Positions 1 to 64,000 of a stretch of DNA of 64,000 bases are shown piece by piece (positions within the stretch are counted from its first letter, which is position 1; each line of letters opens with the position of its first letter). Origin of the DNA: Chitinophaga lutea (GTDB lineage Bacteria; Bacteroidota; Bacteroidia; Chitinophagales; Chitinophagaceae); contig NZ_RPDH01000003.1 of assembly GCF_003813775.1 (NCBI RefSeq), forward strand, positions 124,001 to 188,000, given 5' to 3'. The notes beneath the pieces are model-generated. The model searched no databases. It was not told where the DNA came from and worked only from the letters and a program-made list of their open reading frames with translations. Made by a program: the position numbers and the translations under genes.

Positions 1-2
1 CG

Positions 3-1118
3 CAGCTGATAGAAGACCAGGTGACCTACCCGCTGGTGACCAACCTCCAGGGCCTGCCCCGCATCAAATACGTGCGCGGCTCCTCCATGTTCGGCATGAG
101 TTTCATCTACGTGATTTTTGAAGACGACGTGGATGTGTACTGGGCCCGTGAAAGAGTGCTCGAAAGGCTGAGCACCGTATCCAGCACCCTGCCGGATGGC
201 GTTACGCCGCAACTGGGCCCCGACGGCACCGGCGTGGGCCACATCCTCTGGTATACGCTCGATGCGCCGCAGATGGACCTCGGCGAGCAGCGGGCCCTGC
301 AGGACTGGTACATCAAATTCGCCCTCCAGAACGTGCCGGGCGTGAGCGAGATCGCTTCCTTCGGCGGGTTCCAGAAACAATACCAGATCACGGTCGACCC
401 GAATAAACTGCTCTATTACCGCCTCACCGTACCGCAGGTCATCAATGCCATCCGCACGAACAACAACGAGTCGGGCGGCCGGAAATTCGAACTGAGCGAT
501 ATCGGGTATATCATCAAAACATCCGGGTATTTAAAATCCACCGAAGAGATCGCCAACATCCCCGTGGCCAACCAGAACAGCATTCCCGTACGGGTGGCCG
601 ACGTGGCCACCGTGCAGATGACGGGCGAAACGCGCCTCGGCATCTTCGACCAGGACGGTAAAGGCGAACGCGTGGGCGGTATCGTGGTGATGCGGTACGG
701 CGAAAATGCCGACGCGGTGATCACCAAAGTGAAAGAACGTATGAAGGAAGTGTCCAAAGGCCTGCCGGAAGGCGTGAAGTTCGATATCGTGTACGATCGC
801 GGCGAGCTGATCAGGGAATCGGTGGCTTCCATCAAAAACACGCTGATCGAAGAAATGATCGTGGTGTCGCTCGTGGTGATCGTATTCCTCTTTCACTGGC
901 GCAGCGCACTGAGCATCATCATCCAGATCCCCATCACCATCGCCGCCAGCTTCATTTTACTGAACGCCTTCGGCATCTCTTCCAATATCATGTCGCTCAC
1001 CGGTATCGCGCTCGCCATCGGGGTGATCGTCGACAACGGGATTATCATGAGCGAAAACGCTTATAAACACCTGGCCGAACGCTACGCGCTGTGGCAGGAA
1101 CAACAAAAAACGCAATAA
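3..1118 (+). CDS. cusA: Heavy-metal RND efflux permease (CusA type), N-terminal part, cut by window edge
   Basis: This is the inner-membrane proton-driven pump of a CusCBA-type system that expels monovalent copper or silver across both membranes. The reading frame is open to the left edge (residues QLIEDQ precede the first possible start at 21), so the true start lies outside the window. The visible part covers the porter region of the first half and the start of the membrane bundle, with hydrophobic helices around 840-1060 and the family-typical segment ending GVIVDNGIIMSENA. It stops at TAA 1116-1118, in the cytoplasmic loop after the fourth helix. The rest of the protein continues in the +1 frame from 1120. 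Together the two parts align along the CusA family, so this is one gene split by a frameshift or a natural split. Family assignment is secure; metal specificity is inferred from the operon. Confidence 0.85.
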   Translation, partial: QLIEDQVTYPLVTNLQGLPRIKYVRGSSMFGMSFIYVIFEDDVDVYWARERVLERLSTVSSTLPDGVTPQLGPDGTGVGHILWYTLDAPQMDLGEQRALQDWYIKFALQNVPGVSEIASFGGFQKQYQITVDPNKLLYYRLTVPQVINAIRTNNNESGGRKFELSDIGYIIKTSGYLKSTEEIANIPVANQNSIPVRVADVATVQMTGETRLGIFDQDGKGERVGGIVVMRYGENADAVITKVKERMKEVSKGLPEGVKFDIVYDRGELIRESVASIKNTLIEEMIVVSLVVIVFLFHWRSALSIIIQIPITIAASFILLNAFGISSNIMSLTGIALAIGVIVDNGIIMSENAYKHLAERYALWQEQQKTQ

Positions 1119-1119
1119 C

Positions 1120-3054
1120 ATGAAATGGTTCAGGAACATATTTAAAAAACCGCCGCAGTGGATCAGCGAAGAAGAGCGCCTGAAAGTGATTGAAGGGGCC
1201 AGCAAGCAGGTGTCGCGCGGCGTGTTTTTCGCCACCATCATCATCATCACGTCTTTCCTGCCGGTATTCATGCTTACCGGGCAGGAGGGCAAACTGTTTC
1301 ACCCGCTGGCTTTCACCAAAACGTTCATCATGATCGTGGACGCCTTGCTGGTGCTCACGCTGGCGCCGGTGCTCATTTCATTTTTCATGAAAGGGAAGTT
1401 CCGGCCAGACAATGCCAACCCGGTGAACCGCTTCCTCGAAAAAATATACGAGCCCATTATCCGCACGGTGCTGAAGTGGCGGAAAACCACCATCGCCATC
1501 AACATCCTGGCGCTGGTGATCACCATCCCCCTGCTGAAAAGTCTCGGCAGCGAATTCATGCCGCCGCTCGACGAACAGAGCATCCTGTTCATGCCCGTGA
1601 CCCTGCCCGACGTATCGAACGCGGAAGCGAAACGTATTCTGCAGGTGCAGGACAAGATCATCCGCAGCGTGCCCGAAGTGGAAAAGGTGCTGGGCAAAGC
1701 AGGGCGGGCCAGTACGGCTACGGACAATTCGCCCATCAGCATGATCGAAACCATCATCATGCTCAAACCGGCATCCGAATGGCGCGAAGGCATCACCAAA
1801 AAAGACATCATCAACGAGCTGGATGCGAAACTCCAGATCCCCGGCGTGGTGAACGGGTGGACGCAGCCCATCATCAACCGCATCAACATGCTGGCCACCG
1901 GCATCCGTACGGATGTGGGCGTGAAAGTGTACGGGCAGAACCTCGATACCATCGCCGCAGTGTCTGAGCGCGTGAAGCAGGCGCTGGAAGGCACGGCGGG
2001 CATCGCCGACCTGTACGTGGAGCCGGTGACGGGCGGTAAATATCTCAACATCGCCGTCCGCCGCGCGGACCTGGCGCGTTACGGGCTGAATGTGGACGAC
2101 GTGAACCAGACGGTGGAAACCGCGCTGGGCGGTGCGCCCATCGGCAACACCATCGAAGGCCGGCAGCGTTTTTCGATCAGCGTGCGGCTGGCGCAGGATT
2201 ACCGCAACAGCGTGGAGCGTATCCGCCGCATCCCGGTGATGTCGCCGGCCATGGGGGAGGTGCCGCTGTCGGCCGTGGCTGATGTGGAATTTGAGAACGG
2301 TCCCCCCATGATCACTTCCGAAAACGCCATGCTGCGCGGGGCCGTGCTGTTCAACGTGCGCGACCGCGACCTCGGCAGTACCGTCAAAGAGGCGGTGGAC
2401 AAGATGAACCAGGCCAGCGGCATTCTGCCGGCCGGTTATTACCTCGAATGGAGCGGGCAATATGAAAACCTCATCCGCGGGCAGCAAACCCTGATGTGGA
2501 TTGCGCCGGTGGTGCTGGTGATCATCTTTTTCTCCCTGTATTTCGCATTTCATTCCATCCGCGAAGCTTTCCTGAGCCTCATCACCGTACCCTTCGCCCT
2601 GATCGGCGGCGCGTACCTGATCTGGTTCTGGGGCGTCAACCTGTCGGTAGCCGTGGCGGTGGGATTCATCGCCCTGTTCGGGATAGCCGTGGAAACGGGC
2701 ATCGTGATGGTGATTTACCTCAACGATGCGATGCAGCAGCTGGTGAAGCTGAAAGGCAATTCGGCGGCCACCATTACCCGCGACGATCTCAGGGAATATG
2801 TCATTCACGGCGCGGCGAAACGCCTGCGGCCCAAACTGATGACGGTGTGCGTGTCGCTCTTCGGCCTGGTGCCGGTGCTCTGGGCAACCGGCGTGGGCAC
2901 GGACGTGATGAAACCCATCGTATTGCCGATGATCGGCGGGGTGCTGACATCCTCTACCCACATCCTGCTGGTGACGCCGCTCATCTTTTTAATGACGAAG
3001 GAATATGAATTACGCAAGTACGGTAAACTTGAAATACATGAAACGAATCACTAA
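1120..3054 (+). CDS. cusA: Heavy-metal RND efflux permease (CusA type), C-terminal part
   Basis: The 644 residues continue the upstream ORF. Residues around 25-50 (ISEEERLKVIEGASKQV) correspond to the loop that enters helix 5, followed by LTGQEGKLFHPLAFTKT, a classic HAE/HME-RND signature. The second porter region then leads to the last membrane helices, with LMTVCVSLFGLVPVLWATG near the end. Only one base separates the upstream TAA from this ATG. A one-base change in the A6 tract at 1105-1110 would join both parts. The extra basic linker at the start (MKWFRNIFKK) could be either a real N-terminus or coding sequence of the fused form. The end overlaps the next gene by 17 bp when that gene starts at 3038. 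Whether two half-pumps are made and assemble cannot be told from sequence. Confidence 0.85.
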   Translation: MKWFRNIFKKPPQWISEEERLKVIEGASKQVSRGVFFATIIIITSFLPVFMLTGQEGKLFHPLAFTKTFIMIVDALLVLTLAPVLISFFMKGKFRPDNANPVNRFLEKIYEPIIRTVLKWRKTTIAINILALVITIPLLKSLGSEFMPPLDEQSILFMPVTLPDVSNAEAKRILQVQDKIIRSVPEVEKVLGKAGRASTATDNSPISMIETIIMLKPASEWREGITKKDIINELDAKLQIPGVVNGWTQPIINRINMLATGIRTDVGVKVYGQNLDTIAAVSERVKQALEGTAGIADLYVEPVTGGKYLNIAVRRADLARYGLNVDDVNQTVETALGGAPIGNTIEGRQRFSISVRLAQDYRNSVERIRRIPVMSPAMGEVPLSAVADVEFENGPPMITSENAMLRGAVLFNVRDRDLGSTVKEAVDKMNQASGILPAGYYLEWSGQYENLIRGQQTLMWIAPVVLVIIFFSLYFAFHSIREAFLSLITVPFALIGGAYLIWFWGVNLSVAVAVGFIALFGIAVETGIVMVIYLNDAMQQLVKLKGNSAATITRDDLREYVIHGAAKRLRPKLMTVCVSLFGLVPVLWATGVGTDVMKPIVLPMIGGVLTSSTHILLVTPLIFLMTKEYELRKYGKLEIHETNH

Positions 3055-4291
3055 ATATATCCCGCTGCTCCTGTTGCTGCTGCCGGGCATCGGCCGGGCG
3101 CAGGAAGCGCCGGTGCTGCCGCTCGACACGGTGCTGCAGCGGATCGATCGCAACAACATCCTGCTGCAGTCGTACCAGCTGAAAGCGGAAAGCTTCCGTT
3201 ACAACGCCGATGCCGCCACCGCCTGGATGGCGCCGATGGTGGGCGTGGGCACTTTTATGACGCCTTACTCCAGGAAAATGGTGATGGACGACCGCGACAA
3301 AGGCAGCCTGATGCTCCAGATCGAACAGGACATTCCCAACCCGGCGAAACTGCAGGCCAAAAAACGGTACATCGCCTCGCAGGGCGATGTGGAACGCGCC
3401 GGCCGCGCCGTAACGCTCAACGATTTCAGGGCGCAGGCCAAACGCCTTTATTACAACTGGCTCGTGGCGCGGCAGCGCATAGCCGTACTGGAAGAGAACG
3501 ACAAGATCATGCGCACCATGAAGAAGATCGAAGAGGTGCGCTACCCGTACAACCAATCGCAGCTGGGCGGCGTATTCAAAGCGAACGCCAAAATAGAGGA
3601 GAACGCGAACATGGTGCGCATGCAGGAAGGCACCATCGCCAAAGCCCGCGCCTGGCTCAACAGCCTGATGAACATGCCCGGCAATACGCCGTTTGAAATA
3701 GACAGCATGCTGGTGCCGGCATTCGACGCAGCGGCTTCTTACGATACCGCCGCATTGGCCACCGTGCGGAAAGACGTGTTCAAAATGGATGCGACCATCC
3801 GTTCGATGCAGCTGAACATCACCAGCATGCAGCGCGAAAAGAAACCCGATTTCCGGATCCGCTTCGATCATATGCGGCCGCTGGGCGATATGATGCCCAA
3901 GGCTTACAGCGCCATGGGCATGGTCAGCATTCCCATCGCGCCCTGGTCGTCGAAGATGTACAAATCCGGCATCAAAGCCATGCAGTACGATATACAGGCC
4001 ATGGAAAAGGAAAGGGCCGCCATGCTGCAGGAAACGCAGGGCATGCTGTACGGGATGCAGTATGAAATACAAACCATGCAGCGCCGGGTGACGGCCATGG
4101 AAGAAAAGATCATCCCTTCGCTGCGGCAAACGCTCGACGCGGGCTTCCTGAACTACCAGGAAAACAAACTCGCCCTGCCGAACGTCATCGACGCGTGGGA
4201 GGCACTCACCATGATGCAGCTGAACGTGCTGGATGAAAAACTGAAACTCTACGAAATGATCGTCGACTATGAGAAAGAATTATATCGTTAG
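3038..4291 (+). CDS. TolC/CusC-type outer-membrane efflux channel
   Basis: The protein is the outer-membrane exit duct of the tripartite metal pump. I chose the start at 3038 rather than 3005 because it begins a clean signal peptide (MKRITKYIP, then a run of leucines, ending GRAQ). The mature part is about 395 residues of long amphipathic helices with repeated Gln, Met and Ala (for example ERAAMLQETQGM and QTMQRRVTAMEEK), as in the periplasmic coiled-coil barrel of the outer-membrane efflux protein family. Methionine is frequent in the second half, which fits a copper/silver system but is not diagnostic. It overlaps the permease upstream by 17 bp and the adaptor downstream by 23 bp, which indicates one tightly coupled operon. 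Confidence 0.85.
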   Translation: MKRITKYIPLLLLLLPGIGRAQEAPVLPLDTVLQRIDRNNILLQSYQLKAESFRYNADAATAWMAPMVGVGTFMTPYSRKMVMDDRDKGSLMLQIEQDIPNPAKLQAKKRYIASQGDVERAGRAVTLNDFRAQAKRLYYNWLVARQRIAVLEENDKIMRTMKKIEEVRYPYNQSQLGGVFKANAKIEENANMVRMQEGTIAKARAWLNSLMNMPGNTPFEIDSMLVPAFDAAASYDTAALATVRKDVFKMDATIRSMQLNITSMQREKKPDFRIRFDHMRPLGDMMPKAYSAMGMVSIPIAPWSSKMYKSGIKAMQYDIQAMEKERAAMLQETQGMLYGMQYEIQTMQRRVTAMEEKIIPSLRQTLDAGFLNYQENKLALPNVIDAWEALTMMQLNVLDEKLKLYEMIVDYEKELYR

Positions 4292-5456
4292 CATATTGTG
4301 CGGGCTGCTCTTTACGGTAGCCGCCTGCAACACCAAACCCGGCGCTCCTGCGGCCAAGGAAGGTCACCAGGAAGAGCGGGTAGACAGTGCGGTGGCGGCG
4401 CTGGCGCAACCCGTCAACGTACGGGTGGTAACCGATATGCCGGTAGTGACGGGGGAAACGGGCACCCGCATTTTTACGGTCCAGGCCAGCGGCATTGTCG
4501 CATACGATACGCGCAACCAGACCGGCATTGCCAGCAGGGTAGGCGGGCGCATCGAACGGATGCTGATCCGGTACAACTACCAGCCTGTGCAGAAGGGGCA
4601 GCTGATCATGGAGATCTATTCGCCCGATCTCGCTGCCGCGCAACAGGAACTGCTCTTCGTGGCGCAAAAAAGCCCGGAGATGCTGGCGGGCGCCAGGCAA
4701 CGCCTGGTTTTGCTCGGTATGCAACCGGCACAAATCAACAGCGTATTGCAAACAGGAAAGATCATCTATCGTGTGCCGGTATACAGTCCGGCTAGTGGTT
4801 ACATTCTTGAAAAAACGGCGGCAGCCAACGCAGCACCCTCAGCCGCTGCGCCTGCCGTGCCAACCGGCGACGGAATGGGAGAGATGGGTGCGGGAGGAAG
4901 CAGTGCCGCGCCCGCTCCCGCCGCGCCTGCAGCCAGCCCTGTGATGCTGCGGGAAGGCCAGTACGTCGGCGCCGGTCAATCGCTGTTCACCATTTACCAG
5001 GCGCATAACCTGGTGGCGGAGTTTTCTTTTCCGTCATCGCAGGCGGCTTATCTGCGGCCAGGCCAGAAATTATTGTTCCACCCCGTGTCGGAAAAAGCGG
5101 CGTTGCGGTCGGGCAACATCGGTTTGATCGAGCCCGTGTTCCGTAACGGGCAGAATTTTACGCTGGCAAGAGTGTACCCGGAAAACAACGCCTTCAGGCC
5201 GGGACAATTGCTCACCGCACACGTGCCCATCGTCTACACATCCGGATGGTGGCTGCCGGAAAAAGCGGTATGGCGCCTCGGCAACAAGGCAGTGGTATTC
5301 CGCAGGGAAAACGGCTCGTTCGTACCGGTAGCGGTGCAGGCGGACGGCGCCGTGCAGGGCATGGTGCGCATCAGTACGGACATCAGCGGATGGCAGTTGG
5401 CCGCCAACGCCGCCTACCTCGTAGACAGTGAAAGTTTTATTAAAACCCAACCGTAA
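4269..5456 (+). CDS. RND periplasmic adaptor lipoprotein (CusB/HlyD family), first copy
   Basis: This is a membrane-fusion adaptor linking the permease to the TolC-like channel. A lipoprotein signal is visible with the lipobox VAAC at residues 17-20. The barrel-sandwich segment follows (GIASRVGGRIERMLI, YQPVQKGQLIMEIYSPDL), then a helical hairpin (AAAQQELLFVAQKSPEM) and the matching C-terminal barrel. A low-complexity Ala/Pro/Gly insert of about 50 residues (DNA 4820-4945) interrupts the second lipoyl half and is unusual. Unlike the next gene it has no Cys-rich metal-binding domain. It overlaps its upstream neighbour by 23 bp, and its stop codon overlaps the next ATG (TAATGG at 5454). Two adaptors in tandem suggest either a mixed hexamer or a division of labour between metal delivery and assembly. 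Confidence 0.85.
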   Translation: MRKNYIVSILCGLLFTVAACNTKPGAPAAKEGHQEERVDSAVAALAQPVNVRVVTDMPVVTGETGTRIFTVQASGIVAYDTRNQTGIASRVGGRIERMLIRYNYQPVQKGQLIMEIYSPDLAAAQQELLFVAQKSPEMLAGARQRLVLLGMQPAQINSVLQTGKIIYRVPVYSPASGYILEKTAAANAAPSAAAPAVPTGDGMGEMGAGGSSAAPAPAAPAASPVMLREGQYVGAGQSLFTIYQAHNLVAEFSFPSSQAAYLRPGQKLLFHPVSEKAALRSGNIGLIEPVFRNGQNFTLARVYPENNAFRPGQLLTAHVPIVYTSGWWLPEKAVWRLGNKAVVFRRENGSFVPVAVQADGAVQGMVRISTDISGWQLAANAAYLVDSESFIKTQP

Positions 5457-6670
5457 TGGAAAGAAAGAAATTCATCAAAGCCATCGCATGGGCCGCCATT
5501 GCACCCGCACTGGTGCTGGCCGCCTGCGGGGGAACAGATAAAAAAACGGCGGATGCGGCGGTGAAGCAAACCTACACCTGCCCCATGCACCCGCAGATCG
5601 TGCAGGATAAACCGGGGACCTGTCCCATTTGCGCGATGGACCTGGTGCCGTTCGATAAAAACAATAAAGATCTGTCGCTGACGCTCGGTGAAAACCAGGT
5701 GGCGCTGGGCAATATCACCACGCTCACGGTGGGCGCGGGCGCGCTGCATAATTTCAAACAGCTCAACGGCCGCCTTGCCATCGACCCGGAAAAAACGGCG
5801 GTGATCTCCAGTCGTGTGCCCGGCCGCATCGAAAAGCTGTACGTCAAGGAAACCGGCGTGGCCGTCAGCAAAGGGCAGCCGTTGTATAAGATCTATTCGG
5901 AACAGCTCGCCTCGCTGCAACAGGAGTACCTGCTGGCCGTAGCGCAGGCTACGCAGTTCCCCGGCGACGCGCGCTTCCAGCAGATCGAAAAGGCGGCGCG
6001 GCAGAAGCTGGTGCTGTATGACCAGTCGGATGCGCAGATCAACCGTTTCGTACAGGCGGGGAAAACCGATCCCTACATCACTTATCCTTCGCCGGTGAGC
6101 GGTGTGGTGGCGGAGCTTTCTGCAGCCGAAGGGCAATACGTGGGTGAGGGCGGCGCCATCATGCGCCTCGAAGGGTATGGGCAGTTATGGGTGGAAGCGG
6201 ACGTGTATCCCGCGGAAGCGGCTGCCATCAGACCCGGGCAATCCGTGAAAGTGATAGTGGCCGGTTGGGAACAGGAACCGCAGCAGATGACGGTGCAGTT
6301 CATCAATCCCGCATTGCAGCCCGGCAGCCAGGTAATGCAGCTGCGGGGTACGGTCGCCAACCCCGGTAACCGCTGGCAGCCCGGTATGCAGGCAAACATC
6401 CTGCTGCCGGCGGGCACGCAGGGCGATGTACTGAGCGTACCGGTGGATGCCGTGATCAGGGATGGTAAGGGCACCCATGTGTGGCTCGAAACCGCCAAAG
6501 GGAAATACGCGCCGCGCATGGTGAAAACGGGAGTGGAGAACTTCGATGCCGTGGAAATCACCAGCGGTCTTAAAAACGGCGATAAAGTGGTGGTGACCGG
6601 AGCTTACCTGCTATACAGCGAATACATCCTAAAAAAAGGCGCCGATCCGATGGCGAATCATAAACATTAA
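5456..6670 (+). CDS. RND periplasmic adaptor lipoprotein with heavy-metal-binding domain (CusB type), second copy
   Basis: The lipobox LAAC lies at residues 21-24. Residues 40-66 form the short heavy-metal-binding domain found fused to CusB-type adaptors, with the pattern YTCPMHPQI...PGTCPIC.MDLVPF. The usual CGM is CAM here. The Cys, His and Met residues are expected to bind copper or silver in the periplasm and pass it to the pump. The remainder is a standard adaptor: barrel-sandwich (VISSRVPGRIEKLYV, GQPLYKIYSEQLASLQQEYL), beta-barrel and membrane-proximal domains to residue 404. It ends with a His-containing tail (MANHKH). It follows the first adaptor without a gap and is 20 bp from the DUF3347 gene. 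The metal-handling assignment is strong; the exact metal is inferred. Confidence 0.88.
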   Translation: MERKKFIKAIAWAAIAPALVLAACGGTDKKTADAAVKQTYTCPMHPQIVQDKPGTCPICAMDLVPFDKNNKDLSLTLGENQVALGNITTLTVGAGALHNFKQLNGRLAIDPEKTAVISSRVPGRIEKLYVKETGVAVSKGQPLYKIYSEQLASLQQEYLLAVAQATQFPGDARFQQIEKAARQKLVLYDQSDAQINRFVQAGKTDPYITYPSPVSGVVAELSAAEGQYVGEGGAIMRLEGYGQLWVEADVYPAEAAAIRPGQSVKVIVAGWEQEPQQMTVQFINPALQPGSQVMQLRGTVANPGNRWQPGMQANILLPAGTQGDVLSVPVDAVIRDGKGTHVWLETAKGKYAPRMVKTGVENFDAVEITSGLKNGDKVVVTGAYLLYSEYILKKGADPMANHKH

Positions 6671-6690
6671 TCAACAATAAACGCATCATC

Positions 6691-7242
6691 ATGAAACAAT
6701 TCCTGAAAGTAACATGTCCCCTGGCTGCGGCGGTACTGCTGGCAGCCTGTGGCGGCAGCGCAACCTCCGAAAAAACAGCCGCCAAAGAAGATCACGCCGG
6801 CCACGATCATGCCGCCGCACCGGCGGCGCCGGCAGCCGTGCAATTGAAAGACGACAAACTGAATGCCGTTTACCAGCATTACGTTCACCTCACCAACGCC
6901 CTCGTGAAAGGTGACGCGGCGGAAGCCAAAATCGCCGGCAATGCCATCGAAACGGGTGCAAAGGAAGTGACCGGCGGGGACAAACTCGCGGCGGATGCGG
7001 CTAAAATCATGGCGGCGGCGGATATCGACGCGCAACGCACGGCGTATTCCTCGTTGAGCAATGAGATGATCGGGCTGGTGAAAAAATCGGGCCTCAGCAG
7101 CGGCGCGCTGTACGTGGATTTCTGCCCGATGGCGATGAACGACAAGGGCGGATACTGGATAAGCGCCTCCAAAGACATCAAAAACCCGTATTTCGGCGAC
7201 GCCATGCTGACCTGCGGGGAAGTGAAGGAAACGGTGCAGTAG
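6691..7242 (+). CDS. DUF3347 lipoprotein with putative copper site
   Basis: The 183-residue protein has a lipobox LAAC (residues 17-20), then a His-rich stretch DHAGHDH (34-40), then a helical DUF3347 domain. The C-terminus has the family hallmark of two cysteines set in CPMAMNDKGGYW and AMLTCGEV, about 25 residues apart, which together with Met and His could form a metal site. DUF3347 proteins commonly sit beside Cus-type efflux genes in Bacteroidota, and this one is the last gene of the efflux operon, 20 bp after the second adaptor. A role as a periplasmic copper carrier or sensor is inference. A candidate terminator follows at 7264. Confidence 0.8.
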   Translation: MKQFLKVTCPLAAAVLLAACGGSATSEKTAAKEDHAGHDHAAAPAAPAAVQLKDDKLNAVYQHYVHLTNALVKGDAAEAKIAGNAIETGAKEVTGGDKLAADAAKIMAAADIDAQRTAYSSLSNEMIGLVKKSGLSSGALYVDFCPMAMNDKGGYWISASKDIKNPYFGDAMLTCGEVKETVQ

Positions 7243-7263
7243 CAGGGTAAGGAGGCCATCCGG

Positions 7264-7295
7264 AAGGCTGCGGGCGGGGGGCCTGCAGCCTTTGT
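7264..7295 (+). terminator. Candidate terminator of the metal efflux operon
   Basis: An 8-bp perfect stem pairs AAGGCTGC (7264-7271) with GCAGCCTT (7285-7292) around a 13-nt G-rich loop. The following bases TTGTTATTT are T-rich but interrupted. It sits 20 bp after the stop codon of the last operon gene. Confidence 0.5.
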
Positions 7296-7352
7296 TATTT
7301 GGATTATTAGCAGCGAAATGATAATTTAACCGTTCGCTTAAACACGAACATC

Positions 7353-8216
7353 ATGCTACAGAGATTCAGAATTTGCCTGTATGTGCTATTGAGCATATGC
7401 CTTACCGTACAGGCGCAGAATGGTAAAAAGACACGCCTGTTCATCATCGGCAACAGTTTTTCCGGTAACGCGGCAAGCTTCCTGCCCCAGCTGGCGAAAG
7501 AAGGCGGCATCGACCTCGAGATCGGCCGCGCGGAACTGGGCGGTTGTTCACTGGAACGCCACTGGAAACTGGCCGAAGCGGATGAAAAAGCCTATAAAGG
7601 AAAATCGCTGCGCGAAATGCTGGGCGAAGGCAGCTGGGACATGGTCACCATCCAGCAGTATTCCCTGCTCTCCGGCGACCCGGCTACTTATCAACCTTAT
7701 GCGCGCCAGCTGGTGGCATTGATCAAATCCCTTCAGCCGAAAGCAAAAATCTATATCCATCAAACCTGGGCTTACCGCAACGATGCGGAAGCATTCGGGA
7801 AAATAAAAGGAGAGGAGCGAGCTAAAACCGCTCAGGAGATGCACCGTCATGTAAGGGCCGCCTATCACCGGATCGCCAAAGAACTGGGCCTGACGGTTAT
7901 CCCTACCGGCGATGCCTTCCGGGCGATGGACGACGACAAAACATGGGGCTACAAAAGAGATGCGGCCTATGATTTTGCAACGCCCAAACCGCCGCAACTG
8001 CCCGACCAGACCAACTCCCTGCACGTCGGTTACAAATGGAACAACGACAAACTCACTTTCGACGCCAACCACGCGAATACGGCCGGTTGTTACCTCGGTT
8101 CACTGGTATGGTACCGTACGCTGCTGGGAGGGAATGTGAAAGAAGTGAAGTTCAAGCCCGTGCCGGTTTCGGATGCGATGGCCGCGGAATTCAGGAAAGT
8201 AGTGGCCGCCCTGTAA
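7353..8216 (+). CDS. Secreted SGNH/DUF4886-type hydrolase
   Basis: A signal peptide (residues 1-22, ending VQAQ) precedes a 265-residue domain. The opening LFIIGNSFSGNAA is block I of SGNH/GDSL-like hydrolases with Ser as probable nucleophile, and TFDANHANTAGCYLGSLVWY near the end supplies the block V region with the catalytic Asp/His. Spacing and the WDMVTIQQYS segment match the DUF4886 subfamily. The substrate is unknown; relatives are often found in carbohydrate-degradation settings and may remove acyl groups. The gene stands alone between two terminators and has no operon partner. Confidence 0.75.
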   Translation: MLQRFRICLYVLLSICLTVQAQNGKKTRLFIIGNSFSGNAASFLPQLAKEGGIDLEIGRAELGGCSLERHWKLAEADEKAYKGKSLREMLGEGSWDMVTIQQYSLLSGDPATYQPYARQLVALIKSLQPKAKIYIHQTWAYRNDAEAFGKIKGEERAKTAQEMHRHVRAAYHRIAKELGLTVIPTGDAFRAMDDDKTWGYKRDAAYDFATPKPPQLPDQTNSLHVGYKWNNDKLTFDANHANTAGCYLGSLVWYRTLLGGNVKEVKFKPVPVSDAMAAEFRKVVAAL

Positions 8217-8231
8217 CGGACGGCATGCGAT

Positions 8232-8268
8232 AAAAAAAGGCGGGAGCACATATGCTCCCGCCTTTTTT
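8232..8268. terminator. Bidirectional intrinsic terminator between convergent genes
   Basis: A perfect 10-bp stem GGCGGGAGCA (8239-8248) / TGCTCCCGCC (8253-8262) with a 4-nt loop is flanked by seven A on the left and six T on the right, so it can end transcripts from both sides: the hydrolase (+) and the DUF4197 gene (-). Confidence 0.9.
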
Positions 8269-8269
8269 G

Positions 8270-8992
8270 TTATCTCGTTTGTGCCAGCGAACTGCCGAAC
8301 ACGGTCTTTAATAATTCGGTTACACGGGCCGCAGGGTCGCGGCGGATTTTTTGCTCTTCCAGCCCCACTTCATGGAAAATACCGCTGATGGCTCTTTCCG
8401 TGACATATGCCGTCAGGTCCGTATTCACGGGCTTGGATGAAAACCGGTTGTACACGGTAAACACGTCCGCCCAGTATTTGGTGGCGTCCACTTTTTTCAG
8501 CGCCGCGCTGATCACCGGCTGGAAGGCAGTGGTGAGCGCCGAAGTGGTTTTCTGTTTGAAATAATTGGTGGCGGCGAAATCGCCCCCGCGAAGAATGCCG
8601 ATGGCATCGGTGATGCTCATCTGCCGGATGGCGTTGATGAAGATGGGCGCCGCGGATTTGGCCGCTTCTTCCGCGCCGCGGTTCATGGCGAGAATGGCTT
8701 TGTCGACCACATTGCCCAATCCCACGCTGCGCAGGGTATTCTCTACTTTCTGCGCTTCCGGCGGCATCAGGATCTTCAGCACGGCATTCGCAAAAAAGCC
8801 GTTCGGCGCAGAGAGGCGGTTAGCAGTGTTCTGGGTACCGATGGTAAGCGCTTCTTTCAACCCGGATGCGATCTGGAAACTGTTCGGCTGCCCGCTTGTA
8901 GTAGTGGGCAGGTTGTTGATGATCTGCTGGGTGGTTTCACAACCGCTAAGCACGATGATGGATAAAAAGCTGGCAAAACAAATGCGTCTCAT
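8270..8992 (-). CDS. DUF4197 family lipoprotein
   Basis: I prefer the start at 8992 (MRRICFASF) over the one at 9013 because it gives a normal lipoprotein signal with lipobox VLSGC. The mature 220-residue part is alpha-helical and rich in Ala. It contains the family segments LKEALTIGTQNTANRLS, DAIGILRGGDFAATNYF and the C-terminal KIRRDPAARVTELLKTVFG, all typical of DUF4197. Members are widespread cell-envelope proteins of unknown function. It lies alone on the minus strand, downstream of the methyltransferase gene with a 43-bp gap, and may be cotranscribed with it. Confidence 0.8.
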   Translation of the reverse strand: MRRICFASFLSIIVLSGCETTQQIINNLPTTTSGQPNSFQIASGLKEALTIGTQNTANRLSAPNGFFANAVLKILMPPEAQKVENTLRSVGLGNVVDKAILAMNRGAEEAAKSAAPIFINAIRQMSITDAIGILRGGDFAATNYFKQKTTSALTTAFQPVISAALKKVDATKYWADVFTVYNRFSSKPVNTDLTAYVTERAISGIFHEVGLEEQKIRRDPAARVTELLKTVFGSSLAQTR

Positions 8993-9035
8993 GACAGGTG
9001 TATTTTGGTGCAAATATATAAACTGGCGTTAAACG

Positions 9036-9548
9036 TCATCCCTGTATCACTGCTGCATACATCGTGCCACCATATAAGGATTCATAACTGCCGAGCCGTT
9101 GCACCCGGTTATACCCCATTTTAGCGGCCAATGCTTCGAGTTTGGCGTATGACACGGGATAAGGCACCCAAACAGGCACAGGTACCTCGGTATCGTATTC
9201 CACCACGATATACAGCGGCTGTTTCCGGAAAAAAGCGGCTGTTTTTTTGAGAAAAGCGGGTTTGTCGGCCACATAATGCAGGGAATTGGCCATCAGGATG
9301 CCGTCCAGCGCCTCCAGGGGCAGTTCGTCGGCCACAAAATCAGCCTTTACGGGCAGAATGTCGACCTCGCCCTTTTCCGGCGGCATCGCTATTTTATCGA
9401 CGGCGTAGATGCGGCTGCGGGGGGCGAGCAGGGTAGCCAGCGCATGGGTGAAAAGGTATTCGCCGCTGCCCAGGTCGGCCCATTGCTGCGGCGTGGTTTG
9501 TTCAATGCCTGCAGGTAGCAGGAGGGAAATCGCGTCTTTCAGTTTCAT
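9036..9548 (-). CDS. Small class I SAM-dependent methyltransferase-like protein
   Basis: I chose the start at 9548 (MKLKDAISLL), since the upstream 33 codons of the longest frame are poor in coding character and fall in the divergent promoter region. The 170 residues follow the Rossmann methyltransferase order: WADLGSGEYLFTHALA (motif I, a Gly-poor variant), YAVDKI (acidic end of strand 2), DILPVKADF, then DGILMANSLHYVADKPAFLKK (post I/II). The usual C-terminal strands are short. The substrate is unknown. It is divergent from the serine hydrolase gene at 9648, so the two share a 99-bp intergenic region. Confidence 0.65.
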   Translation of the reverse strand: MKLKDAISLLLPAGIEQTTPQQWADLGSGEYLFTHALATLLAPRSRIYAVDKIAMPPEKGEVDILPVKADFVADELPLEALDGILMANSLHYVADKPAFLKKTAAFFRKQPLYIVVEYDTEVPVPVWVPYPVSYAKLEALAAKMGYNRVQRLGSYESLYGGTMYAAVIQG

Positions 9549-9647
9549 GAGGAGGAAGTTGCCAAGATGAAAAGATAAGATAAATGGCGGATTGTTTTTT
9601 AGCGGTGTATTGATTAAATTACGTACACGGATTAAACCCCCTTCCAC

Positions 9648-11081
9648 ATGCGCGTTTCAAACCTGCCTGCCGCTATCGTGAAGACCGTTCTTCTTTTCGC
9701 CACCTGCGCCCTGACTGTTTCTGTTCATGCCCAGGAGCCCGCGGCCCGCACTGCCGTCAGCCGCCTCGAAAAGAACATCCCCTCACTGATCCGTGATAAC
9801 TACATCCCGGCGCTTTCCGCTGCGTATATCCGCGAAGGTAAACCTGTCTGGCATGCCCATTTCGGAACGGCGCAGGCGACGGATAAAACGCCGGTGACCG
9901 ACTCCACCATATTCGAGGCCGCATCCCTGAGCAAAGTGGCCACAGCCTACGCGGCCCTCCGGCTCGTGGATGCGGGCCGCCTGCATCTCGATACGCCCTT
10001 GTACGCATACCTCGGCAACAACTACGAGATCGGCGACGACCCGCGCATCAAAGGCATCACCGCACGCCGCGTACTCTCGCATTCCGCGGGTTTCCCGAAC
10101 TGGCGCAACCGTGGCGATTCTTTGCTGCCCGTGAATTTTGATCCGGGATCCCGCTTCGGGTATTCCGGCGAAGGGTTCGTATTCCTGGCAAAAGTGATGG
10201 AGAAAATCACCGGCATGCCGCTGGAACAGCTCCTGCAGCAATCGGTGTTCGTGCCGCTGGGTATGACGCACAGCAGCATGGTGTTTCACCCGGCGCAGCG
10301 GCAGCTATACGCTACCCGTCACAGCTGGCTGGGCAAACCCTCGTGGCTGGCGGATTATCCCAACGCCAACGCGGCCGCCAGCCTGCGTACCACGGCGATG
10401 GATTATGCCACCTTCCTGGCGGCCGTGCTCAACGGCACGGGGTTATCCGAATCTTCCCGCCGGCAAATGTTCGCATCCCAGGTAAAAGTAGATACCGCAA
10501 AGCCGCAACTGGCCTGGGGCCTCGGCATCGGGCTGGAAATAACGCCCAAAAGGCGTTACTGCTGGCACTGGGGCGACCAGGGCGACGCAAAGGCCCTCTT
10601 CGTGGCGGATATCGATACGCGGAACGGCCTGGTGTATTTCACCAACAGCGCCAACGGCCTCGCCATCGCGCCGGAGATGACCGGCCTGGCATTGGGCAAC
10701 GGCCCGCGCGATATCCTTGCTTATGTGAAATACGCGGAATTTGACCCGGCTGCGGTGCAGCTGGCAGACGCCATCCGCAGCAAAGGAGCGGCGGCGGCGC
10801 TGGCGGCTTATCTGCGCGACCGTCAACACACCCTCAGCGAAGATGTGATGAATAACATGGGCTACATGTTCCTCCGCGAAAAAAAATACCCGGAAGCCAT
10901 CGCCGTGTTCACGCAGAACTCCAAGGACTACCCGGCGTCGTATAATGTGTGGGACAGCCTGGCGGAAGCCCTGATGGAAAACGGCGACAAAGCCCCGGCC
11001 ATTCAGTACTACGAAAAATCACTGGCGTTGAATCCCGATAACAAAAACGCTGTGGACCAGCTGAAGAAACTGCGGCCATAA
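9648..11081 (+). CDS. Secreted serine hydrolase (beta-lactamase/PBP4* fold) with C-terminal TPR
   Basis: A signal peptide (1-29, ending VHAQ) is followed by a class C beta-lactamase-like domain. The nucleophile motif is S93-L-S-K96, the tyrosine motif is YSGEGF, and the third motif is HWGDQG instead of K-T-G. These residues fit the D-aminopeptidase/esterase branch of the family rather than true beta-lactamases. From about residue 390 to the end there are two tetratricopeptide repeats (NNMGYMFLREKKYPEAIAVF and SLAEALMENGDKAPAIQYYE), a fusion common in Bacteroidota. Only 30 bp separate it from a second serine hydrolase, so the pair is likely an operon. The substrate is unknown. Confidence 0.8.
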   Translation: MRVSNLPAAIVKTVLLFATCALTVSVHAQEPAARTAVSRLEKNIPSLIRDNYIPALSAAYIREGKPVWHAHFGTAQATDKTPVTDSTIFEAASLSKVATAYAALRLVDAGRLHLDTPLYAYLGNNYEIGDDPRIKGITARRVLSHSAGFPNWRNRGDSLLPVNFDPGSRFGYSGEGFVFLAKVMEKITGMPLEQLLQQSVFVPLGMTHSSMVFHPAQRQLYATRHSWLGKPSWLADYPNANAAASLRTTAMDYATFLAAVLNGTGLSESSRRQMFASQVKVDTAKPQLAWGLGIGLEITPKRRYCWHWGDQGDAKALFVADIDTRNGLVYFTNSANGLAIAPEMTGLALGNGPRDILAYVKYAEFDPAAVQLADAIRSKGAAAALAAYLRDRQHTLSEDVMNNMGYMFLREKKYPEAIAVFTQNSKDYPASYNVWDSLAEALMENGDKAPAIQYYEKSLALNPDNKNAVDQLKKLRP

Positions 11082-11111
11082 CAGCGGCATCATCCCAAAA
11101 AATGTATCATC

Positions 11112-12779
11112 ATGAAACCCTGTATTATTCTCCTTATGCTATGCGCTGCCTTTCTGAATGGAAGAGCACAAACAGCCGGACTGCCGGACAGTACGCTCCG
11201 GAAAATCGACCGTCTTTTCGAAAAATGGGATAACGATCACAGTCCCGGCTTTACTGTCGGCATCGTCAGGAACGATTCGCTGATTTTCAGCAAAGGCTAC
11301 GGTATGGCGAACCTCGAATACAACATGCAGAATACCCCCGCATCCATATTTCACGTCGCTTCCGTGTCCAAACAATTCACCGCCTACGCCATCGTATTGC
11401 TGGCCAGGCAGGGAAGGCTGCAGCTCGATGATGACGTACGAAAATACCTGCCCTGGTTCCCCGACCTGAAAGAAAAGATCACCATCGCGCAGCTGCTGCA
11501 TCACATCAGCGGTATCCGCGACCAGTGGCAGCTGCTGGCCACCGCCGGCACCCGGCTCGATGATGTGATCACGCAGGAACAGATCATCAAGATACTCAGC
11601 CGCCAGCAGGCGCTTAATTTCAAACCCGGTGAACGATTTAACTATTGCAACAGCGGCTACACCATGGCCGCGGAGATCGTTAAGGCGGTGACGGGGAAAA
11701 CGCTCCGCCAGTTCACCGACTCGGCCATTTTCAAACCGCTGGGCATGCGGGACACACACTTTCACGACGATTATACCGAAGTAGTGTACAACCGCGCCTA
11801 TTCCTACTTCCGTGGCGACGACGGCAAATTCCATAACGCGGTGCTGAGTTATTCCAACGCCGGCGCCACAAGCCTGTTCACCAATATCAACGACCTGGCC
11901 AAATGGGTGATGAACTTCTATGCGCCGAAAGCCGGCACTGCGGAAGATATCAAACGGCTCGCACAAAAAACACGGCTCAACAACGGGAAAGAAATCGACT
12001 ATGCCCTTGGCATCAGCCATGTTGTTTACCGGGGGCGGAAGGGACTGGCGCACAACGGCGCCGATGCCGGTTACCGTACCACATTGACGGTTTTCCCGGA
12101 CCTGAAAATGGGATTCATCGTGCTGGCGAACCGGGCGGATTTTAACCCGGGAGAAAGGGCCATGGAACTGGCCGCCCTGTTTATACCCGCCCCGGAAAAA
12201 GGAAAACCCGCACCGAAGCCGGACAGCAGTCTCGCCATGCTGAAAAACGCCGCGCTGATACGCCCGTTCGAAGGCAGTTATATTTCGGACGAAGGCACCC
12301 AGATGAAATTCCGCCTGAACGATAACAAATTCTACGCCGATGCCTTCGGCAGATCGGAGTTGCTGCAGCAAAAAAAGGATACTTTTTATACGCTGGGCAC
12401 ACCCGCCGTTTCATATGTGTTCAATGCCTCCGGCAGCGGAGACACTACAGCGCTGGTGACCTTTTCCCCGGGAGAAACGGCGCTGCTGAAAAAATCCGTG
12501 CCCGTGCCGAAAACCAGCGAGGTACTGAACACTTATGCGGGTACCTATTACAGCCCGGAGCTGGAATGCAGCTACCGCATTGTGGTGAAAGACGGTGGGC
12601 TGGTGATGACCAGCAGCAAGTATAACGACATGCCGCTGCGCTTCGAAGGGCCCGATCACCTGCTGTCGAACTGGTGGTGGATGTCGAAATTGCATGTGCT
12701 CCGCGATGGCGGCAAAGTGACCGGTTTTGAGGTCAACGACGGGAGGGTGCTGCATTTGAAGTTCAACAAAATACAATAG
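11112..12779 (+). CDS. Secreted serine hydrolase (beta-lactamase/PBP4* fold) with C-terminal beta domain
   Basis: Signal peptide 1-20 (NGRAQ), then the serine-hydrolase fold with S84-V-S-K87, the tyrosine motif YCNSGY and the third motif HNGADAGYRT. The last 170 residues form a lipocalin-like beta region (FEGSYISDEGTQMKFRL, YAGTYYSPELECSYRIVVK) often attached to this family. It is the second of two tandem hydrolases but is not a close copy of the first: the C-terminal domains differ. The stop codon lies 3 bp from the stop of the convergent ATPase gene on the other strand, with no visible terminator between them. Confidence 0.8.
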   Translation: MKPCIILLMLCAAFLNGRAQTAGLPDSTLRKIDRLFEKWDNDHSPGFTVGIVRNDSLIFSKGYGMANLEYNMQNTPASIFHVASVSKQFTAYAIVLLARQGRLQLDDDVRKYLPWFPDLKEKITIAQLLHHISGIRDQWQLLATAGTRLDDVITQEQIIKILSRQQALNFKPGERFNYCNSGYTMAAEIVKAVTGKTLRQFTDSAIFKPLGMRDTHFHDDYTEVVYNRAYSYFRGDDGKFHNAVLSYSNAGATSLFTNINDLAKWVMNFYAPKAGTAEDIKRLAQKTRLNNGKEIDYALGISHVVYRGRKGLAHNGADAGYRTTLTVFPDLKMGFIVLANRADFNPGERAMELAALFIPAPEKGKPAPKPDSSLAMLKNAALIRPFEGSYISDEGTQMKFRLNDNKFYADAFGRSELLQQKKDTFYTLGTPAVSYVFNASGSGDTTALVTFSPGETALLKKSVPVPKTSEVLNTYAGTYYSPELECSYRIVVKDGGLVMTSSKYNDMPLRFEGPDHLLSNWWWMSKLHVLRDGGKVTGFEVNDGRVLHLKFNKIQ

Positions 12780-12782
12780 GGC

Positions 12783-14099
12783 TTATCCCTTTCCTTCCTT
12801 CACCAGTTCCCGGCGGATGGCGTAGAGCAGCTCCGGCGAAGTGATTTCTTCTTTCTGGTTGCTGATCAGCTTCAGGCAGCAGAAATAGGCGATGTTGTTG
12901 ATGTTCGAGCCGGTGAGCTCGTGTTCGTTCGAAATATGCTCGAGCGAAATGTCGCTGGCAAACTTCACCCGTTCGGGGAACGACCGTTCCCAGAGAATAT
13001 AACGTTCTGTTGCGGAAGGCACCGGGAAGTACACCACGTTCTGCATCCTCCGAAGGAAAGCCTCGTCCATATTGGCTTTGAAGTTGGAAGCGAGGATGAT
13101 GAGGCCGTTGTAGCTTTCGATGCGCTGCAACAGGTAACCCACTTCCTGGTTGGCGTATTTGTCGTGCGCGTCATGGATTTCGGTGCGTTTGCCGAACAGC
13201 GAATCCGCCTCATCAAAAAAGAGGATCCACTTTTTCTGTTCCGCCCGGTCAAATATCCTTGAAAGGTTTTTCTCCGTTTCACCGATGTATTTCGATACCA
13301 CTTTGGACAGGTCTATCCGGAACACGTCGAGCCCGGTGGATTTGCCCAGCAACGTGGCCGCCATGGTTTTGCCCGTGCCGGGAGGGCCGTGGAACAACGC
13401 GCAGTAGCCGCGTTTCATCCGCTGTCCGAACTGCCACTCGTGCAGCAGCGTATGGTGGTGTTTGATCCATTCTTCGATTTCGCGGATTTGCTGGAGGGTG
13501 TAACCGTTCAGTACAAGATCGTCCCATTCGCGGGAAGTGCTGATGTATTCCGCCGCAAACTCGGAGGAAAAACGGGGGTGGCTGATTTGCCCGGTGAGCC
13601 AGAACTCCAGTGTTTCTTCGGCCAGCACGAGCCGCCCGCCCATCATCGGTTCGCCGTAGGGGACCGTTTCGATGGAAAGGATGCCTTTCCTGAAAAATAC
13701 GCTGCCATGCAGCAGGCGGTGCTGCAGCTCTACCCGGCGGTTCACGTCGTTGCCGGCCAGGATGAACAGGAGGGTTTCGCCGGTGGGCAGGGTGCCGCGG
13801 TGGTGCAGGCTTTTGGAACCGCCGAAGTCGATGAAATTGCTGCCGTCGGGCAGGTATTCTTTGATGATGTCGTCGTAAAAGGAGGGTTGCAGATGAGGCG
13901 CCAGGGCCAGCAGCAGGCACACGTATTCATCGGCGTCCGGCTGCTGCTCTTCCATCCAGAGGGCGAACGGGCTCCCGTCGTGCCAGTACGCATCGGCATC
14001 TACCGTTACGTCGTCGGTTTTGCCGAAGTGCAGCGCCAGGCGGCCGGAGATGTAACTGCGCAGGTATTGGAGGGGAATATGAAAAGAATACGGGGTCAT
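12783..14099 (-). CDS. eCIS AAA+ ATPase (Pvc15-like)
   Basis: The 438-residue protein has an N-terminal region specific to injection-system ATPases (about 1-200) and a C-terminal AAA+ module. Walker A is GPPGTGKT at 238-245. Walker B is ILFFDEAD with D296 and E297. Sensor 1 is LASNF and the arginine finger is probably in AFLRRMQN. Proteins of this type (Pvc15 in Photorhabdus virulence cassettes) are conserved in eCIS loci and are thought to act in the producer cell in particle assembly or cargo loading. They are not ClpV-type sheath recyclers. It is the last gene of the operon, one base after the immunity-like gene. Confidence 0.88.
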   Translation of the reverse strand: MTPYSFHIPLQYLRSYISGRLALHFGKTDDVTVDADAYWHDGSPFALWMEEQQPDADEYVCLLLALAPHLQPSFYDDIIKEYLPDGSNFIDFGGSKSLHHRGTLPTGETLLFILAGNDVNRRVELQHRLLHGSVFFRKGILSIETVPYGEPMMGGRLVLAEETLEFWLTGQISHPRFSSEFAAEYISTSREWDDLVLNGYTLQQIREIEEWIKHHHTLLHEWQFGQRMKRGYCALFHGPPGTGKTMAATLLGKSTGLDVFRIDLSKVVSKYIGETEKNLSRIFDRAEQKKWILFFDEADSLFGKRTEIHDAHDKYANQEVGYLLQRIESYNGLIILASNFKANMDEAFLRRMQNVVYFPVPSATERYILWERSFPERVKFASDISLEHISNEHELTGSNINNIAYFCCLKLISNQKEEITSPELLYAIRRELVKEGKG

Positions 14100-14100
14100 G

Positions 14101-14655
14101 TTATTCGAGTTGTGAAAGGATTTGCAGATAGGATTTTAACTCCACTTTTTGCAGATTGTTGGCGTTCAGCTCCCCGCCCAGTGCGATGGCCGGCACAAAA
14201 CCGTAACATTCTTCGTACGTAATGGGCCCCAGCCGCTTCCGCGCTTTTTCGTACAGGTTGAAATAATAGTATTCGTTCAGCGATTCATCGGCGGTAACGG
14301 AGAAGTTGAGCAGGTCGGCAAGACCGAACTCCTCATACGTCGTTACATCGAGGTACGCGGGATCGAAAGAGTGATGTGTGCCGCCCTGTTCGAAAATGAC
14401 CCCGCCGAGCCCCGTGCGCACGAGCGGCGTCACACCTTGTAAATCCGCGGCCTGTTCCGTTTCCTGCCGCAGGTCGTCCGGGTCCACCAGCCAGAAAAAT
14501 CCGTTATTGAAAGAGCAGAAGCCGTCGGCTTTCCACATCTCTATCAGGAAGTCCGGTACTTTGCCGGTGTATTTACGGATGGTGGCTTCACTCGCGGGCG
14601 TAAACGTTCCCTCGTCTTTCGGGTGTTTGCGGAGGAAGATATCTATTTCGTCCAT
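14101..14655 (-). CDS. Tdi1-like immunity protein (GAD-like + DUF1851)
   Basis: The 184-residue protein has no signal peptide and should be cytoplasmic. Residues about 15-100 resemble the GAD-like domain (IRKYTGKVPDFLIEMWKADGF, FFWLVDPDDL). Residues about 115-184 resemble DUF1851, with the diagnostic ARKRLGPITYEECYGFVPAIALGG and a C-terminal YLQILSQL. This two-domain order is that of Tdi1 of Agrobacterium tumefaciens, which neutralises the DNase effector Tde1. The gene lies 5 bp after a DUF4157 protein whose C-terminus looks like a Tde1-type nuclease, the arrangement expected of an effector-immunity pair. The domain assignment is good by eye; that it protects the producer is inference. Confidence 0.8.
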   Translation of the reverse strand: MDEIDIFLRKHPKDEGTFTPASEATIRKYTGKVPDFLIEMWKADGFCSFNNGFFWLVDPDDLRQETEQAADLQGVTPLVRTGLGGVIFEQGGTHHSFDPAYLDVTTYEEFGLADLLNFSVTADESLNEYYYFNLYEKARKRLGPITYEECYGFVPAIALGGELNANNLQKVELKSYLQILSQLE

Positions 14656-14660
14656 GGTCG

Positions 14661-17600
14661 TCAGTTTATTTTGATCTTCACGTTTTCACTGGAATGTTTG
14701 GCGGGTTTCACTTTTTCCACGCCCTGTACAATGAGCGGCACCTGCGTTTTCCACTGGCTGCCCAGCGATGAGTTGACGTTGGTGGCGCCGTGCCCGCCGA
14801 ATTTGTCGCCTTCACCGCCTGCCACCTGGTCCACTTCATGCAGCAATGCCTTGCCGGACAGGAACGCGTCCGTTTTGCTTTCGGCCATGCTCTTCGCCTT
14901 GATGTCGAGCGCGGGCGGTTTCAGGGTGGGCGACGTGATCTTCAGTTCGTCGTACGATTCTTTCAGGTATTTCGACAACAGCTTCTGCCGTTCCATTCGC
15001 TTGCCACGGTCGAGGCCCGGCGTGTCCCTGCCCAGTTTCTCGAAGTTGTAGCGGTTGGCCAGCCAGTTCGCGATCTTCATATTGTTGATGGCCACCTCCT
15101 GCATTTTGAGCTGATGCTGGAACTCCCCGGCCGGATGCGCGGGATTCTTCACAAAGGTAAGGGCTACCACGTCCATTTTGTCTTTCAGGTTGTCCGTCCC
15201 TTTGAGCTGGGAAAGTACGCCGGCCAGCAGGGTGAACTGCGTATCGAGGTCGGCCTGTTTTTTGGCGGCCTCGGGGGGCGTGTCTGCGGGTGTGCGTTTG
15301 ATCTGCCCGATCTTGCTCAGGATGCCGCGGGCCGTGTTCACCGGGCCCACATTGGCCGGGTCGAGGCCCTGCAGCCGCGTCAGGTAGTCGTTGGCCAGGG
15401 TTGGGGTGGAAGCGATGTAAATTTCCGCGCTTTCGTCTTTGCCCTTGAAATACACGGAGTGTGATTTCTGATCGCCGCCTGTGAAGGTTTTGCGGATCTT
15501 CAGCCAGCCCATCAGTTTTTCCTTGGCTTTGGCGAGGAACTTCTTGCCTACTTTCACCACCCAGTCGATCACCTTGTCGATCGCCTTGTCTACCGGCGCA
15601 CGCAGCTTCTTGATGATGGTCACCACCTTGTCGGAGATCTTGCCGAGGCCGAGGAAGTTGGCGAGGAAACTGATGGCCAGGCTCAGCATGCCGCCCAGCA
15701 CGCTTTCCACCTTGTTCGCCGCTTTGCCGATGGCGCCGCCGGCAATTTCCACCATGCTGTCGATCACCGCCATGCCCACCTGCGCGATCTGCTGTATTTT
15801 CTGCACGAGGAACATGATGGTGTTGTAAATGGAGATGATGGACTGTATGAATGCTCCCGCAGGGTTGAGGCTGCTGAGCAGTTTCACGATGGCGGCCTGC
15901 ACCACGGTAACGGTCACATAGGTAGTAACCTCTGAAATGAATTGTGCTTTGAGTTCTTCGATTTTGTCCTGCATTTTGTCCCATGCCGCCGCCGGCCCTT
16001 CGTTCACCAGCGTCTGCACCACGTCGAAGCCGGCTTCCATGGCTACCACGGCAGTTTCGCCGATGGCTTTCACCAGTTTGCCGCGAACGTTCTGCCAGGT
16101 GAGGCCGAATACGGACAGGCCGAGCTTGATGATCTCTTTCAGTGTGAACGCCTGTGGAATGTAGATGTTGGCCCCTTTCAGCGAGCCCAGCAGCCAGTCG
16201 ATCAGGCCTTTTTTCAGCCAGGTGCCGAAGCGGTTCTTGAACTGGTTGAAGCCCTGTTTGGCGGCGTTGACGAGGTGGCCTACGAACACCATCGGCTTTT
16301 CGAGAATGGACTTGAACGCGCCGCGCACCTTTTGCAGGTAAGGCATGGCGCCCGGGGCTACCACGGAGAAGATGATCTCCAGCAGGTCGAAGATGGTATT
16401 CATCGCCCAGTCCGCGAACGAAGCCGCGAAACCGCCGAATACCTTGAATACTTTGGAGAAGAGGTTGGGCAGGATGATAAAGTCCATCACCTCGATGGAT
16501 TTCAGCATGGCGATGAAATCCTGCGGGAAAGATTTTACCATGTCCATCAGCCCCTTCATGGCTTTCTGGAACCAGGCGAAGGCTTTGTCTACCGCGTTGC
16601 CTTTCTTGATATTGTCCCAGATGTCCTGCCGCCCGATCATTTTCATGAACCCGCCGATGAGCGTGTCCGCATTGCGGGGCACGGATTCGTTGGTGATGGG
16701 GTTGAAACCGATCACGGCGCAGAGCAGGTCGAAACCGGGCGCTTTGGCGGCTAATGCGGCGAGCGGTTTGAGCACGGCGTCGCGGATGAACTGCATGATC
16801 TCTTCGAACAGCCCCTTGATGAAGCTGATCACGTCGTTCACCGGCGTGCTGAAAATGCTGACGGCCCGGTCCCAGGTCTGGCCGGGAGAGAATATGATAT
16901 CGGACAGATCCAGTTCGCTCCTGAACTGGTTGATGCCGTTGATGATCTGGCTGACGAGGTTGGAGAATTTCTTGAGTTTGCCTTCCACCCAGCTGCCGGC
17001 TTTCTCGAACACGCTGTATTTCTCCAGCGCCTGGGTGATCAGGCCGCCGCCGGGCAGGAATTCGACGATGGCCCGCAGGATGTTGGCGGCGCTGGTATCC
17101 ACGCTGGCGCCGGTAATGGGGTTGGTGCCCACCACGATGGTGAACATCCGGAAACCGGGTACATAGGTGTGCGCTTTTTCAGACATCCAGTCGAGCGCAT
17201 CCTGCCAGGAGGGAATGCGCAGTTCGATGCGCTGCACCTGCGGCTCAACGCGCGGCGCTGCGGGCGCTTCCGTACGTTGTACGCTGTGGCCCTGCTGCAC
17301 CACGTGGGTCAGCTCATGGGCCAGCAGCTGTTTACCGCCGGAGGTGCCGGGCTGGTATTCGTTCTGGTTGAAGAAGATGTGATTCTGGTAAGTGAACGCC
17401 TTGGCGCCGGCTTCATTACTGAGTTTGGACGCGTCGGGCCCGCTGTGGATGCGTACGTTGCTGAAGTCGGCATTGAAGCGGTGCTCCATGAAGTTTTTCG
17501 TGTCGTCAGACAATGCATGGCCGCCGCCGCTTTGCTGGCGGATGCCTTCGCCGAGGTCGTTGATGGCGGACGATGGTGTGCCTTCCCCTTTCCGCTGCAC

Positions 17601-18221
17601 CTTGTCTTCCTTCGGCGCAGCGTTCATCTGCACTTTATCGTCTTTCGCGGGAGCGGCTTCTTTTTTCTGTATTTTATCCTCCTTCGCCGGGGCGGGCGCC
17701 TTCTCGTCCTTGGCGGCTTCTTTTTTCTGTACTTTATCTTCTTTCGATGGAGCGGTATTCACCGGCGCCTTCTCATCTTTCGCAGGCGGCGCCTCTTTTT
17801 TCTGCACCTTGTCGTCTTTCGGGGGCGCCTCTTTCATCGCGGGTTTCTCTTCCTGCGCCGGTGCTGCTTTCATCTGCACCTTGTCCATTTTCGCCGCGGC
17901 GGGCTTGGGCTGTTCAGGCGCTGGCGACGGTTTTACAGGCGGCTTTTTAGGGCCTTTTTCGGGCGCGGCTTTCGTTTGTACTTTCTTGTCTTTATCGGCG
18001 GTTTTTTTACCGTCTGTAACCGGCGCGCGCATCACTTTGTCCGCCATCTGATCGGCTTCCTTTTCAGCGGGGTCGTTGGGTGCGCCGATTTTCAGTTTGG
18101 CCTGGACGGGGGTGGAGGAGGAGGCAAAAAACGGCTTTTCCTCGCTTTTCTGCGAAGATGATTTTTTCTGCGGCGGGTTGGCGACAGAGGTTTTAGCAGC
18201 CGTATCTGCACCTGATTTCAT
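14661..18221 (-). CDS. DUF4157 eCIS cargo protein with C-terminal Tde1/Ntox15-like nuclease domain
   Basis: This 1186-residue protein is the likely payload. Residues 1-220 are disordered and Lys/Pro/Ala-rich with repeated DKVQKKEA units. Residues about 222-316 are the DUF4157 (eCIS core) domain with an intact metalloprotease-like motif H302-E-L-T-H306. Residues about 330-960 form a long helical region with hydrophobic helices and an internal duplication (PGF...NPIT near 353 and again near 492). The C-terminal 225 residues end in a domain with H1128-E-V-D1131, then VAGG and NVNSSLGSQWK, which matches the HxxD motif and surroundings of the Ntox15/Tde1 DNase family. It sits between the tape measure gene and an immunity-like gene. 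DUF4157 proteins are eCIS-linked; DNase activity is inferred. Confidence 0.78.
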   Translation of the reverse strand: MKSGADTAAKTSVANPPQKKSSSQKSEEKPFFASSSTPVQAKLKIGAPNDPAEKEADQMADKVMRAPVTDGKKTADKDKKVQTKAAPEKGPKKPPVKPSPAPEQPKPAAAKMDKVQMKAAPAQEEKPAMKEAPPKDDKVQKKEAPPAKDEKAPVNTAPSKEDKVQKKEAAKDEKAPAPAKEDKIQKKEAAPAKDDKVQMNAAPKEDKVQRKGEGTPSSAINDLGEGIRQQSGGGHALSDDTKNFMEHRFNADFSNVRIHSGPDASKLSNEAGAKAFTYQNHIFFNQNEYQPGTSGGKQLLAHELTHVVQQGHSVQRTEAPAAPRVEPQVQRIELRIPSWQDALDWMSEKAHTYVPGFRMFTIVVGTNPITGASVDTSAANILRAIVEFLPGGGLITQALEKYSVFEKAGSWVEGKLKKFSNLVSQIINGINQFRSELDLSDIIFSPGQTWDRAVSIFSTPVNDVISFIKGLFEEIMQFIRDAVLKPLAALAAKAPGFDLLCAVIGFNPITNESVPRNADTLIGGFMKMIGRQDIWDNIKKGNAVDKAFAWFQKAMKGLMDMVKSFPQDFIAMLKSIEVMDFIILPNLFSKVFKVFGGFAASFADWAMNTIFDLLEIIFSVVAPGAMPYLQKVRGAFKSILEKPMVFVGHLVNAAKQGFNQFKNRFGTWLKKGLIDWLLGSLKGANIYIPQAFTLKEIIKLGLSVFGLTWQNVRGKLVKAIGETAVVAMEAGFDVVQTLVNEGPAAAWDKMQDKIEELKAQFISEVTTYVTVTVVQAAIVKLLSSLNPAGAFIQSIISIYNTIMFLVQKIQQIAQVGMAVIDSMVEIAGGAIGKAANKVESVLGGMLSLAISFLANFLGLGKISDKVVTIIKKLRAPVDKAIDKVIDWVVKVGKKFLAKAKEKLMGWLKIRKTFTGGDQKSHSVYFKGKDESAEIYIASTPTLANDYLTRLQGLDPANVGPVNTARGILSKIGQIKRTPADTPPEAAKKQADLDTQFTLLAGVLSQLKGTDNLKDKMDVVALTFVKNPAHPAGEFQHQLKMQEVAINNMKIANWLANRYNFEKLGRDTPGLDRGKRMERQKLLSKYLKESYDELKITSPTLKPPALDIKAKSMAESKTDAFLSGKALLHEVDQVAGGEGDKFGGHGATNVNSSLGSQWKTQVPLIVQGVEKVKPAKHSSENVKIKIN
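17590..17890 (-). repeat. Degenerate tandem repeats encoding DKVQKKEA-type units
   Basis: Inside the 5' part of the DUF4157 gene, about eight imperfect units of 11-16 codons recur (variants of KEDKVQKKEAAPAKD, with DKIQKKEA and DKVQMKAAP). The region is low in complexity and charged. It may be a flexible leader for loading or export, and copy number may vary between strains. Confidence 0.7.
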
Positions 18222-18240
18222 GCATCCGGGGTTTAACGTT

Positions 18241-19689
18241 TTAAATCCATTCCGTCCAGATCAGTTTTTTGGGTTTGCCGAACGGCAGCGCGGTGACCTG
18301 GTATCCCCAGGGCAGTTCGCCCAGCAGCCATTCGTCGTAACTCAGGCTTTCCACCTGCAGTAGCCAGTTGCCTTCACTGTCTTTGGCCGACAGTTTGCCG
18401 GCCCGCTGCAGGAAACTGCTGCGCAGCCCGTCGATGCTGGTGTTTTTCAGCACCGGCCAGTTACCGATCACGGAGCGCAGTAAATCCTCGGCTTCCCCGA
18501 TGTGCGCCGCTTCCAGCGAATTGATCTTTTCGATGGGGCGCTGCACGGGGATGCCGCATAATATTTTGTTGAAAACCATTTCATGTTCTCCCACGCCGGT
18601 ACGGCCCGTGGCCAGGTATTCCAGCAGGGCCGCGGCATATCCTTCGCGCAGCAGGCCATTGCCGTCCGCCGCGCCGCAATTGCGGAGAAACGGGGCAATG
18701 AACGGCGCCAGCAAAATGAGGCCGGCGTTGTGAATGTAATAGGAATCGTATTCATCGTCCGGCAGCATCTCTTCCGCAGGTGTTGCGGCCGGTGTTTGTT
18801 GCAGCGTCGACAATACGCACTGCACCAGGGTTTCCTTTTCCTCCGCCGTTTGCATCGCTTCACCGGTGCTGATCCCGTGTAAGCGTTCCCGTATGCCGGC
18901 GGCGGACAATGTCCGTAATTCGGGCACGGCAGCATAGGCCAGCTGCGTCATTGCACCGGAAGCCATAGACAGGAGGGGGGCATCGCCCTGCACGACCGCC
19001 TTTAACTGCCAGCTGAAAAACTGCCGCTCCGCAGCGGCAAACGTGATGGGAGAGAGGGCCAGCAAAATGCGGCGTACGGCCAGCGTGCGGGCATAGGCCG
19101 TATCATGCAGCAACGGCAATATCTGTTGCTGCCACGGACGTGAAAACTGTAAAAGGAAACGTTGCCTTGCGGCGGGATGTTGGTAAAGAAGGGTGCGAAG
19201 TTCCTGCGCCGTGCCGGGAGATGCGGAAAGAAGGTTGAGTAAAGCAGCTTCCCAAACTTTGACTTGGTCAGGGGATGCCCACCAGAGGAGGACGCCTGTC
19301 CGCAAAAAATGAAAAAGTACCAACTCAACCCTACTTTCTGTTACACTTTGTGCATCTCTTTTATACACTATCAAATTACCGTCGTTCGCAGGGGCAGGGG
19401 CCGCGCTCCTTTTGGGCTGGGCCCTGCTGGAAAGGGCGGCCTCCAGCTGGGTGGCAACCGAGGCGGTGATCGCCTCCTCGAGGTTGCCGGCATCAAGGCC
19501 GTCCACATTTATACTAAGATAATCAATTATGATGTTTTCATTGTCATATAAATCCAAGACTTTTTCGATGGCCGCAGTCAACCTGCTTTCACACAATGAA
19601 GCCACGAGCCGCTGCAATTCCAGCGCCTGCGCTTCAGTGCCGTTCAGGATCACCTCCACGGTCTGCTTCTGTATCAGATGCATCGCCAT
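18241..19689 (-). CDS. eCIS tape measure protein (Pvc14-like)
   Basis: The 482 residues open with HLIQKQTVEVILNGTEAQALELQ and ENIIIDYLSINVDGLD, the signature N-terminus of the contractile-injection-system tape measure family. A later segment YIHNAGLILLAPFIAPFLRNCG and the downstream EHEMVFNKILCGIPVQRPI are also conserved in it. The protein sets tube length during assembly. The start shares one base with the previous gene's stop (TGATG at 19691-19687), so the two are translationally coupled. An alternative start lies two codons downstream. The DUF4157 cargo gene follows after 19 bp. Confidence 0.85.
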   Translation of the reverse strand: MAMHLIQKQTVEVILNGTEAQALELQRLVASLCESRLTAAIEKVLDLYDNENIIIDYLSINVDGLDAGNLEEAITASVATQLEAALSSRAQPKRSAAPAPANDGNLIVYKRDAQSVTESRVELVLFHFLRTGVLLWWASPDQVKVWEAALLNLLSASPGTAQELRTLLYQHPAARQRFLLQFSRPWQQQILPLLHDTAYARTLAVRRILLALSPITFAAAERQFFSWQLKAVVQGDAPLLSMASGAMTQLAYAAVPELRTLSAAGIRERLHGISTGEAMQTAEEKETLVQCVLSTLQQTPAATPAEEMLPDDEYDSYYIHNAGLILLAPFIAPFLRNCGAADGNGLLREGYAAALLEYLATGRTGVGEHEMVFNKILCGIPVQRPIEKINSLEAAHIGEAEDLLRSVIGNWPVLKNTSIDGLRSSFLQRAGKLSAKDSEGNWLLQVESLSYDEWLLGELPWGYQVTALPFGKPKKLIWTEWI

Positions 19690-22600
19690 CAGAAGTCCAT
19701 GGTTTTCGTGATGTCATGATAATTCCAGCAACCGTTTTCGCTGAGCACGATCACGCGGACGTTCACCGGATTGCTCAATGTCTGCTCCAGCTCCAGCTGC
19801 GCGCCTATCCCGAAAGCAGGCACGGCGTCGTTGACGATCCAGTATATCGCTTTGTAACTTTCCGGGTTGGAAATCACCAGCAGGTTGCCGTCGGTACCAA
19901 TGTCGAATTCATCGGCCATGCAGGGATCGTTCAGCGGTTTGTCGTCGCAATCGGTAATGAGGCAGCCGAATTTGGGGATGCGGGTCTGGAACTGCCGCTC
20001 CTTGTACCGCGCGGTGATGTACACGCCGGTGTTGGTATAACGGTATTCGTAGAAAACACCGTTCACCTGGAGCGATACGGAAAACTCCACCTTGTAACAC
20101 TGCGGGGACGTAATTTGCAGCAAGCCCGTTCCCTCTCTGCCGGACCGTATGTCGTATTCGAATTGCACCCGCCCGGTGCCGCGCAGGCGTTTCATGATGT
20201 CTTCCGTGATCATGTTGCACAGCTCGGTGATCACCTCGTCGTAATTGGCGTTGCTGATCTGTTTGAACTGGAGGGCATTCTTCATCTCTTCCGTAAAATC
20301 TTCGTCGTAGATCACCGCGGAATCGCCGTCTTCGATGGTGACGTAGGCAAACGACACTTCAATAGCGCCTTCCTGGTAAGTATCGGCCGGTTTCGCCAGC
20401 CACATCGGGTATTTGCAGGCGTAGGTAATGCCGTTGCAGGGCCTGTCGCAGGCGGGCTCGCATGTTTTGGGGGCCACGGTCACGGACGAAGAAGCGTTCG
20501 TACTGTCGAGCACGGTGACCTGCCCGCCCTGGTTGGAGCCGAAGGTGCGGGTGAATTTGCTTTTCACTTCCACCCCGTTCTGATAATACGGCGCAATACC
20601 GCCGTTGATGCGGAACGTCACCACGTTGACGCTTTCCTTGCATTCTTCGTCTTCGATGATCAGTTCCAGCGGTTGCTGGGCTTCCTGTATGATGTACTGC
20701 ACCGGCGTGCCGTCGTTGCTGATGATGTAGGGCAGGAAGAAGTCGGCGAACACGATGCCTTCCGTCACTTCCACGGTGGTGCCGGCCAGGATGTCGCGGA
20801 CGAACCGGTTGTTCGGATTCCTGCCGATCGTGTTTTTCGGCATCATGGCCATGAACGCATCTTCCGCGATCTTCTTCGTTTTCGGGTCGTCGGGGTTGAG
20901 GGCTTCCACCAGCGTGGTGTACGTTTGCAGCGCCTTGGCGTCTACATTGTACAGCTTGGCCATCTGCTGGTTCACGGTGTATTTGTTGTAGGCATTGGCG
21001 CCGGCGTCGATCTCCACCACCGTCAGCAGGTTGGAATTGCCGCCCACCGGCGGAGGCGCTACCATATCGCCATGGTACACCAGTATAAAGGTGCCGCCCA
21101 CGGGCACGCCGCCTTTATGTTGCAGGCCCACGTGTTTTTCGGCGTAGTTGCTGAGCAGGAAAGCTTCTTTCAGCGCATCGAGGCGTTTCTTGTAGGCGGC
21201 CACCAGTTCTTCCAGTTCGTCCGCCTCGCATTTGTAATTGGCGGCGGTAATGTTCCGGAGGGCCTGGATGATCTGCGGCGTTACCTGGGACAGGGAGGTG
21301 ATGGGATTGAGCACGGTCGCGCCCTTGCATTGCACGTTTTCCCGCAGCAGGAGGTAATTCGTTTCCAGGTCGTCGAAATGCGCGGTAAAAGAGGCGATAT
21401 CGACATTGTCCGCCTTGTTGCCGGTCTTGACGGCCACGATGTCGAACGGCAGCCGGTTGCTTTTGCGCACGCTGGTCAGGTACTTGAGCACGGCCTTGTA
21501 GTTTTTGCCCACATGACCCTCTATCCTGAAAAAGTTATACGGTTCCAGGTCGTACCGCAACGGCGTTTTCACGAAGTCGGCCACGGCCGGGTATTCCACG
21601 GCGCGGTACGACAGATTCTGGTTGGCCCTCCCGGCTTTGGTGAGTTTGTAGTTCCAGTGCTCGAACAGCCGCTTGCCGTTCCCCTGCACCGTTTGCGCAT
21701 AGTAGTGCGGAATGGATTTCACGGACAGGCTGCCGCCCATCAGGGAAGGGGTTACCCGCAGGTCGGAATTGAGCACCCCGTTCCCGTTGAGGATCGTCGG
21801 CGCCACAATCTCAGGGAAAGAACCGAGCATCAGGTACAACCGGTTAAACAATTGCACGATCTCTTCGGCTCTTTGCCCTTCCTTCGCCAGCACGGGCGAA
21901 GGGATAAAATAATGGCGATACTGGCTGGGCTCCGGCGGGTTGATGGCTTCTTTGAGGAATACATGCCGCGGGAACCAGGCAGGGTCAGGACAACAGGCGG
22001 CCAGTATCGGCGCCGCCCGGTCTTTTATTTCGTTGTAAGCTTCAATGAGGTCGCTGATGAAATCATAATAGTACTGGTAATAGTATTGCCGCGCCAGCTG
22101 CAGTTTGTTGGTCCCGTCGAACGGGAAGGCCTTTATTTTCTGGATGGCCGTATTGAGGTCGTTCACCGGGATGCCGAGAAAACCGAAAGCAGCCACGGCA
22201 TTCGTAAGGTTAGCCGCCACCACATCGCTGATGAAGGTTTTGGTGAGGATGTTGCGGTAGGCGTTCACCACATCGTCGGTCGTGCGCAGGTTGGTGGACA
22301 GTACGTCGAACCGCGGCATGCGCAGATCGGGCAGGTTATTTTTGGTGGTATAGTAAGGGATGTTGGTCTTCAGCAGGTCCGCCAGCTCCTTTTTGATCAG
22401 CAGCGTGCGGACGGTTACGGAAATGGTGGCGCCTTTGTCGTCGCATGAATTGGGCAGGCAGTTTTTATTCGCCGTTTTGCTCAGCTCCACGAACAGTATC
22501 ACCACTTTACCGTTGAGGTAGTTATTCACGTTGTCGATCGGCTTCACCGTACCGTCGCCGATCGGTGCGGCCGGCAGCAGCTCCATGATGGGGTGCTGCG

Positions 22601-22931
22601 CCTCGTTCACGTCGAGCGGGGGATACTTCACATCTTTCGGCACTTTGTAAGGCCGCTGGAATTTATGCACGATGTCTGCATCCTGGATGGCGAGGTAGCC
22701 TTCGGAGGTGACGCAGCAGCCGCGTGTAACGGTGATGGACGTGCCGTTGGCCGCCGTGACCACGTTCAGCCCGCACACGATGCCGACGCCGATGAGGTGG
22801 CTGCGCGTGAGGCGGCCCTGCTCGTCCGTATAGGCAAAGAGGGTGTTCAGCTGGTCTTTCGTGAGCACCTGGTTCACTTCAAATTGCGGGTAGTTTTCAA
22901 TTAACGGTATCATATCTGTTATGGGCTTCAA
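19689..22931 (-). CDS. Large eCIS structural protein of unknown role (possible fibre or baseplate extension)
   Basis: I do not recognise a named family for this 1080-residue protein. The N-terminus (about 15-110: FEVNQVLTKDQLNTLFAYTD, LIGVGIVCGLNVV, GCCVTSEGYLA) looks like a compact conserved domain. The middle is mixed alpha/beta. Around residues 765-815 there is a beta-sandwich repeat resembling SprB/PKD modules (GGIAPYYQNGV...GGQVTVLD). The C-terminal third is beta-rich with about ten cysteines. It lies between the Pvc12-like baseplate gene (17 bp) and the tape measure (1-base overlap), the position of the fibre gene in Photorhabdus cassettes. A surface role such as target binding or a cage around the baseplate is inference. 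Confidence 0.6.
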   Translation of the reverse strand: MKPITDMIPLIENYPQFEVNQVLTKDQLNTLFAYTDEQGRLTRSHLIGVGIVCGLNVVTAANGTSITVTRGCCVTSEGYLAIQDADIVHKFQRPYKVPKDVKYPPLDVNEAQHPIMELLPAAPIGDGTVKPIDNVNNYLNGKVVILFVELSKTANKNCLPNSCDDKGATISVTVRTLLIKKELADLLKTNIPYYTTKNNLPDLRMPRFDVLSTNLRTTDDVVNAYRNILTKTFISDVVAANLTNAVAAFGFLGIPVNDLNTAIQKIKAFPFDGTNKLQLARQYYYQYYYDFISDLIEAYNEIKDRAAPILAACCPDPAWFPRHVFLKEAINPPEPSQYRHYFIPSPVLAKEGQRAEEIVQLFNRLYLMLGSFPEIVAPTILNGNGVLNSDLRVTPSLMGGSLSVKSIPHYYAQTVQGNGKRLFEHWNYKLTKAGRANQNLSYRAVEYPAVADFVKTPLRYDLEPYNFFRIEGHVGKNYKAVLKYLTSVRKSNRLPFDIVAVKTGNKADNVDIASFTAHFDDLETNYLLLRENVQCKGATVLNPITSLSQVTPQIIQALRNITAANYKCEADELEELVAAYKKRLDALKEAFLLSNYAEKHVGLQHKGGVPVGGTFILVYHGDMVAPPPVGGNSNLLTVVEIDAGANAYNKYTVNQQMAKLYNVDAKALQTYTTLVEALNPDDPKTKKIAEDAFMAMMPKNTIGRNPNNRFVRDILAGTTVEVTEGIVFADFFLPYIISNDGTPVQYIIQEAQQPLELIIEDEECKESVNVVTFRINGGIAPYYQNGVEVKSKFTRTFGSNQGGQVTVLDSTNASSSVTVAPKTCEPACDRPCNGITYACKYPMWLAKPADTYQEGAIEVSFAYVTIEDGDSAVIYDEDFTEEMKNALQFKQISNANYDEVITELCNMITEDIMKRLRGTGRVQFEYDIRSGREGTGLLQITSPQCYKVEFSVSLQVNGVFYEYRYTNTGVYITARYKERQFQTRIPKFGCLITDCDDKPLNDPCMADEFDIGTDGNLLVISNPESYKAIYWIVNDAVPAFGIGAQLELEQTLSNPVNVRVIVLSENGCWNYHDITKTMDF

Positions 22932-22948
22932 TGATTGAATAATATACC

Positions 22949-25900
22949 TTAACCTAAAGCGGTGGCGCCAAGGCGTACGGGGTTCGTGTCGTTCCCATCC
23001 TCGCAGTCGTGCAGGGTGGCTGGCGGATAAATGCTCTTCAGTTCGTATAACAATTGTATCAGCACCGCATGCGTTTGCAGCAGCTGTATTTTATCGTTGT
23101 CGTAAAAGCTGATGAAAAGGGCGTTCACGGCGTCGGTATCGATGCCGGCGCAGGTGGGCGTGAGGGCATTGATCATGGCGTCGAACGATACCTTCTGCAA
23201 GCCGGCGGCGTAGTGGATCTTCACCCACTGGTGGATGGCGTGCGTGTATTGCTGCATGATGCCGGTCACGCATTTGCACAGCTCCTTCTCCGGTACGTTC
23301 TTGTTGGCCGGTTGCAACGTGAGCAGCCTGCGCAGCCGCTTTTCGAGATAGGCGTCTTTGGGCTGGAGTTTGGCGTTTTCCACCAGCCAGGCGCACCAGG
23401 CTTTTTTAAGGCGGCTGTAAATGAAACAGGCGGAATTGTTCAGCCAGTAGTTCACCACCCAGGTGCGGATACCGGCATGGGCGGACGCGGGAATGGTGCT
23501 GATGGCGGCCACCAGCGGCGCCACGGCTGCATCATAAACGGCCTCGGCTTCTGCCTGCACGAGCGGGGAATGCCCCTTCTCCTGCATCTTGTCGCGGTAG
23601 GCTTCGTTCATGGCGGCGATGATGGCCACGGTGCGCAGGCACATTTCATGTTCCAGTACGCCGGTTTTGGCGGGCACAGGGTTCTGCGCGTTCCACAACA
23701 GGTCGGTGAGGTCGCAGAGCAAAGTGCCGGGGCATGCCTCGTTGGCAACCCAGCAGATCTTGGGCAGCAGGTGCGACGGCGTTTCGAGCCGGATCGTGTT
23801 TTCGGCGTAACGCCGGTATTCGATCTTTTTGTTCTGCACATGCCAACCGGGCATCACAAACGTGAGCCGGAAAGAATACGGGTCGTTGTCGTAACAGGTG
23901 TGGCAGCCGTCGTCGAGGCAAATGGGCAGCAGCAGCTGGCCGGGTATGCGGGGCCGCAGCAGCAGGTGCTCGATGATCACCATGTCTTCCACATCCGGGA
24001 TATTGAGCATGGCGCTCAGCCGCAGCTGCAGCCCGGCAATGTTGAGGATGTTGCAGGGCGATGCAATGGTATGGTCGATGGCCCGGGCGCGGTTGGGACT
24101 GGCCTTTGGATACGCTTTCAGGAAATTGGTCTTGACCTTCAGCAGGTCGGCCAGCGCGGTTTCCTTGTTGGCCTGTATCTCGCTGTACTGCAGCAGCGCA
24201 TAGTCCGTGAAATTCTCGGCAAAGCGGGCCATCAGGTGGTCCATGAACTGGTTGCGGCGGGCAAGACCGCTCTGGCCGGGCTCTTTCAGGTCCTGCAGCT
24301 TCGCGGCGTTCAGCGTAGGGAAATAGAGGTCGGTGATGTTCTCCACGTCGGCATTGCCCAGCAGGCGGGTGAAATAACTCCGCGTTTTCGTTTCGTCGAG
24401 TATGAACAGCTCGCCGATGTGCTGGAGCTGGGCGAGGTAGTTCACCAGTATCTGCTCGAAGAACAGCAGGTAAGCTTTCATCTGCCGGGCCTGTGCCTTG
24501 CGCAGGTCGGAAACACCGTCGGGCAGGCCGCTTTCGCTGATGCCGTAAGTGGCCGGGAAGGAATATTGTACGGGGTAGTAGTCTTCAAAGTCGCGCACCT
24601 CGCCCACAGGCAGGTCGAGCGTGTTTTTGACGCCGGCCGTTTTCATGTGCTCGCGGTTGCCGCGCAGGAACTGCAGGGTGGCATTGAGCTCCTCGTTGCT
24701 GGCTTTCAGGAAGGGATAACCGTTCTTGAAAAAGAGGAACTTGGAACGCTGCAGGTACAGCCGGGGCTGGTGACCTTCGGTGATGGGCAATGCCCAGGGG
24801 CGGCTGTGGTAGATCACGTCGCCGCGACTGTCGTAACTCGTCATCAGGAAATTGGTGACGGAAATCACGCCGGGTATGTCCATGATCTCGTTGATCATAT
24901 CGGAGGCATACACTTCGCTCCGCAGCGTGGCCTTGTCGAGGTCTTCGTTGCGGATGAACCCGTTCTGCAGCAACGGCCCGTTGAAAATAGCCGTCACCGG
25001 GTATTTTTCGTTGAGCAGCTGCGCGAGGGTATATACGGGAATGGTGGGGTTCAGGTATTGTTCGATGCGCACGATGATTTCAGCTTCCACTTTTTCGATG
25101 TCCGCATCGGGCTGCAGCTCGATGTCCATACAGACGCTTACGTCTTCCATCGGCACCAGGCTCACGTTGCAGAACGTTTCATCGAGGTTGCGGTGGGCAT
25201 GGAGGTTCTTGCGCGTTTCACCGAGCAGCACGTGGATTTTTTCGATGTTCTTTTTATACGTGTGCACGATGCCGGCGGCGTCCTGGATGGCTTTGGTGAT
25301 ATCGTCGGCTTTCAGCACGGCGGCGCCGGATGAAGGGATATACACATTCAGGACGGCGGAGGTGAGGGCGATGATGACGCCGTTATCGAGCGTTACATCG
25401 AGGTCTATCTGTATGGCCTGGCGCACGGCCTTGGCCACGTTGGCGTTGGTGACGGGCAGCCCGTCTTTTCCGAGAATCGATTTGACCACCACCTGCGTCA
25501 CTTTGCGGGCGGGGTCGGTGAGCAGCTGCAGTTCGTCCCAGCGCTGCGTCACGATGGTATAGTCGGGAAGGCGCAGTTCGAGCACGGCATCCTTCCGCTC
25601 GTCGTTATCGTAAATGAGCGTCTGGTACACCCGGCCGTCGTTGATGTCGCCGTACACGGGGTCGCTTTCGAATTCGATCAGCACGTCGTACAACCCTTTT
25701 ACGCTGACTTTTTCGTTGGGCTGCAGGTTGCCGCTGGTTTTGGGCTGATAGGTCAGTTTGCCGGCCTTTTCGTCCGCGTAAAACTCTGTTTCGCAGTTGC
25801 AGTGGTCGCCGCAGGGCTCATCGGCGGCGGGCGTGTCGTCGCAATGGCATACCCGCGGTATCAACCAGGCATTCTGGATGCCGGCCTGGTCTATCAGCAG

Positions 25901-26218
25901 CTTGCGGTAGTCGCGGATAGTGAGGGGATTGATGGTGAGTATCTCGTGGGCCTCGAAAAACGCCTGGCTGTGCAGCTGGCTTTGCGACAGGTAGGCGGCG
26001 AAGATGTCTTTGCGGCTGAAGCCGGTCCGGTACGCCAGGTCGGTAAGGGCAAAACACATCAGTTCCAGCGTGGTGATGCCGGGGTCGTGGAAGTTGTAGT
26101 CGGTCCACAACTTGCTGCCCAACTGCTGGATGTACTGAATGCCTTGCTGCCGCAGGAAGTAAAAATCTTCCGGTGGTCGAAGCTTCGGGGTTTTGGGTAT
26201 GGAGGGCGTCTGTTCCAT
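22949..26218 (-). CDS. eCIS baseplate protein (Pvc12/gp7-like)
   Basis: The 1089-residue protein begins with the conserved block LRQQGIQYIQQLGSKLWTDYNFHDPGITTLELMCFALTDLAYRTG, in which the HDPGIT motif marks the Pvc12-type baseplate wedge family. A Cys-rich insertion near residues 123-142 (DNA 25793-25850) has six Cys and two His, and a second cluster lies near 760-800 (CLDDGCHTC, CWVANEACPGTLLC). The protein should pair with the baseplate-J-like protein encoded just upstream (18 bp gap) to form wedges around the spike. It is longer than many relatives because of a C-terminal helical extension of about 250 residues. Confidence 0.82.
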   Translation of the reverse strand: MEQTPSIPKTPKLRPPEDFYFLRQQGIQYIQQLGSKLWTDYNFHDPGITTLELMCFALTDLAYRTGFSRKDIFAAYLSQSQLHSQAFFEAHEILTINPLTIRDYRKLLIDQAGIQNAWLIPRVCHCDDTPAADEPCGDHCNCETEFYADEKAGKLTYQPKTSGNLQPNEKVSVKGLYDVLIEFESDPVYGDINDGRVYQTLIYDNDERKDAVLELRLPDYTIVTQRWDELQLLTDPARKVTQVVVKSILGKDGLPVTNANVAKAVRQAIQIDLDVTLDNGVIIALTSAVLNVYIPSSGAAVLKADDITKAIQDAAGIVHTYKKNIEKIHVLLGETRKNLHAHRNLDETFCNVSLVPMEDVSVCMDIELQPDADIEKVEAEIIVRIEQYLNPTIPVYTLAQLLNEKYPVTAIFNGPLLQNGFIRNEDLDKATLRSEVYASDMINEIMDIPGVISVTNFLMTSYDSRGDVIYHSRPWALPITEGHQPRLYLQRSKFLFFKNGYPFLKASNEELNATLQFLRGNREHMKTAGVKNTLDLPVGEVRDFEDYYPVQYSFPATYGISESGLPDGVSDLRKAQARQMKAYLLFFEQILVNYLAQLQHIGELFILDETKTRSYFTRLLGNADVENITDLYFPTLNAAKLQDLKEPGQSGLARRNQFMDHLMARFAENFTDYALLQYSEIQANKETALADLLKVKTNFLKAYPKASPNRARAIDHTIASPCNILNIAGLQLRLSAMLNIPDVEDMVIIEHLLLRPRIPGQLLLPICLDDGCHTCYDNDPYSFRLTFVMPGWHVQNKKIEYRRYAENTIRLETPSHLLPKICWVANEACPGTLLCDLTDLLWNAQNPVPAKTGVLEHEMCLRTVAIIAAMNEAYRDKMQEKGHSPLVQAEAEAVYDAAVAPLVAAISTIPASAHAGIRTWVVNYWLNNSACFIYSRLKKAWCAWLVENAKLQPKDAYLEKRLRRLLTLQPANKNVPEKELCKCVTGIMQQYTHAIHQWVKIHYAAGLQKVSFDAMINALTPTCAGIDTDAVNALFISFYDNDKIQLLQTHAVLIQLLYELKSIYPPATLHDCEDGNDTNPVRLGATALG

Positions 26219-26236
26219 TATGCTGATACTTCTTTT

Positions 26237-29200
26237 TTAGGGGCATCCGCAGCCTGCTGTGTTATCAGGCGCGGGTACGGGAATGTTCTGATTGATGACC
26301 GTGATCACATGCTGCGCTGCCTTGACCGGTACGATGATGGCCGTCTGCCGGTCGGGCGAGATCGTTTCTTTTTCCACCCCGGCATGATAGAGCCGTACAT
26401 CGGTCACATAATCCACGTAATACTGTTCTTCGATAAAGTTCACGATCATGGCGTTGGTGATGCGGGATTCGAAACGCAGCTCCGCGCCTTCCTGGTAAGC
26501 CCAGGGAGCGAGGAACCGGGTGATCTCTTCCTGCAGCCGCGCCCGGAAAAGGGTTTTGTCGTATTGCGGATGGAAATGCACGCTGGCCTCCACACGCACC
26601 TGTTCGTATTCGGGGTTGCACACGTGCAGCTGCACAAAAGGCGAAATGAGCGTGCGCAGGTAGTCTTTTACTTTTTCGAGCTCGCTGACATAGGTGAACG
26701 GCCGCAGCGGGTCTATGCCGTTGCGCCGCTGGAGATTGGGCACGGTGATCACCGTCACGTGGCCGGGCGCGAGCTCATTATACTTGCCGGGCTCCAGGCG
26801 CGTATGCGGAATGCATTTGGCGCGGTACAGCCCGGGGAACTGCTGCAGGATGAGGTGCTCGTAATCCCAGATGTTGATCCCGCGGTCTTTGTGCCGCAAC
26901 AGTTCGCTCACCCGGATGTGGAACTGCTGCTCCGTTTCACCGGGGAACCCGCCGAATGAAGAGAACGGCTGCTGCACGCTTTTCACTTCGGGCACGGGCT
27001 CGGCCAGTTTGGCGATGGTGGCCGCGGCAAGGGGATTGGGCAACGATAGCGAAGGGTCGCCGGGTGTTACGAAAGTGGCGGACACGGCCTGCGGCAAAAT
27101 GGAGACTATCCTGCAAACCGCCTCATCGTCCTGCGACACGGTGGCCTTCAGCCAGATGGTGCCGCCGGGCAATACATGATGCGCCGTATCGGCTTCGCGC
27201 GGAATGCTGAACGCGATGATGCCGCTCTGTACGAGCTGGTTGGTGCCGTCGGCTACGTCCGTGGCGGCCAGCGGCACCCAGCTGTCGCCGGCGAGGTAAT
27301 GCCAGCGCACATGGTCTTCCGGTTTGGCCACGAGCGGGTTGGCGGTGCTTTCATCGATCTGGAAAAGCATGTTCAGCTTGCGCGGCGGGGCGAATTGCCG
27401 GATGCCGATGTAGAATTCGGCAAGACTGTTCACTACCGCCGCGGCATTGTGCCTGAACTGCGGCATCAATGTTCCGCCCGCGCCGCTTTCTTTTTTCTCC
27501 CCGAAAGGATACAGATGGAAGAATTCCGCTTCCACACTGGTCGTAGCCTCGTACTGCAGGTACATTTCCTGCAGGGTGGGCGGTATGAACACGCCGGGCT
27601 CTTTACTGCTGGCGGGATTGCCCGTTTTGGCGATATCGGCGAAATAGGCGACGCGCTTGGCCAGCGTTTCCTGGTACTTCAGATCGTTCGTGAGGTTGTA
27701 GCGTACGTAGCCGCTTACGCTGGCAGGACTGAAAGGCTTGTTCACATCGCTGAATATCGCGGGGATATCCGTGTATTCATCCACATAAAAATGTTCCTTC
27801 AGTTTGCCGCTGGAAGAAGTGGCGTCCACCGTATCGAAAATATTGAGCGGGTGGCGTATCACCTTCCAGCCGTCGTTATGACGGAGGATGTGCAGCTCGG
27901 GCACGTCGCCCAGGTTATCGACCGTACCGGGCCGCCAAACGAACACGGGTTTAACGGTAGCGCCGGGTTTCTGGAATATCTCGTCGCACCCGATCAGCAG
28001 CATCGACCCTTTATGCGGAATGGCCCCGAACGCCAGGAACGGTTTGGAAGGGTCCATCACGCCGGCATCCGTCTGCACGTAAATGTTCTTCAGTTTATCG
28101 GACGCCACCGTCAGGTCGAAGCGGGTCATGATGGTATTTTTCAGCAACTGCCAGGCAAAGGCGCGCATGGGCTGGTGCACGAGCGTGATGCGCAGCACCG
28201 GCAATACGGTATCGAACGACGCCTGGTGTATGGTGGCATTGTACGGCGCCGTGCCGGGCTGTTTGGCCAGCATGGCGGCGGTGATCTCGAATCCCTGCAC
28301 CCCGTCCGGATTGATGCGGAACTGGGTGATGGGAATGGGCTCCCAGCCTTTGGCGGTGGTAATATGCAGCTGGAAATCGCCTGGCTCCAGCCCCGTTACG
28401 TCGTTGCCGGTGCGGATGATGAGCCGGATGCTGCGGTTGCCTTCCCGCAGGAACAGGAAGCGCGACGCAAAGGCGAAACCCACGCGCGCAGCCGGCATAT
28501 TGACCTGTTGAATGCTTTCATAGTCCACCCGCGTTTTGTTGGCAAAGGGATGCCAGGGCGTCAGCGGCGCCTCGAACGGCGCGCCCGCGCCATCGGCGGA
28601 ATCCGCTTTGGGGGAGGCATAGATGCGGTTGGAGGAAACTGTCGCAACGGTATCCTCGTTGTTGGATACGAATACGGATTGCAGGTGACTCACCACCGCC
28701 GTGTTCACGGCGATATCTTCGTCGACGGTATACCAGGCGTCCGCGCCGTTGGCGAATTTCCCGGCCTTCAGGCGGGTGCCTTTCTGCACGAGGTGGTCGT
28801 TCACGAACTTCGCCAGCTCGAAGGTAATGTACACCTGGTTCGGTGCAGGCCCTTTCTTCGCCAGCTGCAATATGTCGGTATAATAAAGCTCGAGGTGCTC
28901 GCGGGTGAGGGTATTGAGGTGCTCGCGCGAATAGGAGAGCAGCTTCAGGAACGACAGGAACAGCGTGGTGTGCGGTTCATGTGTGCCCCATTCGCCCAGC
29001 GTACGCTGCAGTTCCTTTTTGGCTTCCTCGGTGATGCGCGACAGCGCCTTGATGAATACATCCACGGCATCCTTGAAAAAGTTGTGGTTGGTGGCGAAAA
29101 ACAGCCTGCGTACGATCGGGCCGCTGCCGTAGATGTTGGTGTCGGCCACGATGGTGCTGGCCCAGGCGCTGCTGAAAGTATGCGTGATCACCTGGTTGAA

Positions 29201-29779
29201 ACTCTCGGACGCCTCGCCGAAGATGTTCAGCTCGATATTGGCATCGTTATCCACCGCGGAGGAAGGCGAGGCATTGTACTGCCGCAGCTTTTCGAGCTGG
29301 TCTTTCAGCCGCGTGCCGATCAGCGACGTGATCACCGACTTCAGCACGAGGCCGTCCGGAAGGTGCAGCGAAAGCTGTTCTATCTGCCAGGCCAGCGAAT
29401 AAAGGGCGCTGTATATTTTACCGAAATGTGTTTTGGCTTTGGCGGATTGTACAGTGGGGATTTTACCTTCCTGCAGAATCGTGAGGTGCTCCTTCAGTTC
29501 GTCTGTAAACGCCGTGGTATCCTGCGTGGCGATGAGCGCCAGCTGCACGGTAACGTCGTTCCGGAAAAATCCCTGCCAGTTGCCGTCGGGCTGGTTCAGG
29601 GTGGAGAAGTAGCGGATGAGGCCGGACAGCTGGTGCGTGAACACCAGGTCGTGTTCAGGCTGGTGATGGTCCACCGGCGCATAAGAAGGCGCCAGCGCCG
29701 GTTGCACCCGGGCCTTCTGGGATGTTCCGCTGCGTTGCAGGAACAAGGGGTTCAATACAAGTGGACAATCCTTTGACAT
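26237..29779 (-). CDS. eCIS baseplate J-like wedge protein (Pvc11/gp6-like)
   Basis: The 1180 residues end in a baseplate-J region: PGHVTVITVPNLQRRNGIDPLRPFTYVSELEKVKDYL, then PFVQLHVCNPEYEQVRVEASVHFHP and TRFLAPWAYQEGAELRF, all typical of the gp6/Pvc11 family that forms the ring of wedges. The N-terminal 500 residues are helical and contain repeated segments found in large Bacteroidota members. It is preceded by the gp25-like gene (9 bp) and followed by the Pvc12-like gene (18 bp), the standard order. The C-terminal CGCP is unusual but short. Confidence 0.85.
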   Translation of the reverse strand: MSKDCPLVLNPLFLQRSGTSQKARVQPALAPSYAPVDHHQPEHDLVFTHQLSGLIRYFSTLNQPDGNWQGFFRNDVTVQLALIATQDTTAFTDELKEHLTILQEGKIPTVQSAKAKTHFGKIYSALYSLAWQIEQLSLHLPDGLVLKSVITSLIGTRLKDQLEKLRQYNASPSSAVDNDANIELNIFGEASESFNQVITHTFSSAWASTIVADTNIYGSGPIVRRLFFATNHNFFKDAVDVFIKALSRITEEAKKELQRTLGEWGTHEPHTTLFLSFLKLLSYSREHLNTLTREHLELYYTDILQLAKKGPAPNQVYITFELAKFVNDHLVQKGTRLKAGKFANGADAWYTVDEDIAVNTAVVSHLQSVFVSNNEDTVATVSSNRIYASPKADSADGAGAPFEAPLTPWHPFANKTRVDYESIQQVNMPAARVGFAFASRFLFLREGNRSIRLIIRTGNDVTGLEPGDFQLHITTAKGWEPIPITQFRINPDGVQGFEITAAMLAKQPGTAPYNATIHQASFDTVLPVLRITLVHQPMRAFAWQLLKNTIMTRFDLTVASDKLKNIYVQTDAGVMDPSKPFLAFGAIPHKGSMLLIGCDEIFQKPGATVKPVFVWRPGTVDNLGDVPELHILRHNDGWKVIRHPLNIFDTVDATSSSGKLKEHFYVDEYTDIPAIFSDVNKPFSPASVSGYVRYNLTNDLKYQETLAKRVAYFADIAKTGNPASSKEPGVFIPPTLQEMYLQYEATTSVEAEFFHLYPFGEKKESGAGGTLMPQFRHNAAAVVNSLAEFYIGIRQFAPPRKLNMLFQIDESTANPLVAKPEDHVRWHYLAGDSWVPLAATDVADGTNQLVQSGIIAFSIPREADTAHHVLPGGTIWLKATVSQDDEAVCRIVSILPQAVSATFVTPGDPSLSLPNPLAAATIAKLAEPVPEVKSVQQPFSSFGGFPGETEQQFHIRVSELLRHKDRGINIWDYEHLILQQFPGLYRAKCIPHTRLEPGKYNELAPGHVTVITVPNLQRRNGIDPLRPFTYVSELEKVKDYLRTLISPFVQLHVCNPEYEQVRVEASVHFHPQYDKTLFRARLQEEITRFLAPWAYQEGAELRFESRITNAMIVNFIEEQYYVDYVTDVRLYHAGVEKETISPDRQTAIIVPVKAAQHVITVINQNIPVPAPDNTAGCGCP

Positions 29780-29788
29780 GTTGCGTGT

Positions 29789-30235
29789 TTACAATGTATC
29801 GTTGATGTTAACCGGGGCGTACAGGAAACTGCTGATCTCGGACCCCTCGCTGATGTAGAAGGGGTACACGAAATTGAAGCGGGAATTGGACGTTTTCACG
29901 GTGAAGTCGAGCTTGATGTACAGCACGCCTTCCCATTCCCGCGAGCCGTCGATGCTCAGTGAATCTATCTTGATGCGGGGCTCGTAAAAAAGGATGGCGG
30001 TTTCCACTTTCTCCAGCATCAGTGTTTGCAGCCCCGTATCCATCGGCTCGAATACGAACTCCTGCATGTTGCAGCCATAGCGGGGCTGCATGATGCGCTC
30101 GCCGGGCAGCGTGGTGAGCAGGATGTGCAGGCTGCTGTAAATGTCCTGCACGTCTTCCAGCATCTCTACCGTGCCGCTTTTGTTGAAGGTGGGGGGAAAG
30201 CTCCAGCCCCTGCCGAGAAAATTGGTGTCTGTCAT
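29789..30235 (-). CDS. eCIS baseplate protein, gp25-like (Pvc9)
   Basis: The 148-residue protein shows the gp25/lysozyme-like wedge pattern: SSLHILLTTLPGERIMQPRYGCNMQEFVFEP, followed by ETAILFYEPRIKIDSLSID. gp25 proteins nucleate sheath assembly on the baseplate. The gene lies 6 bp after the VgrG-like gene and 9 bp before the baseplate-J gene. Length and motif order agree with the family. Confidence 0.9.
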   Translation of the reverse strand: MTDTNFLGRGWSFPPTFNKSGTVEMLEDVQDIYSSLHILLTTLPGERIMQPRYGCNMQEFVFEPMDTGLQTLMLEKVETAILFYEPRIKIDSLSIDGSREWEGVLYIKLDFTVKTSNSRFNFVYPFYISEGSEISSFLYAPVNINDTL

Positions 30236-30241
30236 CGTCCG

Positions 30242-31978
30242 TCAGTTTATTTGTACAAGCCCGCCTTTTACGGCGGTAATGCCGTTGCCGGCCGTCAGTT
30301 CGCAACCGCCGCCGCCGTCCGCCTTGAAGCCCATGGTGGCTTTGATGTCGGCCGACTTGCCTTCCGCCTTCAGGTCGGCGGTCGCTTTTATTTTAATGTC
30401 TTTGGGGCTTTCGATGCTGATGCCGTCGCTGTTCATCGTGATCTTGTTGCCGTGCTGGTCTTCCAGCTTGATGGATTTATCGTCGTCGGAAATGGCGAAT
30501 TTGTTGGCGCCGGGCGTTTCGAGCCGGAAGCTTTTTTTCGCGTCGTCGAACAGCATCTTGATCTCGCTGCGGGTCACGAAACCTTTTTCATCGTTATCGT
30601 CTTTGCCGGGGAGCGGCGCCGGGAGGGCGCTGCTGTTGAGGCCGCCCAGTATCACGGGTGCATTGGGGTTGCCGTCGATGAAGCCTACCAGCACTTCGTC
30701 CTTTATTTCGGGCCTGAAAAACGAACCGCGTTTGTTGCCCGCGTCGAGCGTGCTTACGCGCGCCCACATCCCGGTTTCTTTACCGTCGATGAAGGGCAGC
30801 ACTACCTGCACGCGGTCTTCGCCTTCGGGGTCGCTTTCCAGCTGCGTCACGATGCCGACGTGCAGCGAGGTGATGCCCTGGCTGAGCCGCAGCCCGGCAG
30901 GCATCGGCGCCAGCGGTACGTTGGGCTGAAAGCCGATCTGTGCGTCGGTGGTCCAGTTGCCGTTGGCGATCTGGTGGCGCACGCCCTGGATGAACACGTT
31001 GCCTTCAAAACGTTTGCCGGTGCCCTTCATCGTCACGATGGTGCCGGGCTTTATTTTCGGGGTGCCCTGGAAATTGGCGCGGCCTACGATTTTGGCGAGC
31101 CGGGCCACGAGCAGCAGCGCATCGGCGGCCGCCTGCAATTCCTGCACATTGGTTTTACTGTTCAGCCGCAGCAGGGGAGCGGGGGAACCGGCGCTCTTCG
31201 CGAGGTCTTTGGCGGAAATGTTGCCGTTCAGCGTGCCGGAAGGTTCTGCGGCTTCCACTTCGCTGAGCTCCTGCCCGGAGTGGTCCCAGAGGTAGGCCTT
31301 CAGCGTATCGGGCTGCGTGCGCGCATCCATCTCGAGGTCGGCCTCCAGCAGGGAAGAACCGTATTGCACGGTTTCCACCGGCGAGGCGCCGAGGTCGGGT
31401 TTTTTAATGATGCCCTTGCCGTCTTCGATGACGCAGAACAGCCCAGCGGCCTGCGCGCGCTGCAGCATGAAGTCCCAGTCGCTCAGGTTGTATTGCGCCA
31501 CCACTTTATGTTTCACACTGGTCGCGCCTACTTCCTTCTGCAGCTGGTATTTGCCGAGAATATCCTCGATGATCTCGCTGTCTTTCTGCTCCTTGTAATA
31601 TTTGCTGACGGGCGTAAGCGATGCGGGGAATATCTTATCCCGGCATTCCACGGTAAACAGGGAAGTGTTTTTGCGGATCTTGATGCTGTTGCGCACCACC
31701 ACGCCCTTGAAAATCGTTTCGTCCTGCCCGCGGTAACCGGCCTTGATCTCTATTTCCTTGCCGGGAATAAAGTCGTCGCTGTCGGAAGCGGGAAAGGTCT
31801 GTCTGGATGCCTCACCGTCCTGGATAATAATTACGGCCCCGGGGATGCGGTTGATCTCGCGGGTAACGGTGACGGACGCTATCTGGTAGGTGCGCGGCAC
31901 GGCCTGTCCGCCGGACAGGAGGGTGACCGTTGCTACGGACGGCGTTGCGGAGGTTTGTATGTCGCGGTTCTCAGGCAT
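30242..31978 (-). CDS. eCIS spike protein, VgrG/gp27-gp5-like (Pvc8)
   Basis: The 578 residues have a gp27-like hub (about 1-360: EINRIPGAVIIIQDGEA, NLSDWDFMLQRAQAAGLFCVIEDG), an OB-fold gp5 domain (VGIVTQLESDPEGEDRVQVVLPF, WARVSTLDAG, DEVLVGFIDGNPNAPVILGGL) and a C-terminal beta-helix of short repeats (SIKLEDQHGNKITMNSDGISIES). It forms the trimeric spike that is topped by the PAAR protein. No extra effector domain follows the beta-helix. The start overlaps the LysM gene by 8 bp. Confidence 0.92.
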   Translation of the reverse strand: MPENRDIQTSATPSVATVTLLSGGQAVPRTYQIASVTVTREINRIPGAVIIIQDGEASRQTFPASDSDDFIPGKEIEIKAGYRGQDETIFKGVVVRNSIKIRKNTSLFTVECRDKIFPASLTPVSKYYKEQKDSEIIEDILGKYQLQKEVGATSVKHKVVAQYNLSDWDFMLQRAQAAGLFCVIEDGKGIIKKPDLGASPVETVQYGSSLLEADLEMDARTQPDTLKAYLWDHSGQELSEVEAAEPSGTLNGNISAKDLAKSAGSPAPLLRLNSKTNVQELQAAADALLLVARLAKIVGRANFQGTPKIKPGTIVTMKGTGKRFEGNVFIQGVRHQIANGNWTTDAQIGFQPNVPLAPMPAGLRLSQGITSLHVGIVTQLESDPEGEDRVQVVLPFIDGKETGMWARVSTLDAGNKRGSFFRPEIKDEVLVGFIDGNPNAPVILGGLNSSALPAPLPGKDDNDEKGFVTRSEIKMLFDDAKKSFRLETPGANKFAISDDDKSIKLEDQHGNKITMNSDGISIESPKDIKIKATADLKAEGKSADIKATMGFKADGGGGCELTAGNGITAVKGGLVQIN

Positions 31979-32654
31979 CTTTCAGGGGTAAAAACTGGAG
32001 AATGGCGCCGGGCTGCAGCTTCCTGAAATTGGTCAGGTTGTTGGCCCGTGCGATGTCGAAATAATAACGGGGATCCTCATACTGCTCGAAACACTTCAGC
32101 GAAATATGATCGCCGGGTTTCACCACGCGTTTGTGGGTGAGGTCTGGCGAAAGGGGATCTTCCTTGGCCACGCGTTTCTTGTCGTCCACACTGCTTTTGA
32201 ACGCCACTTTGGCGAGCGCCCGCGTGGGGTGCCCGTCGGGCTTGAAGAGTTTGAACGTGATGTTGAGCGAGGTCATGCGCCCGGCAAAATGCATGGGCCC
32301 CCAGATCACGCGGAAGTGGCGCGGCTCGTGGGCTTCGCCTTCGTAATCGGTGAGCAGCTTCTTGAACTTCTTGATGTCGTCCCAGATATCGTCTTTCGCC
32401 TTGCCGTCCGCAATGCCGGTGGAGTCGAACAGCAGGTCGAGCACCAGCTCGTCCGGCGCGATGGCCTTGAATTTCTGCTGCTTGCCGCTGGTGCCCTGGC
32501 CCTGGCCTTCGGCGTATTCGATCTTGTAGTTGAGCTGGTAACTTTCGGGGTTGATGAACGCGTCGAACTCGCCTGCTTTGGACGCATCGTCCATCTCGGG
32601 CTTTTTGTACGCGATGATCTTGACTTTCTCCAGCTTGCCTTTATCTAAGCTCAT
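31971..32654 (-). CDS. eCIS LysM-containing hub protein (Pvc7/gp53-like)
   Basis: The 227-residue protein opens with GKLEKVKIIAYKKPEM and FDAFINPESYQLNYKIEYAEGQG, a conserved start in eCIS proteins of this position, and ends with a LysM module (VVKPGDHISLKCFEQYEDPRYY, NNLTNFRKLQPGAILQFLPL). In R-type tail systems the equivalent binds the tube base and the spike hub. Here LysM probably acts as a structural domain and not as a peptidoglycan binder. It precedes the VgrG-like gene with an 8-bp overlap, the usual order. Confidence 0.85.
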   Translation of the reverse strand: MSLDKGKLEKVKIIAYKKPEMDDASKAGEFDAFINPESYQLNYKIEYAEGQGQGTSGKQQKFKAIAPDELVLDLLFDSTGIADGKAKDDIWDDIKKFKKLLTDYEGEAHEPRHFRVIWGPMHFAGRMTSLNITFKLFKPDGHPTRALAKVAFKSSVDDKKRVAKEDPLSPDLTHKRVVKPGDHISLKCFEQYEDPRYYFDIARANNLTNFRKLQPGAILQFLPLKDA

Positions 32655-32675
32655 GGGGTTACATTTTAGCCGGGG

Positions 32676-32867
32676 TTATTTTTCGGTTTTCTCGCGCAGG
32701 ATGCTCATCACCTGCTCCACACATTCGGAAATGATAAGGTCTTTGTCGGTATCGCTGCCGCCGCCCGCCGCGGTTTGCTGCTGGGCGTCGGCGGAGGTGC
32801 TGCTGGGCGGGCTTTCGGCCGCGTTCACCACCACCTTGATATGCAGTTCCCTGATCTGGATGGGCAT
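32676..32867 (-). CDS. Small eCIS protein, DUF5908 (Pvc6-like)
   Basis: This 63-residue protein begins MPIQIRELHIKVVV and ends with a helix VEQVMSILREKTEK, with a Ser/Ala/Gln-rich linker between. This pattern is that of DUF5908 proteins, which lie between tube and LysM genes in eCIS loci. Function is unknown; its place suggests a tube-baseplate contact or chaperone. Gaps are 10 bp to the tube gene and 21 bp to the LysM gene. Confidence 0.8.
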   Translation of the reverse strand: MPIQIRELHIKVVVNAAESPPSSTSADAQQQTAAGGGSDTDKDLIISECVEQVMSILREKTEK

Positions 32868-32877
32868 TGCGTTGCGT

Positions 32878-33321
32878 TTAACTGATGGTAAAATACTGGT
32901 ACCGCAGGTCGAGGCTTTCCACCACCACGGAACTGTTTTCGGCGTTCAGCTCGGTAATCGTCCACTTCTTGGGCCAGGCGCCCACGATGTTCCAGGTCCG
33001 GATGGGCTCGTGCTCCTCGTTCAGCAGCGTGATGATCACGTCGGAGAGTTTGAACTCCCTGTCCTGGAAGGCCTTCATGCACCACTCGAATATTTTCGAA
33101 TCGAGGTGGAGCATGCCGCGCTTCAGCGTCAGGTCGGGGTACTTGGTGCGCACGGGCAGGGTGTGCTCAAACCTGTTCTCGCCGCCTTCTTTCACCGTTT
33201 CGGTCTCATATTCCACGGCCAGCCCCGTCACGGCCTGAAAGCGGGTGTCGTTATCGTTTTTGTCGAGGCCGGTGAACTCCACTTTGAAGTGAAAGCCTAC
33301 CGGCGGGTAATAACCGGCCAT
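32878..33321 (-). CDS. eCIS inner tube protein, second copy (gp19/Hcp-like, Pvc5 position)
   Basis: The 147 residues fit the phage T4 gp19-like tube family: GFHFKVEFTGL, AVTGLAVEYETETVKEGGE, LTLKRGMLHLDSKIFEWCMKAF and VIITLLNEEHEPIRTWNIVGAWPKKW. It differs clearly from the neighbouring tube protein, so one is likely the main tube and the other the first or terminal ring. In Photorhabdus cassettes the copy next to the baseplate genes (Pvc5) is the adaptor ring. Confidence 0.88.
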   Translation of the reverse strand: MAGYYPPVGFHFKVEFTGLDKNDNDTRFQAVTGLAVEYETETVKEGGENRFEHTLPVRTKYPDLTLKRGMLHLDSKIFEWCMKAFQDREFKLSDVIITLLNEEHEPIRTWNIVGAWPKKWTITELNAENSSVVVESLDLRYQYFTIS

Positions 33322-33332
33322 AAGGAACAGTT

Positions 33333-33764
33333 TTATTTCACGAGGCTGATGCCTTCATGGGCGATTTCGATGGTTTCAACGGCCACCTCGTTGGCGTCCG
33401 CCTTGAGGTCGCTGGCCTGCACTTTCACGGGGAATGCGTTGAGCACGGACCAGGTGAAGATGGGCTGATGGGCCTCGTTGAGCAGCTTGATGGTGATGGT
33501 GCGCCGCTGGATCTTGCCGAGGTTGTTCACTTCCTTGAACCAGTCGAAATACTCGGTCTTGTTGGGGAAAGTGCCCCGCTTCATCGTGATGTTGCTGCTT
33601 TTCTGCAGGCCGGGCATTTTGACTTTGTTATAGTCCTTGCTCTGGCCTTCGCGGTACTCGATCACGTCTACCTGCCGGTCAAGACCGGTTACCTCCGTGA
33701 AGCCGATGGTGGCGTCGCCCCATTTGACTTCGAAATGAAACTTTGGAATTGGATATTCAGCCAT
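33333..33764 (-). CDS. eCIS inner tube protein, first copy (gp19/Hcp-like, Pvc1 type)
   Basis: The 143-residue tube protein shows FHFEVKWGDATIGFTEVTGLDRQVDVIEYREG, the LKRGTF-like MKRGTFPNK and TITIKLLNEAHQPIFTWSVLNAFPVKV, all family hallmarks. It follows the sheath gene by 29 bp and is probably the abundant protein that forms the inner tube. It is the better match to the major-tube type because it is directly next to the sheath gene. Confidence 0.9.
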   Translation of the reverse strand: MAEYPIPKFHFEVKWGDATIGFTEVTGLDRQVDVIEYREGQSKDYNKVKMPGLQKSSNITMKRGTFPNKTEYFDWFKEVNNLGKIQRRTITIKLLNEAHQPIFTWSVLNAFPVKVQASDLKADANEVAVETIEIAHEGISLVK

Positions 33765-33793
33765 GGTATGAGTGTTTTAAGTTGAATGATGGA

Positions 33794-35719
33794 TTATGCT
33801 TCCGGCATTTTGTGCGAGAACCGGAGGATGATGAATTCTGCGGGGCGAACAACTGCCATGCCTATTTCCACGATCATGCGGCCTTCGAGGATGTCGAGGG
33901 CGGTCATGGTTTTACCGAGGCCCACGGCCACGTAAAAGGCTTTGTCGGTGGTAGCGCCCTGCAATGCGCCCTGGCGCCACAGCGTGGTGAGGAAGTTTTC
34001 GATCATGGCCTGCACGCGCACCCAGGTATTGGCGTCGTTGCTCTCGAACACGAACTGTTCGGTGGCCTTTTTGGTGCTTTCTTCCACCATGTTGAAGAAC
34101 CGCCGCACGCTCACATACCGCCATTCGTTGTCGTTACCGGCCAGCGTGCGCCCGCCGTATACCAGCGTGCCTTTGCCGGTGAAGGGGCGGATGGCGTTGA
34201 TGGATTTGCCGGATACCACGTCCACGTTCAGCTGGTCGAGCTGGCTGTTGGTGTAGATGAAGTCTGGTTTGTCGACTGCCGCCAGGCTCACGTTGGCCGG
34301 GGCTTTCCATACGCCGCGGTTGTTGTCGGTGAAGGCGAAGATGCCCGCAATGGCGCCGCTCGGCGGTATGGCGGTGGAAGTATTGTTGATGCCGGAGATG
34401 ATGTTTTTATATACGGGGAACCCTGCGATCAGCGCGTCGTTTTTGGTGCGCGCCAGCTGTACGGCGGCATTCTGCACGCCGCTCTGGTAGGCAGACAGCA
34501 GGAAGCCGAAGCTGGTTTCGAGATAGGGGATCAGGCTCTGTATCTTTTCGGTGTCGGTAGCGCCCACCAATATGGCGGAGGGGCCGGGACTGGCGGTGAA
34601 TACGGTGCCCCATTCCGGTGCGTTCACGGAAGCGCCGGCGGGTTTTTGCGCCGTGTAGTTGGTAACACCGGTACCGGCGGCGGTCACCTCTTCCTCGTAT
34701 TTGATGATATCGGTGAACCGGGCGGCCAGGTTGCTCATGGTGGTTTGCGCACTGGTTTTCAGGTCGGTGTTGGTAAAGGCGCTGTACCCGTTGAGCGTTT
34801 GCGCCACCGCGAAAAGATATTTGAACAGGGCCTCGAGGTTCGTATCGTTGGGCGTGGTGAGCACGTCTGCCACCTTTTTGTTGAATGCCGCCAGCAGGTT
34901 GGTGTTGCCGGTGAGGGTATTGGTGTCGGTCACGATTTTGGCGGCGTCCGTATTCAGGTTGTCGAGGTCCGTGATCACGGCCTTGATGGTATTGTCGGTG
35001 GTGAGCGTTTTCAGATCGGGCACCGGGTTGCCAACCTTGTTCACCTTGCCTTTGACGTCGTTATAGGTCACGTTTTTATTGAGCGTCACCTGTATCCACG
35101 GGGCGTAGGCCATGCCGTATTTGAGGCTGTTGATGCCGATGTTGTTGCGGAAGTCCACGCCCTGGTAATCTTTCTGTTTCAGGTCGAACAGGCCCACACG
35201 GTCTTTGAGCAGCTCGCATTGCAGCAGCGCCGCTTTCTGCACGTCGTACAGCCCGTTCACCGCCAGCAGGGGAGCGTCGGGGAAAAGGATGATGGTCGGC
35301 TCGTCGTATTTCTCCAGCGCCTTGAGGCCGTCGGTGAAGTGCGTTTTGTCGGGCGTATCGGTATGCAGGCCGATCGACACGATGTAACAATCCCCGCCGC
35401 CGTTCGCGTAAAAAAGCCGGAGCGCATCGTAGAGGAACTTCTGGTTGGTGATCTTGGCGCTCACGAAATTATTGCTGAGGTCGAGCTGGATGTCGGCCAC
35501 CGTGGGTTTGGGCGCACCGCCGAAAAACTGTTCGTAGTCGGCGATGGAGCCGATGCGGAGCGGTTCCATGTGAAGGTCCTGCGGCGCCAGCCGGTCCGCT
35601 TTTTCCGTGTAACCGATGAAGGCCGGAATGGCCGTTTCCACAGCGGCGATGGAGGGCGGGAACTTTGGTACTTCATCAATATACACGCCCGGCGTTTTGA
35701 TGGAGGTGAGATTTAACAT
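33794..35719 (-). CDS. eCIS contractile sheath protein
   Basis: The 641 residues begin with KTPGVYIDEVPKFPPSIAAVETAIPAFIGYTEKA, the sheath N-terminus, and end with the conserved sheath C-terminal domain (WRQGALQGATTDKAFYVAVG, GRMIVEIGMAVVRPAEFIILRFSHKMPE). This is the only sheath gene in the locus, whereas Photorhabdus cassettes have three. The middle (about 230-420) carries an inserted helical domain that may be displayed on the particle surface. The 34-bp gap before it holds no clear promoter. Confidence 0.93.
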   Translation of the reverse strand: MLNLTSIKTPGVYIDEVPKFPPSIAAVETAIPAFIGYTEKADRLAPQDLHMEPLRIGSIADYEQFFGGAPKPTVADIQLDLSNNFVSAKITNQKFLYDALRLFYANGGGDCYIVSIGLHTDTPDKTHFTDGLKALEKYDEPTIILFPDAPLLAVNGLYDVQKAALLQCELLKDRVGLFDLKQKDYQGVDFRNNIGINSLKYGMAYAPWIQVTLNKNVTYNDVKGKVNKVGNPVPDLKTLTTDNTIKAVITDLDNLNTDAAKIVTDTNTLTGNTNLLAAFNKKVADVLTTPNDTNLEALFKYLFAVAQTLNGYSAFTNTDLKTSAQTTMSNLAARFTDIIKYEEEVTAAGTGVTNYTAQKPAGASVNAPEWGTVFTASPGPSAILVGATDTEKIQSLIPYLETSFGFLLSAYQSGVQNAAVQLARTKNDALIAGFPVYKNIISGINNTSTAIPPSGAIAGIFAFTDNNRGVWKAPANVSLAAVDKPDFIYTNSQLDQLNVDVVSGKSINAIRPFTGKGTLVYGGRTLAGNDNEWRYVSVRRFFNMVEESTKKATEQFVFESNDANTWVRVQAMIENFLTTLWRQGALQGATTDKAFYVAVGLGKTMTALDILEGRMIVEIGMAVVRPAEFIILRFSHKMPEA

Positions 35720-35752
35720 GTGTGGGGTTTTAATTCGTTATGGAATGCAGTG

Positions 35753-36307
35753 TTATTTTTCAAATAGTAACTGGAATTTACTGTCCGGCGCGCCTTTCGT
35801 ATACTTGATCTTCCCGGCGGCGTCGAGCAGGTCGTACGGACTGGTGCTCTTCAGGATGTCTATTTCGATATAACCGAATACCCTGACCGCTTCGGTGGGG
35901 TCTGCGGTTACTTTGTTCTCTTTGGAAATATCCGGGAAAGTGCTGCCGGCGAGCCTCGCCACGGAGTTGCCGAACACATACCGCCCTTCTTTGCCGGTCA
36001 CCAGGAAATGCGCGGCCAGTTTGGTGTGCCGGGCTACGGCGGGGCCGAGGGAGAAACCGATCTTCAGCCGCGTGCCGTTCAGCTCCGCAAAGGGCTCCTT
36101 ATTCGCTTTCACCCGCGCGGCGATACTGAAGCCCGTAGCAGAGGGCCTGATCACGAGGTGTTTGCGCTGCAGTTTCACGTTGGTTTCTTCGTCCGGGTAA
36201 AACACCAGCCACTCCGGCACCGGTAACGCGGCGGTGCTGCCGGTGAGGTGCTGGTGGCGGAAGCGCACTTCGCATAAATGCTGATATGCCGTAACGATGC
36301 TTTCCAT
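35753..36307 (-). CDS. Unassigned eCIS-linked protein (possible cap adaptor)
   Basis: The 184-residue protein has no recognised domain. It opens with SIVTAYQHLCEVRFRHQH, contains beta-type stretches (KHLVIRPSATGFSIAARV, KIGFSLGP) and ends TKGAPDSKFQLLFEK. Its start shares one base with the stop of the DUF4255 gene (TGATG), so both are coupled. It lies between the terminator protein and the sheath. In the Algoriphagus system (AlgoCIS) an extra cap-adaptor protein was described; this gene is a candidate for the same role by position only. Confidence 0.5.
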   Translation of the reverse strand: MESIVTAYQHLCEVRFRHQHLTGSTAALPVPEWLVFYPDEETNVKLQRKHLVIRPSATGFSIAARVKANKEPFAELNGTRLKIGFSLGPAVARHTKLAAHFLVTGKEGRYVFGNSVARLAGSTFPDISKENKVTADPTEAVRVFGYIEIDILKSTSPYDLLDAAGKIKYTKGAPDSKFQLLFEK

Positions 36308-36849
36308 CAGGGTTTTGGTTGTATAACGCTGAATTTGTTTTCGATGGTTTCGATGATGCCGTCGCCGGTGGTGACCTTGTTGCTCTTCAGTTCCGATACG
36401 CGCATGATGTACATGATGCTGGGATAGATTTTCCCGCCGAGGATGGCCCAGATGTGGTTGAGGTCTTCAAACGTGGGGGAATAGAGGTTCACCACCGTTT
36501 TATAGTCCACGCCGTCGTAGGTGGCATCAAACACGTTCTGCCCCTGCATGAAACGCACCACTTTCGCGATGTCTGCAATGGCGCCGGCATAGGCGGTGCG
36601 GCGGGAACTGAACATCAGGTACGCATTGAGGTACACGAAGGGATTGAAGTACTCCGTCTTCAGCGTGTTGCTGTTCACCCGCGAATACGCAGAGTTCTTC
36701 ATGGCGCTTTCCTCCTTCAGGTTGACGAGGGAAAGCAGCACGGGCGCTGCGTTGGCGGGCGGGTTGGCAATGTTGCCGATGTCGAACTCTCCGCCCGCGA
36801 ACTCGGGGCTGATCGCACTTTTGATGCTGTTTAAGGCTTCTGCTAACAT
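36307..36849 (-). CDS. eCIS tail terminator/cap, DUF4255 (Pvc16-like)
   Basis: The 180 residues show the DUF4255 pattern: an N-terminal helix (MLAEALNSIKSAI), VLLSLVNLKEESAMKN, YFNPFVYLNAYLMFSS with YAGAIADIAKVVRFMQGQNVFD, and LNHIWAILGGKIYPSIMYIMRVSEL. Pvc16 proteins cap the distal end of tube and sheath and stop growth. In PVC cassettes the gene is at the far end of the operon, but here it is the second gene. It lies 6 bp from the PAAR gene. Confidence 0.88.
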   Translation of the reverse strand: MLAEALNSIKSAISPEFAGGEFDIGNIANPPANAAPVLLSLVNLKEESAMKNSAYSRVNSNTLKTEYFNPFVYLNAYLMFSSRRTAYAGAIADIAKVVRFMQGQNVFDATYDGVDYKTVVNLYSPTFEDLNHIWAILGGKIYPSIMYIMRVSELKSNKVTTGDGIIETIENKFSVIQPKP

Positions 36850-36855
36850 ATGCTG

Positions 36856-37125
36856 TCAACTTATCAGCACGGTCATCACACCCAGTATAATGCTACCGCC
36901 ATGCGCCGAGCTGTCGCTCAGTCGCGCCGCGGGTTTGCCGCCGATCATCACGGTAGCGGATCCGGTAATGATGGCGTCCGGCGCCAACGGGCAAACGCAG
37001 GTATCACCCAGTACTGCGGCGGGTTTACCGCCGATGAGTACAGTAGGGCATCCTGGTCCGGTGATGGGGCCGCCGCCATGGGGACATACGTGCATGTCAC
37101 CAATGGTTGCTGCTGGCAATGACAT
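36856..37125 (-). CDS. eCIS spike tip, PAAR protein (Pvc10-like)
   Basis: The 89-residue protein is a minimal PAAR domain: DMHVCPHGGGPITGPGCPTVLIGGKPAAVLGDTCVCP, then ITGSATVMIGGKPAARLSD, ending SIILGVMTVLIS. PAAR tips sharpen the VgrG spike and bind a metal through His and Cys. The gene is the first of the operon and so far from the VgrG gene (about 5 kb). No extra domain is fused, so cargo, if spike-loaded, must bind separately. Confidence 0.92.
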   Translation of the reverse strand: MSLPAATIGDMHVCPHGGGPITGPGCPTVLIGGKPAAVLGDTCVCPLAPDAIITGSATVMIGGKPAARLSDSSAHGGSIILGVMTVLIS

Positions 37126-37583
37126 AACCAGATGTTTAACAGTGCTGTGTGATAGTGCTCAATAAACTATTGTGATTTTACTCCTGACAATGCGCGTTCC
37201 GGGGATAATTCTGCGTCGCTTTTGAGGTTTACACTTCTTTTGAGGTCTTGCTGCTAATCGTCAGGAAAAGATCCGGATAGTTTGAGGTTAAAAACTTATT
37301 TCACGATTAAGTTAGAGAAAAAAAACATTGGGTCCAAATTATTTTTTTGCCGGAAGGGGCTGCCTGTTGCAAAAATAATAATTAAGTATTATTTTCGGGT
37401 ACGTTACCGGTGAAAGCGATCATTCAGCAGTTTACGGCAGTAATATGTATCATGGTAACGTTACCGGAAACCGGCCTTCCGGGGCCGGACGGCAACCGGT
37501 GTGCAGGGAGGTTTCATCACCATACAAAGCGGCGTATCCACGGCGCCGCATGACAATAATTTTTATGGCTTGTTAAATATCTG
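37126..37583. promoter_or_regulatory. Divergent intergenic region (eCIS operon / Tat-amidohydrolase operon)
   Basis: About 460 bp, more AT-rich than the surrounding genes, without an ORF of its own. It must contain the start of the 24-kb eCIS operon on the minus strand and that of the amidohydrolase operon on the plus strand. On the minus strand a TATTTTTG box (plus-strand 37370-37377) fits the Bacteroidota -7 consensus TAnnTTTG but lacks a matching -33 element, and it is about 245 bp from the PAAR start. Two palindromic sites are listed separately. Confidence 0.5.
37398..37465. promoter_or_regulatory. Pair of LacI-family-like operator palindromes
   Basis: GGTAACGTTACC at 37454-37465 is a perfect 12-bp palindrome with a central CG, the usual form of LacI/GalR operators. 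A near copy, GGTACGTTACC (one base shorter), lies at 37398-37408, about 56 bp away, a spacing compatible with looping. Both lie 120-190 bp before the amidohydrolase start. No LacI gene is in the window, so the regulator would act from elsewhere. Confidence 0.5.
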
Positions 37584-38516
37584 ATGATGCGAAATGGAAT
37601 CAACAGGAGGAACTTCGTGCGCAATATAGCCGCATCGGCCTCCGGCATGCTGCTGGGCAACCGCCTGCTCGCCGCCGCGGGCGAAGAGAGGCCGCCCTCC
37701 CCGGTGAAAGACCGGATAAAGGAAATGATGCGTTACCGGAAACTGGATTCGCACGTGCACGTGGGACTGTCGAAAGACGGCCCGGAAGTGAACGTGGACT
37801 TTATGGACCGCCTCGGCATCGAGCGCATGTACATCTCCAAACCGATCGCCAAACCCACCGCCACGCCGGACGATTTCAGGGCGGCCAATAACCTCATGCT
37901 CGACTGTATGAAACGTTACCCGGGTAAACTGGTGGGCATGACCACTCTTAACCCTCAATACCCGAAAGAGTCGCTGGAAGAAATCAAACGCTGCACCGGC
38001 GAAGGCATGGTAGGGGTGAAGGTGTATTACCAGGTGAAAATCAGCGATCCGCTCTTTTATCCCATCGTGGAAAAACTCATCGACCTGAAGATGATCATGC
38101 TCATGCACGCGGAAGCTTCGCTGGGCATCGGCGGTTACCGCATGAAATACGACCGGAAAATCAAACCCAACGTGTCGACCCCGGAAGATTTCATCGCCAT
38201 CGCCACCCGCTACCCCGAGGCGATGTTCCAGTACGCGCATACCGGCGGCGGGCCCGACTGGGAATATGCCTGCAAGGCGCTCCGCAACTACCGCAATGTG
38301 TACGTGGATGTTTCGGGCAGCAACAACGAAAACAACATGGTGGAGTTTGCGGTGGAACATGTGGGGGAAGACCGTGTGCTGTTCGGCACCGACAACATGT
38401 ATTACCACGGCGTGGGCAAACTCATCGACGCCCGGCTGACCGACGCGCAGAAACGCAAGATCTTTTTCGATAACTATAACAACATCCTGAGAAAAGGAGG
38501 CTACCATGTTGATTGA
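37584..38516 (+). CDS. Tat-exported amidohydrolase-family protein (TIM-barrel metal hydrolase)
   Basis: The 310 residues begin with a twin-arginine type signal (INRRNFVRNIAASASGMLLG, ending LLAAAG). The metal-binding opening D-S-H-V-H-V-G is the strand 1 HxH of the amidohydrolase_2 superfamily; later MLMHAEASLG, FQYAHTGGGPDWE and LFGTDNMYY give the further His and the terminal Asp of the barrel. A folded, metal-loaded enzyme exported by Tat is consistent. The substrate is unknown. The end overlaps the next gene by 11 bp, so the two amidohydrolase-like proteins are probably produced together. Confidence 0.8.
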   Translation: MMRNGINRRNFVRNIAASASGMLLGNRLLAAAGEERPPSPVKDRIKEMMRYRKLDSHVHVGLSKDGPEVNVDFMDRLGIERMYISKPIAKPTATPDDFRAANNLMLDCMKRYPGKLVGMTTLNPQYPKESLEEIKRCTGEGMVGVKVYYQVKISDPLFYPIVEKLIDLKMIMLMHAEASLGIGGYRMKYDRKIKPNVSTPEDFIAIATRYPEAMFQYAHTGGGPDWEYACKALRNYRNVYVDVSGSNNENNMVEFAVEHVGEDRVLFGTDNMYYHGVGKLIDARLTDAQKRKIFFDNYNNILRKGGYHVD

Positions 38517-39282
38517 TATCAATGCATATACAGGGCACTGGCCCTTCAAACGCCTGCGCGGCAATACCTGCCGGGGCGTGCTCGACAGGATGAACGAATA
38601 CGGCACGGACCTGTCGGTGATCACCAACCTGCAGGGCGTATTTTACAAAAATACCCAGTCGGCCAACGAGGAACTGTACGATGAAATACGATCCCAGCGG
38701 GCCTTCCGTGACCGTTTTATGCCCTTCGCCGTGATCAACCCGATCTACGCCGGCTGGAAAGACGATTTCAAAACCTGTACGGAAAAGCTGGGCATGAAGG
38801 GCATCCGCGTGTTTCCCAATTACCACGATTATACGATGACCGAACCGGCCCTGATCGAGCTGGTGAAAATGGCGCGCGACAAGGGCATACCGGTAGCGTT
38901 GACGATGCGCATCGTGGACGAGCGGCAGCGTTCCTGGATGGACCTCGCCACGGAATGGTCGCTGAAAGATTACCTGCCGCTGGTGCAGGCCGTGCCCGAC
39001 GCGAAGTACATGCTGCTGAACCTCAGCACCGGCGTGGTGCTGACGCCGGAAGAAGAGGCGCTGGTCAAAAAAGCGGACGTGTTGTTCGACACCTCCGGCC
39101 GCCACATCGGGCACATGGGAAATTTTATCAAACGTTTCGGGAACGACCGGTTCGCCTTCGGCACCCACTTCCCCGTACTGGATTATTACACCGGCCTGCT
39201 GCGGATCGAATCGATGCGGGAAGGGGAAGGCGACAGGGAGGCCCTCCGGTATAAAAACGCGCAACGCTTTTTGCAATTGTAA
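38506..39282 (+). CDS. Amidohydrolase-like TIM-barrel protein without HxH
   Basis: The 258-residue protein opens with IDINAYTGHWPFKRL, where the usual strand 1 HxH is replaced by NAY, followed by ITNLQGVFYKNTQSANEEL and AVINPIYAGW. The C-terminal barrel end KRFGNDRFAFGTHFPVLDYY carries His where related enzymes have the last Asp/His. This subtype, related to amidohydrolase_2, therefore has an altered or lost metal site. It has no signal peptide, unlike its neighbour. A role as a partner of the catalytic paralogue or as an enzyme with a different metal site is inference. A 36-bp gap leads to the aminotransferase gene. Confidence 0.72.
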   Translation: MLIDINAYTGHWPFKRLRGNTCRGVLDRMNEYGTDLSVITNLQGVFYKNTQSANEELYDEIRSQRAFRDRFMPFAVINPIYAGWKDDFKTCTEKLGMKGIRVFPNYHDYTMTEPALIELVKMARDKGIPVALTMRIVDERQRSWMDLATEWSLKDYLPLVQAVPDAKYMLLNLSTGVVLTPEEEALVKKADVLFDTSGRHIGHMGNFIKRFGNDRFAFGTHFPVLDYYTGLLRIESMREGEGDREALRYKNAQRFLQL

Positions 39283-39318
39283 TCATATCTCCATAACACC
39301 TGACTAAATCTGTATCGT

Positions 39319-40674
39319 ATGACGAACAACAACCGGGGCCGCCGTCAATTTCTCGGCCAGCTCACCGCCGTTACCCTCGCCGGTATGATCCCTTCCCCGC
39401 TGCTGGCTTTTTCCGGGAACAGCAGCAGTCTTGCAGCACTGGGCGGCCGGCCGGTAAGGCCCGCGCCTAAAACGTGGCCGAAGTGGCCGTATGTAGACGA
39501 CCGGATGGTGGAGGAAGTGGTGAAGACGACGAAGAGCGGCATCTGGAGCAGGATACAGGCGCGCACCAACGGCAATGTGGCCACCTTCGAGCAGCGGTTC
39601 GCTGCCTTGCTCGGCGCAAAATACAGCCTCGGTACCGGCTCCGGCACACAGGCCCTCGCCATTTGCGTGGCGGCGCTGGGCATCGGGCCCGGCGACGAAG
39701 TGATTACGTCCCCCTACACCGATTTCGGCACCATCTCCGCCATCATCACCAACAGGGCGCTGCCTGTGATGGCCGATCTCGATCCCGCATCCTATCAGCT
39801 CGACCCGGCGGATGTGGAGCGCAAAATCACCCCGGCCACCAAAGCCATCATGCCCGTGCATATGATGGGCCTGCCGGCGGACATGGACCGCATCATGGCC
39901 ATTGCCGCCAAACACAAACTGAAAGTGATCGAAGACGCCTGCCAGGGCGTACTGGCCACCCACCGCGGCCGCACGCTGGGCAGCATCGGCGAGCTCGGCT
40001 GTTTCAGTTTCCAGGCGAGCAAACAGATCGCCTGCGGCGAAGGCGGGGCCATTATCTGCAACGACGCCGCGCTGATGGACGCCTGTTTCACCGTGCACAA
40101 TCACGGCACCGACAAAGCCGGCAAACACGTGACCATCGGCCCGAAATACCGTATGAACGAATTCGAGGCGGCGGTGCTGCTCGGCCAGTTGCCCACCGTT
40201 GTGGAGCGCTTCAAACTCCGTAACCGGAACGCCGATTACCTCACGGAAAAACTCAAAGGTTTCAAAGGGCTCGTGCCGCAGAAAAAATACGCCGGCACCG
40301 AAAGCGGCAGTTATTACAACTACGCGATGAGTTACAAAAAGGAACATTTCAACAACGCGACCCGCGCGCAATTCCTCAAGGCGCTGGCCGCCGAAGGCAT
40401 CGCCATGAGCGGCTACATCCCCCGCGGCATGCACCGCGAGCCCTGGGTGGATTACCTCGTGGAGCAGCCCGATTATAAAAAGATGTACAGTCCCGCCCGC
40501 CTGCAGGCTTTCCGTGAAGCGGCGCGCCAGCTGCCCGGCTGCGACCAGGTGTGTGATGAAATGGTGGCCATGCACGGCTGCGGCACTCTCATCGCCGGCA
40601 CCGCCGATATGGACGATGTGGTGAAAGCCATCATGAAAGTGTACGACCACCGCGACAAGCTGGCGGCTTTGTAA
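39319..40674 (+). CDS. Tat-signal DegT/DnrJ/EryC1/StrS family PLP aminotransferase
   Basis: The 451 residues start with a twin-arginine signal (NNRGRRQFLGQLTAVTLAG, ending LLAFSG). The DegT fold follows: FAALLGAKYSLGTGSGTQALA (cofactor phosphate loop), VIEDACQG with the pyridine-binding Asp, and FQASKQIACGEGGAIIC with the PLP lysine at K235. Then YRMNEFEAAVLLGQL matches the conserved active-site region. Such enzymes usually modify nucleotide sugars in the cytoplasm, so export of a PLP enzyme is uncommon. It closes a three-gene operon with two amidohydrolase-like proteins and is followed by a strong terminator. The pathway is unknown. Confidence 0.8.
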   Translation: MTNNNRGRRQFLGQLTAVTLAGMIPSPLLAFSGNSSSLAALGGRPVRPAPKTWPKWPYVDDRMVEEVVKTTKSGIWSRIQARTNGNVATFEQRFAALLGAKYSLGTGSGTQALAICVAALGIGPGDEVITSPYTDFGTISAIITNRALPVMADLDPASYQLDPADVERKITPATKAIMPVHMMGLPADMDRIMAIAAKHKLKVIEDACQGVLATHRGRTLGSIGELGCFSFQASKQIACGEGGAIICNDAALMDACFTVHNHGTDKAGKHVTIGPKYRMNEFEAAVLLGQLPTVVERFKLRNRNADYLTEKLKGFKGLVPQKKYAGTESGSYYNYAMSYKKEHFNNATRAQFLKALAAEGIAMSGYIPRGMHREPWVDYLVEQPDYKKMYSPARLQAFREAARQLPGCDQVCDEMVAMHGCGTLIAGTADMDDVVKAIMKVYDHRDKLAAL

Positions 40675-40757
40675 AAGACGTCCGGCAGCCGGTCCGTGCC
40701 CGCCCGCCCAGTACCCCGTCGATTTTCACAAACCTGATTGCGTTCCCGCTCAACTAT

Positions 40758-40804
40758 GCCGGGCGCTTTGCATCATGAAAGATGTAAAGCGCCCGGCGTT
40801 TTTC
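40758..40804 (+). terminator. Strong intrinsic terminator after the aminotransferase operon
   Basis: A 12-bp stem GCCGGGCGCTTT (40758-40769) / AAAGCGCCCGGC (40786-40797) continues inward with CATC/GATG pairs and is followed by GTTTTTCTTT. It lies 83 bp after the stop codon. Confidence 0.88.
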
Positions 40805-41233
40805 TTTGGTAAAACAGGGATGAGCCTATAGGCTTGAACGGTTACCACTATTGTGAATTCTTTAAATTCCGATATATTAACCCTGGACTTTCACTAATCT
40901 TCAGCCAGAGTTACTTCATATCTTTAATAGGATGACGGAACTATGGCGCTAATATAACGGAGATATGGCGGAGATATGACGCAACCCCATGTAAAGACCC
41001 TACCAGCAACACTTTCAGGCTATTCCGGAACAAAGGAACCTGCAATGAACCCCTATGTATGCTCCCTTTAGTTGATTATCAGTCGGTTGAGTGAGTTTTC
41101 CCCATCCCCCCAAAGAGTTATTCCACTGCTCCTCCGACTGCAGTGGCTCCTTTCATATTTGCTTTTCCATTAAGACACAGCCTCGCGGCCCGGCGGCCGC
41201 AGCGTATTATTTATTGTAAACCCGATACACCCA
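40805..41233. other. Non-coding region before the NRPS-like gene
   Basis: About 430 bp without an ORF worth calling. It holds a 12-bp palindrome AGCCTATAGGCT (40823-40834), a short direct repeat CGGAGATATG around 40960-40980 and a stem CCACTGC/GCAGTGG (41123-41146). No convincing TAnnTTTG promoter box was found; CATATTTG near 41153 is the closest. Confidence 0.4.
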
Positions 41234-44200
41234 ATGAAAACCTCACATCTACAGACCGACGACATCCCGGTTTCAGGCATCGCTTTGACCGCAGATGAAA
41301 AACACACGCTCCTCCATCTGTTCAACGACACCCGCCACGAATTCCCGGCCCACGAAACACTGATGTCCCTATTCGCCCGGCAGGTGCGACAAACTCCTTT
41401 GCATACCGCCGTGGAATGCCAGGGGAGAAGCATCACCTACCAGGAGCTTGACGAACAAAGCAACCGGGTGGCCAATTGCCTGCTCGCGCACGATGCGGGT
41501 GCAGGCAAGTTTGTGCCCGTCTGGTTCGACCGTTCCATCGAATGGCTCGCAGCCGTGATCGGCATCCTGAAAACGGGTGCGGCCTACATTCCCATCGACC
41601 CGGCTTACCCGCTCAAACGGGTGGAGTACATCCTTTCCGATGCGGGCGCGGCGCTCATCATCACTGGCAAAACCCACGGGGCTTCGCTGCAGCAGGGCGG
41701 CGGAACGAAAATCCTGTACATCGAAGACATGGCTGCCTTCGACGCAACACCGGTCGCAACGCCGGCCAATGAACTGGCTTATGTCATTTATACCTCCGGT
41801 TCCACGGGCAATCCCAAAGGTGTTATGATCAGGCAGGAGGCGGTGGTGAACCTCATTACCTGGCATATTCACCGGTTCGGCGTCAGCACCGCCAGCCGGT
41901 TGACGCTGGTGGCCGGTCTTGCGTTCGACATTTCCGTCTGGGAAATATGGTCGGCCCTGTTATCCGGTGCTACTCTTTGTATTGCGGGGAATGAAGAGCG
42001 CACCCACGCGCAGACCCTGCTGGAATTCTACCGCCGCAACCGCATCACGCACGCCTTTACCCCGGCCGTGCTGGCGCCCGGTATCGTGGAGCGGAGCAGC
42101 GGCGACAAATCGTTGCAGCTCGAGTATCTCTTCACGGGCGGTGAGCAGCTGCAGCCGGTGCTGACGGGCTCCCTGTCTTACACGCTCGTGGATTATTACG
42201 GCCCCACGGAATGCACCATCTTCGCCACCTACCGGCTGGTGAAAGATAAAAACGGCGCGTATGTATCATCCATCGGCACGCCGGTGGCCAACACCCAGGC
42301 CTATGTGATCGGGCAGCAGGATGAGCTCCTGCCCGTGGGTGCAACGGGAGAGCTTTGCATCAGCGGCATTTGCCTGTCGCCGGGTTACCTGCACAACGAA
42401 ACGCTGACGGCAGAGAAGTTCATCCCGCATCCGTTTATCCCCGGCGAAAAATTGTACCGCACGGGCGACCTCGCCTGCCGGCTGCCGGACGGGAGTATCC
42501 GTTTTCTCGGGCGTATCGACAACCAGGTCAAGATCAGGGGGTTCCGGATCGAGCTCGGAGAGATCGAACGCAGCCTGCTGAAAATACCCGGCATCAGCAA
42601 CGCCGTGGTGATCGCCAAAGAAAATACGCGGCACCAGAAATATCTCATCGCATTTTATGTGCAGGAAGGCGCCCCTGATCTGGCCACCATCCGCCAGGAG
42701 CTCAGGGCCGAACTGCCCGGCTATATGATACCGGCGCAGTTCATCCCGGTGGCTGCGATTCCTTTAACGCCCAACGGGAAAGCGGACAAGGCCCGGCTGG
42801 CGGAGCTGGCCGCGCAGCACGCGGAAGATACCGTGCTCGCCGAACCGCCGTCCAACGACACCGAACGTGTGATTTCGGAAATATGGGCGAGGGAACTGGA
42901 GCGCCCGGTGATCAATATGACCGATAACTTTTTCGATATCGGCGGCGATTCGCTGCTCGTGGCGGTGGTTACCGCAGCCATGCGTCACCATCTGCAGGTA
43001 AAAACGTATATGCGTGACATTTACGAATATCCCGTGCTGCAGGATCTGGCGGCGATGCTGATCGGTCGCGCTACGGAAGGGGAGCAGGAGCTGCCCGTGG
43101 AAGACGTGGAGCCTTACGTGGAATTGCAGAACGATGTGTTCCTCGCGCCCGGCACCTCGTTTGCCGGCACCTTCGATGCTTCCGTGCTCAGTAAACCTTC
43201 CGCGATCTTCCTGACGGGTGCTACGGGCTTCGTCGGCATTCACCTGCTGGCCGACCTGTTGCAACAAACGTCGGCCGACATCTATTGCCTCGTGCGGGCG
43301 AAAGACGAATACCAGGCGATGGAAAAGATCATGCAGTGTTTTTCGCGGTACCGCATCGATGTGGCGCTTGAACTGCAGAAGCGGATCATCCCGGTAACGG
43401 GCGACCTGTCGAAGATTTTCCTCGGCCTGCCGGAAAAACAGTACCGCTTCCTCTCGCAGAAGATCGACGTGATCTATCACTCCGGCAGTTCGGTGAATTT
43501 CATCGAGCCCTATTCTTACATGAAAGCGCCGAATGTGACCGGCATCCGGGAGATCATCCGGCTGGCCGGCGCGGTGAAACTGAAGTGCCTCGTTTTATTG
43601 TCGACTATCTCCGTGTACAGCTGGGGCCATGTGTTCACCCACAAAACGGTGATGAAGGAAACCGACGACATCGCCCAGAACCTGCTGGCGGTGAGCAAAG
43701 ACATCGGTTACGTGCGCAGCAAATGGGTGATGGAAGCCATTGCCGATCTCGCCGCCGCGGAAGGCCTGCCGGTGATCACTTACCGCCTCGGTTACGCGAT
43801 GTGCCACAGCACCAGCGGCGCCAGCGCGGATTACCAGTGGTGGTCGGGCCTGGTTCGGAACTGCATCGAGTTCGGCGCATACCCACAACTGACGGAGCTT
43901 CGCGAAGGACTGATCACGGTCGATTATATGACCCGCGCGATGGTGCATATTTCGCGGAAGGAAGATGCGATCGGGCGCAAGTTCAACCTCATCGCCTCAC
44001 CCGACACCAATCTCACCCTCGAAGCGTTTTTCGCCCTGCTCCAGAAGCACTATCCTTTCCAGCTGAAAGGGTTGCCGTACCGCGAGTGGAGGGCCATCTG
44101 GGAAAACGACAGCAGCAACCGCCTGTACCCGCTCACCAGTTTGTTCCGCGACAACATGCACGAAGGCCTGTCGACCGTAGAGCTTTACCAGCACACCTAC

Positions 44201-44317
44201 GTCTGGGATTGCGAAAACGTGGTGAATTTCCTGAAGGACAGTGATATCCGGGAGCCGGTGTTCGACAAACAACTGCTCGACCAGTACCTGCAATATCTCG
44301 GCATTCCTGTGTCATGA
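41234..44317 (+). CDS. NRPS-like adenylation-carrier-thioester reductase enzyme (A-T-R)
   Basis: The 1027-residue single-module enzyme lacks a condensation domain. Residues about 45-540 form the adenylation domain (YVIYTSGSTGNPKGVM, FDISVWEIWSALLSG, YYGPTECT, YRTGDLACRLPDGSIRFLGRID, NGKADK). A carrier domain follows with the phosphopantetheine serine S573 in FFDIGGDSL. Residues about 655-1027 form a reductase with the NADPH-binding GATGFVG (662-668) and the catalytic Y826-xxx-K830. Such proteins activate an acid, hold it as a thioester and reduce it to aldehyde or alcohol. The ten specificity residues read by eye are D-I-W-F-F-G-Y-I-F-K, whose substrate I cannot name. It is alone in its operon, with a terminator after it. 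Confidence 0.9.
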   Translation: MKTSHLQTDDIPVSGIALTADEKHTLLHLFNDTRHEFPAHETLMSLFARQVRQTPLHTAVECQGRSITYQELDEQSNRVANCLLAHDAGAGKFVPVWFDRSIEWLAAVIGILKTGAAYIPIDPAYPLKRVEYILSDAGAALIITGKTHGASLQQGGGTKILYIEDMAAFDATPVATPANELAYVIYTSGSTGNPKGVMIRQEAVVNLITWHIHRFGVSTASRLTLVAGLAFDISVWEIWSALLSGATLCIAGNEERTHAQTLLEFYRRNRITHAFTPAVLAPGIVERSSGDKSLQLEYLFTGGEQLQPVLTGSLSYTLVDYYGPTECTIFATYRLVKDKNGAYVSSIGTPVANTQAYVIGQQDELLPVGATGELCISGICLSPGYLHNETLTAEKFIPHPFIPGEKLYRTGDLACRLPDGSIRFLGRIDNQVKIRGFRIELGEIERSLLKIPGISNAVVIAKENTRHQKYLIAFYVQEGAPDLATIRQELRAELPGYMIPAQFIPVAAIPLTPNGKADKARLAELAAQHAEDTVLAEPPSNDTERVISEIWARELERPVINMTDNFFDIGGDSLLVAVVTAAMRHHLQVKTYMRDIYEYPVLQDLAAMLIGRATEGEQELPVEDVEPYVELQNDVFLAPGTSFAGTFDASVLSKPSAIFLTGATGFVGIHLLADLLQQTSADIYCLVRAKDEYQAMEKIMQCFSRYRIDVALELQKRIIPVTGDLSKIFLGLPEKQYRFLSQKIDVIYHSGSSVNFIEPYSYMKAPNVTGIREIIRLAGAVKLKCLVLLSTISVYSWGHVFTHKTVMKETDDIAQNLLAVSKDIGYVRSKWVMEAIADLAAAEGLPVITYRLGYAMCHSTSGASADYQWWSGLVRNCIEFGAYPQLTELREGLITVDYMTRAMVHISRKEDAIGRKFNLIASPDTNLTLEAFFALLQKHYPFQLKGLPYREWRAIWENDSSNRLYPLTSLFRDNMHEGLSTVELYQHTYVWDCENVVNFLKDSDIREPVFDKQLLDQYLQYLGIPVS

Positions 44318-44393
44318 CGGCATGCAGCGGTTACTGTCCGGCACAACCGGTACCTGCATACCCAGGCATGCCTGTTACATAACAGGCCGCCGG

Positions 44394-44431
44394 AAAGACC
44401 GGAGCCCGCATACTGCGGCTCCGGTCTTTTT
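44394..44431 (+). terminator. Intrinsic terminator after the NRPS-like gene
   Basis: An 11-bp stem AGACCGGAGCC (44396-44406) / GGCTCCGGTCT (44417-44427) with a 10-nt loop is followed by TTTTT. It lies 79 bp after the stop, before the AidB-like gene. Confidence 0.88.
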
Positions 44432-44468
44432 AAATACATTAAATTCGTGTATATCAAATACGCAGGAG

Positions 44469-46103
44469 ATGGATACTTCCGGTTTTGATTTCACGCACGC
44501 CGCCAACCAGCCGCCGGTGCTGGAAGACTACAATTCATTTACTTCCCATCCCGCCCTGCGGCAGGCGACTGCCGTGTACGGCAGCCAGCAGACGGCCATG
44601 CGTGCCGCCGCTTTCGGCGCCATCATGGGCAGCCGCGCGATGCAGCAGGCAGGGCACCTCGCCAACAAACACACACCGGTACTAAAAACGCACGACCGTT
44701 TCGGCAACCGCCTCGATGTGGTGGAATTTCATCCCGCCTACCACGAGATGATGGCCGTTGCGATCCGGCATGGCGTGCATACCGGCGCGTGGACGCCCGG
44801 CGGCAGTTACCTCGAACATGCCGTGCTCTCGTACCTCAAACAGCAGATCGACGAAGGCAGCAGTTGCCCGCTGACGATGACGTTTGCCGTGGTGCCCTCG
44901 CTGCAGATAGCGCCCGGCATTGCGGACGAATGGCTGCCCCGTGTGTTATCGACCGAATACGACGAACGCCACATTCCCTACTATGATAAAAAAGGCTGCA
45001 CCTTCGGCATGGCGATGACGGAACCGCAGGGCGGCAGCGACGTGCGGGCCAACATCACGTATGCGAAACCGGCCGGCAACGGCGTATACCACATTACCGG
45101 CAGGAAATGGTTTTGCAGTGCGCCGATGAGCGACGCCTTCCTGGTGCTGGCGCAAACCGAAAAGGGCCTCGGCTGTTTTCTCGTGCCGAGGTTCACGCCG
45201 GACGGCGACAAGAACAAACTTTATTTCCAGCGGCTGAAAGATAAACTGGGCAACCGATCCAACGCTTCCGGCGAAGCGGAGTTCCATGGCGCCTGGGCCC
45301 GCATCATCGGCGAAGAAGGCCGCGGTATCGCCAACATCATGGAGATGGTGCGTCATACCCGCCTCGATTGTGCGATCGGATCCGCCGCCACCATGCAGCG
45401 CGCCGTGGCGGAAGCGGTGCATCACTGCAGGCACCGCGAGGCGTTCGGCAAAAAACTCATCGCACAACCGTTGATGAAAAACGTGCTGGCGGATCTGTGC
45501 CTCGAGTCGGAAGCCGCCACCGCCCTGGCCCTGCGCCTCGCCAAAGCATTCGACGATGCCGCTGCCAGCGAAGAGGCCCTGCACTTCTCCCGCATCGCCA
45601 CCGCCGTAGGGAAATTCTGGAATACCAAAAGAGCGGTGCTCGTGCTCGGGGAAGCGCTCGAATGCACCGGCGGCAATGGTTACGTGGAAGAATCCATCAT
45701 GCCGCGGCTCTATCGCGACGTGCCGGTGAATGCGATCTGGGAAGGCTCGGGAAACATACAGGCGCTGGATGTGCTGCGCGCGATGCGCAAGGAACCCGCC
45801 GCGGTGGAAGCGCTGATGAACCACCTGCATGCGGCCAAAGGCCGGCACAACGCGCTCGACGGACAATTGCGCCAGCTGCAGCAGCTGCTGTCGCAGCCGG
45901 AGGAATTCGAATACCGCGCCCGTATCATCACGGAAAAGATAGCGCTGTGCCTCCAGGCCATCGCCCTCTTTGACACGGCGCCCGTGGCCGTTGCCGAAAT
46001 GTTCTGTTCGGCGAGGCTCGCCGATCAGCGTAACCTGAGCTGGGGCACGCTGATGGACGAACGGCTGGCGGATGAAATAACGGGAAGGTGTTTTAACGGC
46101 TGA
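44469..46103 (+). CDS. aidB: AidB-like acyl-CoA dehydrogenase family protein
   Basis: I start at 44469 (MDTSGFDFTHAANQPP); the frame upstream runs through the terminator and has no coding character. The 544 residues follow AidB of E. coli closely: FHPAYHEMMAVAIRHGVH, EGSSCPLTMTFA, GMAMTEPQGGSDVRANITYA (flavin-binding), RLKDKLGNRSNASGEAEF, TRLDCAIGSAA, CTGGNGYVEESIMPRLYRDVPVNAIWEGSGN. AidB is an FAD protein induced in the response to alkylating agents; it binds DNA through its C-terminal domain, and its enzymatic role is unsettled. No Ada gene is nearby, so regulation may differ here. The gene appears monocistronic. Confidence 0.9.
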   Translation: MDTSGFDFTHAANQPPVLEDYNSFTSHPALRQATAVYGSQQTAMRAAAFGAIMGSRAMQQAGHLANKHTPVLKTHDRFGNRLDVVEFHPAYHEMMAVAIRHGVHTGAWTPGGSYLEHAVLSYLKQQIDEGSSCPLTMTFAVVPSLQIAPGIADEWLPRVLSTEYDERHIPYYDKKGCTFGMAMTEPQGGSDVRANITYAKPAGNGVYHITGRKWFCSAPMSDAFLVLAQTEKGLGCFLVPRFTPDGDKNKLYFQRLKDKLGNRSNASGEAEFHGAWARIIGEEGRGIANIMEMVRHTRLDCAIGSAATMQRAVAEAVHHCRHREAFGKKLIAQPLMKNVLADLCLESEAATALALRLAKAFDDAAASEEALHFSRIATAVGKFWNTKRAVLVLGEALECTGGNGYVEESIMPRLYRDVPVNAIWEGSGNIQALDVLRAMRKEPAAVEALMNHLHAAKGRHNALDGQLRQLQQLLSQPEEFEYRARIITEKIALCLQAIALFDTAPVAVAEMFCSARLADQRNLSWGTLMDERLADEITGRCFNG

Positions 46104-46295
46104 GCGAATGCGCGGCAGGATAATTTTTAAGGGGGCATACACGTTATGAGAAAGCATTGAAATACCCGGGATAGCTGCCATGCCAACTAAACAACCGTAC
46201 GCTGCCGTCACATTATTTTCCACTACCGCGAACCAAAACAATTTTTTAATATTGCAGGTACCAGCCAGCTACATCACCGCAATTTTATCAACCAT

Positions 46296-46886
46296 ATGAT
46301 GGATCAGCCATACAGCACATTATCGGATACGGCGTTGGCAGACTTGTTGAAGTCTGGCGACCAGTCTGCTTTTGCGCAGATCTACGACCGTTACTGGCGG
46401 GTCATTTACGGGCACGTGTACAAGATGCTGCAGGATGAAGAGGAAGCCAAAGACGTGTTGCAGGAGGTGTTCAGCGAAATCTGGGTAAAAAGGGAACAGC
46501 CGTATACCAACCTCTCCGGATACCTGTATGTATCGGCGCGGCACAAAGTGCTCAACCTCATCCGGAAGAACAAATACCAGAGCGCTTACCTGAGCAGCCT
46601 GGCGGGTTTCGCCGCCGATCACAGCACCGCCACCCTCGAACGGCTGGATGAAAAAGACCTGGCCGCGGCCATCGAACGGGAAATACAGGCCCTGCCGCCG
46701 CGCATGAAAGAAGTGTTCGAGCTGAGCCGGAAAGAAAACCTGAGTTACAAGGAGATCGCCCTGCGCCTGGGCATCTCGGATAAAACCGTAAAAAAGCAGA
46801 TGTATAAATCCCTGCAACAGATTCGCCTGAACCTGAAAGATGCCGGCGCCATGACCATCGTGATACTGGCCAGCATGCGCGGATAA
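46296..46886 (+). CDS. ECF RNA polymerase sigma factor (Bacteroidota SusC/D-linked type)
   Basis: The 196-residue sigma factor has region 2 (SAFAQIYDRYWRVIYGHVYKMLQDEEEAKDVLQEVFSEIW) and region 4 (LPPRMKEVFELSRKENLSYKEIALRLGISDKTVKKQMYKSLQQI). It lies 78 bp before a FecR-type anti-sigma gene and upstream of SusC/SusD, the standard transport-signalling arrangement: substrate binding at the receptor frees the sigma factor to transcribe the locus. A TAATATTG box at 46247-46254 is one base off the housekeeping -7 consensus. The 192-bp gap before it holds no other feature. Confidence 0.9.
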   Translation: MMDQPYSTLSDTALADLLKSGDQSAFAQIYDRYWRVIYGHVYKMLQDEEEAKDVLQEVFSEIWVKREQPYTNLSGYLYVSARHKVLNLIRKNKYQSAYLSSLAGFAADHSTATLERLDEKDLAAAIEREIQALPPRMKEVFELSRKENLSYKEIALRLGISDKTVKKQMYKSLQQIRLNLKDAGAMTIVILASMRG

Positions 46887-46964
46887 ATTTTTTTTCTCCG
46901 CGGGTACTCCCTCCATGATTTCCATTTGTCTTATTTCTAAAGCAGTCCTCCGGACCATCTACCC

Positions 46965-48092
46965 ATGAACGAACAACAGGCAGCTGAACTTCTGAAAAAA
47001 TATCTCGACGGCACGGCCACAGGCCCCGAGCGCGCCATGGTAGAACGCTGGTACGAGACCGAAGCGGCTAAAAAACAGCTGTCCGGCGAGGGCGACTTCG
47101 AGCATCTCGGCGCGGAGCTCTGGGCGGGCACCCTCGAAAGGGCCGGCCTTCCGCAACGGAGCGGGCGGGTGCGCCGCCTCACCTGGTACAGGGTGGCTGC
47201 CGCAGTGGCGGTATTGCTGGCGGTAGGGGGCGGACTGATGTTTTACCTGGGCCGGGCGACGACTTCTTCTCCGGCAATAGTTACTGTTACGCCGCCCGCA
47301 CAGGTGCTGCCCGGCAGTAACAAAGCCGTGCTGACGCTCGGCAATGGCGATGTGATTTCGCTGAATGATGCCGCCAACGGAGAGATCGCCCAACAGGGCG
47401 GTGCCCGCATATCGAAAACACAGGAAGGGCAGCTGTTGTACGAACAGGAGGGTGCCGCTGCCGGTACCGCCAAACCCAATACGATCAGCACGCCAAGGGG
47501 CGGGCATTACCGGATAGATCTGCCCGATGGTACGCGCGTGTGGCTGAATGCCGCATCCAGGCTTACTTTCCCGCCTTCGTTTGCCGGGTTGGCGGAGCGG
47601 CGCGTGGAACTCAGCGGGGAAGCATATTTCGAAGTAGCCAAAGACGCGGCCAGACCGTTTAAAGTGATCAGCCAGGCCAATACCGTGGAGGTGCTGGGCA
47701 CGGCTTTTAATATCAATGCATACAACGACGAGCCGGATGTAAAGACCACCCTGGTGCAGGGTGCCGTAAAAGTCAACGGCAGCACGCTCAGGCCCGGCCA
47801 GCAGGCCGTATTGCACAACGGGAATACCAGCGTGCGCGAAGCGGAAACAGCCGTGGAAACGGCCTGGAAAAACGGGGAGTTCATCTTTTCCGGGCAGGAC
47901 TTCAAAACGGTGATGCGCATGATCTCGCGCTGGTACGACGTGGATGTGGTTTATGAAACCGAGCCGCGCCGGTTCCGCATCGGCGGCGAAGTGTCGAGAA
48001 ACAGGAACATCCGCGAAGTGCTGAAAATGCTCGAAGTAACGGGCAACGTGAAATTTACAGTAGAAGGAAGAACGGTTAAAGTGATCAGATAA
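46965..48092 (+). CDS. FecR-family anti-sigma factor
   Basis: The 375 residues comprise a cytoplasmic N-terminal part (1-75), one membrane helix at about 76-95 (YRVAAAVAVLLAVGGGLMFYL), a periplasmic FecR domain (ISTPRGGHYRIDLPDGTRVWLNAASRLTFP, RRVELSGEAYFEVAKDAARPFKV, VEVLGTAFNINAY) and a C-terminal DUF4974/STN-like domain (FSGQDFKTVMRMISRWYDVDVVYE). The C-terminal domain is thought to contact the STN domain of the receptor encoded next. It relays the signal from SusC to the sigma factor. Gap to SusC is 60 bp. Confidence 0.9.
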   Translation: MNEQQAAELLKKYLDGTATGPERAMVERWYETEAAKKQLSGEGDFEHLGAELWAGTLERAGLPQRSGRVRRLTWYRVAAAVAVLLAVGGGLMFYLGRATTSSPAIVTVTPPAQVLPGSNKAVLTLGNGDVISLNDAANGEIAQQGGARISKTQEGQLLYEQEGAAAGTAKPNTISTPRGGHYRIDLPDGTRVWLNAASRLTFPPSFAGLAERRVELSGEAYFEVAKDAARPFKVISQANTVEVLGTAFNINAYNDEPDVKTTLVQGAVKVNGSTLRPGQQAVLHNGNTSVREAETAVETAWKNGEFIFSGQDFKTVMRMISRWYDVDVVYETEPRRFRIGGEVSRNRNIREVLKMLEVTGNVKFTVEGRTVKVIR

Positions 48093-48152
48093 GCCAGGAA
48101 ATTACCAACGCGCTCCAGCCGGAGCATTTATCAACTAAAATACCGCAATTGA

Positions 48153-51100
48153 ATGTTCTCAGAAATTACCGCAACAGGTAAACGGCTATGCCATGCCTGG
48201 AGGTTTCCGCCTGTTATGAAATGGGTGCTGTCAGCGCTGCTGGCCGCCGCCCTGCAAAGCGCGGCCGCTTCCGGTTATGCGCAAAACATTACCATCAACG
48301 AAAAGAATGCGCCGCTGGAAAAAATACTGAAGCTCATCCGCGCGCAGAGCGGGTACGACTTCATGTACGACAAAGACCTGATCAGCCGGGTAGACAAGGT
48401 GGACCTGCAGGTGAAGAACGCCACGGTGCAGCAGGCCATGCAGCAATGCCTGGCCGGTTTGCCGCTCAGTTTTTACATCGACGAGCGGATGATCGTAATC
48501 CGCAAAAAAGAAACCGCCGAACCGCCGCAACGGGCAGACAGTACCATTACCGGCAGGGTGGAGGATGATAAAACGGGCGAGGCCGTGCCGGGTGTATCCG
48601 TGATGGTGAAAGGCAGCGAAGCCCGCGCCGTGACGGATAACAATGGCCGCTTCAAGATTGTCGCGTCGAAGGGCGCCGTGATCATGGTGAGTTTCATGGG
48701 GTACGAAAAAAAAGAAGTGACGGTGGCGGGCGCCGAAGTGCTCGTGAAAATCACGCCCGCCCCCGAATCCATCCGCGAAGTAGTGGTAACCGGGTATGGC
48801 GAAGTGCGGCGAAGGGATCTCACCGGCTCGATCGCATCGGTGAAGATGGCGGATTTTCATAAAGCGCCCGTGCGTTCGTTCGAGGAAGCCCTTGCCGGCC
48901 GCGTGGCAGGTGTGCAGGTGAGCTCCGCCGACGGCCAGCCGGGCGCGGCCACCAAAATCGTGATCAGGGGTAATAACTCCGTTACGCAGGATAATTCGCC
49001 GCTGTACGTGATCGACGGGTTTCCGATGGAAAACCCCGATAACAACGCCCTCAATCCCGCCGAAATCACCAGCATCGAAGTGCTCAAAGATGCTTCGGCC
49101 ACGGCCATTTACGGGGCGCGGGGCGCGAACGGCGTGGTGATCATCACGACGAAGAAAGGCCGTGAAGGCCCGCCGGTGATTACCTACAACGGCTATTACG
49201 GCATCCAGCAGAACATCCGGAAAATGGAACTGATGAGCCCGTACGAGTTCGTGAAATACCAGGTGGAGCGGGACAGTGCGCTGGCCAACCCCGCCTACCT
49301 TGCCAACGGCAAATCGATCGAAGATTACCGGAACGTAAAGGGCCTCGACCTGCAGGACGAGATCTTCAACATACAGCCCATGCAGAACCATTTTATTTCC
49401 GTCAGCGGCGGTAATAAAACCACGAAATATTCCCTTTCCGGTTCCGTTCTGAACCAGGACGGCGTGATCGTCAATACCGGGTATAAACGTTACCAGGGGC
49501 GCTTCAATATCGATCAGACCATCAATCCCCGTTTCAAGATCGGGCTCAACGCCAACCTCAGCCACCTCGACAAATTCGGCACCACACCGGCCACCGGCAG
49601 GGGCGCGGTATTTTCCAGCAACCTGATGTACAGCGTATGGGGCTACCGGCCGGTGACAGGCAGCACAGGCAGTTCACTGATAGAGGAAGATGTGGACGAT
49701 GCGGTGGACCCGCTGGCCGATTACCGGTTCAACCCGTTGTCGGCCGCAAAGAACGAGCACCGCAAGATGCTGTCGGACATTACGATCCTGAATGCTTACG
49801 CCGAGTACCAGTTCGGCAAATACCTCACGCTGCGCGTTACGGGCGGCATGACGAAAGAAACCATCAAAAACGAATCGTTCAACAACAGCAGAACGCCCAG
49901 CGGCAGCCCGTTCACGCAAACGGGAAAAAACAACGGCGTGAACGGCTCCGTGATTTTCAATGAAAGGGCCAGCTACCTTAACGAAAACACGCTCACCTTT
50001 AACAGGGAATTCAATAAAAACCACCGCATCAATGCCGTGGCGGGCTTTACGGCGCAAACCAGCGAACGCACCACCAATGGACATGCCGCCAATATGGTGC
50101 CCAACGAAGCGCTGGGCGTTGCGGGACTGCGCGAAGGCACGCCGGTGGCCGTACATTCCGGTGCTTCCAATTTTACGCTCGCTTCTTTTCTCGGGAGGAT
50201 CAACTACACCTTCCGCGATAAGTATCTGCTTACCGCTTCGTTCCGCTCGGACGGGTCTTCCAAATTTTCAGAAGGCAACAAGTGGGGGTTTTTTCCCTCC
50301 GGCTCATTTGCATGGCGGCTCAGCGAGGAGAATTTTCTGAAGCAGCTCCGTTTTCTTTCCAATGCCAAACTGCGTGTGAGCTATGGTGTAACGGGCAACA
50401 ACCGCGTGTCCGACTTTGCTTACCTGTCGGCCATCACCCTGCCTGCGGGCATTGCCTACAGTTTCGACAACCTGCCGCAGAAAGCGGCCGTTTTATCCGA
50501 GCTGGGCACCAAAAGCCTGAAATGGGAAAGCACGGCGCAAAGCAACATCGGCCTGGACCTCGGTTTCTTCAACCAGCGCCTCACACTGGAAGTGGATGCG
50601 TACAAAAAGGTGACGTCCGATCTGCTGCTCGACGCGAAGCTGCCTACCTCGATGGGGTTCTCCAGTGCTTTCAAAAACATCGGGAAGGTGCAGAACGCCG
50701 GGCTGGAGTTTACCGTCAATGCCGATGTGCTGACCAACACCGCCCTGAAATGGAATACCTCGTTCAATATTTCGTTCAACAAAAACAAGCTGGTGCAGCT
50801 GGCGGAAAACCAGCAGTCGCTGCTCTCCATTCTCACCTGGAACCTCGATTTCAGCCGGGTGCCGCTGTACATCGCCGAAGTGGGCCAGCCCATTGCGCTG
50901 TACTATGGTTACCAGTGGGAGGGCAATTACCAGTACAGCGATTTCGATCAGACGGGCTCAGGCGCCTATGTGCTGAAAACGGGCGTGCCCACCTATCATA
51001 CCAACCGCGCCGTTACGCAGCCGGGCGGCATCCGCTACCGCGACATGAATAACGACGGCGTCATCAACACAGACGACCGTACCGTGATCGGCGATCCCAA

Positions 51101-51599
51101 TCCCGACTATACGGGCGGGTTCAGTAATAACTTTTCCTACCGGGGATTCGACCTGAACGTATTTTTCCAGTTTACGGTGGGGCAGGAGATCTTCAATGCC
51201 AACCGCATTATTTTCGAAGGCGGCGGCAGGATGCACCAGAACATGTTTGCCACCTACCGGCACCGCTGGACGCCGGAGAACCAGAACAACACCTATTTCC
51301 GCACCAACGGCGGCGGCCCCACCGATTTCGGGTATTCTTCCCGGCTGGTGGAAGACGGTTCTTACCTGCGCCTGAAAACGGTGGCGCTGGGCTACAATTT
51401 TCCCGCGCACATCATTAAAAAAGCAAAACTGACGGGCCTGCGTATTTATGCCTCCGCGCAGAACCTCATTACCTGGACGCGCTATTCCGGCTTCGACCCG
51501 GAAGTATCCGCCTTCGATTCCGCGCTCACGCCCGGGTTTGACTATTCGGTATACCCGCGCGCCCGCACCATCACCTTTGGCCTTAATCTGACATTATAA
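48153..51599 (+). CDS. SusC/RagA-type TonB-dependent receptor with STN domain
   Basis: The 1148-residue outer-membrane protein has a signal peptide (about 1-44, ending GYAQ), an STN signalling domain (about 45-115), a carboxypeptidase-regulatory-like domain (about 128-195: GEAVPGVSVMVKGSEARAVTDNNGRF), the TonB box region VREVVVTGYGEVRRRDLTGS-like, the plug (LAGRVAGVQVSSADGQPG, NSPLYVIDGFPM, SIEVLKDASATAIYGARGANGVVIITTKKG) and a beta-barrel ending FGLNLTL. The STN domain matches the sigma/FecR pair upstream, so it both imports and signals. SusD follows 11 bp later. The ligand is likely an oligosaccharide. Confidence 0.93.
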   Translation: MFSEITATGKRLCHAWRFPPVMKWVLSALLAAALQSAAASGYAQNITINEKNAPLEKILKLIRAQSGYDFMYDKDLISRVDKVDLQVKNATVQQAMQQCLAGLPLSFYIDERMIVIRKKETAEPPQRADSTITGRVEDDKTGEAVPGVSVMVKGSEARAVTDNNGRFKIVASKGAVIMVSFMGYEKKEVTVAGAEVLVKITPAPESIREVVVTGYGEVRRRDLTGSIASVKMADFHKAPVRSFEEALAGRVAGVQVSSADGQPGAATKIVIRGNNSVTQDNSPLYVIDGFPMENPDNNALNPAEITSIEVLKDASATAIYGARGANGVVIITTKKGREGPPVITYNGYYGIQQNIRKMELMSPYEFVKYQVERDSALANPAYLANGKSIEDYRNVKGLDLQDEIFNIQPMQNHFISVSGGNKTTKYSLSGSVLNQDGVIVNTGYKRYQGRFNIDQTINPRFKIGLNANLSHLDKFGTTPATGRGAVFSSNLMYSVWGYRPVTGSTGSSLIEEDVDDAVDPLADYRFNPLSAAKNEHRKMLSDITILNAYAEYQFGKYLTLRVTGGMTKETIKNESFNNSRTPSGSPFTQTGKNNGVNGSVIFNERASYLNENTLTFNREFNKNHRINAVAGFTAQTSERTTNGHAANMVPNEALGVAGLREGTPVAVHSGASNFTLASFLGRINYTFRDKYLLTASFRSDGSSKFSEGNKWGFFPSGSFAWRLSEENFLKQLRFLSNAKLRVSYGVTGNNRVSDFAYLSAITLPAGIAYSFDNLPQKAAVLSELGTKSLKWESTAQSNIGLDLGFFNQRLTLEVDAYKKVTSDLLLDAKLPTSMGFSSAFKNIGKVQNAGLEFTVNADVLTNTALKWNTSFNISFNKNKLVQLAENQQSLLSILTWNLDFSRVPLYIAEVGQPIALYYGYQWEGNYQYSDFDQTGSGAYVLKTGVPTYHTNRAVTQPGGIRYRDMNNDGVINTDDRTVIGDPNPDYTGGFSNNFSYRGFDLNVFFQFTVGQEIFNANRIIFEGGGRMHQNMFATYRHRWTPENQNNTYFRTNGGGPTDFGYSSRLVEDGSYLRLKTVALGYNFPAHIIKKAKLTGLRIYASAQNLITWTRYSGFDPEVSAFDSALTPGFDYSVYPRARTITFGLNLTL

Positions 51600-51610
51600 A
51601 AGCATCCGAC

Positions 51611-53194
51611 ATGAAAAAAACAATCGTCCTGTTCATTTCGCTGACTATGCTGGCCGGGACTTCCTGTAAAAAATTCCTGGCAACGAAGCCGAAGGACTTT
51701 TCTTCGCCGGAGCAGTATTACAGCACGGAAAAAGAACTGAATGAAGCCCTCGCGGGCGTGTACAATGCACTGGCGCTGGATGCCACCTATGGCCTGTATC
51801 TTTCCCTGTTCCTGCAGCACGGCAGCGATGAGGCGTTTTACAAATCCACGACCAGCACGGCCAACGCCATGGCCTACGACCACAATACCGCAGACTCTTA
51901 TGTAGACGCCCTTTGGCGCGACCTCTACAAAGGCATCAACCGGGCCAATTACCTGCTGGCCAATATCAATAAACCCGTGATGAGTGAAGCCGCCCGCAAT
52001 GTGATCAAAGGCGAAGCGCTCTTCCTGCGGGCGTTCATGTATTTCCAGCTGGTATCCAACTGGGGCGATGTGCCGCTGCTCCTGGACCCGACGGTAGACA
52101 GCCGGAACACCGACAATCCCCGCACGCCGCAGAAAGCAGTATATGAACAGATACTCGCCGATATGATCGCGGCGAAAAACCTGGTGAACAGTTACACCGT
52201 TACCGGCAAACCGGTGCATGTTTCCAAAACGGCCATCATGGGCGTGCTGGCGAGGGTATGCCTCAAAATGGCCGGGCACCCGCTGAAAGAAACCGCCCGG
52301 TACAAAGATGCCCGCGACTGGGCCGACAGTGTGATACAGTCCGGCATCCACAAGCTCAATATCGATTACAAACAGATCTTCATCAACGAAACCGCCGATC
52401 TCTACGATACGCAGTTCAATGAAACGCTGTGGGAAATAGAGTTCTACGGCAACAGCACCAATACGCTGAAAAGCGGCGGCCGGTTCGTGAACTATGCGTC
52501 TACGCTGAACCGTGACAACGTTGCCGGGTACGCGTATGAAAGGATTGGCGTGACGGGTACGCTCTACCGGATGTATGCCGCCGGCGACCTGCGCCGCGAC
52601 TGGGCTATTGCGCCATACAGCTTCCGGAGCAGCAGCGGAACGGAAGAAGTACCGAAAGCCGCCACGGACATCTATACCCGCAGCTGCGCCAAATGGCGGC
52701 GTAAATACGAAACCGTGCTGCCGCGCAATACCGATTACGGTCCTGCCAACTTTCCCGTGATCCGTTATTCGGACGTGCTGCTGATGTACGCGGAGGCGGA
52801 CAATGAACTGAACGGCGGCCCTTCCGCTACGGCTTACACTGCCATCAACCTCGTGCGCAGAAGGGGATACGGCAAACTGTTGCCCAATGCCACCAATATT
52901 ACGGAAGCGGATCTGTCCGGGTTGGGGCAGGAGGGTTTCCGGAAAGTGCTGCAGGACGAAAGGGCGCGGGAACTTGCATTTGAAGCGTTGCGCAAGGGCG
53001 ACCTGATACGCTGGGGGATTTTCATACCGGTGATGAAAGCCGTGGGCGCCGACCTTCAGGCGAACGCGCCGGCGGGCCTGAAGTATTCCACAAGGGGGTA
53101 TAACAATGTATCGGAGAAACATAACCTGTTGCCGATTCCCAGCCTGGAAATGTCGTTGAACAAAGCCATGGAGCAAAACCCGTTGTGGAAGTAA
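51611..53194 (+). CDS. SusD/RagB-type glycan-binding lipoprotein
   Basis: The 527-residue lipoprotein has a signal with lipobox AGTSC and then the SusD pattern: KKFLATKPKDFSSPEQYYSTEKELNEALAGVYNAL near the start, DALWRDLYKGINRANYLLANI, ALFLRAFMYFQLVSNWGDVPLLLDPT, and a C-terminal VIRYSDVLLMYAEADNEL with LQDERARELAFEALRKGDLIRWG. It acts as the lid of the SusC barrel. It is the last gene of the sigma-independent transport pair and is followed by a terminator. Confidence 0.92.
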   Translation: MKKTIVLFISLTMLAGTSCKKFLATKPKDFSSPEQYYSTEKELNEALAGVYNALALDATYGLYLSLFLQHGSDEAFYKSTTSTANAMAYDHNTADSYVDALWRDLYKGINRANYLLANINKPVMSEAARNVIKGEALFLRAFMYFQLVSNWGDVPLLLDPTVDSRNTDNPRTPQKAVYEQILADMIAAKNLVNSYTVTGKPVHVSKTAIMGVLARVCLKMAGHPLKETARYKDARDWADSVIQSGIHKLNIDYKQIFINETADLYDTQFNETLWEIEFYGNSTNTLKSGGRFVNYASTLNRDNVAGYAYERIGVTGTLYRMYAAGDLRRDWAIAPYSFRSSSGTEEVPKAATDIYTRSCAKWRRKYETVLPRNTDYGPANFPVIRYSDVLLMYAEADNELNGGPSATAYTAINLVRRRGYGKLLPNATNITEADLSGLGQEGFRKVLQDERARELAFEALRKGDLIRWGIFIPVMKAVGADLQANAPAGLKYSTRGYNNVSEKHNLLPIPSLEMSLNKAMEQNPLWK

Positions 53195-53254
53195 GAGCGC
53201 CCGGCGCTGTAAAAGTGAAGATCTGGCTCCAAAGTCTGCATACAGTTTCATCGC

Positions 53255-53280
53255 AAGAGCCGGGGTTTCCGGCTCTTTTA
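53255..53280 (+). terminator. Intrinsic terminator of the SusCD transcript
   Basis: Nine-bp stem AAGAGCCGG (53255-53263) / CCGGCTCTT (53269-53277) with a 5-nt loop GGTTT and T-rich tail TTTATTTTG. Lies 60 bp after the SusD stop. Confidence 0.85.
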
Positions 53281-53298
53281 TTTTGTCGCATATACTAT

Positions 53299-53329
53299 CA
53301 AAAAAAAGCCGGACATCTGCCCGGCTTTT
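53299..53329 (-). terminator. Intrinsic terminator of the GH28 transcript (minus strand)
   Basis: Stem AAAAGCCGG (53304-53312) / CCGGCTTTT (53321-53329). Read on the minus strand it is followed by eight T (53307-53300), so it ends the operon coming from the right. It is back to back with the SusCD terminator. Confidence 0.85.
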
Positions 53330-53369
53330 GCTGTTAGAGCGACTGATCCGGTTACGGCTTTACGAAGCA

Positions 53370-54872
53370 TTATTGACCGTCGAGCTGTTTTTCCTGCTTA
53401 TCCCATCCCGGTGGTGTTTCCACATTGAAGTGCCGCACATTCCTGCCTTTGAAAAACACACCGGCCGTGCAGTTGGCGATTCTTGCCACGTTTTTGATCT
53501 GCAATCCTTCCACATCCTCCGCTACTACCGGCGGGCGCGGGTCGGCCGCTGCGGCGCCGAGCATGAGGCCGGTTACCTGTACGTTCCGGGCATGCCGGAT
53601 GAAGAGGCCGGAAGAAGGCAGCTCTTTCCAGGCGGTGGGCTGGGGATAGCCTTTTTCATCTTCCTTTACGCCTTTCACATCTTTGATATAACCGCCGGCA
53701 GCAAGGCCGCCGCGGTTGAAGAACTGGATGTTGGACAAAGAGATGTTTTCCACGTAATGTCCGGGAATGGCCGTGATGGAAGCGGAATAGTTGCCGGTGC
53801 CGTAAGCCGTTACATTGCTGATCACGATGTTTTTCATGGTGCCCACCGGGGGCTCCGGTGCGGCGGCGGTATGTTTGCGGGCGCGGTTGCCGAGGCGAAC
53901 GAACAGCGGGCAATCGCTGCCGCTGATGCTGATGTTGCTGATACTGACGCCTTCCATCTGTCCGCCGTCCACAATCTCGATGGAAAGCGCGGCGATGCCG
54001 CGGGAGGTGCCGTAGATGGGTTTTTCCGTGTTGCGGCTGGGTTTGATGACACAATTCGAAATGGCGATATTTTTGAAGCCGCCGGTGGATTCCGTGCCGG
54101 CCTTGATGGCGTTGCAGAAGCTCGATACGATGCAGTTGGTGATCACCACATCTTCCGTAGCCGCGGCCCCGGTGCTTTTCAGTACGATGGCGTCGTCGTC
54201 CGTATCGAAGGTGGAGTTGGACAATACGAAGCGGCGGCAGCCGTCGATGTCGATGCCGTCGTTGTTGCGGTTGGCGTGGTTGTACACCTGCACCCGGTCA
54301 ACGATCACGTCTTCACAATCGAGGTAATGCTGGTTCCAGATGGCGGCGTTCCGCATGCGGATGCCTCCCACCTGTACGTTCCGGCATGAAATAAACAGGA
54401 TGTTGCGCGGGCGGCCGTCCATATCGCTGCCGATCCTGTTTTTGGGGTTACCGGGATGTCTGGCGCCGTTACCGTCGATGGTGCCGTGGCCGGTAATGGC
54501 GATGTTCTCCGCTTCATTTGCATAGATCAATGCGCGCCAGCCGCCGGGATCTTTCTGTGAACGGTAGCGCGGCTGCGGCTGTGCGGGGAAGTCGTCCGGC
54601 GAGGCGCTGGCCAGCAGCGTGGCGCCCATTTCGAGATGGAGGTTGACGTTGTTTTTCATGACAAGCGTGCCGGAGCTGAAAACACCGGCGGGAACGATCA
54701 CCCTGCCGCCGCCGGCGGCGTGGCATTGTTCGATGGCTTTGTTGATGGCGGCCGTGTTCATATGTCCCGGCCCTGGCTTTGCGCCGAAGTCTGTAATCGG
54801 GTAATCTTTGGCAACGGTCTGTTGAGTAAAAAATAACAGGCACAGCAGCCCAAGTTGTTTCATTACGGTCAT
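53370..54872 (-). CDS. Glycoside hydrolase family 28 (polygalacturonase-like), secreted
   Basis: A signal peptide (about 1-21, ending TVAK) precedes a right-handed beta-helix enzyme. The opening YPITDFGAKPGPGHMNTAAINKAIEQC is typical of GH28. The catalytic aspartates are likely D205/D208 in NNDGIDIDG and D225-D227 in TDDDAIVLKS, with a basic region CNAIKAGTEST in place of the GHG. The 500-residue length agrees with bacterial exo-acting members. Substrate is probably a pectin-type galacturonan. It is 36 bp downstream of the esterase gene and convergent with the SusCD operon, suggesting one utilisation locus. Confidence 0.85.
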   Translation of the reverse strand: MTVMKQLGLLCLLFFTQQTVAKDYPITDFGAKPGPGHMNTAAINKAIEQCHAAGGGRVIVPAGVFSSGTLVMKNNVNLHLEMGATLLASASPDDFPAQPQPRYRSQKDPGGWRALIYANEAENIAITGHGTIDGNGARHPGNPKNRIGSDMDGRPRNILFISCRNVQVGGIRMRNAAIWNQHYLDCEDVIVDRVQVYNHANRNNDGIDIDGCRRFVLSNSTFDTDDDAIVLKSTGAAATEDVVITNCIVSSFCNAIKAGTESTGGFKNIAISNCVIKPSRNTEKPIYGTSRGIAALSIEIVDGGQMEGVSISNISISGSDCPLFVRLGNRARKHTAAAPEPPVGTMKNIVISNVTAYGTGNYSASITAIPGHYVENISLSNIQFFNRGGLAAGGYIKDVKGVKEDEKGYPQPTAWKELPSSGLFIRHARNVQVTGLMLGAAAADPRPPVVAEDVEGLQIKNVARIANCTAGVFFKGRNVRHFNVETPPGWDKQEKQLDGQ

Positions 54873-54908
54873 GTTGAAAAGTTTGCGGGAGTGATGCGGA
54901 ATGTTTGT

Positions 54909-57041
54909 TTAGTCTTTTAACCACCAGGAGAGCAGTTCGCCTGTGTTACCGGTTATTTTGAGCTGGTTATCCGCTTTGTGGTGCCGGTACATGGCCTGGA
55001 TGACGGTATGGTTTTCCGTATCCTTCGCATTGTTGCCGTTCGCGTCCGTAGCGCCCGCCACGAGCAGTTTACGCGGTGAGAGGCTGGCGGCCAGGTCGGG
55101 CAGGTCGTATATACCGACGGAGCCCGCCACGGCGCTTTGTATCAGCGCCGGCTGGTAAATGCGGCTGCTCACCACCGACCACCACGAGCTGCAGGGCGCG
55201 ATGAGTGCGATGCGGGAGATATGGGCGTTGAATGCGGCGGCATGGAGGAGTACCGGAGCCATCTCTTTTTCCGCCACGCCGTAGATGGTTTTGAATCCTT
55301 CGTTTTTCATGAGCAGCGTGGTGAGCAACGATACGTCGCCCGCGCGGATGCCCGTGATGCTGCGGCCCGTTTGCACGGTGGCGAACCACAAATTATAAGA
55401 GATGCTGTCGATGAAGGAATCGCCTTTGAACGCGCCCGGCCCGGTTTCGCCCGTGCCCACCATATCCGGCGCCAACACCGTGAAACCTGCTTTCAGCAAA
55501 GCTTCCGCCTGGGCGGCCGCTTTTGCTTTGCCCAAAGGATGCAGGTAGATGACGGCCTTCCGGTTAGCGAGTTCCGGTTTCATCAGCAGGTAAGGGATCA
55601 CGTAATCGCCTTCCCCTTTTACGAACGCCTTTTCGATGATGTAGCCATTTTTCTGCAAGCGGCCAGCCTGTACAGGTTGAATGGCGGTGGCCGGCGCACG
55701 GTAACCCGACAGTTTTTTGGCTGAATCCAGCATGGCGTTGATGTAAGCCGGCGATTGCCGCGCCGCCTGTAAAGCGGTTTGTTGCTTTTGTGCGGTTTGC
55801 AGGTGGAGACTGAAAATGGTTTCACCCTTCAGCGAAGTGCTGACTTGCCCGGTGGGCGTTACTTTCAGTTCCTCCGCGCTCAATGGCGGGATTTCTTCAT
55901 CGGCGCCATTGCCGGGGTGGGCGAGGTGTTTTTGCAGGAAGGCATAAAGCGCTTCGCGGTTCTTTTTGGTGGATGCATGCGGCGCATCGTCCGTCACCAT
56001 TCCGAAATTATCCTTTTTCCCAAGGGCGGCATACATCGCCGTTACTTCCTTCGCCGTTTCGGTGGCGCCCTGTATGGAGAACATATCGCGGGTGGTGGTG
56101 ATCATCAGGCAGGGTTTGGGTGCGCGCACCGTCAGCAGGTCGCCCATGTCGAGCCCGCGCGCGATGCCTCCCAGGAAATTCTGTTCGGCATCCTGCGGAC
56201 CGATGGATTCAAACAGCCGCCGGAAGCTGGTGATATAGTTTTCCGGCGCGGCCGCTTTTATCCGTTCGTCGAACGCCGCGATGTAAGCGCATTGCGTGCC
56301 CCCGCCCGAACGGCCTGTGATGCCGATGCGCTGCGGGTCCACTTCTTTGCGGGTAAGCAGGTAATCGACCGCGCGGATGCCGTCCCAGATCATTTGTCGT
56401 GCCAGCGTGCCGCCCGCCATGAATAACTGGGCGCCGGGGTAGGAGTGTTCATTCGAGGGCCATTTATGCCGTGATTGACGGGTGGCGGTATCGTAATACT
56501 CCAGTCGTTCTCCCTGCCCGACCGGGTCGAAAGCAAACACCACGAACCCTTTTTTCACGAGGTTCAGCATGACGCGCTGGTAAGCCGGAGAGCGGTAGCC
56601 GTTGGCGGAATGGCCGCTGCAATAGATCACGGCCGGGGCTTTGCCGCTTTGCGCAGGGAGAAATAAAGAGCCGGTCACATAGAATCCCGGCTGTGATTCG
56701 TACACGATGTGTTCCACCGTATAGCCGTCTTTCCGGATAGTGCCGGTGACTTTCGCATGCAGGGGCGTTTTGGCGGGAAAAGCGCCCACGGCATCCTGCA
56801 GGGTTTGCCGGATCCATTGCTGCCGCTGCTGCGGGTTGTATTGCTGCGGCCGGCGGCTTAGCTGTTGTATGGCTGCTGTGGCGAGGTGGCGGTAGAGGGA
56901 ATTGGGCGCGTCGGAATACGCCTGCCAGGTACGGATAACGTCCAGTTCCTGCTGGGCGTTGACGGCGGAAGATGCCAGCAACAGCAATAGTCCTGTAATG
57001 AATATCCCCTTCGCGCGTGCGTATGATTGCGGTTTGTTCAT
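54909..57041 (-). CDS. Secreted two-domain alpha/beta hydrolase (acetylxylan-esterase-like)
   Basis: I start at 57041 (MNKPQSYARAKG), which gives a signal peptide ending VNAQ. The first hydrolase domain (about 80-385) has VIYCSGHSANGY, FDPVGQGERLEY, the nucleophile elbow G-R-S245-G-G-G and DDAPHAS with the catalytic His. The second domain (about 440-710) keeps the fold (VIYLHPLGKAKA, LAPDMVGTGETGPG) but the elbow is YGVAEKEM, without Ser, so it is likely inactive. Relatives remove acetyl groups from plant polysaccharides. Upstream of GH28 on the same strand, it probably deacetylates a pectic or hemicellulosic substrate for it. Confidence 0.75.
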   Translation of the reverse strand: MNKPQSYARAKGIFITGLLLLLASSAVNAQQELDVIRTWQAYSDAPNSLYRHLATAAIQQLSRRPQQYNPQQRQQWIRQTLQDAVGAFPAKTPLHAKVTGTIRKDGYTVEHIVYESQPGFYVTGSLFLPAQSGKAPAVIYCSGHSANGYRSPAYQRVMLNLVKKGFVVFAFDPVGQGERLEYYDTATRQSRHKWPSNEHSYPGAQLFMAGGTLARQMIWDGIRAVDYLLTRKEVDPQRIGITGRSGGGTQCAYIAAFDERIKAAAPENYITSFRRLFESIGPQDAEQNFLGGIARGLDMGDLLTVRAPKPCLMITTTRDMFSIQGATETAKEVTAMYAALGKKDNFGMVTDDAPHASTKKNREALYAFLQKHLAHPGNGADEEIPPLSAEELKVTPTGQVSTSLKGETIFSLHLQTAQKQQTALQAARQSPAYINAMLDSAKKLSGYRAPATAIQPVQAGRLQKNGYIIEKAFVKGEGDYVIPYLLMKPELANRKAVIYLHPLGKAKAAAQAEALLKAGFTVLAPDMVGTGETGPGAFKGDSFIDSISYNLWFATVQTGRSITGIRAGDVSLLTTLLMKNEGFKTIYGVAEKEMAPVLLHAAAFNAHISRIALIAPCSSWWSVVSSRIYQPALIQSAVAGSVGIYDLPDLAASLSPRKLLVAGATDANGNNAKDTENHTVIQAMYRHHKADNQLKITGNTGELLSWWLKD

Positions 57042-57147
57042 AATGCGGTATAACATGCCAGACGGTTGTTCTTTCAGATAAGACAACTGAAACGCAGCAT
57101 GGGAGTAGCGAAGGGGAAAATATTCCTGCCCGTATGTCCGTTGCCAG

Positions 57148-57507
57148 CTAATGTGACTTCGCCATCATGCGCTTCCGGTGCCGGCTGCCCCATTTGTACA
57201 ACTCCTGTATCAGCGGGTCGAGGGAAGCGCCGTAGTCCGTGATCGAATATTCCACGATGGCCGGCACGGCGTCGTACACCGTGCGTTTGATCAGCTGATG
57301 CGCTTCCAGTTCGCGCAATTCCTTCGACAGCATCCGGTCCGTGATCTTCGGTATTTCCTTCGCCATTTCCCCGAATCGTTTATTGCCGAACGATAAACTG
57401 ATCAGGATCGGCAGTTTCCATTTTCCGCTCAATACCTCGAGGGCATCGGTAATGGGCAGCAGCATGCTGAGACATTTCCCAGGCTCATGGCCTTCACGTG
57501 ATTTCAT
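57148..57507 (-). CDS. HxlR-family winged-helix transcriptional regulator
   Basis: I choose the start at 57507 (MKSREGHEPG); the longer frame to 57615 would run through the operator repeats. The 119 residues show the HxlR pattern: LEVLSGKWKLPILISLSFGNKRFGEMAKEIPKITDRMLSKELRELEAHQLIKRTVYDAVPAIVEYSITDYGASL. A cysteine in the N-terminal CLSMLLPI is common in members that sense electrophiles or oxidants. It is divergent from the DoxX gene and likely represses both through the repeats between them. It may also precede the esterase transcript, 106 bp apart. Confidence 0.88.
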   Translation of the reverse strand: MKSREGHEPGKCLSMLLPITDALEVLSGKWKLPILISLSFGNKRFGEMAKEIPKITDRMLSKELRELEAHQLIKRTVYDAVPAIVEYSITDYGASLDPLIQELYKWGSRHRKRMMAKSH

Positions 57508-57519
57508 CTGGTGCGTTTT

Positions 57520-57589
57520 ACTATACAACAGTATAGTGCTATACAATCGTATAGTACTTACTAATGTATAGTAAATGTAGGTAGTTTTG
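57520..57589. promoter_or_regulatory. HxlR operator array and doxX promoter
   Basis: Two perfect inverted repeats CTATAC-N4-GTATAG lie at 57521-57536 and 57539-57554 (centres 18 bp apart), and a third, TTACTA-N5-TAGTAA, at 57558-57574. A perfect -7 box TAGTTTTG (TAnnTTTG) for the DoxX gene is at 57582-57589, so the third repeat overlaps the expected -33 region. The array begins 13 bp before the hxlR start. Repression of both genes by the regulator is inferred. Confidence 0.78.
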
Positions 57590-57607
57590 TTGCCTAAACC
57601 AAAATAA

Positions 57608-57982
57608 ATGAACAAAACCAGGATTATCTATTGGGCCAGCACGGCGATCGTGTCGCTGATGATGCTTTTCACCGGCTTTTCTTACCTGACGAATGAAGAA
57701 ATGAAACAGGCTTTCGTACAGATCGGTTTCCCTTCGTTTTTCAGGATAGAGCTGGCGGTGGCCAAGCTGGTGGGCGGTGTTTTACTGCTGGTGCCGGCGG
57801 TGAAGGGGTTTGCCAAACAATTTGTATATGTGGGGTTCATGATCGTGCTGGCATCGGCATTTCTGACGCATCTGGCCATCGGGGATACGGTATCGCACAG
57901 CATCATGCCGCTGCTGTTCCTGGGGATACTGATCGTTTCTTATGTGTATTACGGGAAACTGGCGAAGCCCGTAACGGTATAG
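57608..57982 (+). CDS. DoxX-family membrane protein
   Basis: The 124-residue protein has four membrane helices (about 8-25, 44-62, 68-88 and 98-117) and the DoxX-like features LMMLFTGFSYL, KLVGGVLLLVPAVKGF and FLTHLAIGD. Small DoxX proteins of this type are often under divergent HxlR regulators and respond to redox or quinone stress. The start at 57608 is 19 bp after the promoter box. A hairpin terminator follows at 58008. Confidence 0.82.
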   Translation: MNKTRIIYWASTAIVSLMMLFTGFSYLTNEEMKQAFVQIGFPSFFRIELAVAKLVGGVLLLVPAVKGFAKQFVYVGFMIVLASAFLTHLAIGDTVSHSIMPLLFLGILIVSYVYYGKLAKPVTV

Positions 57983-58007
57983 CACCATTGTTTCAGATGA
58001 TCGTCCT

Positions 58008-58055
58008 TTCCGCCGGTGGCGCCGTTATGCCGGTGTCGCCGGCGGAATTGTTTTT
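58008..58055 (+). terminator. Terminator after the DoxX gene
   Basis: A 9-bp perfect stem TTCCGCCGG (58008-58016) / CCGGCGGAA (58039-58047) extends inward through G-U pairs to about 16 bp with a small loop, followed by TTGTTTTT. Lies 26 bp after the stop. Confidence 0.75.
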
Positions 58056-58156
58056 GATCGCAACCGCGCAACCGCTTGTCTTACAAAACAAAACGAAGGA
58101 AAAAAGACCGTTGCAAAAGAAAAAAAGTTGATCTTTGCGCCTCATTTTTATAACGT

Positions 58157-58429
58157 ATGAGCTCATTAGGCTGGAAGCTGATCAGGAATTTCGAAAAGGA
58201 TTTTATTGTAGACAGTGAACAAGTAAGGATTAAGTTCGTGACCATGAGCTGCGTCCATAAACAATTGTACCAGGTATATGTGCCCTTCCAGGGCAGAACG
58301 GTGCGGTTCCACATTCAAAAAGATACCGAAGGCCAGTTTAAGATTGTCGGGAAGGGGGTTTGTCCCCCGCCTTATGTACCGCTGGAAGAAGAATTCGCTG
58401 CGGCCATCGAAGCCTCTCCCATCGGGTAG
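58157..58429 (+). CDS. Small hypothetical protein
   Basis: The 90-residue product is not recognised. It is mixed alpha/beta (SSLGWKLIRNFEKDFIVDSEQVRIKF, YQVYVPFQGRTVRFHIQKDTEGQFKIVG) and ends acidic, with no signal peptide or membrane helix. The composition looks like a real small cytoplasmic protein. It is preceded by an AT-rich stretch after the DoxX terminator and followed by 169 bp before ldhA in which I see no feature. Confidence 0.55.
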   Translation: MSSLGWKLIRNFEKDFIVDSEQVRIKFVTMSCVHKQLYQVYVPFQGRTVRFHIQKDTEGQFKIVGKGVCPPPYVPLEEEFAAAIEASPIG

Positions 58430-58598
58430 TTGCACTCTGCTCTTCCCAGTTCCGTTTTCGTGCGTGGCGGTTTTTATTTCCGGTCAGGAGGCCCGTCCGT
58501 AATCAGCTGTGAAGCAGGTAATTTGGAGGAGTATCTTCAGGATTACTTTGCAATACAGAAAAACCGGGCTTTTTCGCAACCGCCTTTTTTGTATTTTC

Positions 58599-59603
58599 AT
58601 GGCTATGAAGGTTGTGTTCTTTTCCGCCAAACAATACGATAAACAATTTTTCAACCGGGAAAATGAAAAGTACGGCTTTGCGCCGGAGTACCTGGAGACC
58701 CACCTGGGCCCGCACATCGTCAATGCCGTCGAAAACGGCACGCCGGCGGTATGTGTTTTCGTGAACGACAAACTGACCGCCGAAGTCATCGCGGTGCTGG
58801 CCGCCAAAGGCGTGAAAGTGATCGCGCTGCGCTGCGCGGGTTTTAATAACGTAGATCTCGATGCCGCAAAAGCACATGGCATCCGCGTATGCAGGGTGCC
58901 GGCCTATTCTCCCGAAGCGGTGGCGGAGCATGCCGTCGCCATGTTACTGACCCTCAACCGGAAAACGCATAAAGCGTATAACCGCGTGCGGGAGCAGAAT
59001 TTTTCCCTCAATGGCCTGCTGGGCTTTAACCTGTATGGTAAAACGGTGGGCGTGATCGGTACAGGCAAGATCGGCCGCGCTTTCTGCCGCATCATGCTTG
59101 GGTTCGGGTGCAGGGTGCTGGCTTTTGATCCTTATCCTGATGAGGCGCTGGAAAAGGGGGGAGTGGTGTATCTGCCGTTCGGGGAGGTGCTGCGCGAGGC
59201 GGATGTGTTATCCCTGCATTGCCCCCTCACGCCGGACAACAAATACCTCATCAACCGCGAAGCCATCCGGCAGATGAAAAAGGGCGTTACCGTCATCAAT
59301 ACCAGCCGCGGAGCCTTGCTCAATACCCACGATGTGACCGAGGGCCTGAAATCAGGTCATATCGCCTACCTCGGCATCGATGTGTATGAGCAGGAGGAAA
59401 AGCTGTTCTTCAAGGATTTGTCGGCCGCCATTATCGAAGACGATATGATACAACGGCTGATGAGTTTTCCGAACGTACTGGTTACCGGCCACCAGGCTTT
59501 TTTTACAGAAGAAGCGCTCTCGCAGATCGCGGAGATCACGATGCGCAGCATCGACCAGCTGTGCAACGGGAAGCCCGTCAGCGAAGGCGTGCTGTTAGCA
59601 TAA
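58599..59603 (+). CDS. ldhA: D-lactate dehydrogenase (NAD-dependent, fermentative type)
   Basis: I start at 58599 (MAMKVVFFSAKQYDKQFF); 58605 is equally possible. The 334 residues match LdhA closely: ALRCAGFNNVDLDAAKAHGI, RVPAYSPEAVAEHAVAMLLTLNR, GKTVGVIGTGKIGRAF (NAD-binding GxGxxG), FDPYP, LSLHCPLTPDN, NTSRGALLNT with the catalytic Arg, and VLVTGHQAFFTEEAL with the catalytic His. It converts pyruvate to D-lactate with NADH in the cytoplasm. The gap to the next gene is 18 bp. Confidence 0.93.
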   Translation: MAMKVVFFSAKQYDKQFFNRENEKYGFAPEYLETHLGPHIVNAVENGTPAVCVFVNDKLTAEVIAVLAAKGVKVIALRCAGFNNVDLDAAKAHGIRVCRVPAYSPEAVAEHAVAMLLTLNRKTHKAYNRVREQNFSLNGLLGFNLYGKTVGVIGTGKIGRAFCRIMLGFGCRVLAFDPYPDEALEKGGVVYLPFGEVLREADVLSLHCPLTPDNKYLINREAIRQMKKGVTVINTSRGALLNTHDVTEGLKSGHIAYLGIDVYEQEEKLFFKDLSAAIIEDDMIQRLMSFPNVLVTGHQAFFTEEALSQIAEITMRSIDQLCNGKPVSEGVLLA

Positions 59604-59621
59604 AACTGTTATCTGATACCT

Positions 59622-59978
59622 ATGAAAATCAATCTTGTCAGGAAATTCCTGGGCTATGTGTACGGCAACTATGCCGGCAACTTTCTCGGCTTTGTGGTAG
59701 GCATGGCCTCCACCCGCCTCGTTTCCCACTTTTTTACCACCCGCAGCATCCGCAATCTCTGGGGACTGACCGCGCACCGCACGGTGGTCGACAAAAAAAC
59801 ATTCAGCATGATGGAGTGGGGCGTTTCCATCGTGATCGGTTTCATCGTGTTCGAGCTTGTTTCCAAATGGCTGCAGAAAAAGCTGGATGAATTCCTGCCC
59901 AAATACAAGGCTACGCGCTGGCTGGCGAAGGGAGAAGAAACGCCGCAGCGCAAGGAGCCGGTCGCTGCGGGCCAATAA
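59622..59978 (+). CDS. Small membrane-associated hypothetical protein
   Basis: The 118 residues contain a hydrophobic segment at about 17-33 (AGNFLGFVVGMASTRLV) and one at about 66-82 (MMEWGVSIVIGFIVFEL), followed by a basic soluble tail. No known domain was recognised. It probably shares a transcript with ldhA because of the 18-bp gap. Function unknown. Confidence 0.6.
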   Translation: MKINLVRKFLGYVYGNYAGNFLGFVVGMASTRLVSHFFTTRSIRNLWGLTAHRTVVDKKTFSMMEWGVSIVIGFIVFELVSKWLQKKLDEFLPKYKATRWLAKGEETPQRKEPVAAGQ

Positions 59979-60295
59979 CAGCCAATTTCACGAAGGGACG
60001 CGGAAGCCGATGCTTCCGCGCAGTGTTGCTATTGGTGTTAACAGGGCGCGGGATTGTTTCTTGCGCCTGCTTTTTTGCAGTGATGCGGAATGGATGCACG
60101 CCTGTCCCGGGTGTTCCTGAATAATCCGCATAACATATCAACGGCGTGTTATAATTGCCTGCAGATAAAATCTTTCTTCCCAAAAATATGCTGCGCGGAT
60201 AGGTTGCGTAGCCGCCGCCTACCTTAGCAAAGTCAAATAACCGAACCCCCGAAAAATTCCCGGATTATTACATTGTTAACTTTAAAAAAACCAAA
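59979..60295. other. Intergenic region with a strong hairpin
   Basis: About 317 bp. A 9-bp perfect stem CGCGGAAGC (59999-60007) / GCTTCCGCG (60012-60020) with loop CGAT lies 20 bp after the previous stop; it has no T tract, so it may be an attenuating or RNA-stabilising hairpin. The remainder becomes AT-rich toward the next gene (60240-60295), consistent with a promoter, though no full TAnnTTTG box is present. Confidence 0.5.
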
Positions 60296-61651
60296 ATGAA
60301 ATCTATTTGTTTGCTTACCCGCATGCTATCCATTACCCTGATTTTCAGTATGCTGGCCTGTAACAAGGAAAAGCTGGCGGAAAGGGAAACCCTTTCGGCC
60401 GAAACCATGGCTGCCATCGATGTGCAGTCGCTCAACGGCGGCGCGGCCGTGCCCGTGTCGTGGTACAAGCTTGAATTAAAACTGATCAAAGAAAGCAGCG
60501 GCTTCACGCCGCCGGTGGCTGCACGGGCCATCGCGTACACCGGTATTACCCTGCACGAGGCGGTGGTATGGGGAACGCCCTGGGGCCATACGTTAAGCGG
60601 TCAGCTGAACGGGCTGTCCAATCTTCCCAAACCCGAAAAGTGGAAGAAATACAACTGGGCGATCGCGGCGAACAGCGCCATGGCGCAGGCGATCAAAGAC
60701 CTCTTCCCCAACGCCAGCGCCGCTAACCAGCAGCTCATCACCCAGCTGGAAGCTGATAACCTGGCCGCCCTGGCGGACAGCTGCAGCCAGGCAGAAGTGG
60801 ACCGTTCCATTTATTTCGGCCGGCAGATCGCCACGGCGATTTACCAGTGGTCCAGCACCGATGGCGGAAAAGACGGTTATCTGAACAACTTCCCGACGGA
60901 TTATGTGCCGCCTGTTGGTCCCGGTTTATGGGTGTCCACGCCGCCGCAGTTCCAGCGTGCCATGCTGCCTTACTGGGGCAACAACCGCCTGCTGCTGAAG
61001 TTTGCACCTTCCGATACCGCCGGCGCAGCATTCCCTGCGTATTCCACCGATACCACATCGGCATTTTACCAGGCCGCGAAGTATGTTTATCAGAAAGGCA
61101 TTTCGCTTACGCCGGAAGAAAACCTGATTGCCCGCTACTGGGCAGACGGTGGCGGTACTTTCACGCCGCCGGGGCACCTCATCGCCATCACCGCGCAGCT
61201 GGTGAACGATGAGGACCTCAGTCTCACCGGCGCCGCGAAACTCTTCGCCCAGGTAGGTATCGGCCTGAACGACGCCGCTATCCTGTGCTGGCGACATAAG
61301 TACCGCTACAACGTGCTGCGGCCGGTAACATACATCCGTGCGCAAATCGACAGCAGCTGGATGCCCCTCATCGGTACGCCGCCGTTCCCGTCCTTCACCT
61401 CCGGCCACTCCACTTTCACGAGCGTGTCCGGTCATATCATGGCCGCACGTTTCGGCAACAGTTTTTCGTTTACCGATCATCAGAAAGTACCGGATGGTTT
61501 TGCACCGCGCCCGTTTGCCAATTTTCAGGCCATGATCAATGAAGCCGCCATTTCGAGAGTATATGGCGGCATTCACTATGATTTCGACAGCGAGGTGGGT
61601 AAAACCGCGGGCTACAACCTGGCGCTGAGAGTGCTGGCGTTGCAGTACTGA
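60296..61651 (+). CDS. Vanadium-dependent haloperoxidase/PAP2-family lipoprotein
   Basis: The 451-residue protein has a lipobox (SMLAC) and the acid-phosphatase/haloperoxidase active-site blocks: WRHKYRYNVLRPVTYI (Lys and Arg of the phosphate/vanadate site), PPFPSFTSGHSTFTS with H371, and SRVYGGIHYDFDSE with Arg and the vanadate-binding H427. Length and block spacing match the bacterial vanadium haloperoxidase group and not short PAP2 phosphatases. Whether it halogenates or acts as a phosphatase cannot be told from sequence. It is single, ended by a strong terminator. Confidence 0.85.
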   Translation: MKSICLLTRMLSITLIFSMLACNKEKLAERETLSAETMAAIDVQSLNGGAAVPVSWYKLELKLIKESSGFTPPVAARAIAYTGITLHEAVVWGTPWGHTLSGQLNGLSNLPKPEKWKKYNWAIAANSAMAQAIKDLFPNASAANQQLITQLEADNLAALADSCSQAEVDRSIYFGRQIATAIYQWSSTDGGKDGYLNNFPTDYVPPVGPGLWVSTPPQFQRAMLPYWGNNRLLLKFAPSDTAGAAFPAYSTDTTSAFYQAAKYVYQKGISLTPEENLIARYWADGGGTFTPPGHLIAITAQLVNDEDLSLTGAAKLFAQVGIGLNDAAILCWRHKYRYNVLRPVTYIRAQIDSSWMPLIGTPPFPSFTSGHSTFTSVSGHIMAARFGNSFSFTDHQKVPDGFAPRPFANFQAMINEAAISRVYGGIHYDFDSEVGKTAGYNLALRVLALQY

Positions 61652-61680
61652 ACGCTGCGCAGGTACAAAATTTCCTGATA

Positions 61681-61717
61681 CACAAACCCGCACCGGGAGC
61701 GGGTTTGTGTTTTTTTT
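61681..61717 (+). terminator. Strong intrinsic terminator
   Basis: An 11-bp perfect stem CACAAACCCGC (61681-61691) / GCGGGTTTGTG (61699-61709) with a 7-nt loop is followed by eight T. It ends the haloperoxidase transcript. Confidence 0.92.
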
Positions 61718-62369
61718 ATGCGTGCTCTTTTCAATGAAAGGGAGCATTGCGCTACCTGCTGACCCGGTGGTCAATGACGGTTCCTGTTTATCACCATCGC
61801 AACAGCGTGCTCCCACAGATGGGCCGACTTCGTGTACCGGCGGAGAATGTTAGGCGGCTGTTAATGCACTTATTTTGTTTGCATATTCTTTTGCTTAATT
61901 GTTTACTTTTTTAATAATATTCTGTTTACATAATATGGGTTGATATGCCTTTGTTGGAGGTTTTATCCTGATAATGAGTTGAAAATCATTCACTAATTAT
62001 GTTCTGCCTTTTGAAGTCCCTGTTTTAAAGAAAAATAACAATTGCATTTTGTTTACCAAAAAGGCATATATTTGTTTACATAGACACGAGTCAATCAAAA
62101 TCATTCTACGTTCATTTAAACTTTCATAAAAGGGGAGATACGCAACATAAGGCTTCGTTATGCAGATCGCAACAATAGGGCGCCGGCTTAAAAGTGCTCC
62201 GGAGGGACTTTTTTGCCAACGGCTCCGGCTATCCGCAAGAGTGGATGTATGAGGGGGTGTATCACCGGTATTAAAAGACTATGAGATTTATTTAGCTGGA
62301 TGTTCCATGGCGCTACGGCGTGTCAACGGTATTAACAACTTCATTTTTTAATCGTCTATTTTAAAATGT
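61718..62369 (+). promoter_or_regulatory. Long AT-rich upstream region and leader of the second SusC gene
   Basis: About 650 bp without a supported gene. The section 61860-62130 is strongly AT-rich. A perfect -7 box TATATTTG (TAnnTTTG) is at 62067-62074; possible -33 elements are TTTG at 62048-62051 (15-bp spacing) or TTG at 62042-62044 (22-bp spacing). If used, the mRNA would have a 5' leader of about 290 nt before the ATG at 62370. No known riboswitch was recognised in that leader. Confidence 0.6.
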
Positions 62370-64000
62370 ATGAATTATAGCATTCATATTGAAAAGAGGG
62401 TGAACAGCCTGTTTCGCACACTTGACAGGTCCCGTATGGCGAGCGCTTCCCGGCTGGTGGGGCTTTGTTTTGTAGCCTTCAGCCTGGTGGACGCACGGCC
62501 CGCATTTTCGGCGCCGGCGCTTACGGATGCGCGCGTTACCGGTGTGGCTGTACTGAACGTCAGCGGTACCGTTAAAGATGACGCCGGTACGCCGATTCCG
62601 GGAGTGGTCATACAGGTGTCCGGCGGCTCGCAGACCGCGGTAACGGATGCCAACGGGTATTATCAGCTCAGCCAGGTGCCGGAAGGTGCCGTGCTGGTGT
62701 TCAGGATGCTCGGTTATGTGACCCAGGAGGTGCCGGCCGGCAAAAGCCAGATCAATGTTACCATGCAGCGCGACGTGCGTACGCTTGGTGAAGTGGTGGT
62801 GTCGGACGGTTACCGTACCACCACCGTGGCCGCCAATACCAGTGCCATCAGTTCGGTAAAGGGCGATGTGCTGGAGAACAAACCTTTCTCCACTTTTGCA
62901 CAAACCCTGCAGGGGCATATCGCGGGTCTGACCGCGCCTACCACCAGCGGGCAGCCGGGTGCGGCGGTCGACATCCGCATCAGGGGGCTGGGCTCCCTTT
63001 CCCTGTCGTCGAACCCGCTGATCGTGATCGATGGTATGATCGTGAATTCGGGTCAGCTGGGGTATAATATGACTACGTCCAACGCCCTCGCAGGCTTGAA
63101 CCAGAACGATATCGAAAGCATAGACGTATTGAAAGACGCGGCCGCAACGGCATTGTACGGCTCCCGCGGCAGCACGGGCGTGATCATTATCACCACCAAA
63201 CGCGGCAAGGCCGGAAAAACACAGGTGCGGGTGGATGCGGAAGCGGGTGTGAGCAGCCAGATGGATCCGCCGGATGCGGGCATGCCGCTCAACGGTCCGC
63301 AATATGCCGAAATGTTCAGGGAAGCATTGCGCAACGGCGGTTCCACACCCGACCAGATTGCCGCACTGGCGGAAAGTTACGGCCTCAACAGCGGCAAAAG
63401 CAACGATTGGTACAAACTGGTTACCCGCACGGGTAAACAGCAGCAATATAACGTCAGCCTCAACGGCGGCACGGAGAAAACAAAGTTCTTCGGCTCCGCC
63501 GGTTATTTTAACCAGGAGGCCACCACCATTGGCTCCGACTTCAAAAGAATTTCCGGTCTGCTGAATTTCGATCAGCATATCAGCAAACGGCTCCAGTTGT
63601 CGACCGGCATCAATGTTTCCAACGTAGGACAAAACACGCCCTACAGCACACAGTTTTCCGGCAACCCCACCTGGGCGGCACGCGTACTGCGGCCTTTCCA
63701 GCTGGCCTATAAAGACGACGGTTCCATCAACACCACCATCGCCGGCAATACGAACTTCCCCGGCATTTACAATCCGTTGTGGATTGCCGAGCACGATAAA
63801 AAATACCTCTCGGAAACACGTGTGCTGGGTAACGTGAAACTGAAATGGAACATCTGGGATAAACTGAATTACACGAGCTATATCAGCGCCGACTATCAGA
63901 CGCTGGAGGAAACCACTTTCCTCAATGCGACGATGGGCGACGGCGTTTCCCTCAAAGGCCGGAGCCGGAACTATTACACGCGTTACTTTAACTGGCTGAC
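62370..64000 (+). CDS. SusC/RagA-type TonB-dependent receptor, 5' part, runs off window
   Basis: The frame is open from ATG 62370 to the window end (543 codons visible). The N-terminus is long (MNYSIHIEKRVNSLFRTLDR), with a hydrophobic signal segment at about 27-48 ending AFSA. Then come a carboxypeptidase-regulatory-like domain (SGTVKDDAGTPIPGVVIQVSGG, VTDANGYYQLSQV), a TonB-box-like LGEVVVSDGY and the plug (LQGHIAGLTAPTTSGQPGAAVDIRIRG, NPLIVIDGM, SIDVLKDAAATALYGSRGSTGVIIITTKRG). Unlike the receptor at 48153 it has no STN domain, so it should not signal through a FecR partner. A SusD gene is expected beyond the edge. Confidence 0.9.
   Translation, partial: MNYSIHIEKRVNSLFRTLDRSRMASASRLVGLCFVAFSLVDARPAFSAPALTDARVTGVAVLNVSGTVKDDAGTPIPGVVIQVSGGSQTAVTDANGYYQLSQVPEGAVLVFRMLGYVTQEVPAGKSQINVTMQRDVRTLGEVVVSDGYRTTTVAANTSAISSVKGDVLENKPFSTFAQTLQGHIAGLTAPTTSGQPGAAVDIRIRGLGSLSLSSNPLIVIDGMIVNSGQLGYNMTTSNALAGLNQNDIESIDVLKDAAATALYGSRGSTGVIIITTKRGKAGKTQVRVDAEAGVSSQMDPPDAGMPLNGPQYAEMFREALRNGGSTPDQIAALAESYGLNSGKSNDWYKLVTRTGKQQQYNVSLNGGTEKTKFFGSAGYFNQEATTIGSDFKRISGLLNFDQHISKRLQLSTGINVSNVGQNTPYSTQFSGNPTWAARVLRPFQLAYKDDGSINTTIAGNTNFPGIYNPLWIAEHDKKYLSETRVLGNVKLKWNIWDKLNYTSYISADYQTLEETTFLNATMGDGVSLKGRSRNYYTRYFNWL

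Follow-up and report, generated by a model that had tools for sequence, protein, structure and literature searches.

An eCIS operon of Chitinophaga lutea encodes a predicted Ntox15-type DNase cargo next to a Tdi1-type immunity protein

The window analyzed here, a stretch of 64,000 nucleotides from Chitinophaga lutea (contig NZ_RPDH01000003.1, positions 124,001 to 188,000), contains an eCIS operon in which the genes for a cargo and a putative immunity protein sit between the tape-measure and AAA genes (Table 1). Gaps among the listed operon genes are ≤ 223 bp, and no separate PAAR gene was seen among them when they were read without a PAAR profile. At the gene level, the cargo has the features of an eCIS effector: eCIS_core is part of the protein, and the sheath, tube, baseplate, tape measure, AAA, and Pvc16 genes of the operon were identified by profile or PDB match, which bears out the eCIS setting proposed in a first-pass annotation of this DNA. 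Assignment as a T6SS effector does not apply, as the cargo is encoded in an eCIS operon and the only TssC match of the genome lies ~430 kb away on the same contig.

Table 1. Genes and features of the eCIS operon, with positions in the window.
Feature	Position	Strand	Evidence or remark
AAA ATPase, 1 bp past the immunity gene	12783..14099	minus	PF00004, E 1.9e-27
Tdi1-type immunity protein, 184 aa; GAD-like residues 5-63, Tdi1_C 115-183	14101..14655	minus	Pfam; PDB 8g0k_B, 8fzz_B
eCIS cargo, 1186 aa	14661..18221	minus	Order: N-terminal part, eCIS_core, long carrier, C-terminal Ntox15 DNase (predicted)
Exchangeable toxin part, from ~residue 900 onward	14661..15521	minus	P0011/P0014 identity drop
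Ntox15 domain (PF15604), cargo residues 1032-1184	14670..15128	minus	Pfam, E 8.5e-18; PDB matches
HxxD motif, H1128-E-V-D1131	14829..14840	minus	Motif position and alignment to 8fzz_A
Conserved hydrophobic carrier module, residues 640-905, without Pfam family	15507..16304	minus	BLAST
eCIS_core (DUF4157, PF13699), cargo residues 237-312	17286..17513	minus	Pfam, E 1.6e-29
HELTH, cargo residues 302-306, inside eCIS_core		minus	Motif position
Tape measure protein	18241..19689	minus	PF19268, E 7.3e-108
Tail-fibre-like protein, 1080 aa	19689..22931	minus	Residues 11-576 vs 9wt0 chain a, E 1.5e-51
Baseplate protein, Afp12/Alg12-like	22949..26218	minus	7b5h_AD 1.9e-112; 7aeb_A 4.7e-104
Baseplate J (Afp11-like)	26237..29779	minus	PF04865, E 4.4e-08
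gp25 baseplate wedge	29789..30235	minus	PF04965
Hub/spike protein	30242..31978	minus	PF05954, PF04717
CIS_tube protein	31971..32654	minus	PF19266, E 1.3e-51
Tail tube protein 2	32878..33321	minus	PF06841
Tail tube protein 1	33333..33764	minus	PF06841
Sheath	33794..35719	minus	PF17482, E 1.3e-15
184-aa operon protein, without Pfam family	35753..36307	minus	
Pvc16-type protein	36307..36849	minus	PF14065, E 1.5e-19

Two of the structural proteins bear on where the particle might act. The tail-fibre-like protein matched chain a of the AlgoCIS entry 9wt0, i.e., the tail fiber on the baseplate wedge. Its C-terminus was considered as a clue to the target and dropped, since no Pfam family above cut-off was found there in the window protein and two relatives, and with no recognisable domain in this part the target cannot be named from the locus. 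For the Afp12-like protein, the best PDB match was 7b5h, a cyanobacterial CIS anchored inside the cell. Such a match would suit a particle acting in or among the producer cells, comparable to the cytoplasmic CIS of Streptomyces in cell death, with the immunity protein as an antidote that chooses the surviving sisters, and CIS causing the death of the producing cell have been described (PMC10066040). However, the extracellular AlgoCIS matched the baseplate protein almost as well and the tail-fibre-like protein better, and we regard action in producer cells as very unlikely.

The first-pass annotation had described the DUF4157 protein as ending in an Ntox15/Tde1-type domain and had suggested a profile search, in which PF15604 indeed scored 65.3 bits against the C-terminus (cut-off 22.5). 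The motifs HEVD, VAGG, and NVNSSLGSQWK start at residues 1128, 1133, and 1148, respectively. The solved Ntox15 chains 8g0k_A, 8fzy_A, and 8fzz_A matched the C-terminus by sequence (E 1.2e-13 to 8.6e-13), and in the sequence alignment HEVD lies opposite HNPD of 8fzz_A and opposite the altered site of 8g0k/8fzy. Both H and D of HxxD are invariant in two alignments (one of four rows, one of eight full-length cargos), and the flanking residues are likewise conserved. In a Bacteroidales homolog, HxxD was reported to be needed for DNase activity (PMC10470768). Sequence comparison thus supports the cargo as a member of the Ntox15/Tde-type family and a predicted DNase. An AlphaFold model of the full-length cargo, based on the eight-row alignment, was too poor for fold comparison (mean pLDDT 50.8, pTM 0.26). 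The model is mostly helical over residues 339-908, the low-confidence source of the term helical carrier, and a Foldseek search against the PDB gave no matches at E ≤ 0.001, Ntox15 structures included; we base no conclusion on it.

The immunity gene follows 5 bp downstream of the cargo gene on the same strand. Its product had been predicted to combine GAD-like and DUF1851 domains, the architecture of Tdi1, and both profiles scored above cut-off (GAD-like PF08887, E 2e-12; T6SS_Tdi1_C PF08906, E 3.3e-20). The crystallised chains 8g0k_B and 8fzz_B also matched by sequence (E 8.6e-13 and 8.1e-12), and the match to the Agrobacterium immunity structure 6itw was marginal (E 0.21). These matches support a Tdi1-type predicted immunity protein. 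Across the 6.6 Mb genome, we found one Ntox15 match and two Tdi1_C matches; as one of the latter is the very next gene, adjacency by chance is hardly credible. The second Tdi1_C gene is located on another contig, apart from the sole Ntox15 gene.

Pairing of the two genes extends to other loci, in line with the co-occurrence that the first-pass annotation had proposed to survey in Bacteroidota. In all 16 distinct readable loci encoding eCIS_core together with an Ntox15 end, the next gene was a Tdi1 relative; these loci stem from Bacteroidota including Chlorobiaceae, as well as Thiothrix and Roseospira, and one of them has a borderline Ntox15-like end. In the six extra Chitinophaga loci, read over 13 kb each, eCIS_core, tape measure, Tdi1, and AAA were present throughout (6/6). 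The Roseospira locus had been a candidate for a toxin lacking an immunity gene, which was refuted by a profile search that identified a Tdi1_C frame (4818-5468 of that locus) directly downstream. This frame is overlain by an antisense frame. The phylum sample also gave two weak Ntox15 matches, G464 (E 4.8e-6) and G653 (E 4.5e-4), both with short loci in which profiles revealed neither eCIS_core, Tdi1, nor Ntox15. On a tree of 81 Ntox15 domains, the count of eCIS acquisitions required four changes, compared to a mean of 11.4 after shuffling; supported branches of this tree force only one change, and several branches are long.

The strict pairing also bears on whether the two genes are merely inherited baggage, with an inactive DNase or with a neighbour that guards against foreign Ntox15 toxins instead of its own cargo. 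Orphan Tdi genes protecting against foreign Tde have been reported as common in gut Bacteroidales (PMC10470768), and the second Tdi1_C gene of the C. lutea genome fits this picture. However, the active-site H and D are retained in all eight aligned full-length cargos, the frames are open, the pairing is without exception, and distances between toxins go along with those between immunity proteins (see below), which leaves this explanation the slightest of chances.

A BLAST comparison revealed the carrier module in cargos with different C-termini, namely in 19 of 48 cargos of a Chitinophagaceae survey (complete eCIS_core cargos of at least 600 aa from 42 loci) and in three of four further Ntox15 cargos. 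In total, 1025 homologs of the module were found at E ≤ 1e-5, and the 120 proteins listed among them include at least 17 with Ntox15, at least nine with PF13930 (Endonuclea_NS_2), and at least two with PF14412. The Ntox15 cargo type had appeared rare in a word-based search with residues 1010-1186, which gave four proteins; in view of the at least 17 found via the carrier module, rarity was rejected. The Chitinophaga cargos P0011 and P0014 share 82-98% identity over window residues 201-900, followed by a drop to 7-32%. For the loci encoding these two C-termini (L177/L192 vs. L180/L195), identity was 88% for the carrier module and 92% for AAA, but 22% for the toxin and 26% for the immunity protein. 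Toxin and immunity distances co-varied beyond the carrier (partial Mantel r = 0.88, 0 of 5000 permutations, 14 loci). Related bacteria therefore seem to exchange toxin and immunity protein as a unit, comparable to a cassette, while the rest of the delivery protein stays similar. A conserved carrier whose C-terminal toxin is exchangeable and accompanied by a matching immunity gene corresponds, as judged from sequence, to the organisation of polymorphic toxins. Joint divergence of neighbouring genes is a sign of co-inheritance, not of binding.

The 48 surveyed Chitinophagaceae cargos yielded no Ntox15 or adjacent Tdi1 by profile. For 31 of them, a same-strand, untruncated downstream gene unlike the eCIS proteins of the window was found at < 200 bp or overlapping. 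Among the 73 Pfam families matched by these 31 genes, the 25 shown include TPR (four members) and WD40-type families; the 19 genes of ≤ 260 aa comprise one Imm33-like, one DUF5953, and one pentapeptide-repeat gene, two CIS_tube genes, and a few weak others. We do not claim these downstream genes as immunity genes.

A further explanation is a particle aimed at eukaryotic microbes such as fungi or protists, with a DNase that attacks any DNA alike and an immunity protein that would serve only to shield the producer. Animal cells are the target of the best-known eCIS, as also presumed in the first-pass annotation, which speaks for a eukaryotic target. Acinetobacter TafE, a T6SS effector of the Ntox15 DNase type that comes with an immunity protein, degrades DNA of bacteria as well as of yeast, but its deletion was reported to affect only antifungal activity (PMC9973263). 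The window immunity protein does match the NCBIfam TaeI model, but with 82.7 bits it stays far under the cut-off of 450. On the other hand, four long cargos with an Endonuclea_NS_2-like motif have no clear adjacent immunity candidate (n = 4, ad hoc motif, one doubtful 75-aa frame), so that a cargo may not need an immunity gene merely by being a nuclease. Moreover, the joint change of toxin and immunity protein on a conserved carrier resembles competition among relatives, whereas self-protection alone needs none. We therefore consider a purely eukaryotic target unlikely.

The reading that we regard as probable is an eCIS particle with a modular Ntox15 cargo, a cognate Tdi1-type immunity protein, and competing bacteria as the likeliest target. 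It builds on the domains found, the intact HxxD motif, the order of the genes, their strict pairing, and the joint toxin-immunity change on a conserved carrier. Loading, translocation, DNase activity, neutralisation, and target we infer as follows. By analogy to AlgoCIS, where DUF4157 cargos were reported to fill the tube lumen (PMC8894135), the N-terminal part with eCIS_core would serve cargo loading, and the ~570-aa carrier would join it to the exchangeable C-terminal Ntox15 DNase with its HxxD active site. In producer and sister cells, the Tdi1-type protein would bind the DNase and disrupt the active site, as in the Bacteroidales homologs. Upon firing, the tube would release the cargo into the target cell, most likely a competing bacterium, where the carrier may assist the DNase in reaching the cytoplasm and degradation of DNA would follow. 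As a counter-point, AlgoCIS particles were reported not to kill any of three bacterial strains, although Cgo1 inhibits E. coli when produced within it (PMC8894135). A weapon directed at least partly against other bacteria is the likeliest meaning of the pair, and the alternatives first put forward for it, an antibacterial eCIS or one whose cargo is toxic to its producer, are compatible with everything seen.

The principle is already known from eCIS toxin-immunity pairs (EAT5) and T6SS Ntox15/Tdi1 pairs. The first-pass annotation had presented effector-immunity pairs as a T6SS trait that studied eCIS usually do without, which overstated the novelty, as eCIS pairs have been in print since 2021 (Geller et al., PMC8213781). 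EAT5 is likewise an eCIS-linked toxin neutralised by a neighbour gene, and its authors argued for antibacterial eCIS; however, it is a RES-like (NADase) toxin with an Xre-like antidote upstream, whereas in the window a predicted DNase forms the end of an eCIS_core protein and a T6SS-type immunity gene lies downstream. The Tde1/Tdi1 pair of Bacteroidales T6SS shares the homologous toxin domain and immunity protein, the adjacent genes, and HxxD (PMC10470768; 8fzy, 8fzz, 8g0k), but there the toxin is joined to Hcp of a GA2 T6SS, in contrast to the eCIS_core and long carrier described here. Agrobacterium Tde1/Tdi1, the founding DNase-immunity pair with a GAD-like and DUF1851 immunity protein, is a T6SS cargo that depends on Tap1 as its adaptor and on a glycine zipper in the N-terminal part (PMC4096383, PMC10240207); a pattern search of the window carrier found no glycine-zipper repeat. 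Cgo1 and Cgo2 of AlgoCIS are also DUF4157 cargos of a Bacteroidota eCIS with related particle genes, but differ in their C-terminal domains, and the word immunity is absent from the main text that describes them (PMC8894135). Our literature search found no paper combining "contractile injection system" with "Ntox15".

The Ntox15 class of eCIS, found in Chitinophaga among others, has an immunity gene in every readable locus that changes with the toxin. It bears on which eCIS aim at bacteria and on the observation, termed a mystery in 2021 (PMC8213781), that most antibacterial EATs have no immunity gene next to them. Ma et al. (2014) noted that tde genes of organisms lacking a T6SS imply alternative secretion routes, and delivery by eCIS would be one such route. 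More tentatively, and with some doubt on our side, a widespread eCIS branch may be a polymorphic-toxin platform for bacterial warfare, in which eCIS_core plus a helical carrier takes up interchangeable toxin-immunity cassettes, in common with other secretion systems, at a fixed junction near residue 900, and free particles would be diffusible, kin-sparing weapons. The conserved carrier offers a handle on cargo loading and movement in eCIS, and target and self-protection are directly testable, as killing or sparing should hinge on one small gene.

The cargo and immunity genes lie where the first-pass annotation had placed them, both on the minus strand and separated by 5 bp, and the motif positions given there were exact. 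Pfam searches bore out its proposal of an Ntox15 toxin end (cut-off 22.5 bits) next to a GAD-like and T6SS_Tdi1_C protein. Neither protein had an NCBIfam model above cut-off; the TaeI model reached 82.7 bits with the immunity protein, with 450 required.

Features of the toxin–immunity gene pair
Feature	Location	Strand	Pfam E-value
Cargo gene, 1186 aa	14661-18221	minus	
Immunity (neighbour) gene, 184 aa	14101-14655	minus	
eCIS_core	cargo residues 237-312		1.6e-29
Ntox15	cargo residues 1032-1184		8.5e-18 (65.3 bits)
GAD-like	immunity protein		2e-12
T6SS_Tdi1_C	immunity protein		3.3e-20

The pair lies between the tape measure and AAA ATPase (AAA) genes of an extracellular contractile injection system (eCIS) operon, whose same-strand genes further encode a sheath, two tube proteins, CIS_tube, hub, gp25, J, an Afp12-like protein (nearest to 7b5h and AlgoCIS 7aeb/9wsz), a tail-fibre-like protein, and Pvc16. 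Convergent to this operon, two adjoining serine beta-lactamase-family proteins (PF00144) are encoded on the plus strand at 9648-12779. The genome (6.6 Mb, four contigs) holds one eCIS_core, one Ntox15, and two Tdi1_C matches. The genome's sole Ntox15 toxin therefore belongs to the eCIS, although the same contig carries a T6SS gene, a TssC match (G000:C3:575839-577125), which is not near it. The second Tdi1_C gene (202 aa, E 3.6e-11), on another contig (G000:C2, L041:9634-10242, minus), is thus a candidate orphan immunity gene. The nearest named relative found is C. alhagiae (G679, identical to L048), of the same genus by genome taxonomy, with 68% identity for the cargo, 66% for the immunity protein, and 84% for AAA; a relative represented by P0002/P0005 is nearer (about 90%). 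The parts of the pair are already named in databases, where the C. alhagiae cargo is listed as 'eCIS core domain-containing protein' and its immunity protein as 'T6SS immunity protein Tdi1 domain-containing protein'.

Sequence searches matched the cargo C-terminus to solved Ntox15 chains (8g0k, 8fzy, 8fzz) and the immunity protein to their Tdi partners in 8g0k and 8fzz. The HEVD motif aligns with HNPD of 8fzz_A; 8g0k and 8fzy carry A in place of both H and D of the HxxD site, in agreement with the H279A/D282A form described in passages of PMC10470768. These passages also report Mg-dependent DNase activity, its abolition by H279A, and inhibition by Tdi1, which inserts into the toxin core. By homology, the same activity, inhibition, and core insertion would be expected of the window pair.

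After merging duplicates (L006=L054, L007=L120, L127=L071, L176=L048) and excluding P0004 and other homologous proteins without a readable locus, we compared 16 distinct loci with an eCIS_core cargo of the same type as in the window: the window, L048, L054, L060, L066, L071, L110, L116, L120, L126, and six from Chitinophaga genomes (L175/L191, L177/L192, L178/L193, L179/L194, L180/L195, and L187/L196). A Tdi1 relative is the next gene in all 16. The first-pass finding was correct and more general than it had recognized. The Ntox15 end is clear in 15 and borderline in L187/L196, and the cargo–Tdi1 gap is 1-17 bp in eight of nine measured cases (276 bp in L120). A tape measure gene lies within the piece read in 15/16 loci; L066, at a contig edge, shows only cargo and Tdi1 and gives no gene order beyond that pair. 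The order tape measure, cargo, Tdi1, AAA applies to 11/16 loci (window, L048, L060, L071, L116, and the six Chitinophaga loci). Elsewhere, an alpha-amylase-like gene (L126, Thiothrix) or a second short eCIS_core gene (L054) precedes AAA, the order is tape measure, AAA, cargo, Tdi1 (L120), or other frames separate tape measure from cargo, with no AAA within the piece read (L110). Soon after the L110 immunity gene, a 141-aa frame (L110:9385-9810) resembles window cargo residues 782-900 and is perhaps a relic of a displaced cargo end. The Ntox15-like ends of L187/L196 and L180/L195 are strongly diverged (HSAD...GG...NSY.GS), perhaps a further subfamily; a genome-wide Pfam search missed the one in L187, although a Tdi1 relative comes next.

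There is good support for toxin and antidote being exchanged as a single unit on the eCIS carrier. Cargos P0011 (Chitinophaga sp. 22536) and P0014 (C. oryzae) share 82-98% identity in 50-residue blocks across window residues 201-900, less in the variable N-terminal part, and only 7-32% from residue 900 to the end. In their C-terminal 150 residues they match L192 (= L177) and L195 (= L180) exactly. Between these two loci, the carrier module (window cargo residues 640-905) is 88% and AAA 92% identical (304 residues compared), whereas the toxin and immunity protein retain 22% and 26%; toxin and immunity gene therefore changed jointly between two conserved flanks. The exchange is sharpest in this one contrast. 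Across 14 loci (of 16 scanned, L054, without carrier module, and L176, near-duplicate of L048, were dropped; L187 lay outside the test), toxin and immunity distances correlated with r = 0.92, or 0.88 with carrier distance removed, reached by 0/5000 permutations, which ignore relatedness, three loci being near relatives. Such co-variation shows co-inheritance, not binding.

Among 294 Chitinophagaceae genomes, 113 have an eCIS_core match and four an Ntox15 match, namely eCIS fusions in G000 (window genome), G167, and G096, and in G026 a protein that weakly matches DUF4280 and is encoded near a VgrG-like gene; Tdi1_C adjoins all four. Within the genus, seven of 79 genomes carry Ntox15, each followed by a Tdi1 relative (window included). 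An eighth cargo of the genus shares this carrier (76%), and its next gene is again Tdi1 (Pfam E 5e-13); our own Ntox15 profile detected its C-terminus only at E 0.029, with filters off, and missed it in another scan. In a phylum sample, 4/395 genomes matched. Two of these are the window genome and G323 (= L071); the other two are weak matches whose short loci contain neither eCIS_core nor Tdi1. Scanning genome contigs yielded 176 relatives, and the 79 loci examined among them include nine eCIS fusions. ORF calling recovered the Ntox15 frame in 73 of these, and since Tdi1 is the next gene in 66/73, Ntox15 generally travels with Tdi1, regardless of delivery system. Of the other seven, L082, L087, and L099 stop at a contig edge, L066 does have Tdi1, L096 has the two profiles within a single frame, and a profile scan found no Tdi1 next to the Ntox15 frame of L109 or L124.

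Four long cargos (L149, L153, L170, and L171) carry an Endonuclea_NS_2-type nuclease motif by our own pattern (Pfam gives five among 48 surveyed). Their neighbours are the AAA gene, a frame on the opposite strand, a further eCIS_core gene, and a 75-aa frame of doubtful status; none is a clear antidote, in what is a small sample. This contrast is suggestive only, because such enzymes may be inactive in the producer cytoplasm. In the Chitinophagaceae survey (L042-L045, L135-L172), 31/48 long eCIS_core cargos are followed by a close same-strand gene unlike the window eCIS proteins; many of these have no known family, and they possibly include unknown immunity genes.

The carrier module (window 15507-16304, 266 aa) matches no Pfam family, is hydrophobic, and lies N-terminal to differing C-termini in eCIS cargos. 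BLAST detected it in 19/48 survey cargos and three of four further Ntox15 cargos, and 1025 database proteins match it (E<=1e-5). Among the 120 matches listed, 17 have Ntox15 (a count borne out by a second check), nine PF13930, and two PF14412, an AHH nuclease family; most others have eCIS_core only. Hydrophobic stretches span residues 761-820 and 838-863, and the module may have a role in packing or membrane passage. Passages of PMC10240207 describe a glycine zipper by which the Agrobacterium Tde1 N-terminus permeabilises membranes; our own pattern search found no such repeat in the window carrier.

An eCIS-linked toxin with an adjacent neutralising gene, EAT5, was already described by Geller et al. 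2021 (PMC8213781). A DNase domain fused to DUF4157 was noted in earlier work, as a passage of Danov et al. 2024 (PMC11297309) indicates. The text of open-licence papers gave none joining 'contractile injection system' with 'Ntox15', and the three joining 'contractile injection' and 'Tde1' appear from titles and abstracts to concern the T6SS. DUF4157 is absent from the main texts of PMC4096383 and PMC10240207; their domain-architecture figures, or Fig. 5a of the Geller study, could show the eCIS_core-Ntox15 architecture. Toxin, antidote, and delivery machine are each known, and their combination was not found described in the literature searched.

Regarding the target, the C-terminus of the tail-fibre-like protein gave no clue in Pfam for the window and two relatives. 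Against an antibacterial role count TafE, a T6SS effector of the Ntox15 type that comes with an immunity protein and for which passages of PMC9973263 report that deletion affected only antifungal activity, and AlgoCIS, whose particles killed none of three bacteria tested according to passages of PMC8894135. The immunity genes nevertheless suggest attack on relatives, and the way toxin and immunity change together is in keeping with bacterial competition; on balance, we lean towards a particle used against bacteria.
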